In this document: piece after piece, positions 1 through 62,616 of the stretch
How the letters are laid out: the number at the start of each line of letters is the position of its first letter
Position numbering within the stretch: position 1 is the first letter of the stretch
From: Clostridium sp. DSM 17811
GTDB taxonomy: Bacteria; Bacillota; Clostridia; Clostridiales; Clostridiaceae
Assembly (NCBI RefSeq): GCF_018861905.1
Contig: NZ_JAHLDU010000022.1
Coordinates: forward strand, 1-62,616
DNA: 62,616 bases
Direction: 5' to 3'
Translations under genes and position numbers: made by a program
Notes under the pieces: model-generated
The model's input: the letters and a program-made list of their open reading frames with translations, nothing else
Databases searched by the model: none
Told to the model about the DNA's origin: nothing

Positions 1-180
1 TTGAAGCGCAGCTGTACCATTCATTGTAACTACAGCACTTTTGCTGCCTACGTATTCACTAAATTTTTTCTCAAATAAATTAACATAACTTCCTACTGAA
101 GATACCCAATTGGTATCTATACAGTCTTTAACGTATTTTAATTCATTGCCTCTAATTTCTGGTATACATAAAGGTATCAT
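1..180 (-). CDS. LegC-like DegT/DnrJ/EryC1 aminotransferase, N-terminal 60 residues (cut by window edge)
   Basis: Only the first 60 codons lie in the window; the gene runs leftwards off position 1. The ATG at 178-180 follows a clear SD (AGGAGG, complement of 189-194). The N-terminus reads MIPLCIPEIRGNELKYV, then WVSSVGSYV and MNGTAALQ. This is the typical opening of PLP-dependent sugar aminotransferases of the DegT/DnrJ/EryC1 family, closest to the LegC group of nonulosonic-acid pathways. The PLP lysine is beyond the window. Family members aminate keto-sugars for surface glycans, and in flagellated clostridia often for flagellin glycosylation. That role is inference, although a flagellin gene lies at 43.5 kb. 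Confidence 0.8.
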   Translation of the reverse strand, partial: MIPLCIPEIRGNELKYVKDCIDTNWVSSVGSYVNLFEKKFSEYVGSKSAVVTMNGTAALQ

Positions 181-293
181 TATAAAAACCTCCTACTTTT
201 TGTACATTCTATAAATTATAAATTGTATAAGGTAAATATACATCATTACGTAACGTAAGTTGCAAGTGAATTATTATGTAATAAAATTATTAT

Positions 294-1181
294 TTAAATA
301 TTTTCTATATTCAAACCATCCTCATCAATTTCTAAATTCAGAGTTTCCCAATTTCCTGATAAGCCATTTAAAAATTCTTTTAGTTTTCTTTCAGTATTAC
401 TATCATCTTTTTTAAGCATTACCATAATCGTTGGTCCCGCACCACTAAGAAATACGCCTAAAGCTTCACTTTTTTTAACAAAACTTGAAATTTGCGAATA
501 ATTTTTTATTAACCCCATTCGATATGGCTGGTGAAGTTTATCTTTGCAAGCAAGCTTTACACCTTCATAATCACCATTAACAAGTGATACAATAAGCATC
601 GAAACCATACCTACATTATACACAGCATCTTTAAAAGGTATTGTTTCTGGTAGCACTGCTCTTGAAGACTTAGTTGATAACTGTAGTTTAGGGATTAGTG
701 CACAAAATTTTATGCCTCCATTAATTGGAATTTTATTATAATGGTTAGCTCCCTCATTCATAATTGAAACAGTCATGCCACCAATCATTGCAGGAGTAAT
801 ATTATCCGGATGTCCTTCAATTTCGCAAGCATAATCTAGAACCTCTTGTTTTGTTAAAACATCCCCACATAACCTATTAGCAGCTGTAATCCCTGCCAAT
901 ATACATGTAGCACTACTTCCAAGCCCTCCACTAACAGGTATTTCCGTTTTAAAAGTTAATCTAACACCTTTGGGATCCTTTTGGAGTTTTTTAAAGGTTT
1001 TTAACATTGAAGTATAAACTAAGTTATTATTGTTTGCAAATTCCTTATTACACCCAAAAATTTCAAGCCCAGATTCTATCTCTTCAACTATAAAACTATT
1101 ATATAGTTTAAACGCAACCCCGAGAGTATCAAGTCCTGGCCCCATATTTGCACTTGTGGCAGGTACTTTAATTTCAAACAT
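294..1181 (-). CDS. thrB: homoserine kinase
   Basis: Cytosolic GHMP-superfamily kinase, 295 residues, the usual ThrB length. It phosphorylates L-homoserine to O-phosphohomoserine in threonine synthesis. The N-terminus KVPATSANMGPGLDTLG and the ATP loop PVSGGLGSSATCILAG (about residues 83-98) are diagnostic, as is the C-terminal SGAGPTIMV. The ATG at 1179-1181 is the only start matching the family N-terminus, yet it has no SD of its own. A 17-codon ORF with an excellent SD ends across this start codon (separate entry), so thrB is probably translated by coupling. No hom or thrC gene is adjacent. The next gene downstream is the LegC-like aminotransferase after 113 bp. Confidence 0.95.
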   Translation of the reverse strand: MFEIKVPATSANMGPGLDTLGVAFKLYNSFIVEEIESGLEIFGCNKEFANNNNLVYTSMLKTFKKLQKDPKGVRLTFKTEIPVSGGLGSSATCILAGITAANRLCGDVLTKQEVLDYACEIEGHPDNITPAMIGGMTVSIMNEGANHYNKIPINGGIKFCALIPKLQLSTKSSRAVLPETIPFKDAVYNVGMVSMLIVSLVNGDYEGVKLACKDKLHQPYRMGLIKNYSQISSFVKKSEALGVFLSGAGPTIMVMLKKDDSNTERKLKEFLNGLSGNWETLNLEIDEDGLNIENI

Positions 1182-1227
1182 AACTATTTACAACTGTTTC
1201 TTTATCTCTTACATAAAAAAAATTCAT
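1174..1227 (-). CDS. 17-residue leader ORF overlapping the thrB start
   Basis: The ATG at 1225-1227 has a strong SD (AGGGGG, complement of 1235-1240) at 7-nt spacing. The peptide is MNFFYVRDKETVVNSYV and its TGA (complement of 1174-1176) lies 3 nt inside thrB, so the two frames overlap. thrB lacks a visible SD, which makes termination-reinitiation coupling the simplest reading. The peptide is not rich in Thr or Ile, so classical attenuation by codon content is not suggested. It could also be the remnant C-terminus of a lost upstream gene. Confidence 0.5.
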   Translation of the reverse strand: MNFFYVRDKETVVNSYV

Positions 1228-1270
1228 ATAGTTGCCCCCTAATCCGACAGTATTTATTATTATGTCATTC

Positions 1271-1299
1271 ATTTTATACTTTTATGACTAAAATTTCAA
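1271..1299 (-). promoter_or_regulatory. promoter of the thrB leader
   Basis: On the minus strand TTGAAA (complement of 1294-1299), a 17-nt spacer and TAAAAT (complement of 1271-1276) form a good sigma-A-type promoter about 45 nt upstream of the leader ORF and thrB. Confidence 0.55.
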
Positions 1300-1327
1300 G
1301 TATATTCACCTAGTTTGACCATTTAAT

Positions 1328-1489
1328 CTAAACAAAAAGTATTAAGCCCTGATATAATGTTAGCTTAGTACCATAAATAGGTACATTCAATTGTTTTAGA
1401 ATGAATGGCAACGAACCTATATGATCTTCATGTCCATGAGTTAAGAAAATTCCTTTTACCTTTTCTGGTTCTCCATTAAATCCTCTCCT
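1328..1489 (-). pseudogene. fragment of an RNase J (metallo-beta-lactamase ribonuclease) gene
   Basis: An open stretch on the minus strand between an in-frame stop (1490-1492) and TAG (1328-1330) encodes [20 protein letters not shown] followed by [13 protein letters not shown]. That matches the HxHxDH metal-binding region and the next strand of RNase J1/J2. It has no start codon in frame, only about 54 codons, and lacks everything after the YGTKLTL segment. An AGGAGAGG sequence sits at its 5' edge. It is best read as a decayed duplicate or recombination scar. A complete RNase J gene should be elsewhere. It lies next to yhaM, another RNA-degradation gene. Confidence 0.7.
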
Positions 1490-1700
1490 TTATTTATATA
1501 AATAATATTTTTTCCCTTTATTTTGCTATGAATTATGAAATTAATACCTTTTTTCTACAGTTATTATTGTAATCTGTCTATAAAAATAGTAAGTGCCTAA
1601 TGAAAATTAGTCAGATACAAATAAATATGGTACAGTAATAAGCGCGAATAGATTTTAACACTTACTTTATTAGAAAAATAAATTTAATTTGGAGGATCAT

Positions 1701-2603
1701 ATGATTGCAAAAGAGAATTTTTTAAACGATATAAAAAGTGGAACTAATATAAAAATTTCATTAATGGTAATGAAAATAATGTTCAAAGATGCTTCTAAAT
1801 TTGTCTGCATATTGGTAGATAAGAGTGGAGAAGTAAAAGCTAATATACCTAGCAAAAATGGTGATATTGTAGAAGGTTGCGTCATAGAAATTGAAGGATT
1901 TAAGGATAAGAACTTGGATGTCAAAAAATATAAATTTATTTTAGATTATAATTTATCAGATTATCTACCAACTGTAAAGAGACCTATTGAAGATATTATG
2001 CATGAAATGGACACTCTTACAAATAAGTACATTATTTCAAATGAGGGTAAAGCCTTAAATGACTATTTCTTTAAGGATGAACTATTCTTAGATAAATTTC
2101 AAAGAGGAATAGGTGGAGTATCTATGCATCATAATTATATAGGCGGCCTTGCAGAACATACATTAAATGTTATGTATTTAACTGCTACACTTTGTGAAAG
2201 ATATGAATGTAAGCGAACTGAGATAGCGGTACTTGCAGCAAAACTTCATGATATTGGTAAGATTTATGAATTATATTATGATGGTCCTTTTAAATATACC
2301 CTTAGAGGAGAAATGGAAGGTCATATCGTTATTGGAGTAGAGTTATTAGATAGAGCTATTCGAGAGAATGAATCACTTTATTCTGAAGATTTTATTACTA
2401 GGATAAAGGGATGTTTAGTTCAGCATCACGGAAAGCCTGAATTTGGTTCTCCAAGAGGAATGAAAATGGAAGAATCATTTATAGTTAATTTTGCTGATTC
2501 CACAGATGCTACTATGAATAAAATTTCTCAAATGAAGGATAAAACAGAACCTGGTAATTGGTCAGACTACGATAGACGAATTGATACTAAATTATACTTA
2601 TAA
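1701..2603 (+). CDS. yhaM: 3'-5' exoribonuclease YhaM family (OB-fold plus HD domain)
   Basis: 300 residues from the ATG at 1701, chosen because SD GGAGG (1691-1695) precedes it; an in-frame TTG at 1689 would overlap that SD. The N-terminal 95 residues look like an OB-fold nucleic-acid-binding domain. The rest is an HD-type metal-dependent domain: HHNYIGGLAEHTLNVM, KLHDIGK with the HD pair, then GHI and QHHGKPEFGSP. This matches YhaM/Cbf1, a cytosolic 3'-5' exonuclease acting on RNA (and DNA in some reports). It stands alone, facing the permease gene across a shared terminator. Length and motifs are complete. Confidence 0.9.
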   Translation: MIAKENFLNDIKSGTNIKISLMVMKIMFKDASKFVCILVDKSGEVKANIPSKNGDIVEGCVIEIEGFKDKNLDVKKYKFILDYNLSDYLPTVKRPIEDIMHEMDTLTNKYIISNEGKALNDYFFKDELFLDKFQRGIGGVSMHHNYIGGLAEHTLNVMYLTATLCERYECKRTEIAVLAAKLHDIGKIYELYYDGPFKYTLRGEMEGHIVIGVELLDRAIRENESLYSEDFITRIKGCLVQHHGKPEFGSPRGMKMEESFIVNFADSTDATMNKISQMKDKTEPGNWSDYDRRIDTKLYL

Positions 2604-2610
2604 TAAAACA

Positions 2611-2647
2611 AATAAGCTTACCATTTATTTTAAATGGTAAGCTTATT
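2611..2647. terminator. bidirectional terminator between yhaM and the permease gene
   Basis: Arms 2611-2626 and 2632-2647 (AATAAGCTTACCATTT and its complement) are fully complementary around a short loop, with T-rich ends in both directions. The hairpin sits exactly between two convergent genes. Confidence 0.8.
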
Positions 2648-2660
2648 TATTCGTCATATT

Positions 2661-4052
2661 TTACTGTATTGAACTATTTTCATTTTGAATAACACTATGT
2701 TTTCTACCATACACTATGTATGTAATAATTCCAATTATTAACCAAACTATAAATCCTATCCATGTTTTTATTCCAAGTCTACTTAATAAAACCAAACAAC
2801 AAATTATAGCAAGTATTGGTGTTACTGGTACAAGTGGACACATAAAAGTTCTATTGAAGTCTGGCATCTTTTTTCTAAGTACTATCACACTTAAGGCTAC
2901 AACTATAAATCCTAAAAGAGTTCCAATACTCAAAAATTGGACAATAATATCTAATGGTAAAAATCCTGCTATTATTGCAGCAATGACACCTGTAATAATT
3001 GTTGCGATGTATGGTGTTTTATACTTTTTATGGATTTTTGAAAATAACTTTGGTAATAATCCATCTCTAGACATTACCATAAATATTCTTACCTGTCCAT
3101 AAAGCACAACTAAAATTGTAGATATCATTCCAACTATACAACCTACCCCAACTAAAATAGAACCCCAGTTTATTCCTATTGTTGCCAGTGCAGCAGGAAG
3201 TGCATTTTGTAAATCTATAGAATTATACGGAACAATTCCAGTAAGTACAAATGCAACGGCAATATACAATATACTAACTATAGCTAAACATGATATAAGC
3301 CCGATAGCTACGCCTTTCTTTGGATCTTTAGCTTCTTCAGCACTAGTTGCAATTGCATCGAATCCAAGGTAAGAAAAGAATATTGATGCTGTTGCTGTAA
3401 AAACTCCCTTGAACCCAAATGGTGCAAATGGTTTATAGTTTGCAACATTAATATGTCCTACTCCGACTATTACAAAAATAAGTATTATACCTATTTTTAT
3501 ACTTACAATTATATTATTGATTTTAGAACTTTCCTCCATACCAAAACACAAAAGTACAGTTAAACATAATACTATTAGTATTGCGGGTAGATCTACTATA
3601 CCACCATTACTTGGTGATGAAGTAATAATACTAGGCAAATTAATACTTGATGTCTTTAAAAGACCGACAAACGCCCCAGACCACCCTGATGCTACAGCAC
3701 TACACGCAACTAAATATTCGGCGGTTAAACACCACCCTATTAACATTGCAACTATTTCTCCAAATGCTATATAAGCATAGGAATATGTACTACCAGCTAC
3801 GGGAAACATAGTTGCAAGTTCACAATAACAGAGTCCACATAAGCAAGCAACAATTCCTGCTAACACAAACGATATAATAACTGCTGGCCCTGCAATATGT
3901 GCTCCTGCGCCTGTTGCAACAAATATTCCTACTCCAATAACAGCCCCTATACCTAAAGCTGCTATATCTTTTGCTGTAAGATCTTTCTTTAAACCAGACT
4001 TTTGTATTCCGTCCTGCATCTGCTCAAAAGATTTCTTCTTAAAAATATTCAT
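2661..4052 (-). CDS. APC-superfamily amino-acid permease (CAT/YfnA-like)
   Basis: 463-residue integral membrane protein with about 12 hydrophobic segments. The start region MNIFKKKSFEQMQDG leads to the family signature KDIAALGIGAVIGVGIFVATG in TM1 and ends in a short cytosolic tail. SAEEAKDPKKGVAIGL between TM6 and TM7 is typical of the cationic amino acid transporter branch. It should act in the cytoplasmic membrane as a proton-coupled amino-acid or polyamine symporter; the substrate is not visible. The start is supported by AAGGTGGGCAAAA before the ATG. It lies 65 nt downstream of speE on the same strand and is probably co-transcribed, which hints at but does not prove a link to polyamine or methionine metabolism. 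Confidence 0.85.
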   Translation of the reverse strand: MNIFKKKSFEQMQDGIQKSGLKKDLTAKDIAALGIGAVIGVGIFVATGAGAHIAGPAVIISFVLAGIVACLCGLCYCELATMFPVAGSTYSYAYIAFGEIVAMLIGWCLTAEYLVACSAVASGWSGAFVGLLKTSSINLPSIITSSPSNGGIVDLPAILIVLCLTVLLCFGMEESSKINNIIVSIKIGIILIFVIVGVGHINVANYKPFAPFGFKGVFTATASIFFSYLGFDAIATSAEEAKDPKKGVAIGLISCLAIVSILYIAVAFVLTGIVPYNSIDLQNALPAALATIGINWGSILVGVGCIVGMISTILVVLYGQVRIFMVMSRDGLLPKLFSKIHKKYKTPYIATIITGVIAAIIAGFLPLDIIVQFLSIGTLLGFIVVALSVIVLRKKMPDFNRTFMCPLVPVTPILAIICCLVLLSRLGIKTWIGFIVWLIIGIITYIVYGRKHSVIQNENSSIQ

Positions 4053-4117
4053 TTTTGCCCACCTTCATATTGTCATTTTAACCTCTATATACTTAATGCA
4101 ATAACCTATTAAATAAT

Positions 4118-4990
4118 TTATTTAAGATCACTTATGAAATTTGGAAGATCAAAACAAGATTTTACAATTTTTTTTGTTAAATAACGAGTTTCTATTGGTA
4201 ATCTATTTACGTCCATATTACTAGGATCATACACATCTGATGCCATTGTAAAACTCCATATACCACCTGGATAAGTTGGAACAAAAGCAATATATGTTTT
4301 TACTATTTTAAAATTGTTCTTTAATATTTTTCTTGTATTCTCTATTATGTTACGATGAATCATTGGAGATTCACTTTGACACACCATTACTCCATCAGTT
4401 TTTAATGTTCTTTTTACATTTTTATAAAATTCTTCTCCAAACAAATCTTTAGCAGGGCCCTCAGGGTCTGGTGAGTCAACCATTACTATATCATATTTAA
4501 TATCAGTCTTCTTCACATATTCAACTCCATCTCCGAACTTAAAATTAATTCTTTTATCGAAACTTGGACCTCCACTTATTTCTGGAAGAAATTTTATGCA
4601 TTCCTCTGTTACTAATTCGTCAAGCTCTACCATATCAATTGTCTCAAGCTCCTCATACTTTGATAGTTCTCTTACCGCTCCACAGTCGCCTCCACCAATT
4701 ACCAAAACATTTTTCGGGTTTTTATGAGTAAGTACTGGAATATGTGTAATCATTTCATTATATATAAATCCATCAGCAGATGTAGTCTGCATTACACCAT
4801 CAAGAACAAGGCAAGGACCAAATGCATTGGTATCAATTAATGCTACCTCTTGATAAGGGGATTTTGAATAAGAAAAACATTTATTGACCTTATAACTAAT
4901 TTTCAAATCTTTTTTTTCAACTTCAACTTCTTCAAACCACAGTTCATCATCAATATTCTTAAAATACTTTGGCAATTCATTCGTTTTCAT
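4118..4990 (-). CDS. speE: spermidine synthase (polyamine aminopropyltransferase)
   Basis: 290 residues, full length. SpeE transfers aminopropyl from decarboxylated SAM to putrescine. The nucleotide-binding loop is VLVIGGGDCGAVREL (about residues 97-111), with Cys where GGGDGG is usual. The acidic catalytic segment is MVDSPDPEGPAKDLF, and the substrate loop TYPGGIWSF is present. The SD GGAGG precedes the ATG. No speD is adjacent, so decarboxylated SAM must come from a gene elsewhere. A consensus promoter lies about 110 nt upstream. It is probably the first gene of a two-gene unit with the permease. Confidence 0.92.
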   Translation of the reverse strand: MKTNELPKYFKNIDDELWFEEVEVEKKDLKISYKVNKCFSYSKSPYQEVALIDTNAFGPCLVLDGVMQTTSADGFIYNEMITHIPVLTHKNPKNVLVIGGGDCGAVRELSKYEELETIDMVELDELVTEECIKFLPEISGGPSFDKRINFKFGDGVEYVKKTDIKYDIVMVDSPDPEGPAKDLFGEEFYKNVKRTLKTDGVMVCQSESPMIHRNIIENTRKILKNNFKIVKTYIAFVPTYPGGIWSFTMASDVYDPSNMDVNRLPIETRYLTKKIVKSCFDLPNFISDLK

Positions 4991-5096
4991 AATAATTCCT
5001 CCATTATAATAAGTATAACTATCTTTTTAGTTTATTAATAAATTCTACTTAGACTTTTTGCTTCTTACTTTTGAGCCTCGTAAAGTTACAGCTTCA

Positions 5097-5124
5097 AGTA
5101 TATCATAAAAATTAAAGAGTTCAA
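5097..5124 (-). promoter_or_regulatory. promoter of speE
   Basis: On the minus strand TTGAAC (complement of 5119-5124), a 16-nt spacer and TATACT (complement of 5097-5102) are followed by a leader of about 100 nt without obvious structure. Confidence 0.5.
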
Positions 5125-5489
5125 CTTGCATTTAATTAAATTTTACTTATAGTAACACACTACTGCACTAATAATACTATATTAATAATAAAGTAAAATC
5201 TATATGAGGGGGTTTTTATTATAATTGATATAATTAACTATTATTGGCCACCTTTAATCCTTACGGCGGCTGATTTTTATAAATTATATATGCCTATAAA
5301 AATACATAAGAAAAATGTACAAATATAACAATCATTTTATTTTAACCTAAAACGATAAATTAAAAATAAATTTACAAAATAGTCTTGAATATTTATTATA
5401 AGAAAGTTAATATTAGATGAAAGTCAATATTAACCTAAAGAACATTATGTTCAATATACTATTAAGCAAAATAGAAAGGGAGCGATATT
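5125..5489. other. intergenic region upstream of the ferritin-like gene, with two inverted repeats
   Basis: No convincing gene is seen. Close to the ferritin-like gene there are two dyads: GTTAATATT/AATATTAAC (5406-5414 and 5426-5434, 11-nt spacer) and GAACA-TTA-TGTTC (5440-5452). They lie 40-85 nt before the start codon, a plausible operator position. No regulator can be named from the sequence. Confidence 0.4.
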
Positions 5490-5975
5490 ATGACAAATAC
5501 TACTTTTAGTGGTCTTGAAATGTTGAAAATTGCCATATTAATGGAAGAAGAAGGATATGATTTTTACATCAATGGAGCTAATTATACTAAAGGAAAAACC
5601 AAGGAATTTTTATTAGCTGCTGCCGGTCAAGAATTTATTCATAAAGAAAGGTTTACAAAACTTTTTAATGATTTAAGTACTAGTAACGAAATGGATTCTA
5701 CCTATCTCTTTGATATCGAAGTAACAAAATACTTGAAAAATTTAATTGAAAATCAAGTCTTTAATAAAAAAGATCAACCAAAAGATGCTTTCAAAGATTT
5801 AAAAGCAGCCCTCACTTATTCACTTAAAACAGAACAACTCACAATAAGTATTTATACACAAATGTACGAGAAAGTATCTCAAAATGATGTTACAGGAATA
5901 TTATCCACTATACTTGAAGAAGAAAAATCACATGCAGCATACTTTTCAAAATTACTTAAAGAAATAGTAGCATAG
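5490..5975 (+). CDS. ferritin-like diiron protein (rubrerythrin-type four-helix bundle without rubredoxin domain)
   Basis: 161 residues, cytosolic, all-helical. Candidate metal ligands are MEEEGYDFY near residues 18-26, then the first ExxH in GQEFIHKERF (about residues 48-57). TEQLTISIY near residue 115 and a second ExxH in EEEKSHAAYF complete the set, the pattern of a rubrerythrin/ferritin-like diiron site. The C-terminal rubredoxin zinc/iron ribbon of classical rubrerythrin is absent. A role in peroxide reduction or iron handling in an anaerobe is inferred from the family. The SD is GAAAGGGAGCG. It is monocistronic, with a terminator downstream and dyads upstream. Confidence 0.8.
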   Translation: MTNTTFSGLEMLKIAILMEEEGYDFYINGANYTKGKTKEFLLAAAGQEFIHKERFTKLFNDLSTSNEMDSTYLFDIEVTKYLKNLIENQVFNKKDQPKDAFKDLKAALTYSLKTEQLTISIYTQMYEKVSQNDVTGILSTILEEEKSHAAYFSKLLKEIVA

Positions 5976-5990
5976 TCAAAGAAATACGTG

Positions 5991-6014
5991 TTTACATTTA
6001 TTAATAAATGTAAA
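5991..6014. terminator. perfect 24-bp palindrome after the ferritin-like gene
   Basis: TTTACATTTATT is followed directly by its complement. It lies 16 nt after the stop codon and forms a hairpin or dyad. A stronger terminator follows at 6029-6075. Confidence 0.4.
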
Positions 6015-6028
6015 TATTCAAACTGTTC

Positions 6029-6075
6029 CCTATAGTATAATAATTTGAAAAAATGTTTATGCTATAGGTTTTTTT
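6029..6075 (+). terminator. terminator of the ferritin-like gene
   Basis: CCTATAG (6029-6035) pairs with CTATAGG (6062-6068), with further A/T pairing inside, followed by seven T (6069-6075). Confidence 0.6.
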
Positions 6076-6092
6076 ACACACTTTCTAATATC

Positions 6093-6917
6093 CTAGACTT
6101 CTAAATCAATTTCTACGATTTCTGGAATAGCAAAAAATCTTATAGGTAACATTCCATTACCTATGCCATTAGTTAATACTATGTCCCTATTTGCCTCATT
6201 AATTATTTTCTTGCAATACATTTGACCATATTTAGAAGATGCATACGGCGCATATAATCCAAAAATAGTTACTTGCCCTCCATGAGTATGTCCTGCAAAC
6301 CCTAAGTCATAATTAATAACATTTTTATAATCACTGAAAAAATCTGGGTTATGTGATATAGCAATAGTAAAATTATCGCTCGTTTGTTTTAATAAATTAG
6401 CTTCCGGATTTCCTTCAAGTAAATCATCCACGCCTATTAGTTCTATAGTATCTTCTCCTTTACTTATCAATTCTTTCTCATTTTTAAGTATCTTAAATGA
6501 ATTAGAATTAAGTTTCTTTAGTAAATAATCTTTCCCTTTAAAATAGTCATGATTTCCGAGGACAGTAAAAATCTTTAATTTAGCTTTTAGTTTTTTTAGT
6601 ACTTGTAGCTCTTTATCTAAATACCTACTTACATCCCTCTTACTTTTTACTGAAATATCTAAATAATCACCTCCTATTATTATAATATCTGGCTCTATTT
6701 TATTGATTTTATTAACTATATTTATTAATCTTTTGCTGCTAAAGCCTCTTCCATAGTGAATATCAGATATAAAAATTATTTTAAAATTATTAAATCCTTT
6801 TGGTATCTTACTATTTTTAATTTTAATTCTTCGTACTCTATAAACTTGAGCTTCAATTAAAGCCCACAATATAAAAAAAACAAATAATCCTATTAAAATA
6901 TTAAATACATTAGTCAT
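6093..6917 (-). CDS. membrane-anchored metallophosphoesterase (YkuE/YaeI-like)
   Basis: 274 residues. One N-terminal hydrophobic helix (about residues 5-22) precedes a calcineurin-like phosphoesterase domain with all five motifs. They are ISDIHYG (DxH), IIIGGDYLD (GDxxD), LGNHDYF (GNHD), AISHNPDF and GFAGHTHGGQV. The two-metal active site is therefore intact. Relatives hydrolyse phosphodiester or pyrophosphate bonds at the membrane; in Gram-positive bacteria the true substrate is mostly unknown. The SD is GGGAGA before the ATG. It is transcribed alone, downstream of the gltA terminator. Confidence 0.87.
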   Translation of the reverse strand: MTNVFNILIGLFVFFILWALIEAQVYRVRRIKIKNSKIPKGFNNFKIIFISDIHYGRGFSSKRLINIVNKINKIEPDIIIIGGDYLDISVKSKRDVSRYLDKELQVLKKLKAKLKIFTVLGNHDYFKGKDYLLKKLNSNSFKILKNEKELISKGEDTIELIGVDDLLEGNPEANLLKQTSDNFTIAISHNPDFFSDYKNVINYDLGFAGHTHGGQVTIFGLYAPYASSKYGQMYCKKIINEANRDIVLTNGIGNGMLPIRFFAIPEIVEIDLEV

Positions 6918-6983
6918 AAATTTTCTCCCTTAGAATTCTATATTTCAATCACGTTAAAATATTATGTACCAATAGTTACAACT

Positions 6984-7038
6984 CAATAAAAGAAGGATAA
7001 CTCCTCTGCCACTATAACAGTTTGGTTGTCCTTCTTTT
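6984..7038 (-). terminator. terminator of the citrate synthase gene
   Basis: Arms at 6988-7001 and 7025-7038 (AAAAGAAGGAYAAC type) pair on the minus strand and end in a TTTTATT run. Confidence 0.7.
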
Positions 7039-7065
7039 TATTGTTTAGATAGTTAAGAAGTATTA

Positions 7066-8415
7066 TTATCTATCATTTAATGGAACATAAGTACTACTTC
7101 CCGCAACACATTTATATGCAGGTCTAATAATTTTACCATTGTTTATTATTTCCTCAAGCCTATGAGCACTCCAGCCAGCTATTCTTGCTACAGCAAAGAT
7201 AGGGGTAAACATCTCATCTGGTATACCAAGCATTCTGTATACAAACCCTGAGTAAAAATCTACGTTAGCACTTACACCTTTATAAATCTTTCGAACACTT
7301 GCGATTACAATAGGTGCTAGTTCTTCTACCCTTGCATAAAGGTTATATTCATCCTCTAAACCTTTTGCCTTTGCAAGTCTTCCAACATATTTTTTAAAAA
7401 TAACAGCCCTTGGATCAGATATAGAATAAACAGCATGCCCCATTCCATAAATTAGTCCCGATTTATCAAAAGCCTCTTTAGTTAATATCTTTAATAGATA
7501 TTTTTCAATCTCTGCGTCATCTTTCCAATCGCTTACTTTTTCTTTCATATCTTCAAACATTTGAACAACTTTTATATTAGCACCACCATGTCTTGGCCCT
7601 TTTAAAGAACCAAGTGCAGCAGCTATTACTGAATAAGTATCAGAGCCAGATGATGTTATTACATGTGTAACAAATGTGGAGTTATTACCACCACCATGCT
7701 CAGCGTGAAGAACTAATGCAAGGTCAAGTATTGTAGCTTCAAGTTTTGTGTATTTACTATCATCACGAAGCATGTACAAAATATTCTCAGCCGTACTTAA
7801 ATCATCAAGCGGGCTACGAATAATTAAATTATTATTGTTATGATAATGTGATAACGCCTGATAACCATAAACCACCATAAGCGGGAAACATGCAATAAGC
7901 CTCATGCACTGCTCCAAAACATTACTTGGAGAAGTATCTTCTGCTTTATCGTCTATACTATAAAGTGCTAATATACTTCTTGCTAGTGAGTTCATTATAT
8001 TTTTACTCGGCATTTTCAGTATCATATCTCTTACAAAATCATCAGGAAGATTTCGATATTTAGAAAGCAAATCCGTAAAATTTTTAAGTTCCCCTTTACT
8101 CGGAAGATCACTAAAAAGCAATAAATAACAAGTCTCTTCAAATCCAAAACGACCGTCTTTCAGAAAGCCATCCACTAAACTTTCAATATTTATGCCTCTA
8201 TATTTTAAAACGCCTGGGGAAGGGATTGTCTTATTATTTTTAACTATAGAAGAATTCACTTGACTGATTTCTGTTAAACCCACAAGTACCCCACGCCCAT
8301 CAATATCTCTAAGCCCTCGCTTAACTTCATATTTAACAAATAGCTCTGGATCTATAAAACTGCTTAATTTTTTAGGAATTGTTTTTTTAAACTGAATCAA
8401 TTTGTTATTATCCAA
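7066..8415 (-). CDS. gltA: citrate synthase
   Basis: 449 residues from a TTG start (complement of 8413-8415), chosen because AGAGGTGAT lies just upstream. An in-frame GTG at 8428-8430 would add five residues and lacks an SD. The enzyme condenses acetyl-CoA and oxaloacetate to citrate. Catalytic signatures are all present: the His of LVLHAEHGGGNNST, the PRHGGANIKV substrate loop, the His of GMGHAVYSISDPRA and the Asp of ANVDFYSGFVYRMLG. The N-terminus carries an extra 60-70 residues before the core, as in clostridial and other long citrate synthases. No aconitase or isocitrate dehydrogenase gene is adjacent, so in this fermentative organism it likely feeds glutamate synthesis through a partial TCA pathway. 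Confidence 0.93.
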   Translation of the reverse strand: MDNNKLIQFKKTIPKKLSSFIDPELFVKYEVKRGLRDIDGRGVLVGLTEISQVNSSIVKNNKTIPSPGVLKYRGINIESLVDGFLKDGRFGFEETCYLLLFSDLPSKGELKNFTDLLSKYRNLPDDFVRDMILKMPSKNIMNSLARSILALYSIDDKAEDTSPSNVLEQCMRLIACFPLMVVYGYQALSHYHNNNNLIIRSPLDDLSTAENILYMLRDDSKYTKLEATILDLALVLHAEHGGGNNSTFVTHVITSSGSDTYSVIAAALGSLKGPRHGGANIKVVQMFEDMKEKVSDWKDDAEIEKYLLKILTKEAFDKSGLIYGMGHAVYSISDPRAVIFKKYVGRLAKAKGLEDEYNLYARVEELAPIVIASVRKIYKGVSANVDFYSGFVYRMLGIPDEMFTPIFAVARIAGWSAHRLEEIINNGKIIRPAYKCVAGSSTYVPLNDR

Positions 8416-8607
8416 AATATCACCTCTCACAAAGTAGTCACAAAAACTTTCTACTATATTTTTATAAATTTAATTCTCAATTGAAAATTATTCAATAACA
8501 CTCTATACTATCTTACACCACATTACGTCTTAATACATAAAATGCGAGAAATTTTATATTAGGTTATCATGAGAATGGAGCGATCACAAGTTTTTTATAA
8601 ATTATTA

Positions 8608-9096
8608 CTAATCTGTTTCTGATCGTCTTTGTAACACTGCAAGTCCTGTACGGACAACTTCCTTAATTCCATAAGGCCGCATTAACTCAATGAATGAAGA
8701 TACCTTTTCTTCATTTCCAGTTATCTCAATTATAATACTCTTTGCATTCATCTCTACAATATTACATTTGAATATATTTACCGTTTCTATAATAAAAGAT
8801 CTAGTACCTTGATCAAGCGCCATTTTTATAAGTGCCACTTCTCTAGAGACAGATTTCTCAGGACTTAACTCTAATATTTTTATTACATCTATAAGTTTAT
8901 TCAATTGTTTTACAATCTGTTCAGTGATTTGTTCATCCCCACTTACTACAATTGTCATACGCGAAATAGTAGGATCATCTGTAATACTAACAGTTAAACT
9001 ATCAATATTATAACCTCTACGTGTGAATAAACCGGCCATTTTGCTTAAAACCCCTGAATGATTTTCAACTAAAATAGATAAAATGTATTTATTCAT
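8608..9096 (-). CDS. ilvN: acetolactate synthase small (regulatory) subunit
   Basis: 162 residues. An N-terminal ACT domain (residues 2-75) opens with YILSILVENHSGVLSKMAGLF, followed by RRGYNIDSLTV. The C-terminal half (ALIKMALDQGTRSF, then VEMNAKSIIIEITG) is the ALS small-subunit C domain. It activates the IlvB catalytic subunit and confers valine feedback inhibition. It starts 15 nt after ilvB, so the pair is translated from one mRNA controlled by the upstream T-box. The C-terminus has the conserved GIKEVVRTGLAVLQR. Confidence 0.93.
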   Translation of the reverse strand: MNKYILSILVENHSGVLSKMAGLFTRRGYNIDSLTVSITDDPTISRMTIVVSGDEQITEQIVKQLNKLIDVIKILELSPEKSVSREVALIKMALDQGTRSFIIETVNIFKCNIVEMNAKSIIIEITGNEEKVSSFIELMRPYGIKEVVRTGLAVLQRRSETD

Positions 9097-9111
9097 AATT
9101 TACACTCCCTT

Positions 9112-10722
9112 CTATAAGGTACTCTCTTCTTCGCTTACAATACATTCTATCAAAAAAGCTTTATTACTTGCCATCGCTTCTTCAAGAACTACTTTTAATT
9201 CTGAATTAGAGTTAACTCTTTTTCCACAAAGTCCATAAGATTCTACAAGCTTCACAAAATCAGGATTTTCACATAAACTCACACCGTAAGTATTTTTATA
9301 TACATTGCTTTGATACTCCCGAACCATACCAAGATTTGAATTGTTAAATAATAAGAATATTATATTCAAATGATTTTGTTTTATAGTTCCAAGCTCAGAC
9401 ATACTCATTTGAAAACTTCCATCTCCCATTACCGCAACAACACGTCTCTTTGGGAAAGCAAACTTACAGCCAACTGAGGCCGGAATCGAATACCCCATTG
9501 TTCCAAGTCCCCCACTAGTTAAAAATCTTCTGTTACCAACCATATCAAGATAATGTGAGGTCCAAATTTGATTTTGCCCTACGTCTGCAGTAATCAAGGC
9601 ATCTTCTTCTATCATTTGTGATAAAAGCTCTAAAGCATATTGTGGATTTACTTTTGCGCCAGTTTCCCTAATTTTAACATATTCTTTTTTCCACGTTGTA
9701 ATTTGATCCATCCACATTTTTGTATCGATTTGCGTTACTCCATCAGTAAGTTCTTGTAATATTTTTTTACAATCTCCAACTACTGGAATAAGAGCACTAA
9801 GATTTTTACCTATCTCTGCTGGATCAACATCAATATGGATAATATCCGCCATTTTTCCAAAACTCTTAGATCCACCTGTTGCTCTATCTGCAACTCTTGT
9901 ACCAACAAGAATTAGAACATCGGCCTGGGCTACTGCTTTATTGGCATATTTAAAACCATGTGACCCAATTAATCCAACATTATAAGGATATTTTGATGGA
10001 ATTCCATCCTTACCCATTAATGTGTGTACCATGGGGATCTTAGATTTTTCTATAAATTTTATTAACTCCTGTTCAGCCTTGGCGGACATAACTCCCCCTC
10101 CCACACAAATAAGAGGTTTCCGGCTATTTTTAATCTTTTCTAATGCTTTTTTTATTTGCCTTTTATTTCCATTCACTGTAGGTTTGTAACCTCTTATACT
10201 AATTTCACTTGGATATTCAAATTCAATTTCTGTGTTCTGAATATCTAATGGTATATCAACAAGTACCGGACCCGGTCTCCCAGTTCTTGCTATATAAAAC
10301 GCCTCTTTCATGATTCTTGGTATATCTTTTGCATCTTTAACTAAATAACTATGTTTTGTGAAAGAGTCTGTTGCTCCAATTATATCTGCTTCTTGAAAAA
10401 CATCTTTTCCAATTAGGTCTGTTCTAACTTGCCCAGTTATTGCAAGCATTGGTATAGAATCTGCATAGGCAGTTGCAATGCCTGTTATAAGATTAATAGC
10501 ACCAGGTCCTGAAGTTGCAATACATACTCCTATAGACCTTGTTGCCCTAGCATACCCACTAGCACTATGTCCTGCCGCCTGTTCATGTCTTACCAGTATA
10601 TGTTCTATATCAGACTTCCTTAATGCTTCATATAACGGACCAACTGGAACTCCCGGATAACCAAACACTATTTTCACCTTTTCTTCTTGTAAACATTGAA
10701 TTATTGCCTCCGCAGCTTTCAT
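9112..10722 (-). CDS. ilvB: acetolactate synthase large (catalytic) subunit
   Basis: 536-residue ThDP enzyme making 2-acetolactate or 2-aceto-2-hydroxybutyrate, the first common step of Val/Leu/Ile synthesis. The ThDP-activating Glu is in LVRHEQAAGHSASGYARA (Glu47). The middle FAD-type domain contains VLILVGTRVADRATGG. The C-terminal ThDP/Mg motif is AVMGDGSFQMSMSELGT with FNNSNLGMVREYQ. The ATG follows AAGGAGGTACAAAA. It is the first gene after the T-box leader; ilvC, ilvD and leu genes are not in this window. Confidence 0.95.
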   Translation of the reverse strand: MKAAEAIIQCLQEEKVKIVFGYPGVPVGPLYEALRKSDIEHILVRHEQAAGHSASGYARATRSIGVCIATSGPGAINLITGIATAYADSIPMLAITGQVRTDLIGKDVFQEADIIGATDSFTKHSYLVKDAKDIPRIMKEAFYIARTGRPGPVLVDIPLDIQNTEIEFEYPSEISIRGYKPTVNGNKRQIKKALEKIKNSRKPLICVGGGVMSAKAEQELIKFIEKSKIPMVHTLMGKDGIPSKYPYNVGLIGSHGFKYANKAVAQADVLILVGTRVADRATGGSKSFGKMADIIHIDVDPAEIGKNLSALIPVVGDCKKILQELTDGVTQIDTKMWMDQITTWKKEYVKIRETGAKVNPQYALELLSQMIEEDALITADVGQNQIWTSHYLDMVGNRRFLTSGGLGTMGYSIPASVGCKFAFPKRRVVAVMGDGSFQMSMSELGTIKQNHLNIIFLLFNNSNLGMVREYQSNVYKNTYGVSLCENPDFVKLVESYGLCGKRVNSNSELKVVLEEAMASNKAFLIECIVSEEESTL

Positions 10723-10766
10723 TTTTGTACCTCCTTCAATTTTATATAAATTAGAATTTTGAGTAT

Positions 10767-11046
10767 AAAAAAAAGACCTCTTCCCATTGGGGCGAAAAGT
10801 CTATCGCGGTACCACCCATTTTTATATCTTCATTTTATAACGGTGTATAATTAATATACACCGGCACGGCTTACCCTATATGGTTTATATATTATATATA
10901 AACCATATAATTTCAGCTTACAACTCAAGGGTGAGTTTCAACATTAACCATTTATGGGTTTACACCGTCCCCACTCTCTAAGAATATGAAGAATGTCTAC
11001 TTTCCCTATCAAAGTTTTCACAATTTTCAAATTTATTTCCATGTTT
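10767..11046 (-). promoter_or_regulatory. T-box leader controlling ilvB-ilvN (probably leucine-specific)
   Basis: On the minus strand a leader of about 280 nt carries the hallmark elements. These are AGAGAGTGGGGACGG of stem I (complement near 10965-10979), a stem III hairpin (GGTGTATA-TTAAT-TATACACC, about 10840-10862), the T-box bulge GGGTGGTACCGCG (about 10805-10817) and a terminator hairpin with a U-run (10767-10802). In the likely specifier loop TGAAACTCACC, the codon CTC followed by A (complement of 10933-10935) is the best fit, so uncharged tRNA-Leu should cause antitermination. The specifier assignment is less certain than the T-box itself. Confidence 0.9.
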
Positions 11047-11052
11047 TAGATT

Positions 11053-11081
11053 AGTATACTTTATGACCTTTTTTTTGTCAA
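11053..11081 (-). promoter_or_regulatory. promoter of the ilvBN T-box transcript
   Basis: On the minus strand TTGACA (complement of 11076-11081), a 17-nt spacer and TATACT (complement of 11053-11058) give an almost ideal sigma-A promoter. It would start transcription near 11046. Confidence 0.75.
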
Positions 11082-11143
11082 TATTTTTTTTAAAGTATTC
11101 TAAAGTTTATGTAAACAATCATCTATATATTCTCTTTACTCTA

Positions 11144-12181
11144 TTACCTTCCATTTTCTATAATTGAATAAATTAACTGAGGTATATTTTTTAAAGATGC
11201 CTGTTTAATAACCCCACCAATGTCATAGGCTACCTTTGGCATTCCGTATACAACACTTGACTTTTCATCTTGACCTATAGTATAAGCCCCTCTTTGCTTC
11301 ATTTTCATAAGACCTTTTGCCCCATCATAGCCCATTCCCGTTAGAATAACTCCAATGGCTGCACTTCCTGCTTTCTCTGCAACTGAATTGAATAGTACAT
11401 CTACTGATGGGCAATGTCCATTCACCTTATCACCAGTAGAACATTCCACGTAATAATTATTTCCACGACGCATTAATTCCATATGTCTATCTCCTGGTGC
11501 AATAAGAATTTTCCCTGGAAGAACTATATCACCAGTTTCAGCTTCCTTCACATCCATTAGGCAAAGATTATTTAACCTATCAGCATACATTTTTGTAAAT
11601 ACAGGAGGCATATGTTGTGTTATTAAAATACCAGGCATATCTATAGGAAATCCCTTAACTACTTCAAGAATAGCTTGTGTTCCACCTGTGGATGCACCAA
11701 TAGCAATTATTGTATCACCGCTTCTTGATCTTATTTTATCAGTACGCCTCTTATTTATAATGTCTTTTTTGATATTTCCCACCTTAGCCATTGAAGCGAT
11801 TTTTATTTTTATAATTAATTCATTTATAAAAACTTCCTTGCTGCTACCATTTATTGAATTAATTTTTGTAACAAAATCTACTGCACCAGCATTCAAAGCA
11901 TCAAAAACATTATCACTTACGGCACTTACTACCACAACTGGTATAGGATATTGAGGTATAAGCCTTTTCAAAAATTCAATACCATTCATCTTTGGCATTT
12001 CTACATCTAAAGTCATAACATCCGGCTCAAGCTCTATTATTTTATCCCTTGCCTGGAATGCATCCCCTGCAGTTCCAACTACTTCTATACCCCTATCTGC
12101 CCCTATTCCTCTAGCTATCGTTTCTCTAAAAAGCAGTGAATCATCGACAACTAACACCCTTATTTTTTTTAATATACTCAT
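11144..12181 (-). CDS. cheB: chemotaxis methylesterase/deamidase response regulator
   Basis: 345 residues. An N-terminal receiver has VLVVDDSLLF and phosphoacceptor Asp59 in TLDVEMPKMNG. A linker leads to a C-terminal CheB methylesterase domain with the Ser-His-Asp triad: Ser164 in AIGASTGGTQA, His190 in ITQHMPPVF, and the Asp in GVILTGMGYDGAKG. Phosphorylated CheB removes methyl groups from receptor glutamates for adaptation. It is the last gene of the chemotaxis operon, 6 nt after cheR, its functional antagonist. Confidence 0.95.
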   Translation of the reverse strand: MSILKKIRVLVVDDSLLFRETIARGIGADRGIEVVGTAGDAFQARDKIIELEPDVMTLDVEMPKMNGIEFLKRLIPQYPIPVVVVSAVSDNVFDALNAGAVDFVTKINSINGSSKEVFINELIIKIKIASMAKVGNIKKDIINKRRTDKIRSRSGDTIIAIGASTGGTQAILEVVKGFPIDMPGILITQHMPPVFTKMYADRLNNLCLMDVKEAETGDIVLPGKILIAPGDRHMELMRRGNNYYVECSTGDKVNGHCPSVDVLFNSVAEKAGSAAIGVILTGMGYDGAKGLMKMKQRGAYTIGQDEKSSVVYGMPKVAYDIGGVIKQASLKNIPQLIYSIIENGR

Positions 12182-12187
12182 TATTCC

Positions 12188-13000
12188 CTATCCTTTCCTA
12201 TAAACAGCTGGCATAATATATTTATAATTAGTTTCATTTTTATTTACGGACTCAGAATGACCTAAAAAAAGATAACCGCCTATTTCAGTCATGTCATAAA
12301 ATTTCTTTATTAATTCCATCTTTGTTTTTGGCTCAAAATATATCATTACATTTCTACAAAATATAACATGGAACTTTTTTTTAAAAGGAAAAATTTCAGT
12401 CATCAGATTAAAATTTCTATATATTACTTCATTCTTTATTTCCTGGCCAATCTGATAATTTTCATCATCGACTTTACTAAAATATTTAAGTCTCCAATAT
12501 TTAGGTATTGTATCTACAGCCTCGCTTGAATAAGCACCCATTTGTGCTACTTCTAGTACCTTTTGGGATATATCTGTAGCCAGCACTTTAGTATTCCACA
12601 TAGGCTTTTGATTTCCAAAATAATCTGCAATTATCATGGCTAGGGTATATGGTTCCTCACCACTAGAACATCCTGCGCTCCATATTCTTAAATCTTTATT
12701 TTTACAGGTTGACTCTAAGTAATGCATAACAGTATCCCTAAAATAATTAAAATGCTCAACTTCTCTCATAAAATAAGTATGATTAGTAGTTAACTTGTTT
12801 ATAAGTAGACTAATTTCATTTCCTGAAGGATCATTAAAAACGAATTTTAGGTAATCCGAAAAATTAGTAAATCCTTTTTCTATAATCATATTGCTAAGGC
12901 GACCCTCTATAAGAAGCTTTTTTTCTGTAAGGTTGATTCCATAATTTGCTTTCATATAACCTGTAAGTTCTTTAAATTCGCTTTCCTTTAATTTTATCAT
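12188..13000 (-). CDS. cheR: chemotaxis receptor methyltransferase
   Basis: About 270 residues from the ATG at 12998-13000 (AAAGGTGAT at good spacing). The adjacent ATG at 13001-13003 is nearly as likely, and an ATG at 13028 has no SD. CheR uses SAM to methylate receptor glutamates. The N-terminal helical CheR_N domain is followed by the SAM-binding domain with IWSAGCSSGEEPYTLAM, then TDISQKVLEVA and VIFCRNVMIYFEPKTK. The C-terminus has GYLFLGHSES. It lies between the second MCP and cheB in the operon. No TPR extension and no NWETF-type pentapeptide system is evident. Confidence 0.93.
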   Translation of the reverse strand: MIKLKESEFKELTGYMKANYGINLTEKKLLIEGRLSNMIIEKGFTNFSDYLKFVFNDPSGNEISLLINKLTTNHTYFMREVEHFNYFRDTVMHYLESTCKNKDLRIWSAGCSSGEEPYTLAMIIADYFGNQKPMWNTKVLATDISQKVLEVAQMGAYSSEAVDTIPKYWRLKYFSKVDDENYQIGQEIKNEVIYRNFNLMTEIFPFKKKFHVIFCRNVMIYFEPKTKMELIKKFYDMTEIGGYLFLGHSESVNKNETNYKYIMPAVYRKG

Positions 13001-13071
13001 CATATCACCTTTATTTTTATTAAAAACCATGGTCTATATTAGAACTTCGAACCATGGTCTTAATATATTTT

Positions 13072-15294
13072 TTAGTATTTACCAAAATCACTATTGCTAA
13101 GTGATATTCTAGGTTTATCTTTAGTTGCTGCTGCCTCAGAATGTGCTAGGGATTTGTTTTTAGACGAATTTATATTTTTCTGAGATTTTAAAGCTACTTC
13201 ACTATAAGATGTCATGTCACTTCTTTTTAATCTAAACTTTCCTACCATATTTTTAAGCATAGATGCTTGACTTGAAAGTTCTTCACTAGCTGCTGCACTT
13301 TGCTCTGCAGTTGCAGAATTAGTTTGAACAACATCTGAAACTTGCTCTATGCCCTTATTAATTTGGTATATTGCAGTCGCCTGTTCATTTGAAGCTGCCG
13401 CAATCTCTCCAACTAAAGTTGCAGCTTTCGATACCCCTATAACTATTTCATTAAGAGATTCCGCAGTATTATTTGCAATTTTCGTTCCAAACTCAACTTT
13501 CTTAATAGACCCTTCAATTAAATCTGCAGTTTGCTTAGCTGCATTAGTGCTTCTTGCTGCTAGATTTCTTACTTCCTCAGCAACTACCGCAAATCCTTTA
13601 CCATGCTGCCCTGCTCTTGCAGCTTCCACTGCAGCGTTTAACGCTAACATATTGGTCTGGAATGCAATATCATCAATAACCTTAATTATTTTGGATATAT
13701 TAGAAGATGACTCATTTATATCCTCCATAGATTTAAGCATCTCTTTCATGTGAGAATTTCCAAGCACAGCTCCATTCTTAGCATTAAGTGCAAGTTCATT
13801 TGCTTGGCTAGCATTGACTGCGTTTTGCTTAGTCTGAGCTGCTACCTGCGTTATTGATGCAGTTAATTCTTCTATAGAACTTGCTTGCTCTGTTGTTCCC
13901 TGAGACAATGCCTGGCTTCCATCTGAAACTTGGTTTGAGCCTGCTGATACTTGGTCTGCAGCATTATTTATTTCCGTAAATACTTCATTAAAAGATTGAA
14001 CTATAAGGTTTAATGCATCCTTAATTTGTGCGAAATCTCCTTTATATTCATTGTTTATTGACAATTTAAGATTAGAATTAGACATTTCATCTAATACCTC
14101 TGAAATTTCAGTTACATAAGAAGATAAAGAATTTATAGTATCATTTAATGCATTTTTAATATCTGCATGATCCCCTTTGTAATCTCCATTCATACTTACC
14201 TTTAGGTTACCATTTGCCATTGCCTGAAGTACTGATGATGCCTCTTTAATAGGTTCAATAACAGCATCTAATATATTATTTATACCTTCGACTATGTTTT
14301 TATATCCTCCGTTAAATTTCTGAGCATCTCCTCTTGTAGACAATTTCCCGTTAACACATGACTTTGTTAACATATTTGTTTCTTTTTCAAGATTGTTAAC
14401 CGCAGATACAACGAGAATTAAGCTTTTTGCAAGTACATCCTTATCAGATTTAGGATTTATCTCTACATTAAAATCTCCTTTAGATATACTCTCTGCCGAT
14501 GCTGCATTTTCACGTATATTCTCAACCATTTTCTTAAACGCAGCCATTAAGGTTCCTGTCTCATCCTTTGACGATTCAGTAATTACTATATCAACATCAC
14601 CAATTGCAATTCTATCCGCATAATCAACTAACTTCTTTATTGGTTTAGTAATAGTTCTTGCTATTATTACTCCTAAACCAATGGCAAGTGTCGCTCCAAG
14701 TATTATAAGTATTAACATCAATTTTATTGAATTTGCTGCAGTCGCTGTATTTGAAGCCGAAGCTGTTTTTGCAAGAGCAATCTTTGCTTCTGACAGCTTT
14801 TTCATATTTTGTGCAAGTAAATCATTTGTTTTTACACCTTCACTATTCATCAAAACTATTGCCTGGGCATCCTTGTTTTGTTTTGCAAGTAATATTACAT
14901 CAGCTGCTACTTTCTCATAAGCGAGTACAGAATCATCAGTATTTTTTATAAGTTCTTTACCTGCTACAGTTAGAGTAGTTGTTTTAAATTCATTAGATTC
15001 TTTAGTGAAACTTGCATTATTATCGTTTATTTGTCTCTCATACTCCAGCATCTCTTTTTCATTAGACGACATAATCATATCTCTCAAATTTGACCTAGTA
15101 TTTTGAAAAACATGATTCATATTGTAAAGATTACTCATTGGAACTGTCATTTTTTCATACATTTCAGTATCCTTGTTCAATATAGTATTTAAATTAATAA
15201 TCCCTGTTATTCCAATTATTATAGCAATAATTGCCACCATAAAAAATCCACATAATATTTTTGTGCCTATTTTAAAATTGTTAAATAACTTCAT
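13072..15294 (-). CDS. methyl-accepting chemotaxis protein with tandem HAMP-like repeats
   Basis: 740 residues. TM1 is about 12-34, a four-helix extracellular segment runs to about 188, and TM2 is about 189-212. A HAMP is followed by further HAMP-like units; MANGNLKVSMNGDYKGD and MSNSNLKLSINNEYKGD are two successive copies. The C-terminal signalling domain has the kinase-contact tip AFQTNMLALNAAVEAARAG. The tail ends SLSNSDFGKY, almost the same as the other operon MCP. The SD is GGGGGAATAAT. Its signalling domain is nearly identical to that of 18014-20389, indicating a duplication. The ligand is not predictable. It is encoded between cheW and cheR. Confidence 0.93.
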   Translation of the reverse strand: MKLFNNFKIGTKILCGFFMVAIIAIIIGITGIINLNTILNKDTEMYEKMTVPMSNLYNMNHVFQNTRSNLRDMIMSSNEKEMLEYERQINDNNASFTKESNEFKTTTLTVAGKELIKNTDDSVLAYEKVAADVILLAKQNKDAQAIVLMNSEGVKTNDLLAQNMKKLSEAKIALAKTASASNTATAANSIKLMLILIILGATLAIGLGVIIARTITKPIKKLVDYADRIAIGDVDIVITESSKDETGTLMAAFKKMVENIRENAASAESISKGDFNVEINPKSDKDVLAKSLILVVSAVNNLEKETNMLTKSCVNGKLSTRGDAQKFNGGYKNIVEGINNILDAVIEPIKEASSVLQAMANGNLKVSMNGDYKGDHADIKNALNDTINSLSSYVTEISEVLDEMSNSNLKLSINNEYKGDFAQIKDALNLIVQSFNEVFTEINNAADQVSAGSNQVSDGSQALSQGTTEQASSIEELTASITQVAAQTKQNAVNASQANELALNAKNGAVLGNSHMKEMLKSMEDINESSSNISKIIKVIDDIAFQTNMLALNAAVEAARAGQHGKGFAVVAEEVRNLAARSTNAAKQTADLIEGSIKKVEFGTKIANNTAESLNEIVIGVSKAATLVGEIAAASNEQATAIYQINKGIEQVSDVVQTNSATAEQSAAASEELSSQASMLKNMVGKFRLKRSDMTSYSEVALKSQKNINSSKNKSLAHSEAAATKDKPRISLSNSDFGKY

Positions 15295-15308
15295 TATTAT
15301 TCCCCCTT

Positions 15309-15803
15309 TTATACTGTTTCAATAATTTTATCTAATTCTTCATCATTAAGTAACTTGTCACAATCAAGCAAAAGCTTAACTTCATTTCCTACTTTCCCTA
15401 TTCCCCTAACATAACGATTATGAAAACCTGTTTTCATTTGTGGTGGTGGAACAATATTACTATCGTCTATATTAATTACTTCAGCAACATTGTCCACAAT
15501 GAGTCCAACAGTTGTTTCCTTAATGTTAATTACAACTATGCATGTCCTATCATTATAATCTTTTGGCTCTTTTCTAAATCTAAGTCTTACATCAATAACT
15601 GGTATAATTTTTCCACGAAGATTTATAATCCCTTTTACATAATCAGGTAATTCAGGTACCTCTGTTATCTCCTGTATACCAATTATTTCTGTTACAAACT
15701 TAATTTCAATACCGTAAGACTCTTTACCAACAGAAAATGTTAAAAATTTTCCCCTTTGAGTATCCTCAGCTGTTTCCATAATTTCTTCTAAAATTTCTGC
15801 CAT
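15309..15803 (-). CDS. cheW: chemotaxis coupling protein
   Basis: 164 residues from the ATG at 15801-15803 with AAAGGTGG upstream; an in-frame GTG four codons earlier overlaps that SD. It is a single CheW domain (KFLTFSVGKESYGIEI, then VPELPDYVKGIINLRGKIIP and VDNVAEVI). It bridges CheA and receptor tips at the membrane array. It is 23 nt downstream of cheA and 14 nt upstream of an MCP gene, inside the operon. Confidence 0.95.
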   Translation of the reverse strand: MAEILEEIMETAEDTQRGKFLTFSVGKESYGIEIKFVTEIIGIQEITEVPELPDYVKGIINLRGKIIPVIDVRLRFRKEPKDYNDRTCIVVINIKETTVGLIVDNVAEVINIDDSNIVPPPQMKTGFHNRYVRGIGKVGNEVKLLLDCDKLLNDEELDKIIETV

Positions 15804-15826
15804 TTTTTTAACCACCTTTTTTTGTT

Positions 15827-17911
15827 TTATCTATCTAAAATTCCATTTACATCTATAATAAGACTTATATTACCATCTCCAAGAATTGTGCATCCAGCAA
15901 TTCCCTTGGCTTTTTTAATGTAAGTAGGTAGAGCCTTAACTACAACCTGTTGTTCTCCAATTAATGAATCTACAAATAAACATGCTGATTTTGTATTATC
16001 CTCAATTAAAATCATGATCCCATTAGTTGATGATGTCACTTTTGTATTTATATCAAATATTCGATGAAGTCTATATATGGGGTATGCTTCTCCTCTTATC
16101 ATTATCATTTCATTTCCATCACTATCTGCAATCACTTCATTCTCTTTTGGTTTAAATGACTCCTTAATTGATGTAATAGGTATTGTATATTTAGACATTC
16201 CAACAGCTACCTCAAGTCCATCAATTATTGCGAGTGTTAAGGGGATCTTGATAGATATTATACTTCCGCGTCCCATCACGCTTTCAATTGAAATGGATCC
16301 GCCAATACTATCAATGTTTTTTTTAACAACATCCATCCCAACTCCACGTCCTGAGTATTCTGTAACACTTTCATTAGTAGAAAATCCAGGTAATAAAATA
16401 TTCGAGAAAATTTCTTTATCCGTTAGTTCCTCCTCAGGTCTTGTAACTAATCCTTGAAGTTTAGCCTTTTCATATATTTTGCTTTTATCAAGACCACGTC
16501 CATCATCACTAACAATTATAAATACATCACCGCCAGCATTTTTCGCCTCCAAGGTAATTTTTCCAATTGGAGGTTTGCCGGAAGCTATTCTCTCCTCTTT
16601 GTCTTCTATACCATGATCTAATGAATTCCGGACTAAATGCATAAGTGGATCTGATATATGATCAATTATATTTTTATCTACCTCTGTCTCCTCACCTATA
16701 ATCTCAAGTTCAACATCTTTATTTAGCTTTTTACTCATATCTCTTACTATTCTATTCATTTTGTGAAAAGTCATAGAGACTGGCACCATTCTAATAGACA
16801 TTACAACATCTTGTAATTCATTAGTAAGTTTTCTAAGTTGCCTAGAGGCTTTATTAAAACTATCTAGGGAAAGGCCCTCTAAATCCGGATTTTTTGTAAC
16901 CATTGCCTCTGATATAACAATTTCACCTACTAAATCTAAAAGCATATCTAATTTAGAAATATTTACACTTATTATACTTTGTTGTTTTGATACTTTAGTA
17001 ATATGCTCAACTTCTTTATTTGTATCTATTTGTTCTATTTGAATTGATTCTTTATCCCCCAAAAGCTCTACATTCTCTAAAGGCCCTTCAAGTTGAATTA
17101 TGCTTTTTGCCTTTACCTTTTTAATTTCTTCTGGATATTCTTCCACTTGAAGAAGTTCCAAATCTCTTAAGAAAATAATTTCATTTAGTTTTTCTGCAAT
17201 TTTTTCCTGCTCTATAGAGGTAGCAAATCCTATTAAAAAACCATTTTTACGGATAGCCTCTACACTTTCATTACTCTCTATTATATCTTCAGGAATGTAG
17301 TACATTTCTGATACTATATCCTTAAGATTATGAATTACAGTATATGCGCGTACATTTTCCATCTCACAACCATCTTCATAAAAAATTCTTACAGTGTATT
17401 TCTGTCTAGCCTCTAAATCCTGATTTGCATAAGTACTTATATAAAATTTAGTGTCTTCCTTTGGCTGTGGTGCTACTTCCTCTAAAGGAACACTATTAAC
17501 TTCTTTCATAGTAATTAGAAGATTTGAACTTTTTAGCACTAATTCTTCACTAGATCCGTCAGCATTCTCATCATTTTCAATTTTTGAAACCTCATCTTTT
17601 ATAAAGTCAATACCTAAGAGTACTAAATCAAATAAGCTTTCAAAATCTATATTTACTGCTTTATTTTCTCTAATAAAGTAAAATAAATCCTCAACCGAAT
17701 GTGCTAAAACAGATATATTATTGAACATCATCATAGCTGATGAACTCTTTATGGTATGCATTATTCTGAAAATTTCATTTATTGATTCTGTATCAATGCT
17801 TTTATTTTTTTCACACTCAATACTAATTTCCTCAAGTTGTTCCATTAGTTGCGTGGCTTCAAAAAGATATATTTCAAGCATTGGTTCTCTAGTTGTTCCA
17901 TCATCTGACAT
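15827..17911 (-). CDS. cheA: chemotaxis histidine kinase
   Basis: 694 residues. P1 (HPt) carries the phosphorylated His52 in IMHTIKSSSAMM. A less conserved P2-like region of about 130-260 is followed by P3 dimerisation (SVNISKLDMLLDLVGEIVI). The P4 ATPase has N-box HLVRNSLDHGIED, G1 DDGRGLDKSK and G2 GRGVGMDVVKKN, and P5 is CheW-like (IDGLEVAVGMSKYTIPI, then IRGEAYPIYRLHRIF). It phosphorylates CheY and CheB in response to receptors. The ATG at 17909-17911 lies 6 nt after an uninterrupted run of ten G that forms the SD, a possible slippage site (see findings). Confidence 0.95.
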   Translation of the reverse strand: MSDDGTTREPMLEIYLFEATQLMEQLEEISIECEKNKSIDTESINEIFRIMHTIKSSSAMMMFNNISVLAHSVEDLFYFIRENKAVNIDFESLFDLVLLGIDFIKDEVSKIENDENADGSSEELVLKSSNLLITMKEVNSVPLEEVAPQPKEDTKFYISTYANQDLEARQKYTVRIFYEDGCEMENVRAYTVIHNLKDIVSEMYYIPEDIIESNESVEAIRKNGFLIGFATSIEQEKIAEKLNEIIFLRDLELLQVEEYPEEIKKVKAKSIIQLEGPLENVELLGDKESIQIEQIDTNKEVEHITKVSKQQSIISVNISKLDMLLDLVGEIVISEAMVTKNPDLEGLSLDSFNKASRQLRKLTNELQDVVMSIRMVPVSMTFHKMNRIVRDMSKKLNKDVELEIIGEETEVDKNIIDHISDPLMHLVRNSLDHGIEDKEERIASGKPPIGKITLEAKNAGGDVFIIVSDDGRGLDKSKIYEKAKLQGLVTRPEEELTDKEIFSNILLPGFSTNESVTEYSGRGVGMDVVKKNIDSIGGSISIESVMGRGSIISIKIPLTLAIIDGLEVAVGMSKYTIPITSIKESFKPKENEVIADSDGNEMIMIRGEAYPIYRLHRIFDINTKVTSSTNGIMILIEDNTKSACLFVDSLIGEQQVVVKALPTYIKKAKGIAGCTILGDGNISLIIDVNGILDR

Positions 17912-17917
17912 AAATAT

Positions 17918-17927
17918 CCCCCCCCCC
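17918..17927 (-). repeat. 10-G homopolymer forming the cheA ribosome-binding site
   Basis: Ten consecutive C on the plus strand (G on the mRNA), immediately before ATATTT-ATG of cheA. It is the longest G/C homopolymer noticed in the window, which is notable at this base composition. Confidence 0.9.
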
Positions 17928-18013
17928 TGCCTTGCGTCGAATTATTACATTCTTTTTAATTAACCTTTTCAATTTTTTTCTTCATCCTTCATAATAGATT
18001 AATAATAATTGTT

Positions 18014-20389
18014 TTAATATTTTCCAAACTCTTCATTACTCAATGATATTTTGGGTTTGTTTTTAGCTACTGCCACCTCATCATAAGCAAGTGATTTATT
18101 TTTAAAACGAGTTTGATTCTTTCGTGATCCTAAAGATACTTCATTATAATTTGAAGCCATTCCTCTTTTTAGATTAAATTTCCCTACCATGCTCTTAAGT
18201 AATGAAGCTTGGCTTGATAGCTCCTCACTAGATGCGGCGCTTTCCTCTGCAGTTGCTGAATTAGTTTGAACAACATCTGAAACTTGCTCTATGCCCTTAT
18301 TTATCTGATATATCGCAGTTGCTTGCTCATTTGAAGCCGCTGCTATTTCCCCAACTAAAGTAGCCGCCTTAGATACACCTACAACTATTTCATCAAGAGA
18401 TTCTGCAGTATCATTAGCAATTTTTGTTCCATTCTCCACTTTCTTAATAGACCCTTCAATTAAATCTGCAGTTTCCTTAGCTGCATTAGTACTTCTTGCT
18501 GCAAGATTTCTTACTTCCTCTGCTACTACCGCAAACCCTTTACCATGTTGTCCTGCTCTTGCTGCTTCAACTGCAGCGTTTAATGCTAACATATTAGTTT
18601 GAAAAGCAATATCATCAATAACTTTAATAATTTTTGAAATATTAGAGGATGACTCATTTATATCCCCCATAGATTTAAGCAGCTCTTTCATATGAGAATT
18701 TCCAAGTACTGCTCCTTCTTTAGCATTAAGTGCCAATTCATTTGCTTGACTAGCATTAACTGCATTTTGTTTAGTCTGAGCTGCTACTTGTGTTATTGAA
18801 GCAGTTAATTCTTCTATTGAGCTTGCTTGTTCTGTGGTTCCCTGTGATAAGGCCTGACTACCATCAGATACTTGGTTAGATCCAGATAAAACCTCATCAG
18901 ATGCGTCAGTAATACTTCCTAATAGTTCATTAAAAGCCTCTAAAGTATGGTTCAGAGAATCCTTTATAACTAAATAACTACCTTGATAATTACCATTCAT
19001 ATTAACAGCTAAGTCTCCATTTGCCATTTTTTCCAATACACCGGCAGCCTCATTAATTGGCTCTTCCATAGCATCCAGTGCCTTATTAAATCCATCTATA
19101 ACTTCACGATATCCACCCTTAAATTTTGAGGAATCCCCTCTTGTCTCAAGATCACCTCTTGATGCGCAGTCTGCTATCATACCTGCTTCTGCTACAAGAT
19201 CTTGAATTGTTGACATCATTACTATCATTGAAGGCATTAATTCATCGTTCTCAGACCTTTTGCCAACACTTATAAGTCCTTCAAGCCCTTTTATATCGCC
19301 AACAGATATTTCCACTAACAATTTTACTACAGCTGAAATCCTAGCATGAACAGAATTAATATCTTCTGCAAAGTCCTTCATAGCGCCTTTATAAGAGCCC
19401 GTCATACTCAAAGTATGATCATTTAATGCCATCTTTGCTAGTACTCTTCTAGATTCATTAATTGGCTCAGTAATTGTATCAAGAGTACTATTTACTCCTT
19501 CTACTATTTTTCTGTAATCCCCACTGTGTTTAGATATGTCCGCTCTTGTATCTAAATTACCCGCTACTGCTGCATCTGCTAGCATATTTGCATCACTTGT
19601 AAGTGATTTTATAGCTACAATTATTTTTTCAAATACTTTTGCTAAATCCCCCACTTCATCCTTAGTATTTATATCTACCTCAACATTTAGGTTACCTTCT
19701 GAAATATTATCTGCAGCTATTAGTAGTTTTTTAATTGAATTTCCTATTATCCTTGATATAAAATGCCCAAGTAATAACGATAAAATCACTGACAATGCAA
19801 CGCTAATAATAAGTATTACTATTATTCGATTAGAAGAATTTTGTGCATCCTTAGTTAGTTGACTTCCAATTGTTAAATTCTGCTCTATATTGTCATCAAT
19901 ATTTTTTGCTGCTATTTCCCCGAGTGTTCCAGCTTCACTCTTTAATAATATATAGGCTTCTGCATTTTTATTATTAATAGCTAATGTTATAACCTTATCC
20001 CGAGAAGTGTTATAATCACTTATTGATTTTTCTAATTTAGCATAGTTTAAAAGTTCATCTTGAGTTTTTTCAGTTTTTTTAAACTCCGTCATATATTTCA
20101 CTATTATTTCATCATTTACAACTATTTGATCTTGATATTTTTTATAATTAGTATCCTTAGTTTCTATTATAAGGTCCCTTGCAACTGTTCTAGTTTTTTG
20201 AAATGCTTCAGATATAAACCCTAATTCACCTTGTGAATTCCCATAATTAGTTATGATATTTTCCGATTTTGCTTGTGTTGCCTTAAGGCTAAAAATACCA
20301 ACTATCCCTATTGAACCCGCAAGTACTGCAACTATAATAAATCCAAACGTTAACTTTTTACTAAGTTTCATATTATAAAACCACTGCAC
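18014..20389 (-). CDS. methyl-accepting chemotaxis protein with extended poly-HAMP region
   Basis: 791 residues from a GTG start with GAGGGGG eight nt upstream. TM1 is about 12-33, a four-helix-type ectodomain runs to about 190, and TM2 is about 191-213. Several HAMP-like units fill about 215-525, marked by repeated GDLETRGD/GNLDTRAD and NGDLAVNMNGNYQG motifs. The signalling domain (about 525-755) contains AFQTNMLALNAAVEAARAG and the tail ends SLSNEEFGKY. The signalling half closely matches the MCP at 13072-15294, with an identical 41-nt block at 18261-18301. It lies between cheY and cheA. The ligand is unknown. Confidence 0.93.
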   Translation of the reverse strand: MQWFYNMKLSKKLTFGFIIVAVLAGSIGIVGIFSLKATQAKSENIITNYGNSQGELGFISEAFQKTRTVARDLIIETKDTNYKKYQDQIVVNDEIIVKYMTEFKKTEKTQDELLNYAKLEKSISDYNTSRDKVITLAINNKNAEAYILLKSEAGTLGEIAAKNIDDNIEQNLTIGSQLTKDAQNSSNRIIVILIISVALSVILSLLLGHFISRIIGNSIKKLLIAADNISEGNLNVEVDINTKDEVGDLAKVFEKIIVAIKSLTSDANMLADAAVAGNLDTRADISKHSGDYRKIVEGVNSTLDTITEPINESRRVLAKMALNDHTLSMTGSYKGAMKDFAEDINSVHARISAVVKLLVEISVGDIKGLEGLISVGKRSENDELMPSMIVMMSTIQDLVAEAGMIADCASRGDLETRGDSSKFKGGYREVIDGFNKALDAMEEPINEAAGVLEKMANGDLAVNMNGNYQGSYLVIKDSLNHTLEAFNELLGSITDASDEVLSGSNQVSDGSQALSQGTTEQASSIEELTASITQVAAQTKQNAVNASQANELALNAKEGAVLGNSHMKELLKSMGDINESSSNISKIIKVIDDIAFQTNMLALNAAVEAARAGQHGKGFAVVAEEVRNLAARSTNAAKETADLIEGSIKKVENGTKIANDTAESLDEIVVGVSKAATLVGEIAAASNEQATAIYQINKGIEQVSDVVQTNSATAEESAASSEELSSQASLLKSMVGKFNLKRGMASNYNEVSLGSRKNQTRFKNKSLAYDEVAVAKNKPKISLSNEEFGKY

Positions 20390-20453
20390 AGTCTATTCCC
20401 CCTCAATTATCCATGTTTGTGAAATTTTTCACTTTTAAAGGCTGATAATTCTA

Positions 20454-20807
20454 TTAGAATTTACTAAAAGCTTTTGTAATTGTTTCCTGAGTAAAAGGTT
20501 TTATTACAAACCCCATTGCACCTGAAATTATAGCTTCTCTAACAATCGACTCTTGCCCCATAGCAGATATCATAATAACTTTAGCATTTTTATCAAACGC
20601 CTTTATATTCTTTAATGCGGCAAGCCCATCCATTATTGGCATTGTAATATCAAGAGTTATGATATCCGGTTTAAGAATCTTATATTTTTCTATCGCTACT
20701 AATCCATTTTCAGCCTCTCCAACTATTTCGAATCCACACTTTTCAAGCATACTTTTCAATGACATCCTCATAAATGTTGCATCATCTGTAATTAAAACTC
20801 TCTTCAT
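20454..20807 (-). CDS. cheY: chemotaxis response regulator
   Basis: 117-residue single receiver domain. RVLITDDATF carries the acidic pocket, TLDITMPIMDG the phosphoacceptor Asp53, MISAMGQ the conserved Thr/Ser position (Ser) and VIKPFT the Lys. The start ATG at 20805-20807 is preferred because GTGGGGGATGG is correctly spaced; the ATG three codons upstream abuts the SD. Phospho-CheY binds the flagellar switch. It is the first gene of the seven-gene operon; no cheC, cheD or cheX is present here. Confidence 0.93.
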   Translation of the reverse strand: MKRVLITDDATFMRMSLKSMLEKCGFEIVGEAENGLVAIEKYKILKPDIITLDITMPIMDGLAALKNIKAFDKNAKVIMISAMGQESIVREAIISGAMGFVIKPFTQETITKAFSKF

Positions 20808-20921
20808 AAAATCCATCCCCCACTAAATATTTATTATACTTTCAACATTTTTTCCTTTTTATTGTATATATTTCTACACAAAATACATCCATATTAATTG
20901 CAATTAACTACTATTACTCTT

Positions 20922-20949
20922 ATTATATAGTTATACTGACATATTTCAA
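20922..20949 (-). promoter_or_regulatory. probable promoter of the chemotaxis operon
   Basis: On the minus strand TTGAAA (complement of 20944-20949), a 16-nt spacer and TATAAT (complement of 20922-20927) lie about 115 nt upstream of cheY. It looks sigma-A-like; no sigma-D-type site (TAAA/GCCGATAA) was seen. Confidence 0.5.
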
Positions 20950-21212
20950 CATATATCCAAACCTAAATTCCTTTATAATTCATCATTTGTTTACAACTTC
21001 TTATAATGATTTACCATCATCATATTCACTTATTCAGTAAAATATATTGAAAATTATAATTATTTTTATATTTTTTTACATTTGTTCCTAATTTATGTTT
21101 GAAAGTGTTTTCCATTATAATGCATGTAATCGTTTTAAACCGATTGCATTTACTAATATATATAGGAACTTTTGTTAAATCCCCCTCTGTAGTGCTGAAA
21201 TATTATAATAAA
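20950..21212. other. gene-free AT-rich stretch upstream of the chemotaxis promoter
   Basis: No ORF, RNA motif or clear repeat was recognised between the che promoter and the long terminator of the next gene. Confidence 0.3.
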
Positions 21213-21308
21213 AAATAAGCAAGTTAATTAAAATGGCACCTACAGACTAAACACTTTAAAAAGTATATTAGCTATAGGTACCAGTTTAAATTTTCTGCTT
21301 ATTTTATA
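21213..21308 (-). terminator. long imperfect terminator hairpin of the MCP gene at 21.3-23.5 kb
   Basis: On the minus strand AAATAAGCA...GGTACCTA pairs imperfectly over about 30 bp with TAGGTGCC...TGCTTATTT, followed by a T-run. It begins at the stop codon of the MCP gene. Confidence 0.6.
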
Positions 21309-23482
21309 TTAAATGCATTTACAATTTCATTTAGATTGCCAGCTGAATGCGAAAGTATTTTTGATGCTTGTTCAACTTGTTTTGTTTGTTTTAAAGTAGA
21401 ACTTATTAATTCTGAAACTATTTCACTCCTATCACTATTTTTAGAAGTATCCTTATCAATCTTAGCTGCAAATTCACCAATATTTTCTTTTATCACACTT
21501 ATTTCATCTGCTTGAAGTTTAATTAGCTTTGTAATTGACTGAACATCAATAGTTACAAGTGTAATTTCGCTTTGAATCTTGTTAAAAGCTTTCATAGATT
21601 CAGAGACATTCCCACTTTCTTCCTCTATCTTTGTGCCTATGCTACGCACATTATTTATTGTAATTTCTGTTTCTTTTTGAAGTGAGGAGATAAGTCTTCC
21701 AATGGATACTACAGCTTCTGCGGATCCACTTGCAAGTTTTGATACCTCTTGTGCAACAACATTAAACCCTTTGCCAGCTTCACCTGCACGAGCAGATTCT
21801 ATGGATGCATTTAATGCTAACATATGCGTTTGGTTACTAATACCACTTATTACACTAGTTACTTCTGTAATTTCCTCTGAATATTTTTGTAAAACGCTTA
21901 TACTCTTAAGTGTATCTTTCATACCAGCTTCTAAATCCTTCATGCTAATAATAACATCTTTAGACACCTGCGTACTTGAATTAGCATAATCATTAGTGTC
22001 TTGTATTTTAACACTTACATTTGTAATTAATTCATTCATATCATTAATTGAGTCTGAAATATGGTTAAAATTATCATTTGTACCTTTGAAGATTTCATTT
22101 TGTTTCTTTGATGAAGATAAAAAATGAGATATAGATTTTTCTATGGTACTCGTATTTTTTTGAACATTTTCAGACAATGCAAGCAGTGAATAAGCAGACC
22201 CAGATGAATCTTTTGAAGCTCTTCCCATTCTCTTAATAATTGTCATCTGATTATTAACGAATTTATTAAACCATGTCGCAAGATCTCCAATTTCATCATT
22301 TGATAGTTTACCAACTCTAAGCGTTAGATCCCCCTCACCTTCAGCTATTTCTTTCAAAATAGAAATGGTTGAATTTAATGGTTTAACTACTAATTTTTTT
22401 ATAGTGTAACTTAAAAATAAAGAGATAAGAATCCATACCAATACTAATCTTGGCAGTGCATATGAATTATTAGATAATGACAATAAATAATTTCCAAATA
22501 TAAATACTGCACTTACAAGTCCTGATAACAGTGGTAACTTAAAGTTTAAGCTCTTAAAGTTATAAATTTCAGAAATATCACCTTCACACATCATACCCCA
22601 CGTTTCACCACAATTAGGAGGTTCTATAATTATACCTTTTCCACCAACTAATATATGTCTATAATCAGGATAGCCTGGCCATGTATTTAGATTTTCTCCA
22701 TTTTCAACAGTATTTTTAACTCCAAGATGTAATTCTGAACTTTCAGGATCATTAAAAATAATTTCAAATTCTGTGTGTTTTTCTATTTTTATACTACCCC
22801 ACTTTTTTGTTTTTATACCTTGCTTTAAGTTCTCTCCTAAAGTAAAAGTATCGTCTTCAAAACGACTTCTAGAAATCGCTGTACCCATTGGAACTTTTCT
22901 ATTTGATTTCAGCATAAAAATGTAATTATCTCCGGATTCCTTATAGATATGTGTATCCTCATCTTGTATAACATCCGACATTACATCATTAGGAATTCTA
23001 CCACAAAGTACACCTTTTCTACCATTATGTTTATTCTCAAAAGGCAAGGAGAACATTAAAGTAACCTCATCAGAAAATTCAGAATTAAAGTTTCCAATTT
23101 GCTGAGTATCAATGTCAATGTAGGGACCATACATCAGAGGTTTATTTTCCATTCCCTCAATAAAATTAGGAAGAGATTTCATTTCTTTTTTCAGATTCAA
23201 TGTTGACGTAGATATAATATTAACTCCATCCTTATTAAGGATGAATAATTCTGAAAAATCTTGAAATCGCAACCTTTTTTTCTCTAATAATTTTGTTAAT
23301 TCCTTAAAATCAATTTCATTTTCATCAAAATAAGCCAAAAGGGAGTCCCTTGTAAGTTCAAGCGCAATCCAAGTATCTTTAAACCAAGTTTCCAAAGCTT
23401 TTTTCCTTCCTTTAGCAATCCCTTCGAATATTTTTTCTGAATTTATTCTCAATCTTTTATTGTGAAAATTTGAAAAAATCAT
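21299..23482 (-). CDS. chemoreceptor-like MCP with an apparently cytoplasmic N-terminal sensor
   Basis: 727 residues. Residues 1-320 are hydrophilic with no N-terminal TM and resemble a Cache-like fold ([18 protein letters not shown], then [11 protein letters not shown]). Two TM helices come only at about 322-372 ([37 protein letters not shown]), followed by HAMP, helices and an MCP signalling domain with [20 protein letters not shown] (His-Met where Asn-Met or Asn-Leu is usual). This topology would put the sensor in the cytosol and the TM hairpin in the middle. The SD is GGGGGGATATT. It is monocistronic, just upstream of the che operon on the same strand. Confidence 0.85.
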
Positions 23483-23707
23483 AATATCCCCCCATAATCT
23501 TTAGTTTAAATTATATATGTTTCTAATTGTACAATAAAATGTAAAATTCATCAATAAAAATTTCCAATAAGTCCTTATATTTACTCATTAATATGATTAA
23601 TATGTTTAATATTGTACATATATCCAGTTTAGGTGTAGTAATTGCAAAAAAAACATATGGAGGTATCTACAGGACTCAAAAGTTTATTAGCAAATATAAA
23701 ACTTAAT

Positions 23708-23759
23708 AAAAAGAAGAATAACATCTTTGCCCTTATGGCAATTTGTTATCCTTCTTTTT
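23708..23759 (-). terminator. terminator of the BcrA-like ABC operon
   Basis: Arms 23708-23723 and 23744-23759 (AAAAAGAAGRATAACA type) pair and end in a T-run on the minus strand. The rest of 23483-23837 shows no gene. Confidence 0.7.
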
Positions 23760-23837
23760 AATTTTTCATTATTATCTTTTAAAATATCTATACTTACCAT
23801 TTCATCCTTAAGGATTCAATCATTTTTCTTAAAATAT

Positions 23838-24830
23838 TTAAATGTCTCGTTTTTCAAAAACATAATAACCCACAAAAGCGAATATTATGGAATATATAAT
23901 GGATAAACCTAAAGCAAAAGCAAGTGTTGTTCCACCAATAGATGAGCCTAAAGTAACATATCTAGAGAAATTAGACATTCCAAGTGGAAGATATTTACCC
24001 CAACTAAAATACATAGCTACCATATTTATTATAGAACTACCAACGAAAAGCAAAAACAGTGAAAATCCTGTAGCTATTGATCGAGAACGAGATATTGCTG
24101 AAATTGCGAACGCTATTATTACATATACAAGTACTTGAACATAATCAAGTAAAAATACAATAATTGTTTTTAATGCGGCCGGAATATACATTATACTACT
24201 ACTTGTCCATAACATTTCCTTAGCACCTATTCCATTGAACCCAAATAATACTCCCATCATTATAAAGTTCAATAAAAATGTTGCTACCAAAAGTTCAAGG
24301 CCATAAATTATTGTAGCTACTAATTTTGCAGAAAGAATTTCATAACGTTTATAAGGCCTTGATATCATCATTTTCATTGTACCTTCTGAAAATTCGCCTG
24401 CAACTAAGGCTGAACACGCTATTATTACAAAAAGCGCAATAAGTCCACTATAACCAGCATTAGCAGAAAACTCTGTACTTCTTGTCCAAACACTCTTTTG
24501 TGATTCTGGTTTTATATTATTACTAATTCTGTACTCACCTTCAGCGATCCCCTTTTTAAGTGATCCCGTAAATGCTTTTTCCACATTTTTCTTACCATCC
24601 TCAGCCTGTTTTAACTGAACTTTTTGAAGTACCACATTAGCTTGCAATTCTTGTTTCCAATTTTGCGAAACCTTTACTTCATTTGGAACCTTCTGAGATA
24701 CAGTATAATATTTATAAATACCCGCTGCTGCCAATATAAGTATAATCATTATTAAAAACATTACTTTCGCAGAAACTCTTTTCCACAATTTTGTATTTTC
24801 TATTGAAACAAGTGTAAAAAAACTACCCAT
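23838..24830 (-). CDS. ABC-2 type exporter permease
   Basis: 330 residues. A TM helix follows the N-terminus (VMFLIMIILILAAAGIYKYY), then an extracellular helical segment of about 85 residues and five more hydrophobic stretches. GEFSEGTMKMMISRPYKRYEILSAKL is the coupling-helix region typical of BcrB/NatB-like ABC-2 permeases (quoted here as GEFSEGTMKMMISRPY plus flank). It should form the membrane channel for the ATPase whose stop codon is 1 nt upstream. The substrate is unknown; neighbouring AgrC/AgrA-type regulators suggest peptide export or immunity. Confidence 0.85.
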   Translation of the reverse strand: MGSFFTLVSIENTKLWKRVSAKVMFLIMIILILAAAGIYKYYTVSQKVPNEVKVSQNWKQELQANVVLQKVQLKQAEDGKKNVEKAFTGSLKKGIAEGEYRISNNIKPESQKSVWTRSTEFSANAGYSGLIALFVIIACSALVAGEFSEGTMKMMISRPYKRYEILSAKLVATIIYGLELLVATFLLNFIMMGVLFGFNGIGAKEMLWTSSSIMYIPAALKTIIVFLLDYVQVLVYVIIAFAISAISRSRSIATGFSLFLLFVGSSIINMVAMYFSWGKYLPLGMSNFSRYVTLGSSIGGTTLAFALGLSIIYSIIFAFVGYYVFEKRDI

Positions 24831-24831
24831 T

Positions 24832-25755
24832 TTATTTGCCCTCCCCTGTAAGCTTCATAAATACATCTTCAAGTGATTGTGTCTCTTGTTTATCCATACC
24901 CAAAATAGCAATACCAGCAGTTGTTAATGTTGTAACTATTTCAGGTATACGCTCCTTGGTTGTTTCAATATGTACTCCATCACCTAATAGACTACTATTT
25001 ATATTAATGCTTGTTAGAAGTGAAACTGCCCTATCATTATCATCAGATTCTAATACAATAATTGTTTTATCATCTTCTTTAGTCATGTTAAGGAGTTCTT
25101 CAACTGATTTTATAGTTATAATTTTACCTTTATTGATTATTCCAACCCGGTCACACATCTGCTGCATTTCTCCTAAAATATGACTAGATACAAGTACTGT
25201 AAGTCCAGTCTCTGATGCCAGCTTTCGAAGTAGCACACGCATTTCCTTAATCCCTGCTGGATCAAGCCCATTTGTAGGTTCATCAAGTATAAGAAGTTTA
25301 GGACTATGTAGTAGTGCTTGGGCAATTCCTAAACGTTGCTTCATACCTAACGAGTAAGTTTTTACTTTGTCATTTATCGCTCTCTCAAGGTCCACAATTT
25401 TTACTACTTCATTGATTCGTGATTCATCTACACCTTCATATATTTTAGCGAATATCTTAAGATTATCCATACCAGACATATATTTATACATGTCTGGATT
25501 TTCAACTATGCACCCAATATTGCGCATTGCTCCTTTAAAATCATCTTTCACCGAGCATCCGCCAACGTAAATACTTCCCTCAGTAATTTTTGATAACCCA
25601 ACAATCATCTTGATAGTAGTAGATTTTCCAGCTCCATTAGGTCCTAGAAACCCAAATATTTCTCCCTTTTTAAGTTCAAAACAAATATCTGAAACTATTG
25701 TACGCTTGCCAATTATTTTTTTAAGATTATCGATTTTTAATACTTCATTAATCAT
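24832..25755 (-). CDS. ABC transporter ATP-binding protein (BcrA-like)
   Basis: 307 residues. Walker A is GFLGPNGAGKSTTIKMI (about 35-51), the signature TYSLGMKQRLGIAQAL, Walker B LLILDEPTNGLDPAG, and the H-loop SSHILGEM. The C-terminal extension of about 80 residues is typical of the BcrA/DrrA group. It energises the ABC-2 permease encoded immediately downstream. It lies about 145 nt after the histidine-kinase gene, and an intrinsic terminator separates them, so expression may start from its own promoter, possibly under the LytTR regulator. Confidence 0.9.
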   Translation of the reverse strand: MINEVLKIDNLKKIIGKRTIVSDICFELKKGEIFGFLGPNGAGKSTTIKMIVGLSKITEGSIYVGGCSVKDDFKGAMRNIGCIVENPDMYKYMSGMDNLKIFAKIYEGVDESRINEVVKIVDLERAINDKVKTYSLGMKQRLGIAQALLHSPKLLILDEPTNGLDPAGIKEMRVLLRKLASETGLTVLVSSHILGEMQQMCDRVGIINKGKIITIKSVEELLNMTKEDDKTIIVLESDDNDRAVSLLTSININSSLLGDGVHIETTKERIPEIVTTLTTAGIAILGMDKQETQSLEDVFMKLTGEGK

Positions 25756-25864
25756 AATATGCCTCCTTTTGTAACTTCACCTTTAAATTTTACTATACTT
25801 TTTATATAAAACAAGATAAAATTCCCGTAACGTACATTTTTCCTCATAAACGGAATAAAAAAGC

Positions 25865-25892
25865 AAAAAAAACAGTGCCACCCAAATGGCGA
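25865..25892 (-). terminator. terminator after the AgrC-like gene, inside a repeated element
   Basis: On the minus strand CGCCA-TTTGGG-TGGCA is followed by CTG and eight T. The same GCCA/TGGGTGGCAC motif recurs at 27986-28020 (see findings). Confidence 0.65.
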
Positions 25893-25900
25893 GTTGAAAA

Positions 25901-27211
25901 TCAAGAACTTATTTTACTTATCTTCGAGTTTTTACTTCTTTTAGATATTTGGTTAAATGACATTTTAAAAACAGTATAATCATCTTCAAATGATAGTTGA
26001 ATATCACTACCCTTTTTTTTAGCTATTTCTTTAATATTGAAAAGACCATAACCTCTATTATCACCTTTTTTAGTTGAAAATCCTCTTTTAAATATATTTT
26101 CTATATTATCTGGTTTTATTGTTCTTCCACTATTCTTAACCTCTACAATATTATCATTTCCTTCTTCACATATATTTAATATAACAGTCTTATCCTTCGT
26201 ACCATTTTTAACAGCTTGAAAAGCATTATCAAGCAGATTATTTAGTATATCTGAAATTTCATAATCATTCAGACTATTATCCAATGAATTATTTGTAACA
26301 TTAAATAAGAATTTTACATTTAATCTATCTGCATCACAGAGTTTATTGTATATTATAGCTTTTATTATAATATTGTCTATATATATGATATCTTCTATAA
26401 TATCATTTGAATATTTAAGTGACATAATATACTTTCTTAATTCATTTTTAACTTCCTTTTCACTACTTACTTCTACTATTGCATTTATAGTGTTCAAATG
26501 ATTTTTAAAATCATGTTGTCTTCGCCTTGTCTCCTCTACTATATCAAGTAATATAGGCTTGTACATGTTTTGAACTTCTAAAACCTTTTTATCCTCACTT
26601 ATTTTAATAATATAATAATATAAAAATATATTTAACGATATCATCGATACTATAATAAAAATGTATACTAAGAGATTATCTAATATTATGTTTTTATTAT
26701 ATTCCCATATAAATTTAGAAAAGATAATATATAACCCTAAATTAATTGCAAAATAATATAGTATCTTAGAATCCACTTTCATAATTTTCTTTGCTATTTT
26801 ACTAAAGTTACATCTCGTTATAATAATGGCACAAACTAATTCTATCAAAAGAAAAACGATTCTCATTACATATTTTCCAGAATACGGAAATCCAATTAAA
26901 TTTGCACAACTAATTATAATTATTTGTAAAATCATATTTATACACGATAATACAATCAATTCTACTATTGTCCTCATATATGATCTCTTATAAATAATCT
27001 TTATTAAAATTACCATACTCATATACCTAATAAAAAAATCCACATAAACATTTGTTTTGTTTATTATGATAAGTATAATTATTTCTATTAGTATTACAGA
27101 TAAATTCTTTAACAAATTATTTTTGTCCTTAAGACAAAATTGCGACCATAATAACATAAATATAAACAATTCAATAAAACTAACTAAGGCATATTGTAGC
27201 ACAACTATCAT
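25901..27211 (-). CDS. AgrC-like sensor histidine kinase (GHKL, six-TM sensor)
   Basis: 436 residues. Six hydrophobic helices fill about 1-215. The DHp segment RRRQHDFKNHLNTINAI carries the phosphorylated His of the HPK10 family. The GHKL ATPase has N-box LNNLLDNAFQAV, G1 NSGRTI and G2 FKRGFSTKKGDNRGYGLFN. This is the AgrC/VirS architecture, which usually reads cyclic peptide pheromones. The SD is AAAGGAGAG. The regulator gene is 35 nt upstream on the same mRNA. No agrB or agrD was found in the window, so the signal may be a bacteriocin-like peptide or made elsewhere. Confidence 0.87.
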   Translation of the reverse strand: MIVVLQYALVSFIELFIFMLLWSQFCLKDKNNLLKNLSVILIEIIILIIINKTNVYVDFFIRYMSMVILIKIIYKRSYMRTIVELIVLSCINMILQIIIISCANLIGFPYSGKYVMRIVFLLIELVCAIIITRCNFSKIAKKIMKVDSKILYYFAINLGLYIIFSKFIWEYNKNIILDNLLVYIFIIVSMISLNIFLYYYIIKISEDKKVLEVQNMYKPILLDIVEETRRRQHDFKNHLNTINAIVEVSSEKEVKNELRKYIMSLKYSNDIIEDIIYIDNIIIKAIIYNKLCDADRLNVKFLFNVTNNSLDNSLNDYEISDILNNLLDNAFQAVKNGTKDKTVILNICEEGNDNIVEVKNSGRTIKPDNIENIFKRGFSTKKGDNRGYGLFNIKEIAKKKGSDIQLSFEDDYTVFKMSFNQISKRSKNSKISKISS

Positions 27212-27246
27212 ACCATACTCTCCTTTTCATAACAAATTCAATTTAA

Positions 27247-27972
27247 TTACTGAAATTGTTCCATTATCGTATTTTTGAATTTGTAACCTAAAGGAGCATT
27301 TTCATCATAATTTTCGAAATAAATTGCACTCAATTTACTATCCACATTCTCTATCTTCTTTATATAGTTAACGTTCACCGCAAAAGATTTATGACACTGA
27401 ACTATATTATTACAATTTATAATTTTAAGAATTTTACTAAGCGGTAAGTTATTAACTTTAAAAATGCCATTTACTGTATGTATCATACATTTACGAAGAT
27501 ACACCTCTATAAAAATAGTCTCATCAACATATATTTTTACATTGACACCACTTTTAACTTCAATTATTACATATCTTTTTACTTCGGACTTTTCATTTGT
27601 TTTTTCAATATGCGCTTTAAAGTGTTTTGTCATGTTTACTACATCTGACATATTATATGGTTTTAGAATATAATCATAACAATGCACTTCTTTAAATGCC
27701 TTAGTTAAATATTCGACATGAGTTGTTAAGAAAATAATAAAACTAAACTCATATTTTGGTATCTTCCTAATCTCTATTGCGAAATCTACTCCAGATGAAC
27801 TGTTTAAACATATATCCACATAAAAAACATCTATACTATAGATGCTTGTAATTTCCAAAGCCTCATCTTTATCAGCAGATTCATATATATTTATACCTTT
27901 ATCTATTTGCTGTATCATCATTTTCAAACTTTTTCTCTGCAGCATATCATCCTCTACTATTAACACATTCAT
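27247..27972 (-). CDS. AgrA-like LytTR-family response regulator
   Basis: 241 residues. The receiver has MNVLIVEDDM, phosphoacceptor Asp53 in FYVDICLNSSSG, and LKPYNMSDV with the conserved Lys-Pro. The C-terminal LytTR DNA-binding domain (about 135-238) includes CMIHTVNGIFKVNNLPLSK, then CHKSFAVNVNYIKKIE. It should be phosphorylated by the AgrC-like kinase downstream. LytTR proteins bind direct repeats in promoters; the likely target is the adjacent ABC exporter. The SD AAAGGGGAT precedes the ATG. Confidence 0.88.
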   Translation of the reverse strand: MNVLIVEDDMLQRKSLKMMIQQIDKGINIYESADKDEALEITSIYSIDVFYVDICLNSSSGVDFAIEIRKIPKYEFSFIIFLTTHVEYLTKAFKEVHCYDYILKPYNMSDVVNMTKHFKAHIEKTNEKSEVKRYVIIEVKSGVNVKIYVDETIFIEVYLRKCMIHTVNGIFKVNNLPLSKILKIINCNNIVQCHKSFAVNVNYIKKIENVDSKLSAIYFENYDENAPLGYKFKNTIMEQFQ

Positions 27973-27985
27973 TGGTATCCCCTTT

Positions 27986-28035
27986 AATCATGGTGCCACC
28001 CATGTGGCAAGTGGCAAGTCGAAATTTAAAACTTA
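27986..28035 (-). repeat. repeat element upstream of the LytTR regulator gene
   Basis: Contains TGCCACATGGGTGGCA (hairpin) within a stretch that aligns with 25875-25915: both read AAGTT..., ATTT(C/T).ACT(T/C)GCCA..TGGGTGGCAC on the minus strand. The two copies bracket the AgrA/AgrC-like gene pair. Confidence 0.6.
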
Positions 28036-28183
28036 ATACTCACCATAGTCTTATTTTATAACAATATCATTATATCATAAACTTTTGCTAAATTAGATAT
28101 ATATTGTCACATTACCAATTAAAAATGCTCTTATATAATAGAGATGATTAATATGTTTCATAACTTATTGTTTATCATTTATT

Positions 28184-28221
28184 AAAAAGATCCCTAAATT
28201 TTTATTTTTAGGGATCTTTTT
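28184..28221. terminator. terminator of the VOC gene
   Basis: AAAAAGATCCCTAAA (28184-28198) pairs with TTTAGGGATCTTTTT (28207-28221); U-runs are possible on both strands. Confidence 0.8.
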
Positions 28222-28263
28222 ATTTGTACATGTAACCTAATTAGCTATTTTAATCTTTTATTT

Positions 28264-28650
28264 CTATTTTTCATATAATTCTATAGGTAAATCATCTGGA
28301 TCACTAAAAAAAGTAAATCTTTTCCCCGTAATTTCATCAATTCTAATATCCTCAGTAATAACATTTTTATCATTTAGTTCTTTTATACTCTCATCTATAT
28401 TGTCTACCTCAAAAGCAAGATGCCTTAATCCTCTTGCTTCAGGGTAACTAGGCCTTCTTGGTGATTGCTTAAAAGAAAATAATTCTATTTGATAATTCCC
28501 AGAAACACATAGGTCAAGTTTATATGACTCTCTATCTTTTCTGTATACCTCTTTAATTATATCTAACCCTAAAATATTAACATAGAATTTTTTAGACCTT
28601 TCATAATTCGAACAAATAATAGCTATATGATGAATTTTATTTAACTTCAT
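28264..28650 (-). CDS. VOC (glyoxalase I-like) metalloprotein
   Basis: 128 residues, a single vicinal-oxygen-chelate unit of two beta-alpha-beta-beta-beta modules. Putative metal ligands are the His in KIHHIAIIC, the Glu in YQIELFSF, the His in GLRHLAFEVD and the Glu in DLPIELYEK, a full glyoxalase-type set. It resembles the YaeR/GloA2 subgroup rather than long glyoxalase I, so methylglyoxal detoxification is possible but unproven. It is transcribed alone after the ClpP-like gene, with its own terminator. The SD AAGGAGG precedes the ATG. Confidence 0.85.
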   Translation of the reverse strand: MKLNKIHHIAIICSNYERSKKFYVNILGLDIIKEVYRKDRESYKLDLCVSGNYQIELFSFKQSPRRPSYPEARGLRHLAFEVDNIDESIKELNDKNVITEDIRIDEITGKRFTFFSDPDDLPIELYEK

Positions 28651-28780
28651 TATTAAACCTCCTTTTTTCTATAATACTTTTCTTATACTTTAAATAATAG
28701 CTTGTCCCATTATATTTATAACTCTGAAATACCCAATAGTCGAGCATCCCCTAGTTATAAATATTTTCAATATAATGTAG

Positions 28781-29419
28781 CTAAAATATCTCTTCTAAAT
28801 CCGTTACAATTTTATCCGCAAGTCCGAGTGTAATGATTTCATCAGACATTAACCACCAATCTTTTCTATAATTTTTTGCATAGAGCTTATCTGTAATATT
28901 TGTATTTGCGACAATAAAATCTTTAACTCTTTTCTCTTGTCTTTGAGTAAATTCAAAATTATCTAAAACTTTATCCGTATTACCCATAGCCCCTGTACTA
29001 CCAGAATGGATTAGTGCTGTTGTATCCTGAAACACATATCTGTGGCCTTTTGAACCAGCAAGTAACATTAATCCACCCGAACTGTACGTCTTTCCGAGGC
29101 CTATTGTATACACTGGTGTTTTAGAAAGTTGTATAACATTTATGAAATTGAGCACCGCAGGTAATTCACCTCCATTAGAATTTATAAAGATCTTAATTGG
29201 AGTTCTCTCCTCAGGCGATTTACCTTTATCTTGTTTATTCCACTTTATAATCATTAATGAAAAATCAACCAAACTATCATCAATATCAAAATTCCAAAAA
29301 ATTTCTCTATTTCTAGTCCTCTCATAATAATCTAAGGTTTCTGGGTCTGGTAGATTCATTTTTGTTAATTCCTTAACCTCATCATCAAAAAATATATCCC
29401 AGTTTTTATTTGCGCTCAT
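28781..29419 (-). CDS. divergent ClpP-family serine protease
   Basis: 212 residues from the ATG at 29417-29419, chosen for the SD CAGGGGGAATT; seven upstream in-frame codons lack one. ClpP-fold landmarks remain: SNGGELPAVLNFINVI for the oxyanion loop, Ser in GKTYSSGGLMLLAG, His in TTALIHSGSTG and Asp in LMSDEIITLGLADKIV. The canonical AASMGA and IHQP motifs are altered. N-terminal residues before about 60 are unlike housekeeping ClpP. It is probably an accessory peptidase chamber subunit. No Clp ATPase gene is near. Whether it assembles with ClpX/C cannot be told. Confidence 0.8.
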   Translation of the reverse strand: MSANKNWDIFFDDEVKELTKMNLPDPETLDYYERTRNREIFWNFDIDDSLVDFSLMIIKWNKQDKGKSPEERTPIKIFINSNGGELPAVLNFINVIQLSKTPVYTIGLGKTYSSGGLMLLAGSKGHRYVFQDTTALIHSGSTGAMGNTDKVLDNFEFTQRQEKRVKDFIVANTNITDKLYAKNYRKDWWLMSDEIITLGLADKIVTDLEEIF

Positions 29420-29540
29420 AATTCCCCCTGCTTCCTTCATATTATTAAATCGTATATTATATTATATGTATGCGGATATTCTTTTCCACATTCAACCTCA
29501 TATAAATATATTTTATTTTTATTAGTCTCCTCTTACAATT

Positions 29541-31202
29541 TTACATTTCTATATCCTTCCAACTTACATTAAAACTAGTTTTCCAGAGAATTACATTAGC
29601 TATTAAAAGCACTATTCCATAGACACATATAAATATTATATTATTTCTAATAGCTATATGAATTCCAGCAAATATGCCAAGTAGCAAGCTAGTTACTATC
29701 GATGGCAATATAAGTTTTCCACTATCTGTTGTTGCAAATTTTACACTAAACGGCATTGCCTTATTTGATAATTTAAAATACACTAATGATAATATTAATA
29801 GAACTAAAAACATTACAACTAAGTCTATAATTATCAATGGACCTTTTAGTATTAAGAAAACAATAGAATCCAATAAATAAAGTGGTATTATAAGTTTAAA
29901 TATAGTTCCTTTTACTGCTCCTTTTAATATTACTCCCGGATTCTTTATTGGTAATACCTTGTATATAAAAGCTCCCTTAAAACTATCACTATTATTTATA
30001 AATGCTGTACAAAAACATAATAAGAATATACTTATATATATTAATAAATGAATCTTTCCACCAAAACCATTTTGAATATTATCCAGAAGCGATTTATCAT
30101 TTCTGTCCATAAATACAAATAGAACTGGCATAAACACTGCCATTGCAAGGGTTGGATATACCTTCAGCTTTAGGCTTCGTTCTGTAGCTATCATATTTTG
30201 AGTGAATTTAAACATACTCTTTTCAATATTATCCTTGCATACAATCCCTGCTATAAATTCTTTTCTATTTTCACTCCTTCTGCTTACAGTTCCTCCTTTA
30301 GCATTTAATTTTTGAAGGTTCTTTTCAAAATATGGTACTACCTTTTTTAAATAAAGCACAATTAAAACAATTGGCCCCACTACCGCAAGTACTAGTAAGT
30401 ACATTAATATAGGTTGCTTATTACCATCTATCAATATTCCAAATGGTGCTGCAAACCACATGGATGGTAATATTACATGCCAGAGCTTAGGTATATATTC
30501 ACTATTCATATTAGAAACATTAAAAACTCTAGCAACTAATTGATATCCAAATGCAAATACAAAAGCTAATAATATTTGGAAATAGTTTATTATATCCTTT
30601 AGTTTTTCTCCATCAAAAAGCTTTAAAACTATGGTATATAATAAAGATGTTAAAGTTATAACTATTAAAACCGAAAGAATATTTTCTATAAAAAATATTA
30701 CGAAAAATAAAGCCCCATATTTTATTGTACCAATAACAAGGGGGATTAAATTTAATGACAGCGAGAGGCCTGCTAAATATATACATATATGAGTGGTTTT
30801 TGCTGCATTAAAGGTTTTATTATCAATAGGTTTTGGTAATAATATACTTTTCTCGGTTACATCTAATAATACTGCTGAAAAGTCAGATATCATAAGTGAA
30901 ATCATCATAAATAAATTTATACCTATTACAATATTTGTAGCTTTCATTGCAGGCATATCACTATTCATTATTAGACCAATAAAAACACTTATGAAAGCAT
31001 TAAACATAAGCAAACTCAAATAATTATTTTTATCGCGGCTCTCGCCACTCTTTTTGTTTTTTCCCATGACATTGCTTACCCGCCTGCCATCCATTGTTAA
31101 TTTTACCTTTAGAATCATTCTCATAACTTTATAGTTAACTCCTAATTTTACATATATAAATTGGAATTTATCCAATATCTTAAGAACCGTGAAATTTTTC
31201 AT
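29541..31202 (-). CDS. large ABC transporter permease, 12-TM type
   Basis: 553 residues with roughly 12 hydrophobic segments in two halves and a cytosolic loop of about 60 residues (about 290-350). It is similar in layout to ABC-2 permeases encoded next to single ATPases in clostridia. The ATG lies 2 nt after the ATPase stop, so the two are translationally coupled. The N-terminus VKLTMDGRRVSNVMGKNKK is cytosolic. The substrate is not deducible. Together with the ATPase it should form one exporter. Confidence 0.8.
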   Translation of the reverse strand: MKNFTVLKILDKFQFIYVKLGVNYKVMRMILKVKLTMDGRRVSNVMGKNKKSGESRDKNNYLSLLMFNAFISVFIGLIMNSDMPAMKATNIVIGINLFMMISLMISDFSAVLLDVTEKSILLPKPIDNKTFNAAKTTHICIYLAGLSLSLNLIPLVIGTIKYGALFFVIFFIENILSVLIVITLTSLLYTIVLKLFDGEKLKDIINYFQILLAFVFAFGYQLVARVFNVSNMNSEYIPKLWHVILPSMWFAAPFGILIDGNKQPILMYLLVLAVVGPIVLIVLYLKKVVPYFEKNLQKLNAKGGTVSRRSENRKEFIAGIVCKDNIEKSMFKFTQNMIATERSLKLKVYPTLAMAVFMPVLFVFMDRNDKSLLDNIQNGFGGKIHLLIYISIFLLCFCTAFINNSDSFKGAFIYKVLPIKNPGVILKGAVKGTIFKLIIPLYLLDSIVFLILKGPLIIIDLVVMFLVLLILSLVYFKLSNKAMPFSVKFATTDSGKLILPSIVTSLLLGIFAGIHIAIRNNIIFICVYGIVLLIANVILWKTSFNVSWKDIEM

Positions 31203-31204
31203 AC

Positions 31205-31993
31205 CTACACCTCTTCAACCAAAGAAACAAATTCTTCAGCAATCGCTGTATGCTCATTAAACCCTGTTAACTGATTAAATATCTCCTCAAGTGAACCCTC
31301 CATTTGATTATTATTTAGTTCCTCAAAACTACCATCAGCAACTATTAGTCCAGCATTTAATAGTATTATTCTATCACTTACCTTTTCTACAACATCCATT
31401 ATATGCGATGAATAAAATATTGTTTTCCCTCCCTTTGCAAGAGTTTTCATAACCTCTTTAAACACCATAACACTATTAGCATCCAGTCCACTTAACGGTT
31501 CATCAAAAAATAATATATCAGGGTTATGAATTAAACTACATATTATAAGTAGTTTTTGCTTCATGCCTTTTGAATATGAGGATATTCTAGAATTTATAAC
31601 ATTGTCCATTGCAAATAGTCCCATTAGCTTTTCCGATCTCTCTATAAGTTTTTTCTCTTCTAGACCATATATTCCGCCTAAAAAGCTTATATACTCATAA
31701 GCAGTTAAATTTTCATATATATCAGCAAGTTCTGGTACATAACCTATTTTCTTTTTATACTCTATACTTCCATTACTAATATCTTGTCCGAGTATTTCAA
31801 CCGTTCCAGAGTATCCTTCTAATATACCTAACATTATTTTTATAGTAGTGCTTTTACCAGCACCATTAGTCCCTATATATCCTATAATCTGGCCGCGAGG
31901 AATCTCCAAATTTATACCATTAAGCACTAACTTGTTACCATATCTCATCTGTAAATTTTTTATTGATATTATACTTTCCGAATTTTCCATCAT
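31205..31993 (-). CDS. ABC transporter ATP-binding protein
   Basis: About 262 residues. The start is one of two adjacent ATGs (31991-31993 or 31988-31990), preceded by AAGGGGTGGG; a GTG two codons upstream overlaps the SD. Walker A is GYIGTNGAGKSTTIKIM, the signature SSYSKGMKQKLLIICSL, Walker B DILFFDEPLSGLDANS and the H-loop SSHIMDVVE. It is the nucleotide-binding partner of the 12-TM permease that follows at 2 nt. Confidence 0.88.
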   Translation of the reverse strand: MMENSESIISIKNLQMRYGNKLVLNGINLEIPRGQIIGYIGTNGAGKSTTIKIMLGILEGYSGTVEILGQDISNGSIEYKKKIGYVPELADIYENLTAYEYISFLGGIYGLEEKKLIERSEKLMGLFAMDNVINSRISSYSKGMKQKLLIICSLIHNPDILFFDEPLSGLDANSVMVFKEVMKTLAKGGKTIFYSSHIMDVVEKVSDRIILLNAGLIVADGSFEELNNNQMEGSLEEIFNQLTGFNEHTAIAEEFVSLVEEV

Positions 31994-32150
31994 TCCCACC
32001 CCTTAAAATGTTTTATATGTTTATGTTCCTTATTATACTACATAATTTTGTAACTTAAATATAAGAACTTTTTATAATATGCAAATTCTTTTGCATTTAT
32101 AGTCAAATTATTATATTTGAAAACATTTTATTGTAATACTATAAAAAAAT

Positions 32151-32205
32151 AAAAAACCCCTATACAATGTTAAGTATCAAAGCCTAACAGTATAAGAGGT
32201 TTTTA
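32151..32205 (-). terminator. terminator of the beta-galactosidase gene
   Basis: An imperfect long hairpin (AAAACCTCTTATACTGTTAGGC pairing with its near complement, arms about 32155-32175 and 32183-32203) ends in a T-run on the minus strand. Confidence 0.7.
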
Positions 32206-32237
32206 AATGAATCAATTAAATTTGTTGTTTACATTCA

Positions 32238-35200
32238 CTATTCTAAACATTTTCTCATTACAAATTCAAAGTTAATATCCTTTGAAGAATCTATAAGATA
32301 TTCTTTATGAACTGGTGCTCCCCAGCTATCATCCCCACCAACTCCCATTTGCTTTGCTGCAATTGTAACTACTGTATAGTTAACTTTTGGTAGTTCATTG
32401 TGATGATATGCATTTTGAAGCTCGCATGCTGTATATGGAGATACTCCTAATTCAAATGGTACCTTGCTTGCTTCAAACTCAATACCAAATCCATTTTCAT
32501 CTTTTATCTTAGCCCATCTAACTCCAGTATGGTTTCCACTTTCCTGAGGTACTATGTACCCAGAAACATTTTCTTTTACTGATTTCTCGAAAATTCCAAG
32601 TGTTGCTCCATGAAGCCTATCCACATAATTTTCTTCTGGTCCCTTACCATACCACTTGAATTTATCATAATCCGAGGATAATTTAAATGCCATTCCAAAT
32701 ATAGGAAGCTCAGGCATTCCTTTAATACCTTTATAATCGCAGCTTACTTTAATTTCACCATTAGAATATACAGTATAGGCTATCTTAACTTCAGCCTGTG
32801 TTGTTGCTAGAAGTGCGTATGTATATTCTACGATAATGCTATAATCATCTTGAATTACCTGTACATCGATGCAACTTTGGAACATACTTGCTTGAAGCCA
32901 TTGTCCACACCTAAATCCATGATTAGTTCCCTTATCATTATCCGTCATAGCTCTCCAATAAATAGGCATTGGGGCCCTAGTTATCATTTCTATGCCATCA
33001 TATCTAAGAGATACCATTCCACCTTCTTGTTTTGAAAATAAGACACTAAAATCATCATTTTTAACTCCAATATTTACATCTCCATTGACAACTTCAATCT
33101 TAGTTAACTTTTTAGTGTCAATAGTTCCCTCCACATCAAATACATACTGATCAAATGCTACCACATGCAAAGCCTCTGCCCAAATATTATTATTCTTAAG
33201 CTTAAATGAAACATTCAAAGCATATTCCCCGGAAGTTTTCACCTGCGGAAGTTTAAACCTTACATATTTTTCTTCACAAGGTTTAACAATAACTGTTATA
33301 AAGTCCTTGTAGATTTCTTTTCCATTAAGATCTAGGCAGTACTCTAAAATGTAATCTGAAGTATCTATAAACAGATTTTCATTTTTAACCAAAACTCCAT
33401 CTCTGCCAGTAATTAATTTTATATTTTGATAAAGCTTTTTTACTTCGCTAACCTTTGGAGATGGTTTTCTATCTGCATAAACTATACCATCTCCACAGAA
33501 GTTGTAATCCGTTGGTCTATCATCAAAATCGCCTCCATAAGCCATAACTTCCTGATTAAACTTATCCTTTTTAATTAAAAACTGATCAATATAATCCCAA
33601 ATAAAACCACCTTGGTAAAGCTGATATTTGTTTTCTAACTCCACATATTTATGCAGTGCTCCACAGGAATTTCCCATAGCGTGCATGTATTCGCAGCTTA
33701 TATATGGTTTTTCTGGAGCATTATTTAAGTACTCTTCAATTTCAAAAACCTTAGCATACATTCTGCTTTCCATATCGCTAGTTTCGTTAAAGCTCCTATC
33801 CCAAAATATACCTTCATAATGAACTAATCTTGAAGGATCTTTTTCTCTAAAATACTTTGACATCTTATATATATTTTCTCCACCAAAGGATTCATTCCCA
33901 CAAGACCATATTAAAATGGACGGATGATTTTTATCCCTTTCAAGCATAGACGTAGCCCTATCAATTACAATGTCTAACCACTGTTTTTTACTGCCAGGAA
34001 TAACCCAATCAGGTTTGATTTTACCCATTTTTTGCCAAGATCCATGAGTTTCGAGGTTTGTTTCATCTATTAAATATATTCCATATTCATCACAAAGATT
34101 ATACCAATGTGTTTGATTAGGATAATGAGAAGTTCTCACAGCATTTATATTATTTTGCTTTAAGAATTTTATATCCCATAACATATCTTCTTTAGTAATA
34201 GCTCTACCTTTTCTACAGTTAAATTCATGACGATTTATGCCCTTAAACACTATACGTTTGCCATTTATGGTCATAATCTTATTTATCATTTCAAAACTTC
34301 TAAATCCAACCTTTTGGCTGACCACTTCCACTACTTTTCCATCAGTTCCTCGAATTAAAGCAAATAATGTATAAAGATATGGATTTTCAGCGCTCCAAAG
34401 CTCTACGTTATTAACATTTAAAGATAATGATATGCTCGTTGTTAAAGATGTTCCTATTTCTTTTGCTACCACTATTCCATCTTTATCCATAAGTTCTAAA
34501 TCTATGGTAGAATTAATTTCTCCCTTTATTTTTAAATCTAGATTTAAAACTGCATTTTTATAAGACTTGTCTAAGTTTGTTTTCACAAATAAATCTTGAA
34601 TATGAGTTTCTGGAACAGAATATAAGTACACATCTCTAAATATTCCCGAAAAACGCCAAAAGTCTTGATCTTCTAGCCAACTTCCAGTAGATCTCTTATA
34701 CACCTCCACAGCCAGCTTATTTTCTCCTTCTTTAATAAACTTAGTTAAATTAAACTCTGCTGGAGTAAAGCTATCCTCGCTATACCCTATAAATTCACCA
34801 TTTAACCAAAGATAAAATGCATTTTCCACTCCTTGAAAAGAAATATATACAGGTCCCCCTTTAATATTTTCATCAATATCAAAATACTTTACGTAACTTC
34901 CCACTGGATTATATTCTTTAGATACCTTTGGTGGTAATAACTCACTATGCCCATCCCAAGGGTACATGGTATTTATATATTGGGGTTTATCATAACCTTG
35001 AAGTTGTATATGTGCAGGAACTTCTATATCCTTAAAGCAATGACAATCAAATTCAGGTTCATAAAAATCTTTAATTCTAGAGCTTGGATTTACCGCAAAA
35101 CTAAACTTCCAATTTCCATTCAAACTTTGACGAAGATTCATTTCACCAATTGACTCTTCTTCTTTTGTCAAATAATATTTATGATCTGAATGAGCCTCAA

Positions 35201-35264
35201 TTCTGTTAACAGCAAAAACTGATGTATCAGAAAGCCAATCTAAACTTGGTATTTTAAAATTCAT
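32238..35264 (-). CDS. lacZ: beta-galactosidase, glycoside hydrolase family 2 (LacZ type)
   Basis: 1008 residues, the full LacZ length. Order: sugar-binding jelly roll (to about 210, with SWLEDQDFWRFSGIFRDVYL), Ig-like domain, TIM barrel (about 325-620), second Ig-like domain and a C-terminal beta-sandwich (bgal small N). The acid/base Glu is in SCGNESFGG and the nucleophile Glu in YISCEYMHAMGNS. VRTSHYPNQTHWYNLCDEYG and LIDETNLETHG are classic. It is cytosolic, with no signal peptide. No lactose permease or repressor gene is adjacent. It hydrolyses lactose-type galactosides. Confidence 0.95.
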   Translation of the reverse strand: MNFKIPSLDWLSDTSVFAVNRIEAHSDHKYYLTKEEESIGEMNLRQSLNGNWKFSFAVNPSSRIKDFYEPEFDCHCFKDIEVPAHIQLQGYDKPQYINTMYPWDGHSELLPPKVSKEYNPVGSYVKYFDIDENIKGGPVYISFQGVENAFYLWLNGEFIGYSEDSFTPAEFNLTKFIKEGENKLAVEVYKRSTGSWLEDQDFWRFSGIFRDVYLYSVPETHIQDLFVKTNLDKSYKNAVLNLDLKIKGEINSTIDLELMDKDGIVVAKEIGTSLTTSISLSLNVNNVELWSAENPYLYTLFALIRGTDGKVVEVVSQKVGFRSFEMINKIMTINGKRIVFKGINRHEFNCRKGRAITKEDMLWDIKFLKQNNINAVRTSHYPNQTHWYNLCDEYGIYLIDETNLETHGSWQKMGKIKPDWVIPGSKKQWLDIVIDRATSMLERDKNHPSILIWSCGNESFGGENIYKMSKYFREKDPSRLVHYEGIFWDRSFNETSDMESRMYAKVFEIEEYLNNAPEKPYISCEYMHAMGNSCGALHKYVELENKYQLYQGGFIWDYIDQFLIKKDKFNQEVMAYGGDFDDRPTDYNFCGDGIVYADRKPSPKVSEVKKLYQNIKLITGRDGVLVKNENLFIDTSDYILEYCLDLNGKEIYKDFITVIVKPCEEKYVRFKLPQVKTSGEYALNVSFKLKNNNIWAEALHVVAFDQYVFDVEGTIDTKKLTKIEVVNGDVNIGVKNDDFSVLFSKQEGGMVSLRYDGIEMITRAPMPIYWRAMTDNDKGTNHGFRCGQWLQASMFQSCIDVQVIQDDYSIIVEYTYALLATTQAEVKIAYTVYSNGEIKVSCDYKGIKGMPELPIFGMAFKLSSDYDKFKWYGKGPEENYVDRLHGATLGIFEKSVKENVSGYIVPQESGNHTGVRWAKIKDENGFGIEFEASKVPFELGVSPYTACELQNAYHHNELPKVNYTVVTIAAKQMGVGGDDSWGAPVHKEYLIDSSKDINFEFVMRKCLE

Positions 35265-35870
35265 AATTTCATCCCCTACTTTCTATTGATAAATACATAT
35301 TAATAGCTTGATGAAATAATAAGCTATTAACATCATTAAAATTCTACTACAGAACAGATAAAACATTTTAAGCTTATCTTTATAAAAACCTTTACATACA
35401 TTGTAAATAAAAATATTTCCCTATCTTGTTACTGATTCTATATAGATGTCTATATTACTAGATGACTTTTTTCTTATTTAATATATAGAATAAGAAAAGG
35501 TTTTCTATACATTAATTACATACTATCAAATATTATGTAGAAATGCAATGTTTTTTAACACGTTTGTACTTTCAAGATAAACTGTCCAAGATTTCAAAAA
35601 AACATAATGTTAACAGATAAACCATTGAAACTCTATTGCATGAAGCATGCTAAAAATCTTGATTGCCGATTATAAAATTATTGATAACTATATAAAATAA
35701 ACTTGGAATAAATTTCAATTGTTTAAACATAGTATAGAAAATATTATACTTATAATTTTAATAAAGGGATGATATTACAATGATTATTAATAAATACATT
35801 TTATAGAATAGGAATTAAAAATGTAGACAATAGAATTGATGTTTATTTGCCTTTAATATAGTCCGTTTAA
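35265..35870. other. 606-bp intergenic region upstream of lacZ
   Basis: AT-rich. A dyad TATAGAA...TTCTATA (35485-35510) could be an operator. A short frameshifted coding remnant (35780-35868) lies near the right edge. No RNA motif was recognised. Confidence 0.35.
35780..35868 (+). pseudogene. possible frameshifted small-gene remnant
   Basis: AAAGGGATGATATTACA precedes an ATG that opens only eight codons (MIINKYIL). Directly afterwards another frame stays open through FYRIGIKNVDNRIDVYLPLI to a stop just before the Nramp gene end. A good SD with a broken frame suggests a decayed gene start. No family was recognised. It could be chance. Confidence 0.2.
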
Positions 35871-37160
35871 TTAAAAACCCAATATTCTAATTAAAGACTG
35901 GAATAATAACACCATAGTTAATGCTATTAAAATAACTATAGTAACCCAACCAACCCAATTTTTAAATTTATTGTTTGTATATTCCCCCATAAGATCCTTT
36001 TTATTTACCATTATCATCATACAGATTAAAACTACCGGTAAAAGCATTCCATTAATCACTTGAGATCCAAGAGAAATCTGAAGTAAGGGTGCACCTGGGA
36101 TTAGAATAATTGCAGCGCCTATAATTATTATTGCTGTAAACAACCAGTAAAATTCTGGTGCTTCTTTCATCGCTTTATCTATACCAGCTTCAAACCCAAA
36201 GGCTTCGCATATGTAAAATGCAGTTGCTAGTGGGAGAATTGTTGCTGAAAATACGGAAGCAACCAAGAGACCAAAGGCAAAGATACTTGATGCTAAATCT
36301 CCAGCTAAAGGCTTTAATGCAATTGCCGCATCCTTTGCCTCATTTATAGAAATACCTTGTTTATTTAAAGTAGCAGCGCAAGCTACAATAATAAAGAAAG
36401 CTACTACAACTGTTACTGTACATCCAAGGATAACATCCATAAGTTCATATTTATACTCAGAGATTTTAATACCTTTTTCTATTACCGAAGACTGCATATA
36501 AAATTGCATCCAAGGAGCAATAGTAGTACCTATTAAACCAATTACAGTACTAATCCACCCAGCATCTATCCCTTCCCCATGAGCACCTTTAAATGAAGGT
36601 ATAGGATTAATTAATGAAGTTCCAATTTGATGCCAGTCTGGGTGAGCGAGGAGTGCAGAAAAAACATAAGAAAGTAAAAATACACTAAATACCAAGAATA
36701 TTTTTTCCACTGATCTATAGGTTCCTTTTACAACCAGTAACCATACTAAAACCACTGCAATTGGCACTGTTATATATTTTGAAAGATTAAACACCTGCAA
36801 ACTTCCAGCAATACCCGCAAATTCAGTGGCAGTATTACCTATATCTGCTACTAATAATCCTAGGAATATAAAGAAAGTTATCTTTACACCAAAATTTTCT
36901 CTTATTAAATCAGCTAAACCCTTTTGAGTAACGATGCCCATTCTTGCATTCATTTCCTGTACTACAAGTAATGCAATGAAGCAGGGAATCAATGTCCAAA
37001 GTAAAAGGTATCCATAGTGAGCTCCGGCCACTGAGTAGGCTGAAATACCACCAGCATCATTATCCACGCTTCCTGTTATTAAGCCTGGACCCACAACTGA
37101 TAGAAACAGCATTAATCCTACCATCCAAGGTTTTTTATTTGAAATTGTTTTTTCATACAT
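35871..37160 (-). CDS. Nramp-related divalent cation transporter, probably for magnesium (NRMT/MntX type)
   Basis: 429 residues, about 11 TM helices of the LeuT fold. The canonical Nramp TM1 DPGN is replaced by SVDNDAGGISAY, and the TM6 MPHN region reads TTIAPWMQFYMQSS, so the metal-selecting methionine motif is absent. These replacements characterise the NRAMP-related magnesium transporters described in clostridia and Eggerthella. The gene follows an M-box-controlled MgtE-domain gene by 16 nt, consistent with Mg uptake in magnesium starvation. The SD AAGGAGGTG precedes the ATG. The specific ion is inferred, not shown. Confidence 0.85.
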   Translation of the reverse strand: MYEKTISNKKPWMVGLMLFLSVVGPGLITGSVDNDAGGISAYSVAGAHYGYLLLWTLIPCFIALLVVQEMNARMGIVTQKGLADLIRENFGVKITFFIFLGLLVADIGNTATEFAGIAGSLQVFNLSKYITVPIAVVLVWLLVVKGTYRSVEKIFLVFSVFLLSYVFSALLAHPDWHQIGTSLINPIPSFKGAHGEGIDAGWISTVIGLIGTTIAPWMQFYMQSSVIEKGIKISEYKYELMDVILGCTVTVVVAFFIIVACAATLNKQGISINEAKDAAIALKPLAGDLASSIFAFGLLVASVFSATILPLATAFYICEAFGFEAGIDKAMKEAPEFYWLFTAIIIIGAAIILIPGAPLLQISLGSQVINGMLLPVVLICMMIMVNKKDLMGEYTNNKFKNWVGWVTIVILIALTMVLLFQSLIRILGF

Positions 37161-37176
37161 ATTAACACCTCCTTAT

Positions 37177-38403
37177 CTAACTAATCTTTCTTTTATTTTT
37201 AAGTAATTCATAAATAATATCATTTATAATAACATTGCCGAGTAACTTCATTTCATGATCCGTAACAGGAATAGCTACAAGATTATATTTCGAAACATTT
37301 TTTATAAGGTCATTAATATTATCTGTATCAAACATTGATTTGAATTTTTTATTCATAATGTCACCTATTTTGCTAGTTGGATCAGATATAATAAGATCCC
37401 GAAGGGAAATGGTTCCTATCAATTTATAATTTTTATCTACTACATAAAGATTTAAAATTTCATCTTCTTCCGGTTTTAATTTCCTTAGAGTTTCAATTAC
37501 ATAATCTATAGTTTCATTGTTTTTAAATGATACGAAATCCGTGCTCATAAGACTACCGACTGCTTTAGAATCATATTCTAATAATTCTCTAATTTCATCC
37601 GAAGCTTCTTTTTCCATGTTATTAAGCAGTTCTTCTACCTTTTCTTTTTCCATATCATCAAGAATATCTGCCGCTTCATCCGCAGGCATGTTTTCTAAAA
37701 CATCTGCAGCTTTATCTGCGGATAGGCTTTCAATAAAACTAACTTGTGCATCTTCTTCCATTTGTTCTAAAACATCCGCAGCCTTTGCATTATCTAGTGA
37801 TGAAAAAATGGTAAGACCCGTTTTAGCATCAAAATCTTCAATAATATCAGCTAAATCAGATGGATGAAGAATGGATAAAGAATCATAGGTTTTCGATAGA
37901 ACAATATTTTCATTAGAAGTTATAATAGCCTCTACATCATTCCATAACATTAGCCTAGCAGGAACTTTAAGCCCTATCATCTTAAGTAGTTTAGCTATTC
38001 CAATTCTCCTTAAAAGTCCATCTACACCTATATCTACCGCAACTACAAAAGCCCCTTTTGCTAAATATGATAATGAAATATCATTTACACGAACTACTTT
38101 TCTTCCATTAACATCTATAATCTGTTGATCCAAAATATGCTTTCTTAAAAACAAGGTATTAGTTGAAGTATATTCCTCTATTTTGTTACATACTATAACA
38201 TACTGACCCTTTTGTTTTGTAACTGAAAAGTATTTAAAGTCATAATCTTTAATTCCACTATTAGTTTTTACTTTTGCAGTTGTAACATGAGGACTTTTTA
38301 ATTCATTTATAACCCCCAGATCATTTAACCTTCCAATAACTTTCATATCTGATGTATATACTTTATTTCCTAAGATTCTACTTAAATAAAAATTATTTTT
38401 CAT
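37177..38403 (-). CDS. free-standing MgtE-type cytosolic domain protein (PRC-barrel, MgtE_N, CBS pair)
   Basis: 408 residues from the ATG at 38401-38403 (SD AAGGAGG); twelve upstream in-frame codons lack an SD. There is no TM segment. PRC-barrel-like segments fill about 1-155 (FYLSRILGNKVYTSDMKVIG). An MgtE_N superhelix runs about 165-275 (HPSDLADIIEDF, with repeated KAADVLEQMEED, KAADVLENM, EAADILDDM). A CBS pair follows at about 280-400 (MSTDFVSFKNNETIDYVI, VVDKNYKLIGTISLRDLI). In MgtE these domains sense cytosolic Mg and gate the pore, but here the pore domain is missing. It is co-transcribed with the Nramp-like transporter, so it may gate or sense for it (inference). Confidence 0.9.
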   Translation of the reverse strand: MKNNFYLSRILGNKVYTSDMKVIGRLNDLGVINELKSPHVTTAKVKTNSGIKDYDFKYFSVTKQKGQYVIVCNKIEEYTSTNTLFLRKHILDQQIIDVNGRKVVRVNDISLSYLAKGAFVVAVDIGVDGLLRRIGIAKLLKMIGLKVPARLMLWNDVEAIITSNENIVLSKTYDSLSILHPSDLADIIEDFDAKTGLTIFSSLDNAKAADVLEQMEEDAQVSFIESLSADKAADVLENMPADEAADILDDMEKEKVEELLNNMEKEASDEIRELLEYDSKAVGSLMSTDFVSFKNNETIDYVIETLRKLKPEEDEILNLYVVDKNYKLIGTISLRDLIISDPTSKIGDIMNKKFKSMFDTDNINDLIKNVSKYNLVAIPVTDHEMKLLGNVIINDIIYELLKNKRKIS

Positions 38404-38406
38404 ATT

Positions 38407-38471
38407 ACATCCTCCTTTTAGAAAGGGATGTTGTACCAACTATAAAACAGTATAATAAAGTGACATCCCTT
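38407..38471 (-). promoter_or_regulatory. possible SD-sequestering switch before the MgtE-domain gene
   Basis: On the minus strand a central ACATCCCTT (complement of 38423-38431) can pair upstream with AAGGGATGT (complement of 38463-38471). It can instead pair downstream with AAAGGAGGATGT (complement of 38407-38418), which contains the SD. The two hairpins exclude each other. They lie between the M-box terminator and the start codon. Confidence 0.4.
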
Positions 38472-38541
38472 CCAGTATATTAAATTTTTTACATGTTCGG
38501 GACCACTATCCATTAAATAATCACTCTCCTAAACTTAGACT

Positions 38542-38767
38542 AAAAAAAACTCTCCACAACGAAGTGAAGAGATTAAAGTGCGTAATAAATAAAGCCGCAA
38601 AAAATAGATCATCCCCACTCGTTGAGTTTTAGCACTGTACAGCTTAGAGATTTGATACTCAGCTACATTAAGTAAAACCTTAATCCGGTAATACCTGCTG
38701 ACCCATTGGCGTCTCTCGACATTTCTGGGCAGTAGCGTGTGTCTTATACAGTAACCTCACCTAACAA
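38542..38767 (-). promoter_or_regulatory. M-box (ykoK) magnesium riboswitch with terminator
   Basis: Reading the minus strand, the conserved M-box core is visible: GTTAGGTGAGG at the 5' end (complement 38755-38765), GCTACTGCCCAGAAATGTCG, GACGCCAATGGGTCA, CAGGTATTACCGG and TTAAGG. A terminator hairpin follows (CTCTTCACTT/GTGGAGAG, 38550-38571) with eight T (38542-38549). Known M-boxes bind Mg2+ and terminate transcription when magnesium is plentiful. It should control the MgtE-domain gene and the Nramp-related transporter. Confidence 0.92.
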
Positions 38768-38811
38768 GAATATTAAATTGTATTTTTAATTAATATTATT
38801 CTTATAATACC

Positions 38812-38840
38812 ATAATATGCATCAAGTCCAATATTGTCAA
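38812..38840 (-). promoter_or_regulatory. promoter of the M-box transcript
   Basis: TTGACA (complement of 38835-38840), a 17-nt spacer and TATTAT (complement of 38812-38817) on the minus strand, about 45 nt before the M-box core. Confidence 0.65.
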
Positions 38841-39082
38841 TAATTTTTATGAACTAGTCAAAACATAACTACTTCTATTTTAATGTTTTCTTAATTTAAA
38901 TTTAATACAAATTTAATCCTATAAGATTAGAATAAAAAATAGTATAAAAATGTTTTATTGCAATGGAGTTGATTTTATGGTATTCTTTTTACTAAATGGT
39001 ATATATAGTAAATAAAATTTATATCATTACAAAACAGTTATAAAAATATAGTATTTAATGAAGAAATGGGGTCAATTTATCA

Positions 39083-39205
39083 TGGAATCTAAATACAAAA
39101 ACAGTCCTGAAATATCCTGGATTCAAGCTATCTTAATTTCTCTTTGTGTTACAACTCCAATTCTAGCACTCGTTGGAATTAAAATACTGTTAACTACTAT
39201 GTAAC
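39083..39205 (+). CDS. small single-TM protein, 40 residues
   Basis: ATG-started ORF with GGGG 11 nt upstream. The hydrophilic N-terminus MESKYKNSPEISW is followed by one hydrophobic helix (IQAILISLCVTTPILALVGI), ending ILLTTM. It looks like a genuine small membrane protein, but there is no recognised family. It is followed by another tiny membrane ORF and the AI-2E family gene on the same strand. Confidence 0.45.
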
Positions 39206-39311
39206 TCGTCATTATACCTTTTCGATTATTATCAATTAAGATATTTCTTATATCAATAAAATATATGATAACAATAGGTAGATAAAATTAAAATAAAAAG
39301 GGGTGAAAATT

Positions 39312-39395
39312 ATGAAGCTGTCCTCAATTTTAGGTTTATTAATTGTTATAGGAGGCTTAGTATGCTTATTTTATGCAATACCAACAGAGAAGTAA
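39312..39395 (+). CDS. small membrane peptide, 27 residues
   Basis: The SD AAAGGGGTG sits eight nt before the ATG, one of the best in the area. The peptide is MKLSSILGLLIVIGGLVCLF followed by YAIPTEK, a single hydrophobic span with a charged C-terminus. No family is recognised. The strong SD argues for translation. Confidence 0.5.
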   Translation: MKLSSILGLLIVIGGLVCLFYAIPTEK

Positions 39396-39497
39396 AAAAT
39401 ACTTTTAGTTTCTTTTAAAGTTTGTTAGTTCTGAATAAGTTCATAGCTATATGCTCAAACTATATTTTATGTAGTTTGAAGAAGGAAGTGACTAGCT

Positions 39498-40536
39498 ATG
39501 TTTAAAAACAACATACTAAGAAATTTACTAATTATTAACTTAGTTTTTTTAGGCATAATTCTTTTTGGCAAAATGCTTTTTATTCATAAACTTATAAAAA
39601 TAATTTCTAAGTCATTTTTAATACCTTTGGTATTTTCGGTCTTTTTATTTTATATTATAAAACCATTAAATACACTCTTTGTAAAAAACGGGTTAAAAGC
39701 AACCGCTTCAGCTTTATTAACATTAACCCTTGGATTATCCATCACCATAGGTGTTATCACTTTTTTTAGTAATTATATAGCAATTGAGTTTAATGGGATA
39801 ATAAAAGAACTAACCGATATTGTCAAAAACCAAGATTCTATGAATAACATTCTAAATAAAATTAATAGCGTTATACCAACTCTAGGTATTTATAGAACCT
39901 TTACTAAAATGGCCAATACTTATATGCAAAACTTGGTTCAAAATCTACTGTTAGCCGTAAATTATACAATATATACATTTTCGACTCTATTTCTTGTTTT
40001 AATAATATTATTTTATTTACTTAAGGATGGTCATAAATTCAAAGATAAAATCATATATACAGTCCCTAAAAAATATAAAGAATTTGTATTAAAAGCCTTA
40101 ATAGATAGTGATAGAATATTGGATGCTTATGTTACAGGTCAAGCAAAAGTAGCTATTTGTTTGTCCATTATGATATTTGTTGCTTACAAAATAATAGGAA
40201 TTCCAAATGCTCTTCTTTTCTCCTCAATAACTTTCATTTTAGCTTTCATTCCTTTTATAGGTTTTTTTATTTCCATGATTATCCCAACTATTCTTGCTTT
40301 AAGCATGGGGTTTTTCATGTTCGGAAAACTTGTAATTGTGTTTATCATTATACAAACCTTAAAAGGAAGAGTTGTTGTTCCCTCAATTATGTCTAAGGCA
40401 ATGAATATCCACCCTTTAACTGACATCTTCTTGGTAATAGGTGCAGTTGCGGTTGGTGGACCTTTAGCAGCCTTTACTATTGTCCCTACTTACGCTATTA
40501 TTAAAACAATTTTTTCTAAATTGTATGAAGGAAACT

Positions 40537-40538
<2 letters not shown>
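39498..40538 (+). CDS. AI-2E family membrane protein
   Basis: 346 residues, seven to eight TM segments with the family hallmarks: FLIPLVFSVFLFYIIKPL at the N-terminus, an amphipathic middle of about 100 residues, ALLFSSITFILAFIPFIGFF and HPLTDIFLVIGAVAVGGPLA near the end. Members range from AI-2 exporters (TqsA) to sodium/proton antiporters and permeases of unknown substrate (YtvI), so function is open. The SD GAAGGAAG precedes the ATG. It converges on the nitroreductase gene. Confidence 0.83.
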
Positions 40539-41133
<595 letters not shown>

Positions 41134-41290
41134 TTTGTTACCTCCATATTAATTAAGATTATTTCGATAATTCATTATATTGATTATCATTCTCTCTATG
41201 TTACTATTTTACTTCATTATATCTTAATTACAAGTACGCACTTTTTTTATTACATAGTAACTAAAATGATACCTTTCACTTTATAAATCA

Positions 41291-41342
41291 AAAAATAAAA
41301 AAGACATGACAACATTTTTATTAGAAATATTGTCATGTCTTT
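41291..41342 (-). terminator. terminator of the PspA operon
   Basis: AAAGACATGACAA (41300-41312) pairs with TTGTCATGTCTTT (41330-41342), extended by A/T pairs; a T-run follows on the minus strand (complement of 41291-41300). Confidence 0.8.
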
Positions 41343-41354
41343 GTTTACTGTTAA

Positions 41355-42014
41355 TTACTGTTTAGCATATTTAGCTTTATAAGCTGCTAAATCATCACTT
41401 ACAGATGTTTTTTCGAGTGCCTCAAATTCATCCTCTAAAGAATCAACTTTAAGTTCCTCTAAGCCTTCTGCTAAGCATTCTTTTTCCTCTATCTTACGTT
41501 CTAATCTATCTAAATCAATACTATTACCTTTTGTTTTAATATTAGCTGTAATTGCATTAACTTGCTCTGCAGCCTCTGCGGTTTTAAGTCTAGCTATTAA
41601 ACCATCTCTCTTACCTCTTAAATCTTTTAAGTCATCTTCTAAATCTACTAAGCTTTTCTTCAAGCTATCTGCAGTAATTTTAGCTGAATTATAAGATTTT
41701 GATAATGAGACGCTAGTAGCTTCGCATTCCTTTTGTTTAGCAATTGCTTTACTAGCTAATTCATCATTACCTTTTTCTATAGCTAGTTTTATTTTAGATT
41801 CCCAATTAGTCATATCTTCTTTAGCTGAATTCATTTCTCTTTCAAGTCTTTTTACATTTCCAAAAACTACAGCTGATTTAGTCTTTGCTTCATTTAAAGA
41901 TGCATCTTTATCTCTTATGGCTTGGTCTATAAGCGCTGCTGTATCCTCATTTGCATCTATTATCTTGTTAACTCCTGCTTTTAGGCTATTTCCTAATCTA
42001 TCAAATATTCCCAT
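41355..42014 (-). CDS. pspA: PspA/IM30 (ESCRT-III-like) membrane-stress protein
   Basis: 219 residues, almost entirely coiled coil. The N-terminal amphipathic helix MGIFDRLGNSLKAGVNKIID leads to ANEDTAALIDQAIRD, the PspA signature, then long heptad helices to about 195 and LAAYKAKYAKQ. PspA proteins oligomerise on the cytoplasmic face of the membrane and stabilise it under stress. The SD GAGGAGG precedes the ATG. It is the last gene of a three-gene minus-strand unit behind a Cys-cluster protein (46 nt) and a Ser-rich secreted protein. pspB, pspC and liaR-type regulators are absent here. Confidence 0.88.
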   Translation of the reverse strand: MGIFDRLGNSLKAGVNKIIDANEDTAALIDQAIRDKDASLNEAKTKSAVVFGNVKRLEREMNSAKEDMTNWESKIKLAIEKGNDELASKAIAKQKECEATSVSLSKSYNSAKITADSLKKSLVDLEDDLKDLRGKRDGLIARLKTAEAAEQVNAITANIKTKGNSIDLDRLERKIEEKECLAEGLEELKVDSLEDEFEALEKTSVSDDLAAYKAKYAKQ

Positions 42015-42060
42015 TGTTTATATTCCTCCTCGTATCTTTAATGATTATATACATTGTATA

Positions 42061-42693
42061 CTAGCTCTCCATGAATAGTCCAGCTATATTTTCCAGTTCT
42101 TCCTCATTCTCTATATTTATATACTCAGTATCTGATAGTCCATCAGTCATAATATACATTTGTTTATTATCCTCATTTTCTTTTTCTTGTAGTAATATAT
42201 ACTTTTTATCATATGATTTGCTTTCTACTATTGCTAATATCTCAAATTCAACATTTCTTTCTTTATTATCATCGTACAATTCAAGTGTCTTAGTGCTTTC
42301 TATTATGCAATTTTCTTTTTTATCACAAGTCTTAACTCTGCATCCTGATAAACAATTACCACAAGAACTAAAGTTACACTCGTATGCACAATCTATACAT
42401 TCGCACTTAGAACAATTTTGAACTTGATCTAATTGACTTCTATACTTATTATAATATTGACTGACTTCTTTAGTGTCATCTACAGCAAAATGCATTAACT
42501 TATTAGACGCTTTAATAGATTTGTCTATTATATCAATAAACTCCTCTGATATTTTCTCGAATTTTAAGGCTTTAACTTTATTCTTTAATGTATCATCACG
42601 AAACTCATTAGAATATATCTTTAAAAATAAATCACCATGAGCTTTTACATAAGTATCACTCATTTTACTTAAGTATTCTTTTTCATTACCCAT
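42061..42693 (-). CDS. Cys-cluster protein with C-terminal DUF1292-like domain
   Basis: 210 residues, cytosolic, not a family I can name as a whole. Residues 1-90 are helical and charged. Residues 94-129 hold ten cysteines in 36 residues (CSKCECIDC, AYECNFSSCGNC, LSGCRVKTC, DKKENC), spaced like a multi-metal or Fe-S cluster region. The C-terminal 70 residues (FEILAIVESKSYDKKYILLQ, then MYIMTDGLSDTEYINIENEE) resemble DUF1292 (YrzB-like). It lies between a Ser-rich secreted protein and PspA on one strand. Metal sensing or redox switching for the PspA system is a guess. Confidence 0.6.
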   Translation of the reverse strand: MGNEKEYLSKMSDTYVKAHGDLFLKIYSNEFRDDTLKNKVKALKFEKISEEFIDIIDKSIKASNKLMHFAVDDTKEVSQYYNKYRSQLDQVQNCSKCECIDCAYECNFSSCGNCLSGCRVKTCDKKENCIIESTKTLELYDDNKERNVEFEILAIVESKSYDKKYILLQEKENEDNKQMYIMTDGLSDTEYINIENEEELENIAGLFMES

Positions 42694-42718
42694 TATTTTT
42701 TTAACCCACCCTTACCTT

Positions 42719-43159
42719 TTATTTACGTTTTCTTTTAATAAATCTATACGCATAAAACATTATTAATAAAATAATAATTAAACCTGCATACCTAAATATC
42801 GAACTACCAAATGAATTTCCAAAAAACATCATTGGTATAAAACTTCTATGATTGTTGTTACTATAATTATTATTACTACCTACAATCGGTGTTTGGGTTG
42901 CACTATTACTATTTGTACTTGTTGATTTATCAGTCGATGTTGATGTTTTATCCGTTGTTGCAGTCGAAGGTTTTGTATAACTATTGCTTGATTTAAATCC
43001 TCCACTACTGCTACTACTCGAACTTTTACTACTTGAACTACTATGACTACCACTTGATTTAAATCCACCAGACCTTGATTTAGCATATACATCGAAATTA
43101 ATTGTTACAAGTAATGCCACCATCAGTAGTATCGATAATATCTTTGATAACTTCTTCAA
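42719..43159 (-). CDS. Ser/Thr-rich secreted or membrane-anchored protein
   Basis: About 146 residues from a TTG start (complement of 43157-43159), preferred because GGGGGATGAG lies upstream and the protein then opens with a proper signal peptide (LKKLSKILSILLMVALLVT, cleavage near VYA-KS). An ATG six codons earlier (43177) lacks an SD. The middle is low complexity with two copies of SGGFKSS and many Ser/Thr/Asn. The C-terminus has one TM helix (YAGLIIILLIMFYAYRF) and a KRKRK stop-transfer. No family is recognised. It is the first gene of the PspA unit and may link envelope to PspA. Confidence 0.6.
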   Translation of the reverse strand: MKKLSKILSILLMVALLVTINFDVYAKSRSGGFKSSGSHSSSSSKSSSSSSSGGFKSSNSYTKPSTATTDKTSTSTDKSTSTNSNSATQTPIVGSNNNYSNNNHRSFIPMMFFGNSFGSSIFRYAGLIIILLIMFYAYRFIKRKRK

Positions 43160-43177
43160 GCTTATCTCATCCCCCAT

Positions 43178-43501
43178 TTAGCGAAAATTCTTTATCACTA
43201 ATATATTTATAATTATATGATAACATGAATAAAGTATTATTAATAGCTAAGCTAAGTTAAATTAACTGCATTTATTACTTTGCCATATATAATATTATTT
43301 AAGTCTAAAATATTAATAAATATGTTATAAAATACAAACATAACACTGTATCCAATTCGCTATAAAAATTGTATAATAAAACCAATATATAATTCTTGCA
43401 TAAATATTTTTCTTTTTAATTAAAGCTTTATTTGTAATATAACTGTTTATCAATACAAACCTATAATAAAAGGAGACGAGAATTTTAGGGAGGAATTCAT
43501 T
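43178..43501. other. intergenic region upstream of the flagellin gene
   Basis: AT-rich, divergent promoter region. TAAAG...GTTTATCAA near 43421-43453 vaguely resembles a sigma-D site but does not match spacing or sequence well. No RNA motif was recognised. Confidence 0.3.
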
Positions 43502-44314
43502 ATGATAATTGCTCATAATATTAGCGCAATGTTTGCATGTAGACAAATGTCTATTCTTCAAAATAAAATGGGTAGGTCTATGGAAAGATTATCTTCGGGT
43601 CTAAGAATAAATAGGGCAGCAGATGATCCCGCCGGTCTTGCTATTTCTGAAAAGATGAGAGGTCAAATTAGAGGTTTAGGGCAGGCCTCTAGAAATGCCG
43701 AGGACGGTATTTCATTACTTCAGACAGCTGAGGGAGCCCTAAATGAAACACATTCTATGCTTCAAAGAATGAATGAATTAGCTGTTCAAGCAGCTACAGG
43801 TACAAACTCTGATGATGATAGACTTCAATTAAATAAAGAGTTTGGGCAATTAAAAGAAGAAATTACAAGAAGTGCGAATCAAACTGAATTTAATACTATA
43901 CCTTTATTGGGTAAAGATGATAATGAACTTATACTACAAATAGGTGCTAACTCAAATCAATCACTGACTATAAATCTAGAATCTATGACTGGAACTGCAT
44001 TAAATTTAGATGATGTTAATATATCAACTCTAGAAAATGCTTCTAATGCAATAAAAACTGTACAGAATGCAATTGAAAAGACTTCTTCTTTTAGGGGAAC
44101 GTTAGGCGCATACACAAATAGATTAGAACACGTAATCTCAATAAATGATATTACTGCTGAAAATCTACAGTCTGCGGAATCTAGAATAAGAGACGTAGAT
44201 ATTGCAAAGGAAATGATGGAATACTCAAAAAATAGTATTCTATATCAAGTAGCCCAAGCTATGCTATCGCAATCTAATCAACAAGCCCAAAATGTATTAC
44301 GATTATTGAAATAA
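43502..44314 (+). CDS. hag: flagellin, short form (D0/D1 only)
   Basis: 270 residues. The N-terminal D0/D1 (NISAMFACRQMSILQNKMGR, then RLSSGLRINRAADDPAGLAI) and C-terminal D1/D0 (RLEHVISINDITAENLQSAE, then QAMLSQSNQQAQNVLRLL) are complete. The variable D2/D3 region is almost absent, as in minimal flagellins. It polymerises outside the cell into the filament. The SD AGGGAGGAATTCATT precedes the ATG. It stands alone with no csrA, fliW, fliD or fliS beside it, and a hypothetical gene follows after 116 nt. A hairpin TTTTAGTA/TACTAAAA follows the stop. Residue Cys14 in a flagellin N-terminus is unusual. Confidence 0.92.
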   Translation: MIIAHNISAMFACRQMSILQNKMGRSMERLSSGLRINRAADDPAGLAISEKMRGQIRGLGQASRNAEDGISLLQTAEGALNETHSMLQRMNELAVQAATGTNSDDDRLQLNKEFGQLKEEITRSANQTEFNTIPLLGKDDNELILQIGANSNQSLTINLESMTGTALNLDDVNISTLENASNAIKTVQNAIEKTSSFRGTLGAYTNRLEHVISINDITAENLQSAESRIRDVDIAKEMMEYSKNSILYQVAQAMLSQSNQQAQNVLRLLK

Positions 44315-44430
44315 TTTTAGTATAAAAAGTATATTTTTGTTGAAAATTGTACTAAAATAGAATATTATTATAAATAGAGTAAATGATTACTAACTTAAGT
44401 TTATAACTATATAATAAGGATGTGTTTTAT

Positions 44431-44799
44431 ATGACAACAGCTAACGATAAGAAATATGAATTGAAATTAGACAAAACAAAGCAAATACTATTTGCAAAGG
44501 CTTTGGGTTCATTCGGTCCTTCCGATGCTGATGACTTTGTACGCGATTACACAATAATTCTTAAACCTGTTAATGCAAAAGAATATGAACTTCAATTTGA
44601 TTGCAAAGAGCTAAAAGTTTCAGGAAAAGATACTAAATCAGGTGTCGATATGACAAATATGTTAAAAGGTTGTTTAGAAATGTATAAAAAAGAGGGATTT
44701 AAGAATATTATATTTGATTGTACAAAAAATATAGTACTAAAAATGCAACTTCAAAGGCTCTGTAAGGAAGCTGGCCTTTCAACTGCTACAGTAAAATAA
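44431..44799 (+). CDS. small protein of unknown function, STAS-like layout
   Basis: 122 residues from the ATG at 44431 (SD AAGGATGTG). No family was recognised with confidence. The pattern is alternating strand and helix: LKLDKTKQILFAKALGSFGP, then YELQFDCKELKVSG, a helix with MTNMLKGCLEMYKKEGF, and a strand NIIFDCTKNI. It is reminiscent of a STAS or SpoIIAA-type fold, in which FDC and the following helix resemble phosphorylation-site loops. It is soluble and follows flagellin on the same strand, ending at a strong shared terminator. Confidence 0.55.
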   Translation: MTTANDKKYELKLDKTKQILFAKALGSFGPSDADDFVRDYTIILKPVNAKEYELQFDCKELKVSGKDTKSGVDMTNMLKGCLEMYKKEGFKNIIFDCTKNIVLKMQLQRLCKEAGLSTATVK

Positions 44800-44801
44800 T
44801 T

Positions 44802-44830
44802 AAAAGAACGTGGGAATCCCACGTTCTTTT
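44802..44830. terminator. bidirectional terminator
   Basis: AAAAGAACGTGGGA (44802-44815) and TCCCACGTTCTTTT (44817-44830) are perfectly complementary with a one-base centre; A and T runs flank both sides. The hairpin serves the convergent genes. Confidence 0.85.
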
Positions 44831-45818
44831 AATATCTTATAAGCATAGTACAAATAGTCCAATTAATTGCAACTGTCCAGAGGCAAACAATGTCTCCTCT
44901 TTTTATCCTACCAGTTTTAATTCCCTCATAAAATGATATAAATGGACTGCTTGTTCCTGTATATCCATATACATCGCCTATATAAATAAACTTGTTTATA
45001 TCTACACCTAATTTTTCTGAACCAAGGTTTGAAAATGCTTTTGAATATTGAGAAAAGCAATAGCTATTTATTTCTTCTATTTTTAAACTATTCCTATTTA
45101 GTAAGTCATGAATTGAAGTTACTGCTTTGTCAATTATAAATAAACCTTCAAAAGGTGTCCATTGTAATCTTCTATCTCTAACTGATAATTCTTCTTTATA
45201 TACCTTTGACATACCACAAGCTGGATATTTAACTGCCTCCCATGTATCACCATTACTTTTGCACATACTATCTATAAACCCGCCCTCTTCTGTCTTTTCT
45301 AAAATAATAGCGGCAGCCCCATCTGCAAAATTAGGGTAAGTTAGTTCATCGTCGTCCCTACAATGTATTGAAGTATAATCAGACCCTATCACTAAAGCTC
45401 GTTTTACATGAGGATTGCCCATCATAGCTCTTATAGTCTGCTCAACGGTAACAAGCATTCCTGCACAATTTGTATTTGTATCCATACACATACAATCTTC
45501 TTTCCCATTTATTGCATTATGTACTATTAGCGATTGACTTGGAAATGTATATTCAGGAAATTGAGATGAAAACATAACCATATCAATATCCTTTCCTTCT
45601 AGACCTGCACTTTTCAATACTTTATTAGCTACTTTTATGCCCATAGTAACAGTATTTTCATTATCATCATCGATTATATATCTCTTATCTCGCCCAAACG
45701 CTTTTAACAAGCCTTTGATATCTTTTCCCTGAGATTTAAAATGCTTCAAATAGAAACTATTATATACCTCATTCTCAGGATGATAAATTTCTACCGTTAA
45801 AATTCTTACATTTTCCAT
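44829..45818 (-). CDS. KAS III/FabH-like thiolase-fold protein lacking the His-Asn pair
   Basis: 329 residues, the normal FabH length. The nucleophile Cys118 is kept in TNTNCAGMLVTVEQ and the fold is clear (VMFSSQFPEYTFPSQS, then ALVIGSDYTS and FADGAAAIIL). The FabH His of PHQA is replaced (YCFSQYSKAF), and the Asn of GNTSAAS is replaced (GYTGTSSPF). Without them decarboxylative condensation is unlikely. Acyl transfer, ester or amide formation, or non-decarboxylating chemistry is possible. The SD AAGGAGGAAT precedes the ATG. It is transcribed alone, with a 25-bp palindrome upstream. Confidence 0.75.
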   Translation of the reverse strand: MENVRILTVEIYHPENEVYNSFYLKHFKSQGKDIKGLLKAFGRDKRYIIDDDNENTVTMGIKVANKVLKSAGLEGKDIDMVMFSSQFPEYTFPSQSLIVHNAINGKEDCMCMDTNTNCAGMLVTVEQTIRAMMGNPHVKRALVIGSDYTSIHCRDDDELTYPNFADGAAAIILEKTEEGGFIDSMCKSNGDTWEAVKYPACGMSKVYKEELSVRDRRLQWTPFEGLFIIDKAVTSIHDLLNRNSLKIEEINSYCFSQYSKAFSNLGSEKLGVDINKFIYIGDVYGYTGTSSPFISFYEGIKTGRIKRGDIVCLWTVAINWTICTMLIRY

Positions 45819-45955
45819 TTATGTAATTCCTCCTTAGTGTAACTAAATATATCTTTTGTTTTGATATTAAAAATAATTAACTTGCGATGTTTCTTTGCTT
45901 TTTCAAAGTTATATCTTTGCCCACTTTCTACTATCGGTTAAAGTACTTTAAAATT

Positions 45956-45980
45956 TACTATAAAATTGAATTTTATAGTA
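45956..45980. promoter_or_regulatory. 25-bp perfect palindrome upstream of the KAS III-like gene
   Basis: TACTATAAAATT, one central base, then AATTTTATAGTA. It lies about 140 nt upstream of the KAS III-like start with no T-run, so an operator is more likely than a terminator. An imperfect extra half site CTACTAT is at 45929-45935. Confidence 0.45.
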
Positions 45981-46078
45981 GATTTACTTATAATATATTA
46001 AAATGTAAACATTTAAAAATGCTAAATTAAATTTAATAGTACCACTTTCCTATAAGTCATTAAACTGTATTATACAAA

Positions 46079-46116
46079 GTAAAATGGGGTTGAAGTTAAC
46101 TTCAATCCCATTTTAC
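46079..46116. terminator. terminator of the multidrug ABC operon
   Basis: GTAAAATGGGGTTGAAGTT and AACTTCAATCCCATTTTAC pair over 19 bp (one G-T) about 80 nt after the ABC operon stop. Confidence 0.75.
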
Positions 46117-46192
46117 TTTCCTATCAAATAAATTTACTTCGCTCTCTAAATTATAATATTTAAAGCTATGTCTATTTCAATTATAAACCTTT

Positions 46193-47977
46193 TTATATAG
46201 CTTCAAGCATCCTATATTGACTCATATAAAGATCATAATATTCACCTTTATATTTCATAAGTTCATCATGACTTCCCGATTCAACAATGCTTCCATGATC
46301 AATATACATTATTCTATCTGAATTTTTTATAGTAGAAAGCCTATGAGCTATTATAAATGAAGTTCTTCCTTTTAAAAGTTCTTCAAGCCCTTTTTGAAGT
46401 AACATTTCTGTCTCTGTATCTATGCTTGAAGTTGCCTCATCTAAAATTAAAATTCTTGGGTCTGCAAGTAATGCTCTTGCAAAAGATATTAGTTGCCTTT
46501 GACCAGCTGATAGTCTTGACCCTCTTTCATTTACCTGGGTATTGTATCCTTCACTTAATGTAGATATAAATTCATGAGCTCTAACTACTTTTGCAGCAGC
46601 AACAACTTCTTTATCCGTTGCATAAAGCTTGCCATATCTTATATTGTCCATTATAGTACCTGAGAATATAAATGAATCTTGAAGCATAATACCCATCTGT
46701 TTTCTTAATGAATTAAGTAATACATCCCGAACATTTACTCCATCTATAAGCACCGCTCCACTCTCGAGATCATAAAATCTGCTTATAAGATTAATTATAG
46801 TGGTTTTACCTGCCCCCGTAGGACCTACTAATGCTATGGACTCTCCTTTATTTGCTTTAAAGTTTACATCATTTAATATTCTTTGCCCATCATCATAACA
46901 AAAATTAACATTCTTGAATTCTACCAATCCCTTTATTTCAGGCATTTCGTATGCATCTTGTAAATCCTTAACATTAGGTTCCTCATCCATAGTTTCAAAT
47001 ATTCTTTCCAAATAAGCCATGTTATTTATAATAGCATTATATGTGTTTGCAATATTATTTATCGGTCCCCAGAACCTTCCTATATATGCTATAAAAGCAA
47101 TAAGTACACCTATTGTTATAGCCCCATTTGCAATCCATGCCACTCCCATAATGTAAACTGCAACCACAACTAAATTTCCAATGTTATCAACAAAAGGTCC
47201 CATTAAGAATTGAATTTTTATGGCATGCATCCAAGCTTTCCTGTAATTATCACTAAGTTCATTAAATATTTTTAAATTTTCTTTCTCTCTAGAAAAAGAT
47301 TGAGTAACCTTCATACCACATATACTTTCATGAATATACGCATTTACGTTTGATGATTTACTACTTAAAACCTGAAATGCTTTTCTTTGAAGTGACTTAA
47401 TAGTAAAAGCAGCTCCTACGAGTATTGGAAGTCCCACAAGACCAATCATTGTAAGTTTAACATCTATTAAAAACATAAATACAATAATTACAATCAAACT
47501 AAAACTATCTGTAATTAAATTAATGATACCATTTGATAAAAGATCACTTAACGAATTTACATAATTAACCACTCTTACTAATATCTTGCCATGTGGCCTA
47601 CTATCATAATAACTAAATGGAAGTTTTTGCAGGTGTCTAAATAAATCTTTTCTTATGTTTAAAATTACACTTTGTCCTATATCTGTCATCGACTTTATTT
47701 TTATCTTTAAACAAACTCCATTAACAATTACTGTAACTAAATATATTAAACTAAGTATTATAAGCCCTGTTACATCTTTATTGGGTATCTTACTATCCAG
47801 CGCTACCTTAATAAGGTATGGCCCAATGAGATTTGCAACTGATGCTATTAGCATAATTATTATAGTTATAACCATTTTTTTCTTATAAGGTATAACATAT
47901 CTCATAAGTCTTTTAACGTGTCCCATATTAAATTCTGATTCTAATTTTTCATCTACATCATACTTGTTTCTAGCCAT
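46193..47977 (-). CDS. heterodimeric multidrug ABC exporter half, subunit 2
   Basis: 594 residues from the ATG at 47975-47977 (GGAGGTAGG upstream); a TTG two codons earlier is possible. Six TM helices (about 30-325) precede an ATPase domain: Walker A LVGPTGAGKTTIINLI, Q-loop MLQDSFIFSG, signature RLSAGQRQLISFARAL, Walker B RILILDEATSSIDTETE and H-loop AHRLSTI. The catalytic Glu after Walker B is present, so this half carries the functional site. The pair resembles BmrC/BmrD or LmrC/LmrD. It overlaps the upstream subunit gene by a few nt, implying coupled translation. Confidence 0.9.
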   Translation of the reverse strand: MARNKYDVDEKLESEFNMGHVKRLMRYVIPYKKKMVITIIIMLIASVANLIGPYLIKVALDSKIPNKDVTGLIILSLIYLVTVIVNGVCLKIKIKSMTDIGQSVILNIRKDLFRHLQKLPFSYYDSRPHGKILVRVVNYVNSLSDLLSNGIINLITDSFSLIVIIVFMFLIDVKLTMIGLVGLPILVGAAFTIKSLQRKAFQVLSSKSSNVNAYIHESICGMKVTQSFSREKENLKIFNELSDNYRKAWMHAIKIQFLMGPFVDNIGNLVVVAVYIMGVAWIANGAITIGVLIAFIAYIGRFWGPINNIANTYNAIINNMAYLERIFETMDEEPNVKDLQDAYEMPEIKGLVEFKNVNFCYDDGQRILNDVNFKANKGESIALVGPTGAGKTTIINLISRFYDLESGAVLIDGVNVRDVLLNSLRKQMGIMLQDSFIFSGTIMDNIRYGKLYATDKEVVAAAKVVRAHEFISTLSEGYNTQVNERGSRLSAGQRQLISFARALLADPRILILDEATSSIDTETEMLLQKGLEELLKGRTSFIIAHRLSTIKNSDRIMYIDHGSIVESGSHDELMKYKGEYYDLYMSQYRMLEAI

Positions 47978-47979
47978 TT

Positions 47980-49725
47980 TCAACCTACCTCCTTCCCCTT
48001 TGCATCATCAAAATTACCAAATTGGTTAATATACACATTATAATATTCACCCTTCTTTACGAGCAATTCACTATGAGTTCCTCTTTCTACAATTCTTCCA
48101 TTATTGAGTACTAATATCATATCTGCATTTTTTACCGAAGATATTCTATGCGCAATAATAAATGTAGTCTTATCCTTAAAATATTTGTCCAGTGAATGTC
48201 TTATATTATTTTCTGTTTGTATATCAAGGCTAGAGGTAGTATCATCAAGTATTATTATAGATGGATTTTTTAGTAGAGCTCTCGCAAGTGAAATCCTTTG
48301 CTTTTGCCCTCCAGAAAGTCCCACTCCTCTCTCACCAACAATCGTATCATATCCTTCCTCCATCTTGTTTATGAAATCATCAGCGCCAGCAATGCTAGCT
48401 GCCCATCTAACTTCATCCATTGATGCTGTAGGTAACCCATAGGCTATATTTCCTTCGATAGTATCTGAAAAAAGAAATATATCTTGCATCGCTACCGCTA
48501 TGTTTTTGCGTAGCCGCCTTAAATTAAAATCTTTTATATCATAACCATCAATTAATATTTCTCCTTTTGTGCATTCATAAAATCTACATAACAAACTTAC
48601 GAAAGTAGACTTACCAGAACCCGTATGTCCTATTATTGCAATGGTTTGCCCAGGGCTTACTTTCAAATTTATATTCTCAAGTACTTCTTCATCCCCATAA
48701 TTAAAGTTTACATTTTTAAACTCTATATTACCCTTTATCCTATCTTCCTCCACTTGATTTTCCGAGTTTTTAATTTTAGGTTTAGTATTCATAAGCTCAA
48801 TTATTTTCTCACCGGACGCTGAAAACCTTTGAATATCATTAATTAACCAACCTGCCATTCTCATTGGGTTATTTATTGTAAATATCATAGCATTAAAAGT
48901 AACCAAATTTCCTATGGTTATGCTTTGGTTAATTACCATAATGCCACCTACAAGAATAATTACTATATTAAGACTTATAGATAACGAATCTATAATAGGA
49001 AGGTATTTTCCCCAAACTTTTGCAGAATCGATATTTCTTTTTCTAAATTCATCATTCTCTTTTCCAAATTTTCCAATTTCAAATTCTTCCTTAGCAAAAG
49101 CCTTTACTACTCTATTACCACTTATGTTTTCTTGTGCTACTGAGTTAAGTTTTGAGAACTGCTGCCTTACATTAAAAAAAGTTGGTTTTACATCTATTGC
49201 TAGCTTTCTTGCAAAATAAGCTATTGGAGGTGTAAACATAAGTAAAATCAATGTAAGTTTATAATTAATTGAAAACATAATTGCTATTCCAAACAAAAAT
49301 ATAAATGAATTCTCTAAAACGTTATAGCCTACCCAGGCAAGAAAATGTCTCACTGCATCGATATCACCAGTCATTTTATTCATTATATCGCCCGTACTAG
49401 TTTTATCAAAAAAGTCAAAATCAAGTTTCTGAAGATTACTATAAATATCATTTCTAATATCAAATATAGAATCTTGAGACATATTTTCGAGTAGGATCAA
49501 AAAAATATACCTTAATATAGACCTAAGCAATATTACTGCTGTAATAACTCCTAATAGCGGAATTAATATATTACTTTCTTTTCCCATAATAACCTTATCT
49601 ACAATTGTTCCAGATAAATATGGTGCCACCATATTCATAGCAGAACATATAATAACTAGTATAAAACCTATTATTATTTTAATATTGTATTTTTTTGCAT
49701 ACTTCCACACCCATCTAAAAGCCAT
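47980..49725 (-). CDS. heterodimeric multidrug ABC exporter half, subunit 1
   Basis: 581 residues from the ATG at 49723-49725 (GGGGGTGGTAATT); a GTG three codons earlier overlaps the SD. Six TM helices are followed by an ATPase: Walker A IIGHTGSGKSTFVSLL, signature VGLSGGQKQRISLARAL, and Walker B SIIILDDTTSSLDIQTE with Asp in place of the catalytic Glu. This is the degenerate site that marks the partner half of a heterodimer. EKYYNVYINQF-type ends are usual for this family. It is the first gene of the two-gene operon, divergent from the araC-type gene. Confidence 0.9.
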   Translation of the reverse strand: MAFRWVWKYAKKYNIKIIIGFILVIICSAMNMVAPYLSGTIVDKVIMGKESNILIPLLGVITAVILLRSILRYIFLILLENMSQDSIFDIRNDIYSNLQKLDFDFFDKTSTGDIMNKMTGDIDAVRHFLAWVGYNVLENSFIFLFGIAIMFSINYKLTLILLMFTPPIAYFARKLAIDVKPTFFNVRQQFSKLNSVAQENISGNRVVKAFAKEEFEIGKFGKENDEFRKRNIDSAKVWGKYLPIIDSLSISLNIVIILVGGIMVINQSITIGNLVTFNAMIFTINNPMRMAGWLINDIQRFSASGEKIIELMNTKPKIKNSENQVEEDRIKGNIEFKNVNFNYGDEEVLENINLKVSPGQTIAIIGHTGSGKSTFVSLLCRFYECTKGEILIDGYDIKDFNLRRLRKNIAVAMQDIFLFSDTIEGNIAYGLPTASMDEVRWAASIAGADDFINKMEEGYDTIVGERGVGLSGGQKQRISLARALLKNPSIIILDDTTSSLDIQTENNIRHSLDKYFKDKTTFIIAHRISSVKNADMILVLNNGRIVERGTHSELLVKKGEYYNVYINQFGNFDDAKGKEVG

Positions 49726-49847
49726 AATTACCACCCCCTATTTTTTTCTCTATACTATTATCATGTATATGCTTATATAATAAAATGTACTATCCATACT
49801 AATTTAATGTCAATTCTCATTTTATAGAATAAAGATTTAATTATGCT

Positions 49848-49876
49848 TTGATTATTTGTATGTAATGACTTATAAT
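49848..49876 (+). promoter_or_regulatory. promoter of the AraC-family gene
   Basis: TTGATT (49848-49853), 17 nt, TATAAT (49871-49876), 37 nt before the start codon. Confidence 0.6.
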
Positions 49877-49913
49877 ATACTTAAGATATAGAATAATTTT
49901 ACAGAGGTAGATT

Positions 49914-50786
49914 ATGTGCAATTTGAAAATTGATTTAGATGATTTCAACCCGAAAATGTTATATACTTTCACAAAAAAATTCAATCATAAAAGTGATGTA
50001 ACCTATCATTGCCATGATTTCCTATCCATAATATATGTTTTAGCAGGCACATGTACTTACAATATTAGCAGTGTTCCACACATTGTTAAAAAAGGCGACC
50101 TGCTTGTTTTCAATCCTCATGCATATCATGGAAAAATTCTTCCCATGGGTAGTGAAATTCATGAATTTCACGTAGGTTATGAAAACCTTCACATAAAAGG
50201 ACTTTTGCCAGATCATTTTCTCGAAAACCATGTATCACCTATTATTAATGTATCAAAATATGAAACTGAACTTCTAAAACTCTGTTCAGACGTTATTTCA
50301 GAGCAAAGTAAAAACCAACCAGCCCTACAGTTATCTCTAAAAGGTCTGGGTATTAAACTTCTTTCCATTCTTTTTAACGCAACTTTTGAAAGTTCGACTC
50401 TAAAACAAAAAGGAATATTAAATCTTGATAACTATGATAACACTGCTATAGTAAATACAGTTTTAGAGTTTATAAACGAAAATTTTATGCATAGTCTTTC
50501 TTTAGAAGTAATCTCGCAAAACATGTACCTTAGTCCCGCTTATATTTCTAAGCTTTTTAAAGAAAGTACAGGTACTTCACCAATAAATTATCTAATAAAA
50601 CTCAGACTTTCAAAAGCAAAACACTCCCTTGAAATTGGAGACCAATCTATAAAAAAAATAGCTTTATCAGTCGGTTATCCTGACATGTATCACTTTAGCA
50701 AACTTTTTAAAAAATATTATGGCTATCCTCCGTCAAAATTAAAACGTAAATCAGATGATAATCAACTTATCAAATTAAATACATAA
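49914..50786 (+). CDS. AraC-family transcriptional regulator
   Basis: 290 residues. The N-terminal cupin ligand domain (about 20-110, with HDFLSIIYVLAGTCTY and GDLLVFNPHAYHGK) is followed by a C-terminal double helix-turn-helix (about 180-280). The latter has LSLEVISQNMYLSPAYISKL, FKESTGTSPINYLIKLRLSK and IALSVGYPDMYHFSKLFKKY. It binds DNA as an AraC/XylS activator or repressor; the ligand is unknown. The SD AGAGGTAG precedes the ATG. It diverges from the multidrug ABC operon with 188 nt between, so it may regulate that operon (inference). Confidence 0.9.
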   Translation: MCNLKIDLDDFNPKMLYTFTKKFNHKSDVTYHCHDFLSIIYVLAGTCTYNISSVPHIVKKGDLLVFNPHAYHGKILPMGSEIHEFHVGYENLHIKGLLPDHFLENHVSPIINVSKYETELLKLCSDVISEQSKNQPALQLSLKGLGIKLLSILFNATFESSTLKQKGILNLDNYDNTAIVNTVLEFINENFMHSLSLEVISQNMYLSPAYISKLFKESTGTSPINYLIKLRLSKAKHSLEIGDQSIKKIALSVGYPDMYHFSKLFKKYYGYPPSKLKRKSDDNQLIKLNT

Positions 50787-50890
50787 ATTAGGACTTTTAT
50801 GGCAAAAATGTCGTTCTAATTATATTAATTTTCATTTAAGCCTTGCTATGTTAAAATAATATTAGCTATAAAATTAACAGGAGGTGCAAC

Positions 50891-51517
50891 ATGAAAATAT
50901 TCGAAGGTTTATTTGCGGCAAAACCTAAATCAGTTTATAGATTTATAGATGAGGGCAACGTAGATGCCATAAAAGATTATTTGAATAAAGCTAAAGATTT
51001 AAATCCTGATCTTAAACTTGAAAACATACTTTATTATGCTATTGATAATTGCCAAAATAATTATTTTAAAACAATTGAACTTCTGATAAATAACGGTGCC
51101 GATATTAACGCTCATAATAGTGAACTTTTAGAAACCCCTCTTCATAAACTTTGTGCAAGGATAAAACCTCATATAGATGTAATAACTATGATACTTAAAA
51201 AAGGTGCTAAAGTTAATGCCATCAACATATCTGGTAAAACTCCTGTATTTTACTGTAGCTTTAATTATTCTGTGGAACTTCTGAATTTACTTGTAGAGTA
51301 TGGAGCAGATATAAATATGCGGGATAAATATAAAAACACTCTTCTTCACGATGATTATATCAACTGTTTTGATGAACATTTCGAAGAATTTTTAAAGTCA
51401 CTAATAAAGTTAGGCTTTGACATAAATTCAACAAATTCCACAGGCTACACTCCCTTAGATCTTTGTGAGAATAAAAAAATTGCAGATATTTTAATAAAAT
51501 ATAATGGGAGCAAGTAA
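50891..51517 (+). CDS. ankyrin-repeat protein
   Basis: 208 residues, soluble, no signal peptide. After about 40 N-terminal residues come four ankyrin-like repeats: ELLINNGADINAHNSELLETP, HKLCARIKPHIDVITMILKK, VNAINISGKTPVFYCSFNY and LLVEYGADINMRDKYKNTLL, ending INSTNSTGYTPLDLCENKK (pieces quoted separately). Ankyrin units mediate protein contacts; the partner is unknown. The SD CAGGAGGTGCAAC is excellent. A possible promoter TTGCTA-18-TATAAA lies at 50843-50872. It is monocistronic with a very strong terminator. Confidence 0.85.
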   Translation: MKIFEGLFAAKPKSVYRFIDEGNVDAIKDYLNKAKDLNPDLKLENILYYAIDNCQNNYFKTIELLINNGADINAHNSELLETPLHKLCARIKPHIDVITMILKKGAKVNAINISGKTPVFYCSFNYSVELLNLLVEYGADINMRDKYKNTLLHDDYINCFDEHFEEFLKSLIKLGFDINSTNSTGYTPLDLCENKKIADILIKYNGSK

Positions 51518-51568
51518 TATAATCAGAAAATCACCTGTACATTTTACAGGTGATTTTCTGATTATATT
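51516..51568. terminator. strong terminator after the ankyrin gene
   Basis: 24-bp arms, 51516-51539 and 51545-51568 (AATCAGAAAATCACCTGTA and its complement at the core), perfectly complementary with a five-base loop. Confidence 0.85.
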
Positions 51569-51670
51569 ACTATTATTGTTCCAATTTTTCCATAAATATG
51601 ATAATATATTTATATATTTCTACATTTTATGCACATTAAAAAACCTAAATTAGAATAAAGGAGATTCTGA

Positions 51671-53155
51671 ATGAAATTTTACTCGCTTTTAGCAATAGTT
51701 TTATATTTAATCATCTTACTTGTAATAGGATACTATTCCTACAGAAAAACCAATAATATTTCTGATTATATGATTGGAGGAAGAAGTTTAGGGCCTATGG
51801 TTACAGCCTTATCTGCTGGTGCCAGTGATATGAGTGGATGGATGCTTATGGGTCTACCTGGAGCTGTATATGCTACAGGCATTTCAAGCATTTGGCTTAG
51901 TGTCGGATTAACTATAGGTGCCTATTTTAATTATCGCTTGCTTGCTCCAAGGTTTAGAATATATACTGAAGTTGCTAGTGATTCTTTAACTGTACCAGAT
52001 TATCTTGAAAATAGATTCAAAGATAACTCTAAAATGCTAAGAATTGTATCCGGCATAATAATACTTGTTTTCTTTACATTATACGTTTCCTCTGGTATTG
52101 TCGCTGGTGGAAAATTATTTAGGGACTTATTTGGATTCACATATACTTCTGGTGTAGTAGTGACATTATCTATAGTTGTAATATATACATATTTTGGAGG
52201 CTTTTTAGCTGTAACTTTAACAGATTTTTTTCAAGGCAGTCTTATGTTTATTGTACTAGTTATCGTGCCTATTGTAGCCTATACTAATCTAGGAATAGAT
52301 CCTGGTACTTTTGTTAATAAGGTAAAACATATTGATCCTGCATTATTTGATGTACTTCGCGGAACAAGTTTATCTACAATAATAGGATTTTTAGCCTGGG
52401 GCCTTGGTTACTTTGGTCAACCTCATATTATAGTTCGTTTTATGGCTATTAAATCCGCAAAAGAACTTAAATCAGCAAGAAGAATAGGCATAGGCTGGAT
52501 GGCCATTGGACTTCTCGGATCTATGGCAAGTGGACTTATAGGGCTTGTATATTTTACATCTATAAGTCAACCCTTAAAAGATCCTGAAATGGTTTTTCTT
52601 CGCCTTGGTGATGTACTATTCCATCCCTTTGTTACTGGGATAATACTCTCAGCAGTACTTGCTGCCATTATGAGTACTATTTCTTCTCAACTTTTGGTTT
52701 GTTCAAGCTCTATAACAAAGGATTTTTATCTTACGTTTCTTAATAAAGAAGCCACAGAGAAAACTCAAATGTTTGTTGGAAGAATATCAGTCCTTATAAT
52801 TGCAGCTTTTGCAGTTATATTTGCATATGTTCCAAACAAAACTATTCTTAATATAGTAGGTCAAGCATGGGCCGGCTTTGGTTCTGCTTTTGGACCAATG
52901 CTTTTACTTAGTCTTTACTGGAAGAGAATGACTAAGTGGGGTGCATTATCAGGTATGGTTGTAGGTGGTTTAACCGTTATTATATGGATTCTTACTGGAC
53001 TATCAGCCCATTTGTACGAAATGATTCCAGGCTTTAGTCTATCTCTTATAGCTGTTATCGTTGGAAGCCTTTTAACAAAACAGCCTGATGAATCAGTAAT
53101 ATGTGAATTTAATACTATGGAAAAAAACTTAATAGATATAACAAAGGCACCCTAG
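51671..53155 (+). CDS. putP: sodium/proline symporter
   Basis: 494 residues, sodium:solute symporter family with about 13 TM helices. The N-terminus LVIGYYSYRKTNNISDYMIGG with ALSAGASDMSGWMLMGLPGA is the PutP signature, including the residues near the Na+ site. YFGGFLAVTLTDFFQG and GLGYFGQPHIIVRFMA follow, and AAIMSTISSQLLVCSSSI is TM8 with the second part of the Na2 site. It imports L-proline with Na+ for osmoprotection or Stickland fermentation. The SD AAAGGAG precedes the ATG. The last codons lie in a terminator hairpin. Confidence 0.93.
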   Translation: MKFYSLLAIVLYLIILLVIGYYSYRKTNNISDYMIGGRSLGPMVTALSAGASDMSGWMLMGLPGAVYATGISSIWLSVGLTIGAYFNYRLLAPRFRIYTEVASDSLTVPDYLENRFKDNSKMLRIVSGIIILVFFTLYVSSGIVAGGKLFRDLFGFTYTSGVVVTLSIVVIYTYFGGFLAVTLTDFFQGSLMFIVLVIVPIVAYTNLGIDPGTFVNKVKHIDPALFDVLRGTSLSTIIGFLAWGLGYFGQPHIIVRFMAIKSAKELKSARRIGIGWMAIGLLGSMASGLIGLVYFTSISQPLKDPEMVFLRLGDVLFHPFVTGIILSAVLAAIMSTISSQLLVCSSSITKDFYLTFLNKEATEKTQMFVGRISVLIIAAFAVIFAYVPNKTILNIVGQAWAGFGSAFGPMLLLSLYWKRMTKWGALSGMVVGGLTVIIWILTGLSAHLYEMIPGFSLSLIAVIVGSLLTKQPDESVICEFNTMEKNLIDITKAP

Positions 53156-53173
53156 GGTGCTTTTGTTATATCT
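53134..53173. terminator. terminator overlapping the putP 3' end
   Basis: AGATATAACAAAGGCACCCT is followed directly by AGGGTGCTTTTGTTATATCT; a 20-bp arm pair with one G-T. It serves putP and the convergent natB-like gene. Confidence 0.8.
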
Positions 53174-53184
53174 ATATTTAAATT

Positions 53185-54369
53185 CTAAGACCTAAATATT
53201 ACACTTTCCTTATTAAACATATGTCTTGCAAAAATAATAGCTAATATAGTATAAACTATGGACCATCCTATTGTTATTCCTATATGACCATAATTGTAAA
53301 CTCCACTTGTAATTTCCTTAATCACAGAGCTTACACTAAGTAGTGGTATGTTGAAATAAATAAAAGGTATATTTTTTGCATCCATATACATAGTTCCATA
53401 AATAGCGAGTATAGGAACAATTGAAAATGGTGTCAAATAAGTTTGAGCTTCCTTGAAAGAACGAGCATATACACTTACCGCTAGTTCAAGAGCACCAAAA
53501 AACATTGTTGTTATTATTGATATTACTCCAATTAAGGCAATTGCTTTATACCCTAGAGTAATTGCTGAACTTCCATTTCCGAACATCCCACCAGGAATTT
53601 TCATGGAAACTAGAATACCAATCATAGAACATACTGATACTATAAATCCCATTATTGTTATTGCATAAAGTTTTCCTGTTAATATGTAATGCCTTCCAGC
53701 TTTGGTAGTTAAAAGTGGTTCAAGCGTTCCACGTTCCTTCTCACCCGCCCCTAGGTCTGTAGCCGATGCAATAGTCCCTGTTGCACTATAAAGGAGCACG
53801 AATGCAGGAATAAGCATTCCTAAAACTATCTGTCCCGCTGCATTTTCTTCCTTTTGAAAACTTGTTTTAGCAACTGTTATAGGTGTTAATATCCTTATAT
53901 CGATATTTCTTTTTGTTAATCTACTTCCCACTATTTCCTTGCTTAATTCATCTATTATACCAGTTACCTTGCTGAGTGCAATTGATGACTTTTGACTTGT
54001 ATTATCGTAAAAAATCTTTATACCAGAATTATTACCCTTTGAAATAAATGAGTCAAAATCCTTTGGTATTTCGATGTACAGTAGTGCCTTTCCATCCTTT
54101 ACTGCTCCTTGTCCATCAGTGCCACTTATAAATTTTATAGACTTATCTTTTTTTAATATTTTACCAAGGCTACTATTCCCCTTATCCACCATTACAATCT
54201 TGGTATTTTGATTAACATCATCCTTAGCACTATTCATAGTTTTTCCCATAAAAAAACTAAGTACTGGCATTAACAAAAGAGGAATAAGCAAACTTACTAT
54301 TATTGTCTTTTTATCTCTTAGCATATCCTTAAGTTCTTTTAGTAATATTACACTAACTAATTTATTCAT
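53185..54369 (-). CDS. natB: ABC-2 permease, NatB-like
   Basis: 394 residues from the ATG at 54367-54369 (TTGGAGGTAATC contains the SD). TM1 is about 26-46, an extracellular region of about 130 residues follows, and then five TM helices. GAGEKERGTLEPLLTTKAGR is the conserved ABC-2 coupling motif of the NatB/CcmB-like group, and the overall layout matches NatB. B. subtilis NatAB exports sodium; substrate conservation is not certain. It overlaps natA by 8 nt. Symbol assignment is by similarity of both subunits. Confidence 0.8.
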   Translation of the reverse strand: MNKLVSVILLKELKDMLRDKKTIIVSLLIPLLLMPVLSFFMGKTMNSAKDDVNQNTKIVMVDKGNSSLGKILKKDKSIKFISGTDGQGAVKDGKALLYIEIPKDFDSFISKGNNSGIKIFYDNTSQKSSIALSKVTGIIDELSKEIVGSRLTKRNIDIRILTPITVAKTSFQKEENAAGQIVLGMLIPAFVLLYSATGTIASATDLGAGEKERGTLEPLLTTKAGRHYILTGKLYAITIMGFIVSVCSMIGILVSMKIPGGMFGNGSSAITLGYKAIALIGVISIITTMFFGALELAVSVYARSFKEAQTYLTPFSIVPILAIYGTMYMDAKNIPFIYFNIPLLSVSSVIKEITSGVYNYGHIGITIGWSIVYTILAIIFARHMFNKESVIFRS

Positions 54370-55090
54370 GATTACCTCCAATAAGATTTACAAAAATTTC
54401 TTCCATATCTTCATTATCATATTTAACCTTAAGCTCGCTTATTATCCCGTGTTCCACGACTTTACCCTTATGTATTATTACAACTCTATCACAAAGCCTT
54501 TCAATTTCACTCATACTATGACTTGAGAAAACTATAGCCTTGCCCTCTGACTTGCATTTAAATATAAAATCTTGGATAAGTCTTGTGGCAGAAACATCAA
54601 GGCCAGTGCTTGGTTCATCAAATAACATAACGGAAGGCTTATGAACAATACTTCTTGCAATCGCTACCTTTTGTTTCATACCTCTTGAGAATTTACCTAC
54701 CCTTTTATCTATAAATTCACTCATTTCAAGTTCTCGTGTAAGTTCTTCTATGCTTTTTTTTGCATCGCCTTCACTCATCCCATTCAATTGGGCAAAATAC
54801 ATTATATTTTCTCTTGCTGTAAGCCTGTCATATAGACCAACCTCTCCACCAAACAAAATCCCGATTTCTCCTCTAATATTTTCAGGCTCATTCACCAAAT
54901 CATGTCCTGAAATCTTTCCTTCTCCCGCGGTTACGTTAAGCATAGTTGCAAGCATTCTCATTATAGTGGTCTTTCCAGCTCCATTTTCTCCGATAAGCCC
55001 TAGTATTTCTCCCCCATTAACTTCAAAAGAAACTCCATCCACTGCAGTAAAATTTTTAAACTTTTTAGTAAGTTTTTTTACCTCTAACAA
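54362..55090 (-). CDS. natA: ABC transporter ATP-binding protein, NatA-like
   Basis: 242 residues from a TTG start (complement of 55088-55090) with GGAGGGGGAATTAAA upstream. Walker A is GLIGENGAGKTTIMRML, the signature KFSRGMKQKVAIARSI, Walker B SVMLFDEPSTGLDVSA and the H-loop SSHSMSEIE. The phrase ILFGGEVGLYDRLTARENI is typical of NatA. It supplies ATP hydrolysis for the overlapping natB-like permease gene. It is the first gene of a two-gene unit. Confidence 0.85.
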   Translation of the reverse strand: MLEVKKLTKKFKNFTAVDGVSFEVNGGEILGLIGENGAGKTTIMRMLATMLNVTAGEGKISGHDLVNEPENIRGEIGILFGGEVGLYDRLTARENIMYFAQLNGMSEGDAKKSIEELTRELEMSEFIDKRVGKFSRGMKQKVAIARSIVHKPSVMLFDEPSTGLDVSATRLIQDFIFKCKSEGKAIVFSSHSMSEIERLCDRVVIIHKGKVVEHGIISELKVKYDNEDMEEIFVNLIGGNHE

Positions 55091-55416
55091 TTTAATTCCC
55101 CCTCCTGTAAAACATTGTAATATGTATTTAAATAGTATCTTGACAAATTATTAATATACCATTAACTCATTCTTAATACATTCCACATAATAAGTCCACA
55201 TTCCTTTAAAATAGTTTTAAGGAATGTAGACTTATTAATGAAGAAAATAAAGAAATAAATATGATAGACAACTATTTATTTCTTTATTAGCCGTAAAATT
55301 TTAAAAGGATTTTACAATATTATGTCGAATTTGTATTTATAAGCTATTCTGTAAGCTTATAAAAATGAAAGATAATCATAAATTCTACTGAAAATATTTT
55401 ACTGGGAGTGATTGAA
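55091..55416. other. intergenic region with two hairpins before an MCP gene
   Basis: Hairpin 55190-55236 (AAGTCCACATTCCTT with near-complement AAGGAATGTAGACTT) and hairpin 55249-55285 (AAAGAAATAAATA with TATTTATTTCTTT). Both could be terminator-like or regulatory. A TGTCGAA heptamer at 55323-55329 resembles a Spo0A box core, not convincing alone. Confidence 0.45.
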
Positions 55417-57396
55417 ATGAAAGCTATAAGAGGTTTTAAATTTAAAATCTCAATTATTATCGTAATTATTATTATAATACCACTTATTATATCTACTGCA
55501 ATTATTGGAGTAAAGAATTCAAGCATTATGAAGAAAAATGCTTATACTCAACAAATGGATAAGGCAAATGCTGTTGAAAAAGAAATAAAATTAACACTAA
55601 ATGATATTCAAAGTTTGATGACTGGTCTAGTCTCTACGGATGAAGTTCAATCTATGAATTTCAACAAACTTGATAGTATATGTAAAACATTTAGAACACA
55701 ATTCCCAATGATTTTAGATTTTACAGCATTAGACCCAAAAGGTATGATGTTTTATAGTTCTATGGGGAAAAATAAGCTAGCAGATAGGTCTAATAGAGAT
55801 TATTATAAAATGGGAATGAAAGGTGAATCTGGTTTTTCTAATGTATTGCTGTCTGGTACTACAAAGAAACCAATAATAATATGTTTTACCCCTATTTTAA
55901 AAAATGGAAAGGTTGTAGGTGTATTCGCAGCTAACCTTTCATTGGGTGTTTTTAGTGATTTAGTTATAAAAGAAAGTTACGGAAAATCAGGACAAGTTTA
56001 TTTAGTTGATGGAACTGGAAAAGCAATTGGCCATAGTAATAAGAAATTGGCTGACCAACTTACGGATTTAACAAAGCTTAGCCCTGTAGCTAAGGTTATA
56101 AAAAAGCAAACTGGACAAATCGAATACACAAGTAACAATGTCGCTAAACTATCTACCTATAAATTTATTGATAAAATTAATTGGGGTGTAATAGTTGAAG
56201 TAAATTCCAGTGAGGCCTTTAATGAATTGAATTTGATTATAATGATTATGCTGGTTATTATTGCAGGTGCATTATTGTTATCCTTAATTATAGCGAATTT
56301 CCTTTCAATTTATATTACAACTCCACTTAAAAACATAACCGAAAAAATTTCGCTTGCGTCGGAAGGTCATCTAGATAAATCTACATTACAGGGGAATATT
56401 TTAAAAAGGAATGACGAGTTTGGTCAAATTTCTAATAAATTTAATTATATGATAGGCAGTATTGGTGATTTAGTTAGAGAAATAAAAAATTCTTCTGGTA
56501 CTCTACTAGATTCATCTAACTCCCTTACGGCCATAACTAAACAGACTGCACTTGCTTCAGAGGAAGTTGCCAAAACTATTGAAGACATAGCTATAACAGC
56601 TACGGAGCAAGCTAAAGATACTGAAAGCAGTGTAAGTGAAATCTCTAGTATAACTCAAGATATTGAACATGTTTCTGTAGCTGCTAGTGAAATGAAGGAC
56701 ATTTCTAACCACACTGTTAAAATCACTACAAAAGGTAGGTCTGTAGTTAAATTACTTTCAGATAAAAATAATGAAAATAATAAGGCTAACAAAGATGTAA
56801 GTGAAGTAATTCAGAGGGTTGATGAAAGCTCCCAGAAGATAGGTGTAATAATAGAAACAATAGATAATATAGCTAAACAGACTAACTTACTAGCACTAAA
56901 TGCTGCTATAGAGGCTGCAAGAGCTGGAGAAAGTGGTAGAGGTTTTGCAGTTGTAGCAGATGAAGTTCGTAAATTGGCGGAACAATCTTCTGATGCTACT
57001 AATCAGATTGGAACCTTGATAACGGAAGTTCAAACCAACGCAAAATTTGCTGTAACAGTTATGGAAAACACACAAATCATAGTCGAAGAACAAAACGAGG
57101 CTGTATATCAAACCGGAGAACAGTTTAAAGATATATCTGAATCTTTTAAAGAGTTAATGGATAAGATGAATGAGATAAGTAAATTTAGTGAGAATATGAC
57201 AAATAAAAAAGAAGCTATAGTTGCTAATATAACTAATATCTCTGCAGCTGCTGAAGAAACTTGCGCAGCTACAGAAGAAGTTTCAGCTGTTACTGCTGAA
57301 CAATTATCAGCAATAAATAAGGCAGAATCTCATGCAGAAGATTTGAAACAGTTAGTGAATAAACTAGAAAATGCAGTGGACAAATTTAAAGTCTAA
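55417..57396 (+). CDS. methyl-accepting chemotaxis protein with dCache sensor
   Basis: 659 residues from the ATG at 55417 (SD GGGAGTG); a GTG three codons earlier lies in the SD. TM1 is about 8-32. A double-Cache extracellular domain runs about 33-280 ([53 protein letters not shown]). TM2 is about 284-308, then HAMP, and a signalling domain with [20 protein letters not shown]. dCache MCPs often bind amino acids or amines. It is monocistronic and lies away from the che operon, with its own terminator. Confidence 0.92.
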
Positions 57397-57437
57397 TATA
57401 ATGAAACATCTAAAAAACCATCTTACAATTTATATAT

Positions 57438-57497
57438 AAAAGGTAAAGACCAGAAGTAGTAATTTATCATTTCTTCTGGTCTTCACCTTTTATTTTA
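57438..57497 (+). terminator. terminator of the dCache MCP gene
   Basis: AAAAGGTAAAGACCAGAAG (57438-57456) pairs with CTTCTGGTCTTCACCTTTT (57473-57491), one mismatch; a T-rich tail follows. Confidence 0.85.
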
Positions 57498-57555
57498 ACT
57501 TTTCTATACTTTTCTTCATTAAAAAGCGAGGCGTCGTCGCTTTGGCTTTTGAAGA

Positions 57556-57608
57556 TTGACTCACTTTTTATTTAGGTATATAATATAATAGTTAGCTTTC
57601 TAACTGTT
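57556..57608 (+). promoter_or_regulatory. promoter and MarR-type operator
   Basis: TTGACT (57556-57561), 17 nt, TATAAT (57579-57584). Directly after the -10 is an inverted repeat AATAGTTAG-CTTT-CTAACTGTT (57588-57608) covering the likely start site, an ideal place for autorepression by the MarR protein encoded next. Confidence 0.75.
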
Positions 57609-57637
57609 ATATTTCTAATCAAAAGGAGGTACTAAAC

Positions 57638-58054
57638 ATGAACAAAGAGCTGCATTACATATTACGGCTTTGTCACACACTTTGTAACAAAAAAATTTTG
57701 TTACAAACAAGTACCTTAGGATTGTCCCCAGGTCAACCAAAAATTTTGGAATTTCTAGAATATCACAATGGCTGCGAGCAAAAAGAAATTGCCAAAGCTT
57801 GTGAAATAGAGCCAGCAACAGTCACTAATTTATTAGCCAGAATGGAGAAGGCTCATCTAATTGAACGAAAACAGCTAAATGGAAATAGACGTTCTTTACA
57901 TGTTTCTTTAACAAAAGAAGGAGAAATAGTGACAACAAAAGTTTTAAAAATTTTTGAAGAAGTGAGAAAAAAAGCCTTTGAAGGTTTTACAGTTGAGCAG
58001 CAGGAAGGGACATTTCGTCTACTAACAAAGATGTTTGATAATTTATCTGATTAG
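57638..58054 (+). CDS. MarR-family transcriptional regulator
   Basis: 138 residues, winged helix-turn-helix. The recognition region is KEIAKACEIEPATVTNLLAR followed by MEKAHLIERKQLNGNRRSLH (the wing), then the C-terminal dimerisation helix with KKAFEGFTVEQQEGTFRLL. The SD AAAGGAGGTACTAAAC precedes the ATG. It likely represses its own operon through the palindrome at the promoter. It is followed 41 nt later by the YczE/kinase-fusion gene. Arg codons include CGG, CGA and CGT, unlike the AGA-dominated neighbours. Confidence 0.9.
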   Translation: MNKELHYILRLCHTLCNKKILLQTSTLGLSPGQPKILEFLEYHNGCEQKEIAKACEIEPATVTNLLARMEKAHLIERKQLNGNRRSLHVSLTKEGEIVTTKVLKIFEEVRKKAFEGFTVEQQEGTFRLLTKMFDNLSD

Positions 58055-58095
58055 AAACATAACAATGAAAAAAGTGAAGGAGAGTGAACTTTAAA

Positions 58096-59394
58096 ATGTC
58101 AATTCGTGAGATAGTGAAACGTTATTTATTTTTTATTCTAGGGTTATTCATGATGGCTGTCGGTGTTGTGTTATCCACCAGGTCCAATTTAGGAACGTCT
58201 CCGATTTCATGTGTGCCATACGTGTTGAGCTTGGGATTGCCTATGACCATTGGTGAATTTACTTTCTTAATGAACTTATTATTTATAATTTTTCAAATTT
58301 TATTATTAAGAAAACAATTCAAACCTATTCAGCTACTTCAAGTTGTGGTAGCTTTTTTATTTGCCTATTTTACCGATTTTACTATGGGATTGTTATCATG
58401 GATAAGTGTGACCAGTTATCCTGCTCAAGTAGGATTATTTATACTTAGTTGTTTAATTCTTGCTCTTGGGGTTAGTATGGAAGTAACTGCAGATGTTGTC
58501 ATGATGGCTGGTGAAGGAGTAGTTAGTGCCCTCTCAATAGTTACGAAGAAGGAATTCGGAAAATTAAAAGTAGCTTTCGATGTTACACTTGTAATTTGTG
58601 GTTTTCTTTTTTCGTTTATTCTTTTTCATCGACTAAATGGAATAAGAGAAGGAACAGTTTTAGCTGCTTTATTAGTTGGAACCCTTGTTCGTTTAATTAA
58701 CAAGCATTTAAGTTTTATGGATACTGTATTTAAGGGTAAATCGATAACTGTGAATACGAGTCAAGTTTTAACAACTGCTCAAGAAATTCATCCACTAGTA
58801 GTGACAATTAGTCGTGAATATGGTAGTGGTGGGCGTGCTATTGGTAAAAAAATAGCAGCTGATTTAGGTATTTCTTTCTACGACACTCAATTATTAAAAA
58901 CAGCTGCCGAAGAAACAGGCCTTTCTGAAAAATTCATTGTAGAAAATGACCAATTTATTCCAAACTTATTATTAAATCAGTTATTATCTCAAGGATATGC
59001 CTTTTCTAAAAAGGAGAAAGATCCTCTAAATGCTATCTATGAAGCAGAAAAGAGAGCTATTATGAAACTTGCAAATACCGAATCTTGTGTGATTATGGAA
59101 CATTGTTCCGATTCCATTTTAGCTGATTTCAAAGGGAGCTTCCATGTATTTATTCATGCAGATAAAGCAAATAGAATGAAGCGTATTCAATATGAATATG
59201 GAATATCAGAGGAAAATGTCGAAGAAACGCTACACAAAACTGATAGGGCAAGAGAAACCTATTATCAAATCTATGCGGAACGTAAATGGGGACGTATTAA
59301 GAACTATGATTTGACGGTTAATAGTGCAGTCTTTGGACTAGAGAAAACTACTGAATTAATCGAAGAAGCCATTAAAGGAAAAGAAGCGTCATAA
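58096..59394 (+). CDS. YczE/YitT-like membrane protein fused to a cytidylate-kinase-like domain
   Basis: 432 residues from the ATG at 58096 (AAGGAGAG upstream; a GTG at 58084 abuts the SD). Residues 1-210 have five to six TM helices with the YczE motifs GLFMMAVGVVLSTRSNLGTS and SCVPYVLSLGLPMTIGEFTF. Residues 230-430 are a cytidylate-kinase-like P-loop domain: VVTISREYGSGGRAIGKKIA, FYDTQLLKTAAEETGLSE and a lid region RMKRIQYEYGISEENVE. The kinase part would be cytosolic. Such two-part proteins occur in Firmicutes but lack an established function. It is controlled with the MarR gene. Confidence 0.85.
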   Translation: MSIREIVKRYLFFILGLFMMAVGVVLSTRSNLGTSPISCVPYVLSLGLPMTIGEFTFLMNLLFIIFQILLLRKQFKPIQLLQVVVAFLFAYFTDFTMGLLSWISVTSYPAQVGLFILSCLILALGVSMEVTADVVMMAGEGVVSALSIVTKKEFGKLKVAFDVTLVICGFLFSFILFHRLNGIREGTVLAALLVGTLVRLINKHLSFMDTVFKGKSITVNTSQVLTTAQEIHPLVVTISREYGSGGRAIGKKIAADLGISFYDTQLLKTAAEETGLSEKFIVENDQFIPNLLLNQLLSQGYAFSKKEKDPLNAIYEAEKRAIMKLANTESCVIMEHCSDSILADFKGSFHVFIHADKANRMKRIQYEYGISEENVEETLHKTDRARETYYQIYAERKWGRIKNYDLTVNSAVFGLEKTTELIEEAIKGKEAS

Positions 59395-59423
59395 ATAATA
59401 GATAAAAGGAACACAAAATGCAT

Positions 59424-59482
59424 TAAAAAAATAAGGTTATACTCCTAAAAATATGATTTAGGAATATAACCTTATTATTTTT
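59424..59482. terminator. terminator of the MarR operon
   Basis: AATAAGGTTATA(C)TCCTAAA and TTTAGGA(A)TATAACCTTATT pair around a short loop, with A-run and T-run on either side, so it can act in both directions. Confidence 0.8.
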
Positions 59483-59503
59483 ATCTTGAACTACCTTATG
59501 AAA

Positions 59504-60010
59504 TTAAATATTTTCTAGCACATTATATCTGTTTAAAATTAATTGCCATATTGTAAATATAGCAGTCTGTAATTTTATTAACGTGCTTACAGGATATTCG
59601 TGTGTTCCCAAAAATACTAAATACATCTCCTTAAAATCAGGCGAAAATGTATTTTCGAGTTTTCTATACTCTTCTTCATTAAAATTATACTTAAGATTAT
59701 TAGAATATAAATTTCTTATATAATTTACTTTCATAACCGTTTTAAATATATCAGTTGGAAGCAACCCTAATGAAAATACTGATTTTGCCAATTGATCAAA
59801 CGTCAACTTATCACAGTCTAAAATATCTGGATTCTTAAGGTGCTTCTTTAGTCTTTCTCTCAACGCATATTCTATATAAAGATTTCCCTTTAATATAATC
59901 TGCATTGGATTTTCAGAATTTATATCTAAGTGAAATTTTTCTAATTTATTTTTAAATTCTGACACATTACCATCCAATTTTTTCAATTCAGTTTTATTCA
60001 TTTCTTTCAT
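59504..60010 (-). CDS. HEPN-like helical protein of unknown function
   Basis: 168 residues, all-helical, cytosolic. ILKGNLYIEYALRERLKKHL and FDQLAKSVFSLGLLP resemble DUF4145/HEPN-type folds. The segment MKVNYIRNLYSNNLKYNF sits where HEPN proteins carry their R-N-x-x-x-H RNase motif; here Arg-Asn are present but the His is Asn, so nuclease activity is doubtful. The SD is GAGGGGGAATCATTA. It is a single gene between two terminator/promoter regions, with no toxin-antitoxin partner adjacent. The family call is tentative. Confidence 0.5.
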   Translation of the reverse strand: MKEMNKTELKKLDGNVSEFKNKLEKFHLDINSENPMQIILKGNLYIEYALRERLKKHLKNPDILDCDKLTFDQLAKSVFSLGLLPTDIFKTVMKVNYIRNLYSNNLKYNFNEEEYRKLENTFSPDFKEMYLVFLGTHEYPVSTLIKLQTAIFTIWQLILNRYNVLENI

Positions 60011-60354
60011 TAATGATTCCCCCTCATATAATTTTTTTTACTTATCTATATTCTAATTATAACATATTTGTTATAATTACTACTATAATGTTGTGACTCC
60101 AGGTTTTATTCTATCATTGAAAATGCACAATATAGGCCTAAATTTCTTGATATAACGTTTGCTGAAATAATATTTACAATTTATTCACACCTTTATTGTA
60201 AATATGCTTTATAATGACATGGGGCTTATTAAATAGATTACTTTTATGCCAATCATTGTCAAATAATATATGTAATTGGTGTGATTTACACTGTGTATTA
60301 TTATTGTGTAACAAAACGATAAAATGGATTTTAAAGTATAGGGGGACAAAACTT
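60011..60354. other. intergenic region upstream of dltA
   Basis: AT-rich. A -10-like TATAAT near 60210 lacks a well-spaced -35. An open frame upstream of the dltA ATG is not coding-like and lacks an SD. No riboswitch was recognised. Confidence 0.3.
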
Positions 60355-61830
60355 ATGGATTTTATTAATGTAATCGAAAATTATTGTACTACTAATAAAG
60401 TAGCTCATATTTATAAAAACAGTAATTTAACTTATCGCGAACTTAAAACAAAATCAGATTCACTTGCTGCAAATATCATAGATTTATTCGGCAAAGACAA
60501 AACGCCTATAATAGTTTTTGGTCATAAAGATCATTTAATGCTTATAAGCTTTTTAGCTTGCGCTAAAAGTGGGCATCCATATATTCCGGTAGATATCTCG
60601 ACTCCAATTACAAGACTTAAGGATATTTTAATTATTTCTGGTGCTAAATTAATTATAAATACATCGGATGTTCTATCTGATATCCCTGCAAATATAGTCC
60701 TAAACAAGAGTGATTTAGAAAAAAAACTAGTACAATATGAGAATAAAATACCCAATATAAGTTATAGACTTAAGGGTGAAGATATTTATTACATAATCTA
60801 TACTTCAGGAAGCACTGGCAAACCAAAGGGAGTGCAGATAACAAAAAATTGCATTCAAAGCTTCATTGATTGGAGTATAACTCTAATTAATGAAAAAGAT
60901 AAAATATTCATGAATCAAGCACCTTTTTCTTTTGATTTATCTGTAATGGACACTTATTTATCATTGGTTTCTGGTTCAATACTATATAGTATTGATAAAG
61001 ATATGATAGCTAATTTACCTGAACTGTTCGTAAATTTTAAATCTTCAGGGATTACAACTTGGGTCTCTACTCCATCTTTCGCAGAAATGTCTTTACAAAG
61101 TGAACAGTTTAACGAAAAATTATTACCTGAATTGAACCAAATGTTATTTTGTGGAGAAACTCTTTCCAAGGAATGCGTAAAAAGATTGTTTGAAAGATTC
61201 CCTACAATTAAAATAATAAATTTTTATGGTCCAACAGAGGCAACTGTTGCAGTAACTGCCGTTGAAATAAAAAAAGAAATGCTTTTAAGTAAAGAAACTC
61301 TTCCCGTTGGATACGTGAAAAAAGACTGTGAAATAATCATAGAGGAAAATACAAATGAAATATTAATATTAGGCGAGAGTGTAAGTGTAGGTTACTTCGC
61401 TGACCCTATATTAACAGAAAAATTCTTCTTTAACAGCGAAATTTCTGGTGTAAAAAAAAGAGGATACAGAACAGGAGATATGGGTTATACTGTTAATGGT
61501 CTATTATATTATGAGGGTCGAATAGATAATCAAATTAAACTTCATGGTTATAGAGTGGAAATTGAAGACATTGAAAACAATATCAGGAAGCTTCCTTTTA
61601 TAAAAAATGCAGTTGTAGTACCAATTAAAGAAAAAGGCACAATTAAATATTTAGTAACAGCAGTAGTATTAAATGATAAATTTGAAGGAAACATAATTCT
61701 AACAGTTAAAAAATTCTTAAAGGACTTATTACCTTCGTATATGATACCTCGTAAAGTAAAGGTAATAGAAGTTTTACCAATGAACGCCAATGGCAAAATA
61801 GATAGAAAAAAGATAATGGAGGAATTTTAG
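60355..61830 (+). CDS. dltA: D-alanine--poly(phosphoribitol) ligase subunit 1 (D-alanine activating enzyme)
   Basis: 491 residues from the ATG at 60355 (SD AGGGGGACAAAACTT). It is an adenylating enzyme that activates D-Ala and loads it on the DltC carrier for teichoic acid alanylation. The P-loop is YIIYTSGSTGKPKGVQIT, with NFYGPTEATVAVTA, GYRTGDMGY, RIDNQIKLHGYRVEIEDIE and the catalytic Lys in NANGKIDRKK. DltB follows after no gap. Alanylation lowers surface negative charge and raises resistance to cationic peptides. Confidence 0.93.
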   Translation: MDFINVIENYCTTNKVAHIYKNSNLTYRELKTKSDSLAANIIDLFGKDKTPIIVFGHKDHLMLISFLACAKSGHPYIPVDISTPITRLKDILIISGAKLIINTSDVLSDIPANIVLNKSDLEKKLVQYENKIPNISYRLKGEDIYYIIYTSGSTGKPKGVQITKNCIQSFIDWSITLINEKDKIFMNQAPFSFDLSVMDTYLSLVSGSILYSIDKDMIANLPELFVNFKSSGITTWVSTPSFAEMSLQSEQFNEKLLPELNQMLFCGETLSKECVKRLFERFPTIKIINFYGPTEATVAVTAVEIKKEMLLSKETLPVGYVKKDCEIIIEENTNEILILGESVSVGYFADPILTEKFFFNSEISGVKKRGYRTGDMGYTVNGLLYYEGRIDNQIKLHGYRVEIEDIENNIRKLPFIKNAVVVPIKEKGTIKYLVTAVVLNDKFEGNIILTVKKFLKDLLPSYMIPRKVKVIEVLPMNANGKIDRKKIMEEF

Positions 61831-62616
61831 ATGCTTCCTTATGGAGATTTTTTATATTTCTATTTAATGATTTTGGCCTTAATCCCAGCGATTGTTGTTG
61901 GTTTACTTGGTAAAAGGATAAAGTGGTACGGGCTACCCGCAAGCTTACTTATGATTTACTTGATTTTCGGTAAGTCAAAACAACAAGCTGAATACTTAAT
62001 TCTGTTTTTTATAATGGAATTTCTATTAATTATATTTTACAGCTTTATTGTAAAGAAGTTTAAACAAAGATGGTTACTTTGGATAATGATAGCAATAGGT
62101 CTATCACCATTATTATACTCAAAACTGGGCAATATTTTTATACACAAAGAGCTTGGTTTTTTAGGAATTTCTTATTTGACTTTCAAAATTATTCAGATAT
62201 TAATACAAATTTATGACGGGTATATTACTAAAATAAATGTGTTTGATCTGGCCTATTTTATATTATTTTTTCCAACCTTAAGTTCTGGTCCCATTGACCG
62301 TTCGATTAGATTTACGGAGGAAAGCAACAAGGTTATAACATCCAGACAATATGTTGAATATTTAGGTGATGGAATATTTAAGATTTTACAAGGAGTCGGA
62401 TATAAATTTCTGATAGGATTCTATATACAAACGCATTTTATTAACGTAATCTTATTAAGACCGCACACCTTATTAAATACGATTACATATATGTATTCTT
62501 ATAGTTTTTATTTGTTTTTTGATTTTGCCGGTTACAGTTTAATCGCCATAGGTGTAAGTTACATAATGGGAATAAAAACACCTGATAACTTTAATCTTCC
62601 ATTTATAAGTAAAGAT
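61831..62616 (+). CDS. dltB: D-alanyl transfer protein DltB (MBOAT family), N-terminal part
   Basis: 262 codons to the window end, incomplete at the 3' side. ATG directly after the dltA stop, SD GGAGG inside dltA. Multi-TM (about eight spans visible). GISYLTFKIIQILIQIYDGY and FFPTLSSGPIDRSIRF match DltB, which moves D-Ala across the membrane to lipoteichoic acid. FYLFFDFAGYSLIAIGVSYI is followed by GIKTPDNFNLPF, the usual MBOAT core. The active-site His lies beyond the edge. dltC and dltD are expected next. Confidence 0.9.
   Translation, partial: MLPYGDFLYFYLMILALIPAIVVGLLGKRIKWYGLPASLLMIYLIFGKSKQQAEYLILFFIMEFLLIIFYSFIVKKFKQRWLLWIMIAIGLSPLLYSKLGNIFIHKELGFLGISYLTFKIIQILIQIYDGYITKINVFDLAYFILFFPTLSSGPIDRSIRFTEESNKVITSRQYVEYLGDGIFKILQGVGYKFLIGFYIQTHFINVILLRPHTLLNTITYMYSYSFYLFFDFAGYSLIAIGVSYIMGIKTPDNFNLPFISKD

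Follow-up and report, generated by a model that had tools for sequence, protein, structure and literature searches.

Two adjacent genes and a magnesium riboswitch

In the window, that is, the whole 62,616-nucleotide stretch of Clostridium sp. DSM 17811 DNA analyzed here, two genes lie one behind the other on the minus strand, the first coding for a soluble protein with MgtE-type domains (here called the companion) and the second for an Nramp-related magnesium transporter (NRMT). An M-box magnesium riboswitch heads the operon of both genes. The riboswitch had been overlooked in the original prediction, whose coordinates for both genes were correct, as were its placement of the soluble protein upstream of the Nramp protein and the 16-nt gap between the companion stop and the NRMT start. 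The features of the locus are as follows:

35871..37160, minus strand: NRMT gene (nrmT), 429 aa, Nramp-related magnesium transporter
37047..37064, minus strand: DNDAGG, the TM1 metal-site motif of NRMT, with N to G relative to the classical DPGN
37177..38403, minus strand: companion gene, 408 aa, ATG at 38403, stop ending at 37177
37186..37560 (outer limit approximate), minus strand: CBS pair of the companion; D395 corresponds to TtMgtE D247, and L375 stands at the position of the ATP-stacking F227
37567..37869, minus strand: MgtE_N domain of the companion; D210, D242, and D246 stand at the TtMgtE ligand positions E59, D91, and D95
37924..38163, minus strand: second PRC-like stretch of the companion (approximately residues 81 to 160), with nine invariant residues
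38550..38571, minus strand: terminator-like hairpin followed by eight T, between the aptamer and the first gene
38607..38775, minus strand: M-box magnesium riboswitch aptamer (RF00380), full length, 149.9 bits (gathering threshold, 44; E = 3.9e-34)
38812..38840, minus strand: sigma-70-like promoter, TTGACA-17-TATTAT, matching 11 of 12 consensus positions, 37 nt before the M-box

The hairpin is likely the expression platform of the M-box; terminator-like sites in the region numbered two against a mean of 1.4 in shuffled sequences, and it is the position of the hairpin that supports it. The same applies to the promoter, which is identified by its position, promoter-like sites in the leader region being about no commoner than in shuffles. 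The single-strand fold of the leader gave a z score of −1.14, which on its own says little. An AAGGAGG ribosome site precedes the start of each gene, that of NRMT sitting within the 16-nt gap. A second M-box in the same genome is located on another contig, upstream of a CorA-like gene (CorA recognized from sequence).

The transporter, in which a hydropathy scan marked 10 segments, carries DNDAGG in place of DPGN, as had been claimed, and GTTIAPW as its TM6 motif. Together, the two motifs hold all three of the substitutions (N to G, A to T, and M to A) that set the NRMT metal site apart from that of classical Nramp proteins (PMC8806188). Judged from PDB match scores, its best match was EleNRMT from Eggerthella lenta (7qia; 354.9 bits), the closest solved relative and one with the same metal-site motifs, versus 95.5 bits for the best MntH match. 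Among named relatives, Clostridium psychrophilum is the nearest, with an NRMT that is 90% identical. Transport by EleNRMT in liposomes, which was measured with the carrier alone, is not proton coupled and extends to Mn2+ (PMC8806188); no companion is mentioned in the available part of that paper, and the words CBS and operon are absent from its main text. By homology to EleNRMT, we infer that the window NRMT transports magnesium without proton coupling, and the M-box control supports magnesium as its substrate.

The companion was assigned an MgtE_N domain by Pfam (residues 179 to 279, 94.9 bits) and two CBS stretches (51 bits together), along with a PRC match that is weak (21.7 bits versus a cut-off of 21.2) and covers residues 3 to 29 only. 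A second PRC domain was not called by Pfam in the window companion, and two PRC stretches were found in a paralogue from the same genome. The NCBIfam MgtE model TIGR00400 scored 137.6 bits, below its cut-off of 232.75, and was matched only at positions 21 to 249 of 450. There was no Pfam match to the MgtE transmembrane domain and no clear transmembrane segment; hydropathy gave one marginal window (1.61), compared with four segments in the genome's own MgtE. The companion is therefore predicted to be a soluble protein without a transmembrane domain, and the architecture originally proposed (PRC-barrel, MgtE_N, and a CBS pair without any transmembrane segment) is borne out by Pfam and hydropathy, with the PRC match as its weak element.

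The original prediction held this arrangement to be undescribed to its author's knowledge, and in that respect it does not stand, since both the arrangement and the idea of feedback in trans were already put forward by Shin et al. in 2014 (PMC4072509). They reported M-boxes upstream of Nramp-related genes, which they named NrmT, with many NrmT loci under M-box control, and found that a homologue of the cytoplasmic domain of MgtE is encoded close to most members of the group and that NrmT gave magnesium rescue of a Bacillus subtilis transporter mutant; they further speculated that the MgtE-N-like gene may provide cytoplasmic feedback regulation or metal chaperone activity (PMC4072509). The window shares with their operons (C. 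acetobutylicum Ca_c0685 and relatives) the same three elements, an M-box upstream, the companion, and nrmT directly downstream, although in C. acetobutylicum two genes together make up the companion (PMC4072509), which is one intact gene here. The operon is best explained, from its sequence, as an M-box-controlled magnesium uptake unit.

The companion was described by Shin et al. as MgtE-N-like, and a PRC-barrel with MgtE does not appear in the full text of their paper (PMC4072509). The open-access literature yielded no paper on a PRC-barrel with MgtE, or with a CBS domain and magnesium, which is a weak absence, and among the open-access NRMT and NrmT papers listed, none besides that of Shin et al. 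is a study of the companion by its title or the start of its abstract. With the M-box/companion/nrmT arrangement and the regulatory hypothesis already known, what is added here is a near-obligate tie between companion and transporter even when the genes are unlinked, together with the record of which residues are retained and which are missing, and both sharpen the question raised in 2014.

Co-occurrence of the companion and NRMT

Within a sample of 398 genomes from the phylum of the window, NRMT (threshold, E ≤ 1e-60) was identified in 36 genomes at 37 loci, and an MgtE_N gene was located just upstream on the same strand in all 37. Conservation of the pair, which had been proposed as a check, is thus strong, holding in 37/37 loci and 36/36 genomes. 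Searching the same 398 genomes with the N-terminal region of the companion alone (A3), we recovered the companion in 38 genomes, namely, all 36 with NRMT plus G359 and G231, so that it occurs in only 2 of the 362 NRMT-negative genomes (Fisher's exact test, p = 3e-49, uncorrected for kinship). An M-box was found within 5 kb upstream of at least 28 of the 37 NRMT loci, in a search that scored at most 56 candidates per genome and may have missed some. One of the nine loci without an M-box (G333) sits on a contig of 3.6 kb, which leaves it little room.

Classical MntH transporters served as a control. At the same threshold, MntH (query P0001) was present in 60 of the 398 genomes, 36 of them without NRMT, and the companion was found in just one of these 36 (G231, at a contig edge). 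Among the 35 MntH genes in companion-bearing genomes, two lie within 3 kb of the companion, both on the opposite strand.

The pairing extends to other phyla. From a search with 18 NRMTs against genome contigs, the best 80 matches were used; these are titled Bacteroidales, Omnitrophota, Spirochaetes, Ignavibacteriae, Nitrospirae, Acidobacteria, and Deltaproteobacteria, among others. The companion is directly upstream in 68 of these 80 loci (cut or split in five of them), is separated from NRMT by one gene in L142, and is represented by an opposite-strand fragment in L149. Four loci had no contig room, and six had no adjacent companion despite sufficient room; in all six of the latter genomes (6/6), the companion is present elsewhere. 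When 11 diverse loci were scanned, an M-box was found before the companion in three: L082 (Clostridium), L143 (Acidobacteria), and L150 (Deltaproteobacteria).

Linkage is looser in a sample of 297 genomes drawn around one acidobacterial genome. In this sample, 69 genomes encode 70 NRMTs, and all 69 also encode the companion. The distance between the two, measured from the companion's N-terminal region, is less than 2 kb in 38 of the 70 cases and 2 to 12 kb in 11, while in the remaining 21 the companion is farther away or on another contig (another contig in 18, at least 100 kb away in 3). Rechecking the 18 other-contig NRMT loci revealed no companion nearby, and in 17 of them more than 8 kb of contig remains upstream; leaving G562, which is at a contig end, uncounted, 20 of the 70 loci are clearly unlinked.

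Among the 228 acidobacterial genomes without a full-score NRMT, 15 have the companion. It adjoins an Nramp gene in 14 of them and stands at a contig end in the fifteenth. In all 14, the transporter comes first and the companion second, the reverse of the usual order. Thirteen of these transporters are divergent NRMTs, 32 to 35% identical to that of the window and carrying DNDAGG and GTTI[AT]PW; for one of them (L193), a PDB search again gave EleNRMT as the best match (229.3 bits). The remaining transporter (L196) is a more remote Nramp, and its companion match scored 27 bits.

Inheritance of an operon as a unit is ruled out as the full account of the pair, since the companion is kept in all six genomes of the 80-locus set in which NRMT has room but no adjacent companion and in every NRMT-encoding acidobacterial genome, and it is insufficient by itself because 20 of 70 acidobacterial NRMT loci are unlinked from the companion. 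The tie between companion and NRMT outlasts both loss of linkage and reversal of gene order, and we read this as functional dependence. A tie that persists despite unlinking is not stated in the available portions of the Shin et al. paper (PMC4072509).

Two results count against a sensor acting on NRMT. Distances among companions and among NRMTs correlate at 0.58 (98 loci), compared with 0.88 for the two halves of the companion, which counts against co-evolution; the two histories are only loosely parallel, so that either partner exchange has occurred or rates differ. Further, a single frame encoding both domains was found in none of the 36, 80, and 24 loci inspected. Long frames in G355, G683, G581, G550, and others had suggested natural companion-NRMT fusions, but those retrieved proved to be overlapping stop-to-stop frames or, in G355, a frame shorter than first indicated.

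Residues kept and lost relative to MgtE

With MgtE of Thermus thermophilus (TtMgtE; 2yvx and 2yvy), the companion has in common the N domain and the CBS pair. Residues 24 to 250 of TtMgtE were aligned to the companion with an inferred numbering offset that was checked at 12 named residues, and ligand columns were counted over 101 NRMT-linked companions in TtMgtE numbering. The D95 column contains 100 D and 1 E, D is present in 98 of 101 companions at D247 and in 96 at D91, and the E59 column is acidic in 95. In MgtE, these four residues serve sites Mg6, Mg4, and Mg7, all of which are needed for closure (PMC5882242). The D91, D95, and D247 columns rank 33, 14, and 19, respectively, of 408 in conservation.

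Other parts of the MgtE sensor are changed. The Mg5 residues D226 and D250 vary among companions (N374 and Y398 in the window protein), although this loss is not diagnostic because the genome's own MgtE is also without D226. The plug-helix ligands E258 and D259 of Mg2 and Mg3 have no counterpart, as the companion ends before them. At the ATP contacts of TtMgtE, which are R187, D188, Y170, N203, and the stacking F227 (PMC5529423), the 101 companions keep R187 in 89 cases, D188 in 80, and Y170 in 59, but N203 in only 29, and F227 is replaced by L in 92; modulation by ATP in the manner of TtMgtE is thus unlikely. Hence, as judged from the alignment, most magnesium-ligand positions of the sensor are kept, whereas the pore is lost, as is most of the plug helix. 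Unlike MgtE, the companion also has a PRC module in front.

The most nearly invariant columns are distributed unevenly. Among columns at least 97% identical, 11 fall within residues 81 to 178 (the second PRC-like stretch and the linker) and four within CBS2, with one each in PRC1, MgtE_N, and CBS1. Nine residues (D92, Q94, D97, K102, R105, N107, D108, R132, and R133) do not vary at all among the 100 companions covering them. The second PRC-like stretch is therefore a candidate docking surface for NRMT. The grounds for this suggestion are the invariant residues, and the mean column identity, which is highest in MgtE_N (0.66 versus 0.59 for the PRC-like stretch), counts against it. The RR pair was considered as an NRMT-specific docking mark and rejected, since it is also retained by most of the nine companions that stand alone or have another placement.

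A putative magnesium sensor acting in trans

A trans-acting MgtE-type sensor on an Nramp-type importer, the core of the original prediction, is the best-supported reading of these data. The companion is probably a regulatory subunit that senses magnesium and acts in trans on a carrier not coupled to protons; from the sequences, we infer that it would bind NRMT, sense magnesium, and inhibit the transporter. At low magnesium, the riboswitch would permit transcription of both genes, and NRMT, by homology to EleNRMT, would import magnesium as a proton-uncoupled carrier, with the companion docking on its cytosolic face, perhaps via the PRC-like module. As cytosolic magnesium rises, it would fill the MgtE-type sites and the companion would close, and the closed companion would then slow or lock the carrier, such that one ion would be read by two brakes, an RNA (the M-box) and a protein (the companion). 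A proton-uncoupled magnesium carrier needs a shut-off, since otherwise the membrane potential would drive uptake to excess, and given that EleNRMT is uncoupled from protons, a shut-off makes physiological sense.

If NRMT indeed borrows the MgtE sensor, the companion would be, to our knowledge, the first known regulatory subunit for an SLC11-type carrier. We further hypothesize, with about even confidence, that NRMT is a two-part system, in which the carrier is accompanied by a near-obligate, separate magnesium-sensing subunit that docks via the PRC-like module and is kept when the genes are apart or reversed, and in which the N-CBS sensor of MgtE has been separated from its pore and put to use on a carrier of unrelated fold. 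If true, this would clearly exemplify the transfer of a sensing module from one transporter to an unrelated one. Cytoplasmic gating domains are present in MgtE and CorA (PMC4072509), where they belong to the same chain; that of NRMT would be a separate subunit.

Two published observations count against this reading, as the companion was dispensable for NrmT complementation in B. subtilis, and co-expression of the A. capsulatum companion gave no further gain in rescue (PMC4072509). Inhibition at high cytosolic magnesium would explain the absence of a gain in rescue tests, which were magnesium limited. The same dispensability bears on a different reading, in which the companion is a constitutive partner of NRMT (for stability, folding, or membrane assembly, or as an oligomer subunit), its MgtE-like domains play a structural part, and magnesium does not act as the signal. 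Genome-level co-occurrence fits a docking partner as well as it fits a sensor, as does the clustering of invariant residues in the PRC-like stretch and not in MgtE_N or CBS. However, the conservation ranks of the three ligand aspartate columns count against this reading, and NrmT in B. subtilis (PMC4072509) and EleNRMT in liposomes (PMC8806188) both work without the companion, so we consider a constitutive partner unlikely.

Sensing of a different metal is very unlikely on our assessment. The companion would here be a metal-selectivity or manganese sensor that shuts or licenses the carrier on manganese or another cation instead of magnesium, as might be suspected because the transporter of A. 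capsulatum, whose gene neighbors that of a companion, acted like a manganese importer and rescued a manganese-uptake mutant (PMC4072509) and because EleNRMT also carries Mn2+ (PMC8806188). Against this, M-box control at most NRMT loci of the phylum sample ties the companion to magnesium, and an M-box likewise precedes the companion in 3 of the 11 diverse loci and in G155 (locus L171), where no NRMT is beside it.

Returning to the magnesium sensor, its association with NRMT itself, and not merely with the magnesium regulon, is indicated by the rarity of the companion in MntH genomes without NRMT (1/36) and in NRMT-negative genomes of the phylum sample (2/362), as well as by its retention where unlinked. 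A chaperone is also unlikely to be needed for an ion at millimolar levels. We therefore give little credence to a magnesium buffer or chaperone, or a protein acting elsewhere, that travels with NRMT only through a shared magnesium regulon, even though chaperone activity is the alternative named by Shin et al. (PMC4072509) and companions without an adjacent NRMT exist.

Such stand-alone companions, which count against the trans-acting sensor, make up 5 of 42 companion matches in the phylum sample, with one each in G000 (the window's own genome), G003, G155, G231, and G359. That of G231 runs to the contig end, that of G155 has the M-box of its own mentioned above, and that of G003 precedes an amino-acid-permease-type transporter (PF13520). 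The paralogue in the window's genome (G000:C1, locus L075) has the same PRC/MgtE_N/CBS order as the companion but is not beside an Nramp gene and has K for the second R of the RR pair. In both the window's genome and the related G359, the stand-alone companion adjoins a gene for a SleB-like cell-wall hydrolase.

Divergent transporters and variant operons

A divergent group of Nramp-related magnesium transporters (NRMTs) was found at the following loci from the acidobacterial sample:

L183-L188, L192-L195, L197, L199 and L200: divergent NRMT group

These proteins share 32-35% identity with the NRMT of the window, and their gene order is reversed, with the transporter first and the soluble PRC/MgtE_N/CBS companion second. 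In genome G124, the companion is encoded in two overlapping frames (locus L073, 4606-5983), a split resembling the published case in C. acetobutylicum. Two NRMT genes lacking an adjacent companion (L135 and L136) are each followed downstream by a 905-aa gene, which appears KdpD-like judging by its N-terminus.

Companion-type genes away from NRMT

The source genome encodes a second protein of this type:

G000:C1, ~204.6-205.9 kb (L075:2626-3918), minus strand: soluble PRC/MgtE_N/CBS protein, 420 aa

No Nramp gene lies beside it at this locus. It adjoins a SleB-like cell-wall hydrolase gene (Pfam domains Hydrolase_2 and PG_binding_1) and a large gene, probably of the YgiQ type, a neighborhood common to the source genome and G359, which has no NRMT. 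At L168:6031-9408 (contig C4 of G003), a stand-alone companion precedes a transporter of the amino-acid-permease type (PF13520, 648 aa), and the same sensor module possibly serves a different transporter here. The companion gene of G155 at L171:4131-5432 (contig C3) has its own M-box magnesium riboswitch and no directly adjoining transporter gene at the locus; this genome carries two NRMT operons besides.

Other features of the window

A 553-aa open reading frame (29541-31202, minus strand) had no match in the Pfam search. Further features are as follows:

10785-11021, minus strand: T-box leader (97.8 bits, barely over the cut-off of 93)
9112-10722, minus strand: thiamine-pyrophosphate enzyme gene downstream of this leader, its product acetolactate-synthase-like by our reading
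11144-23482, minus strand: chemotaxis cluster with a CheB-type protein, a CheA-type kinase and three methyl-accepting receptors
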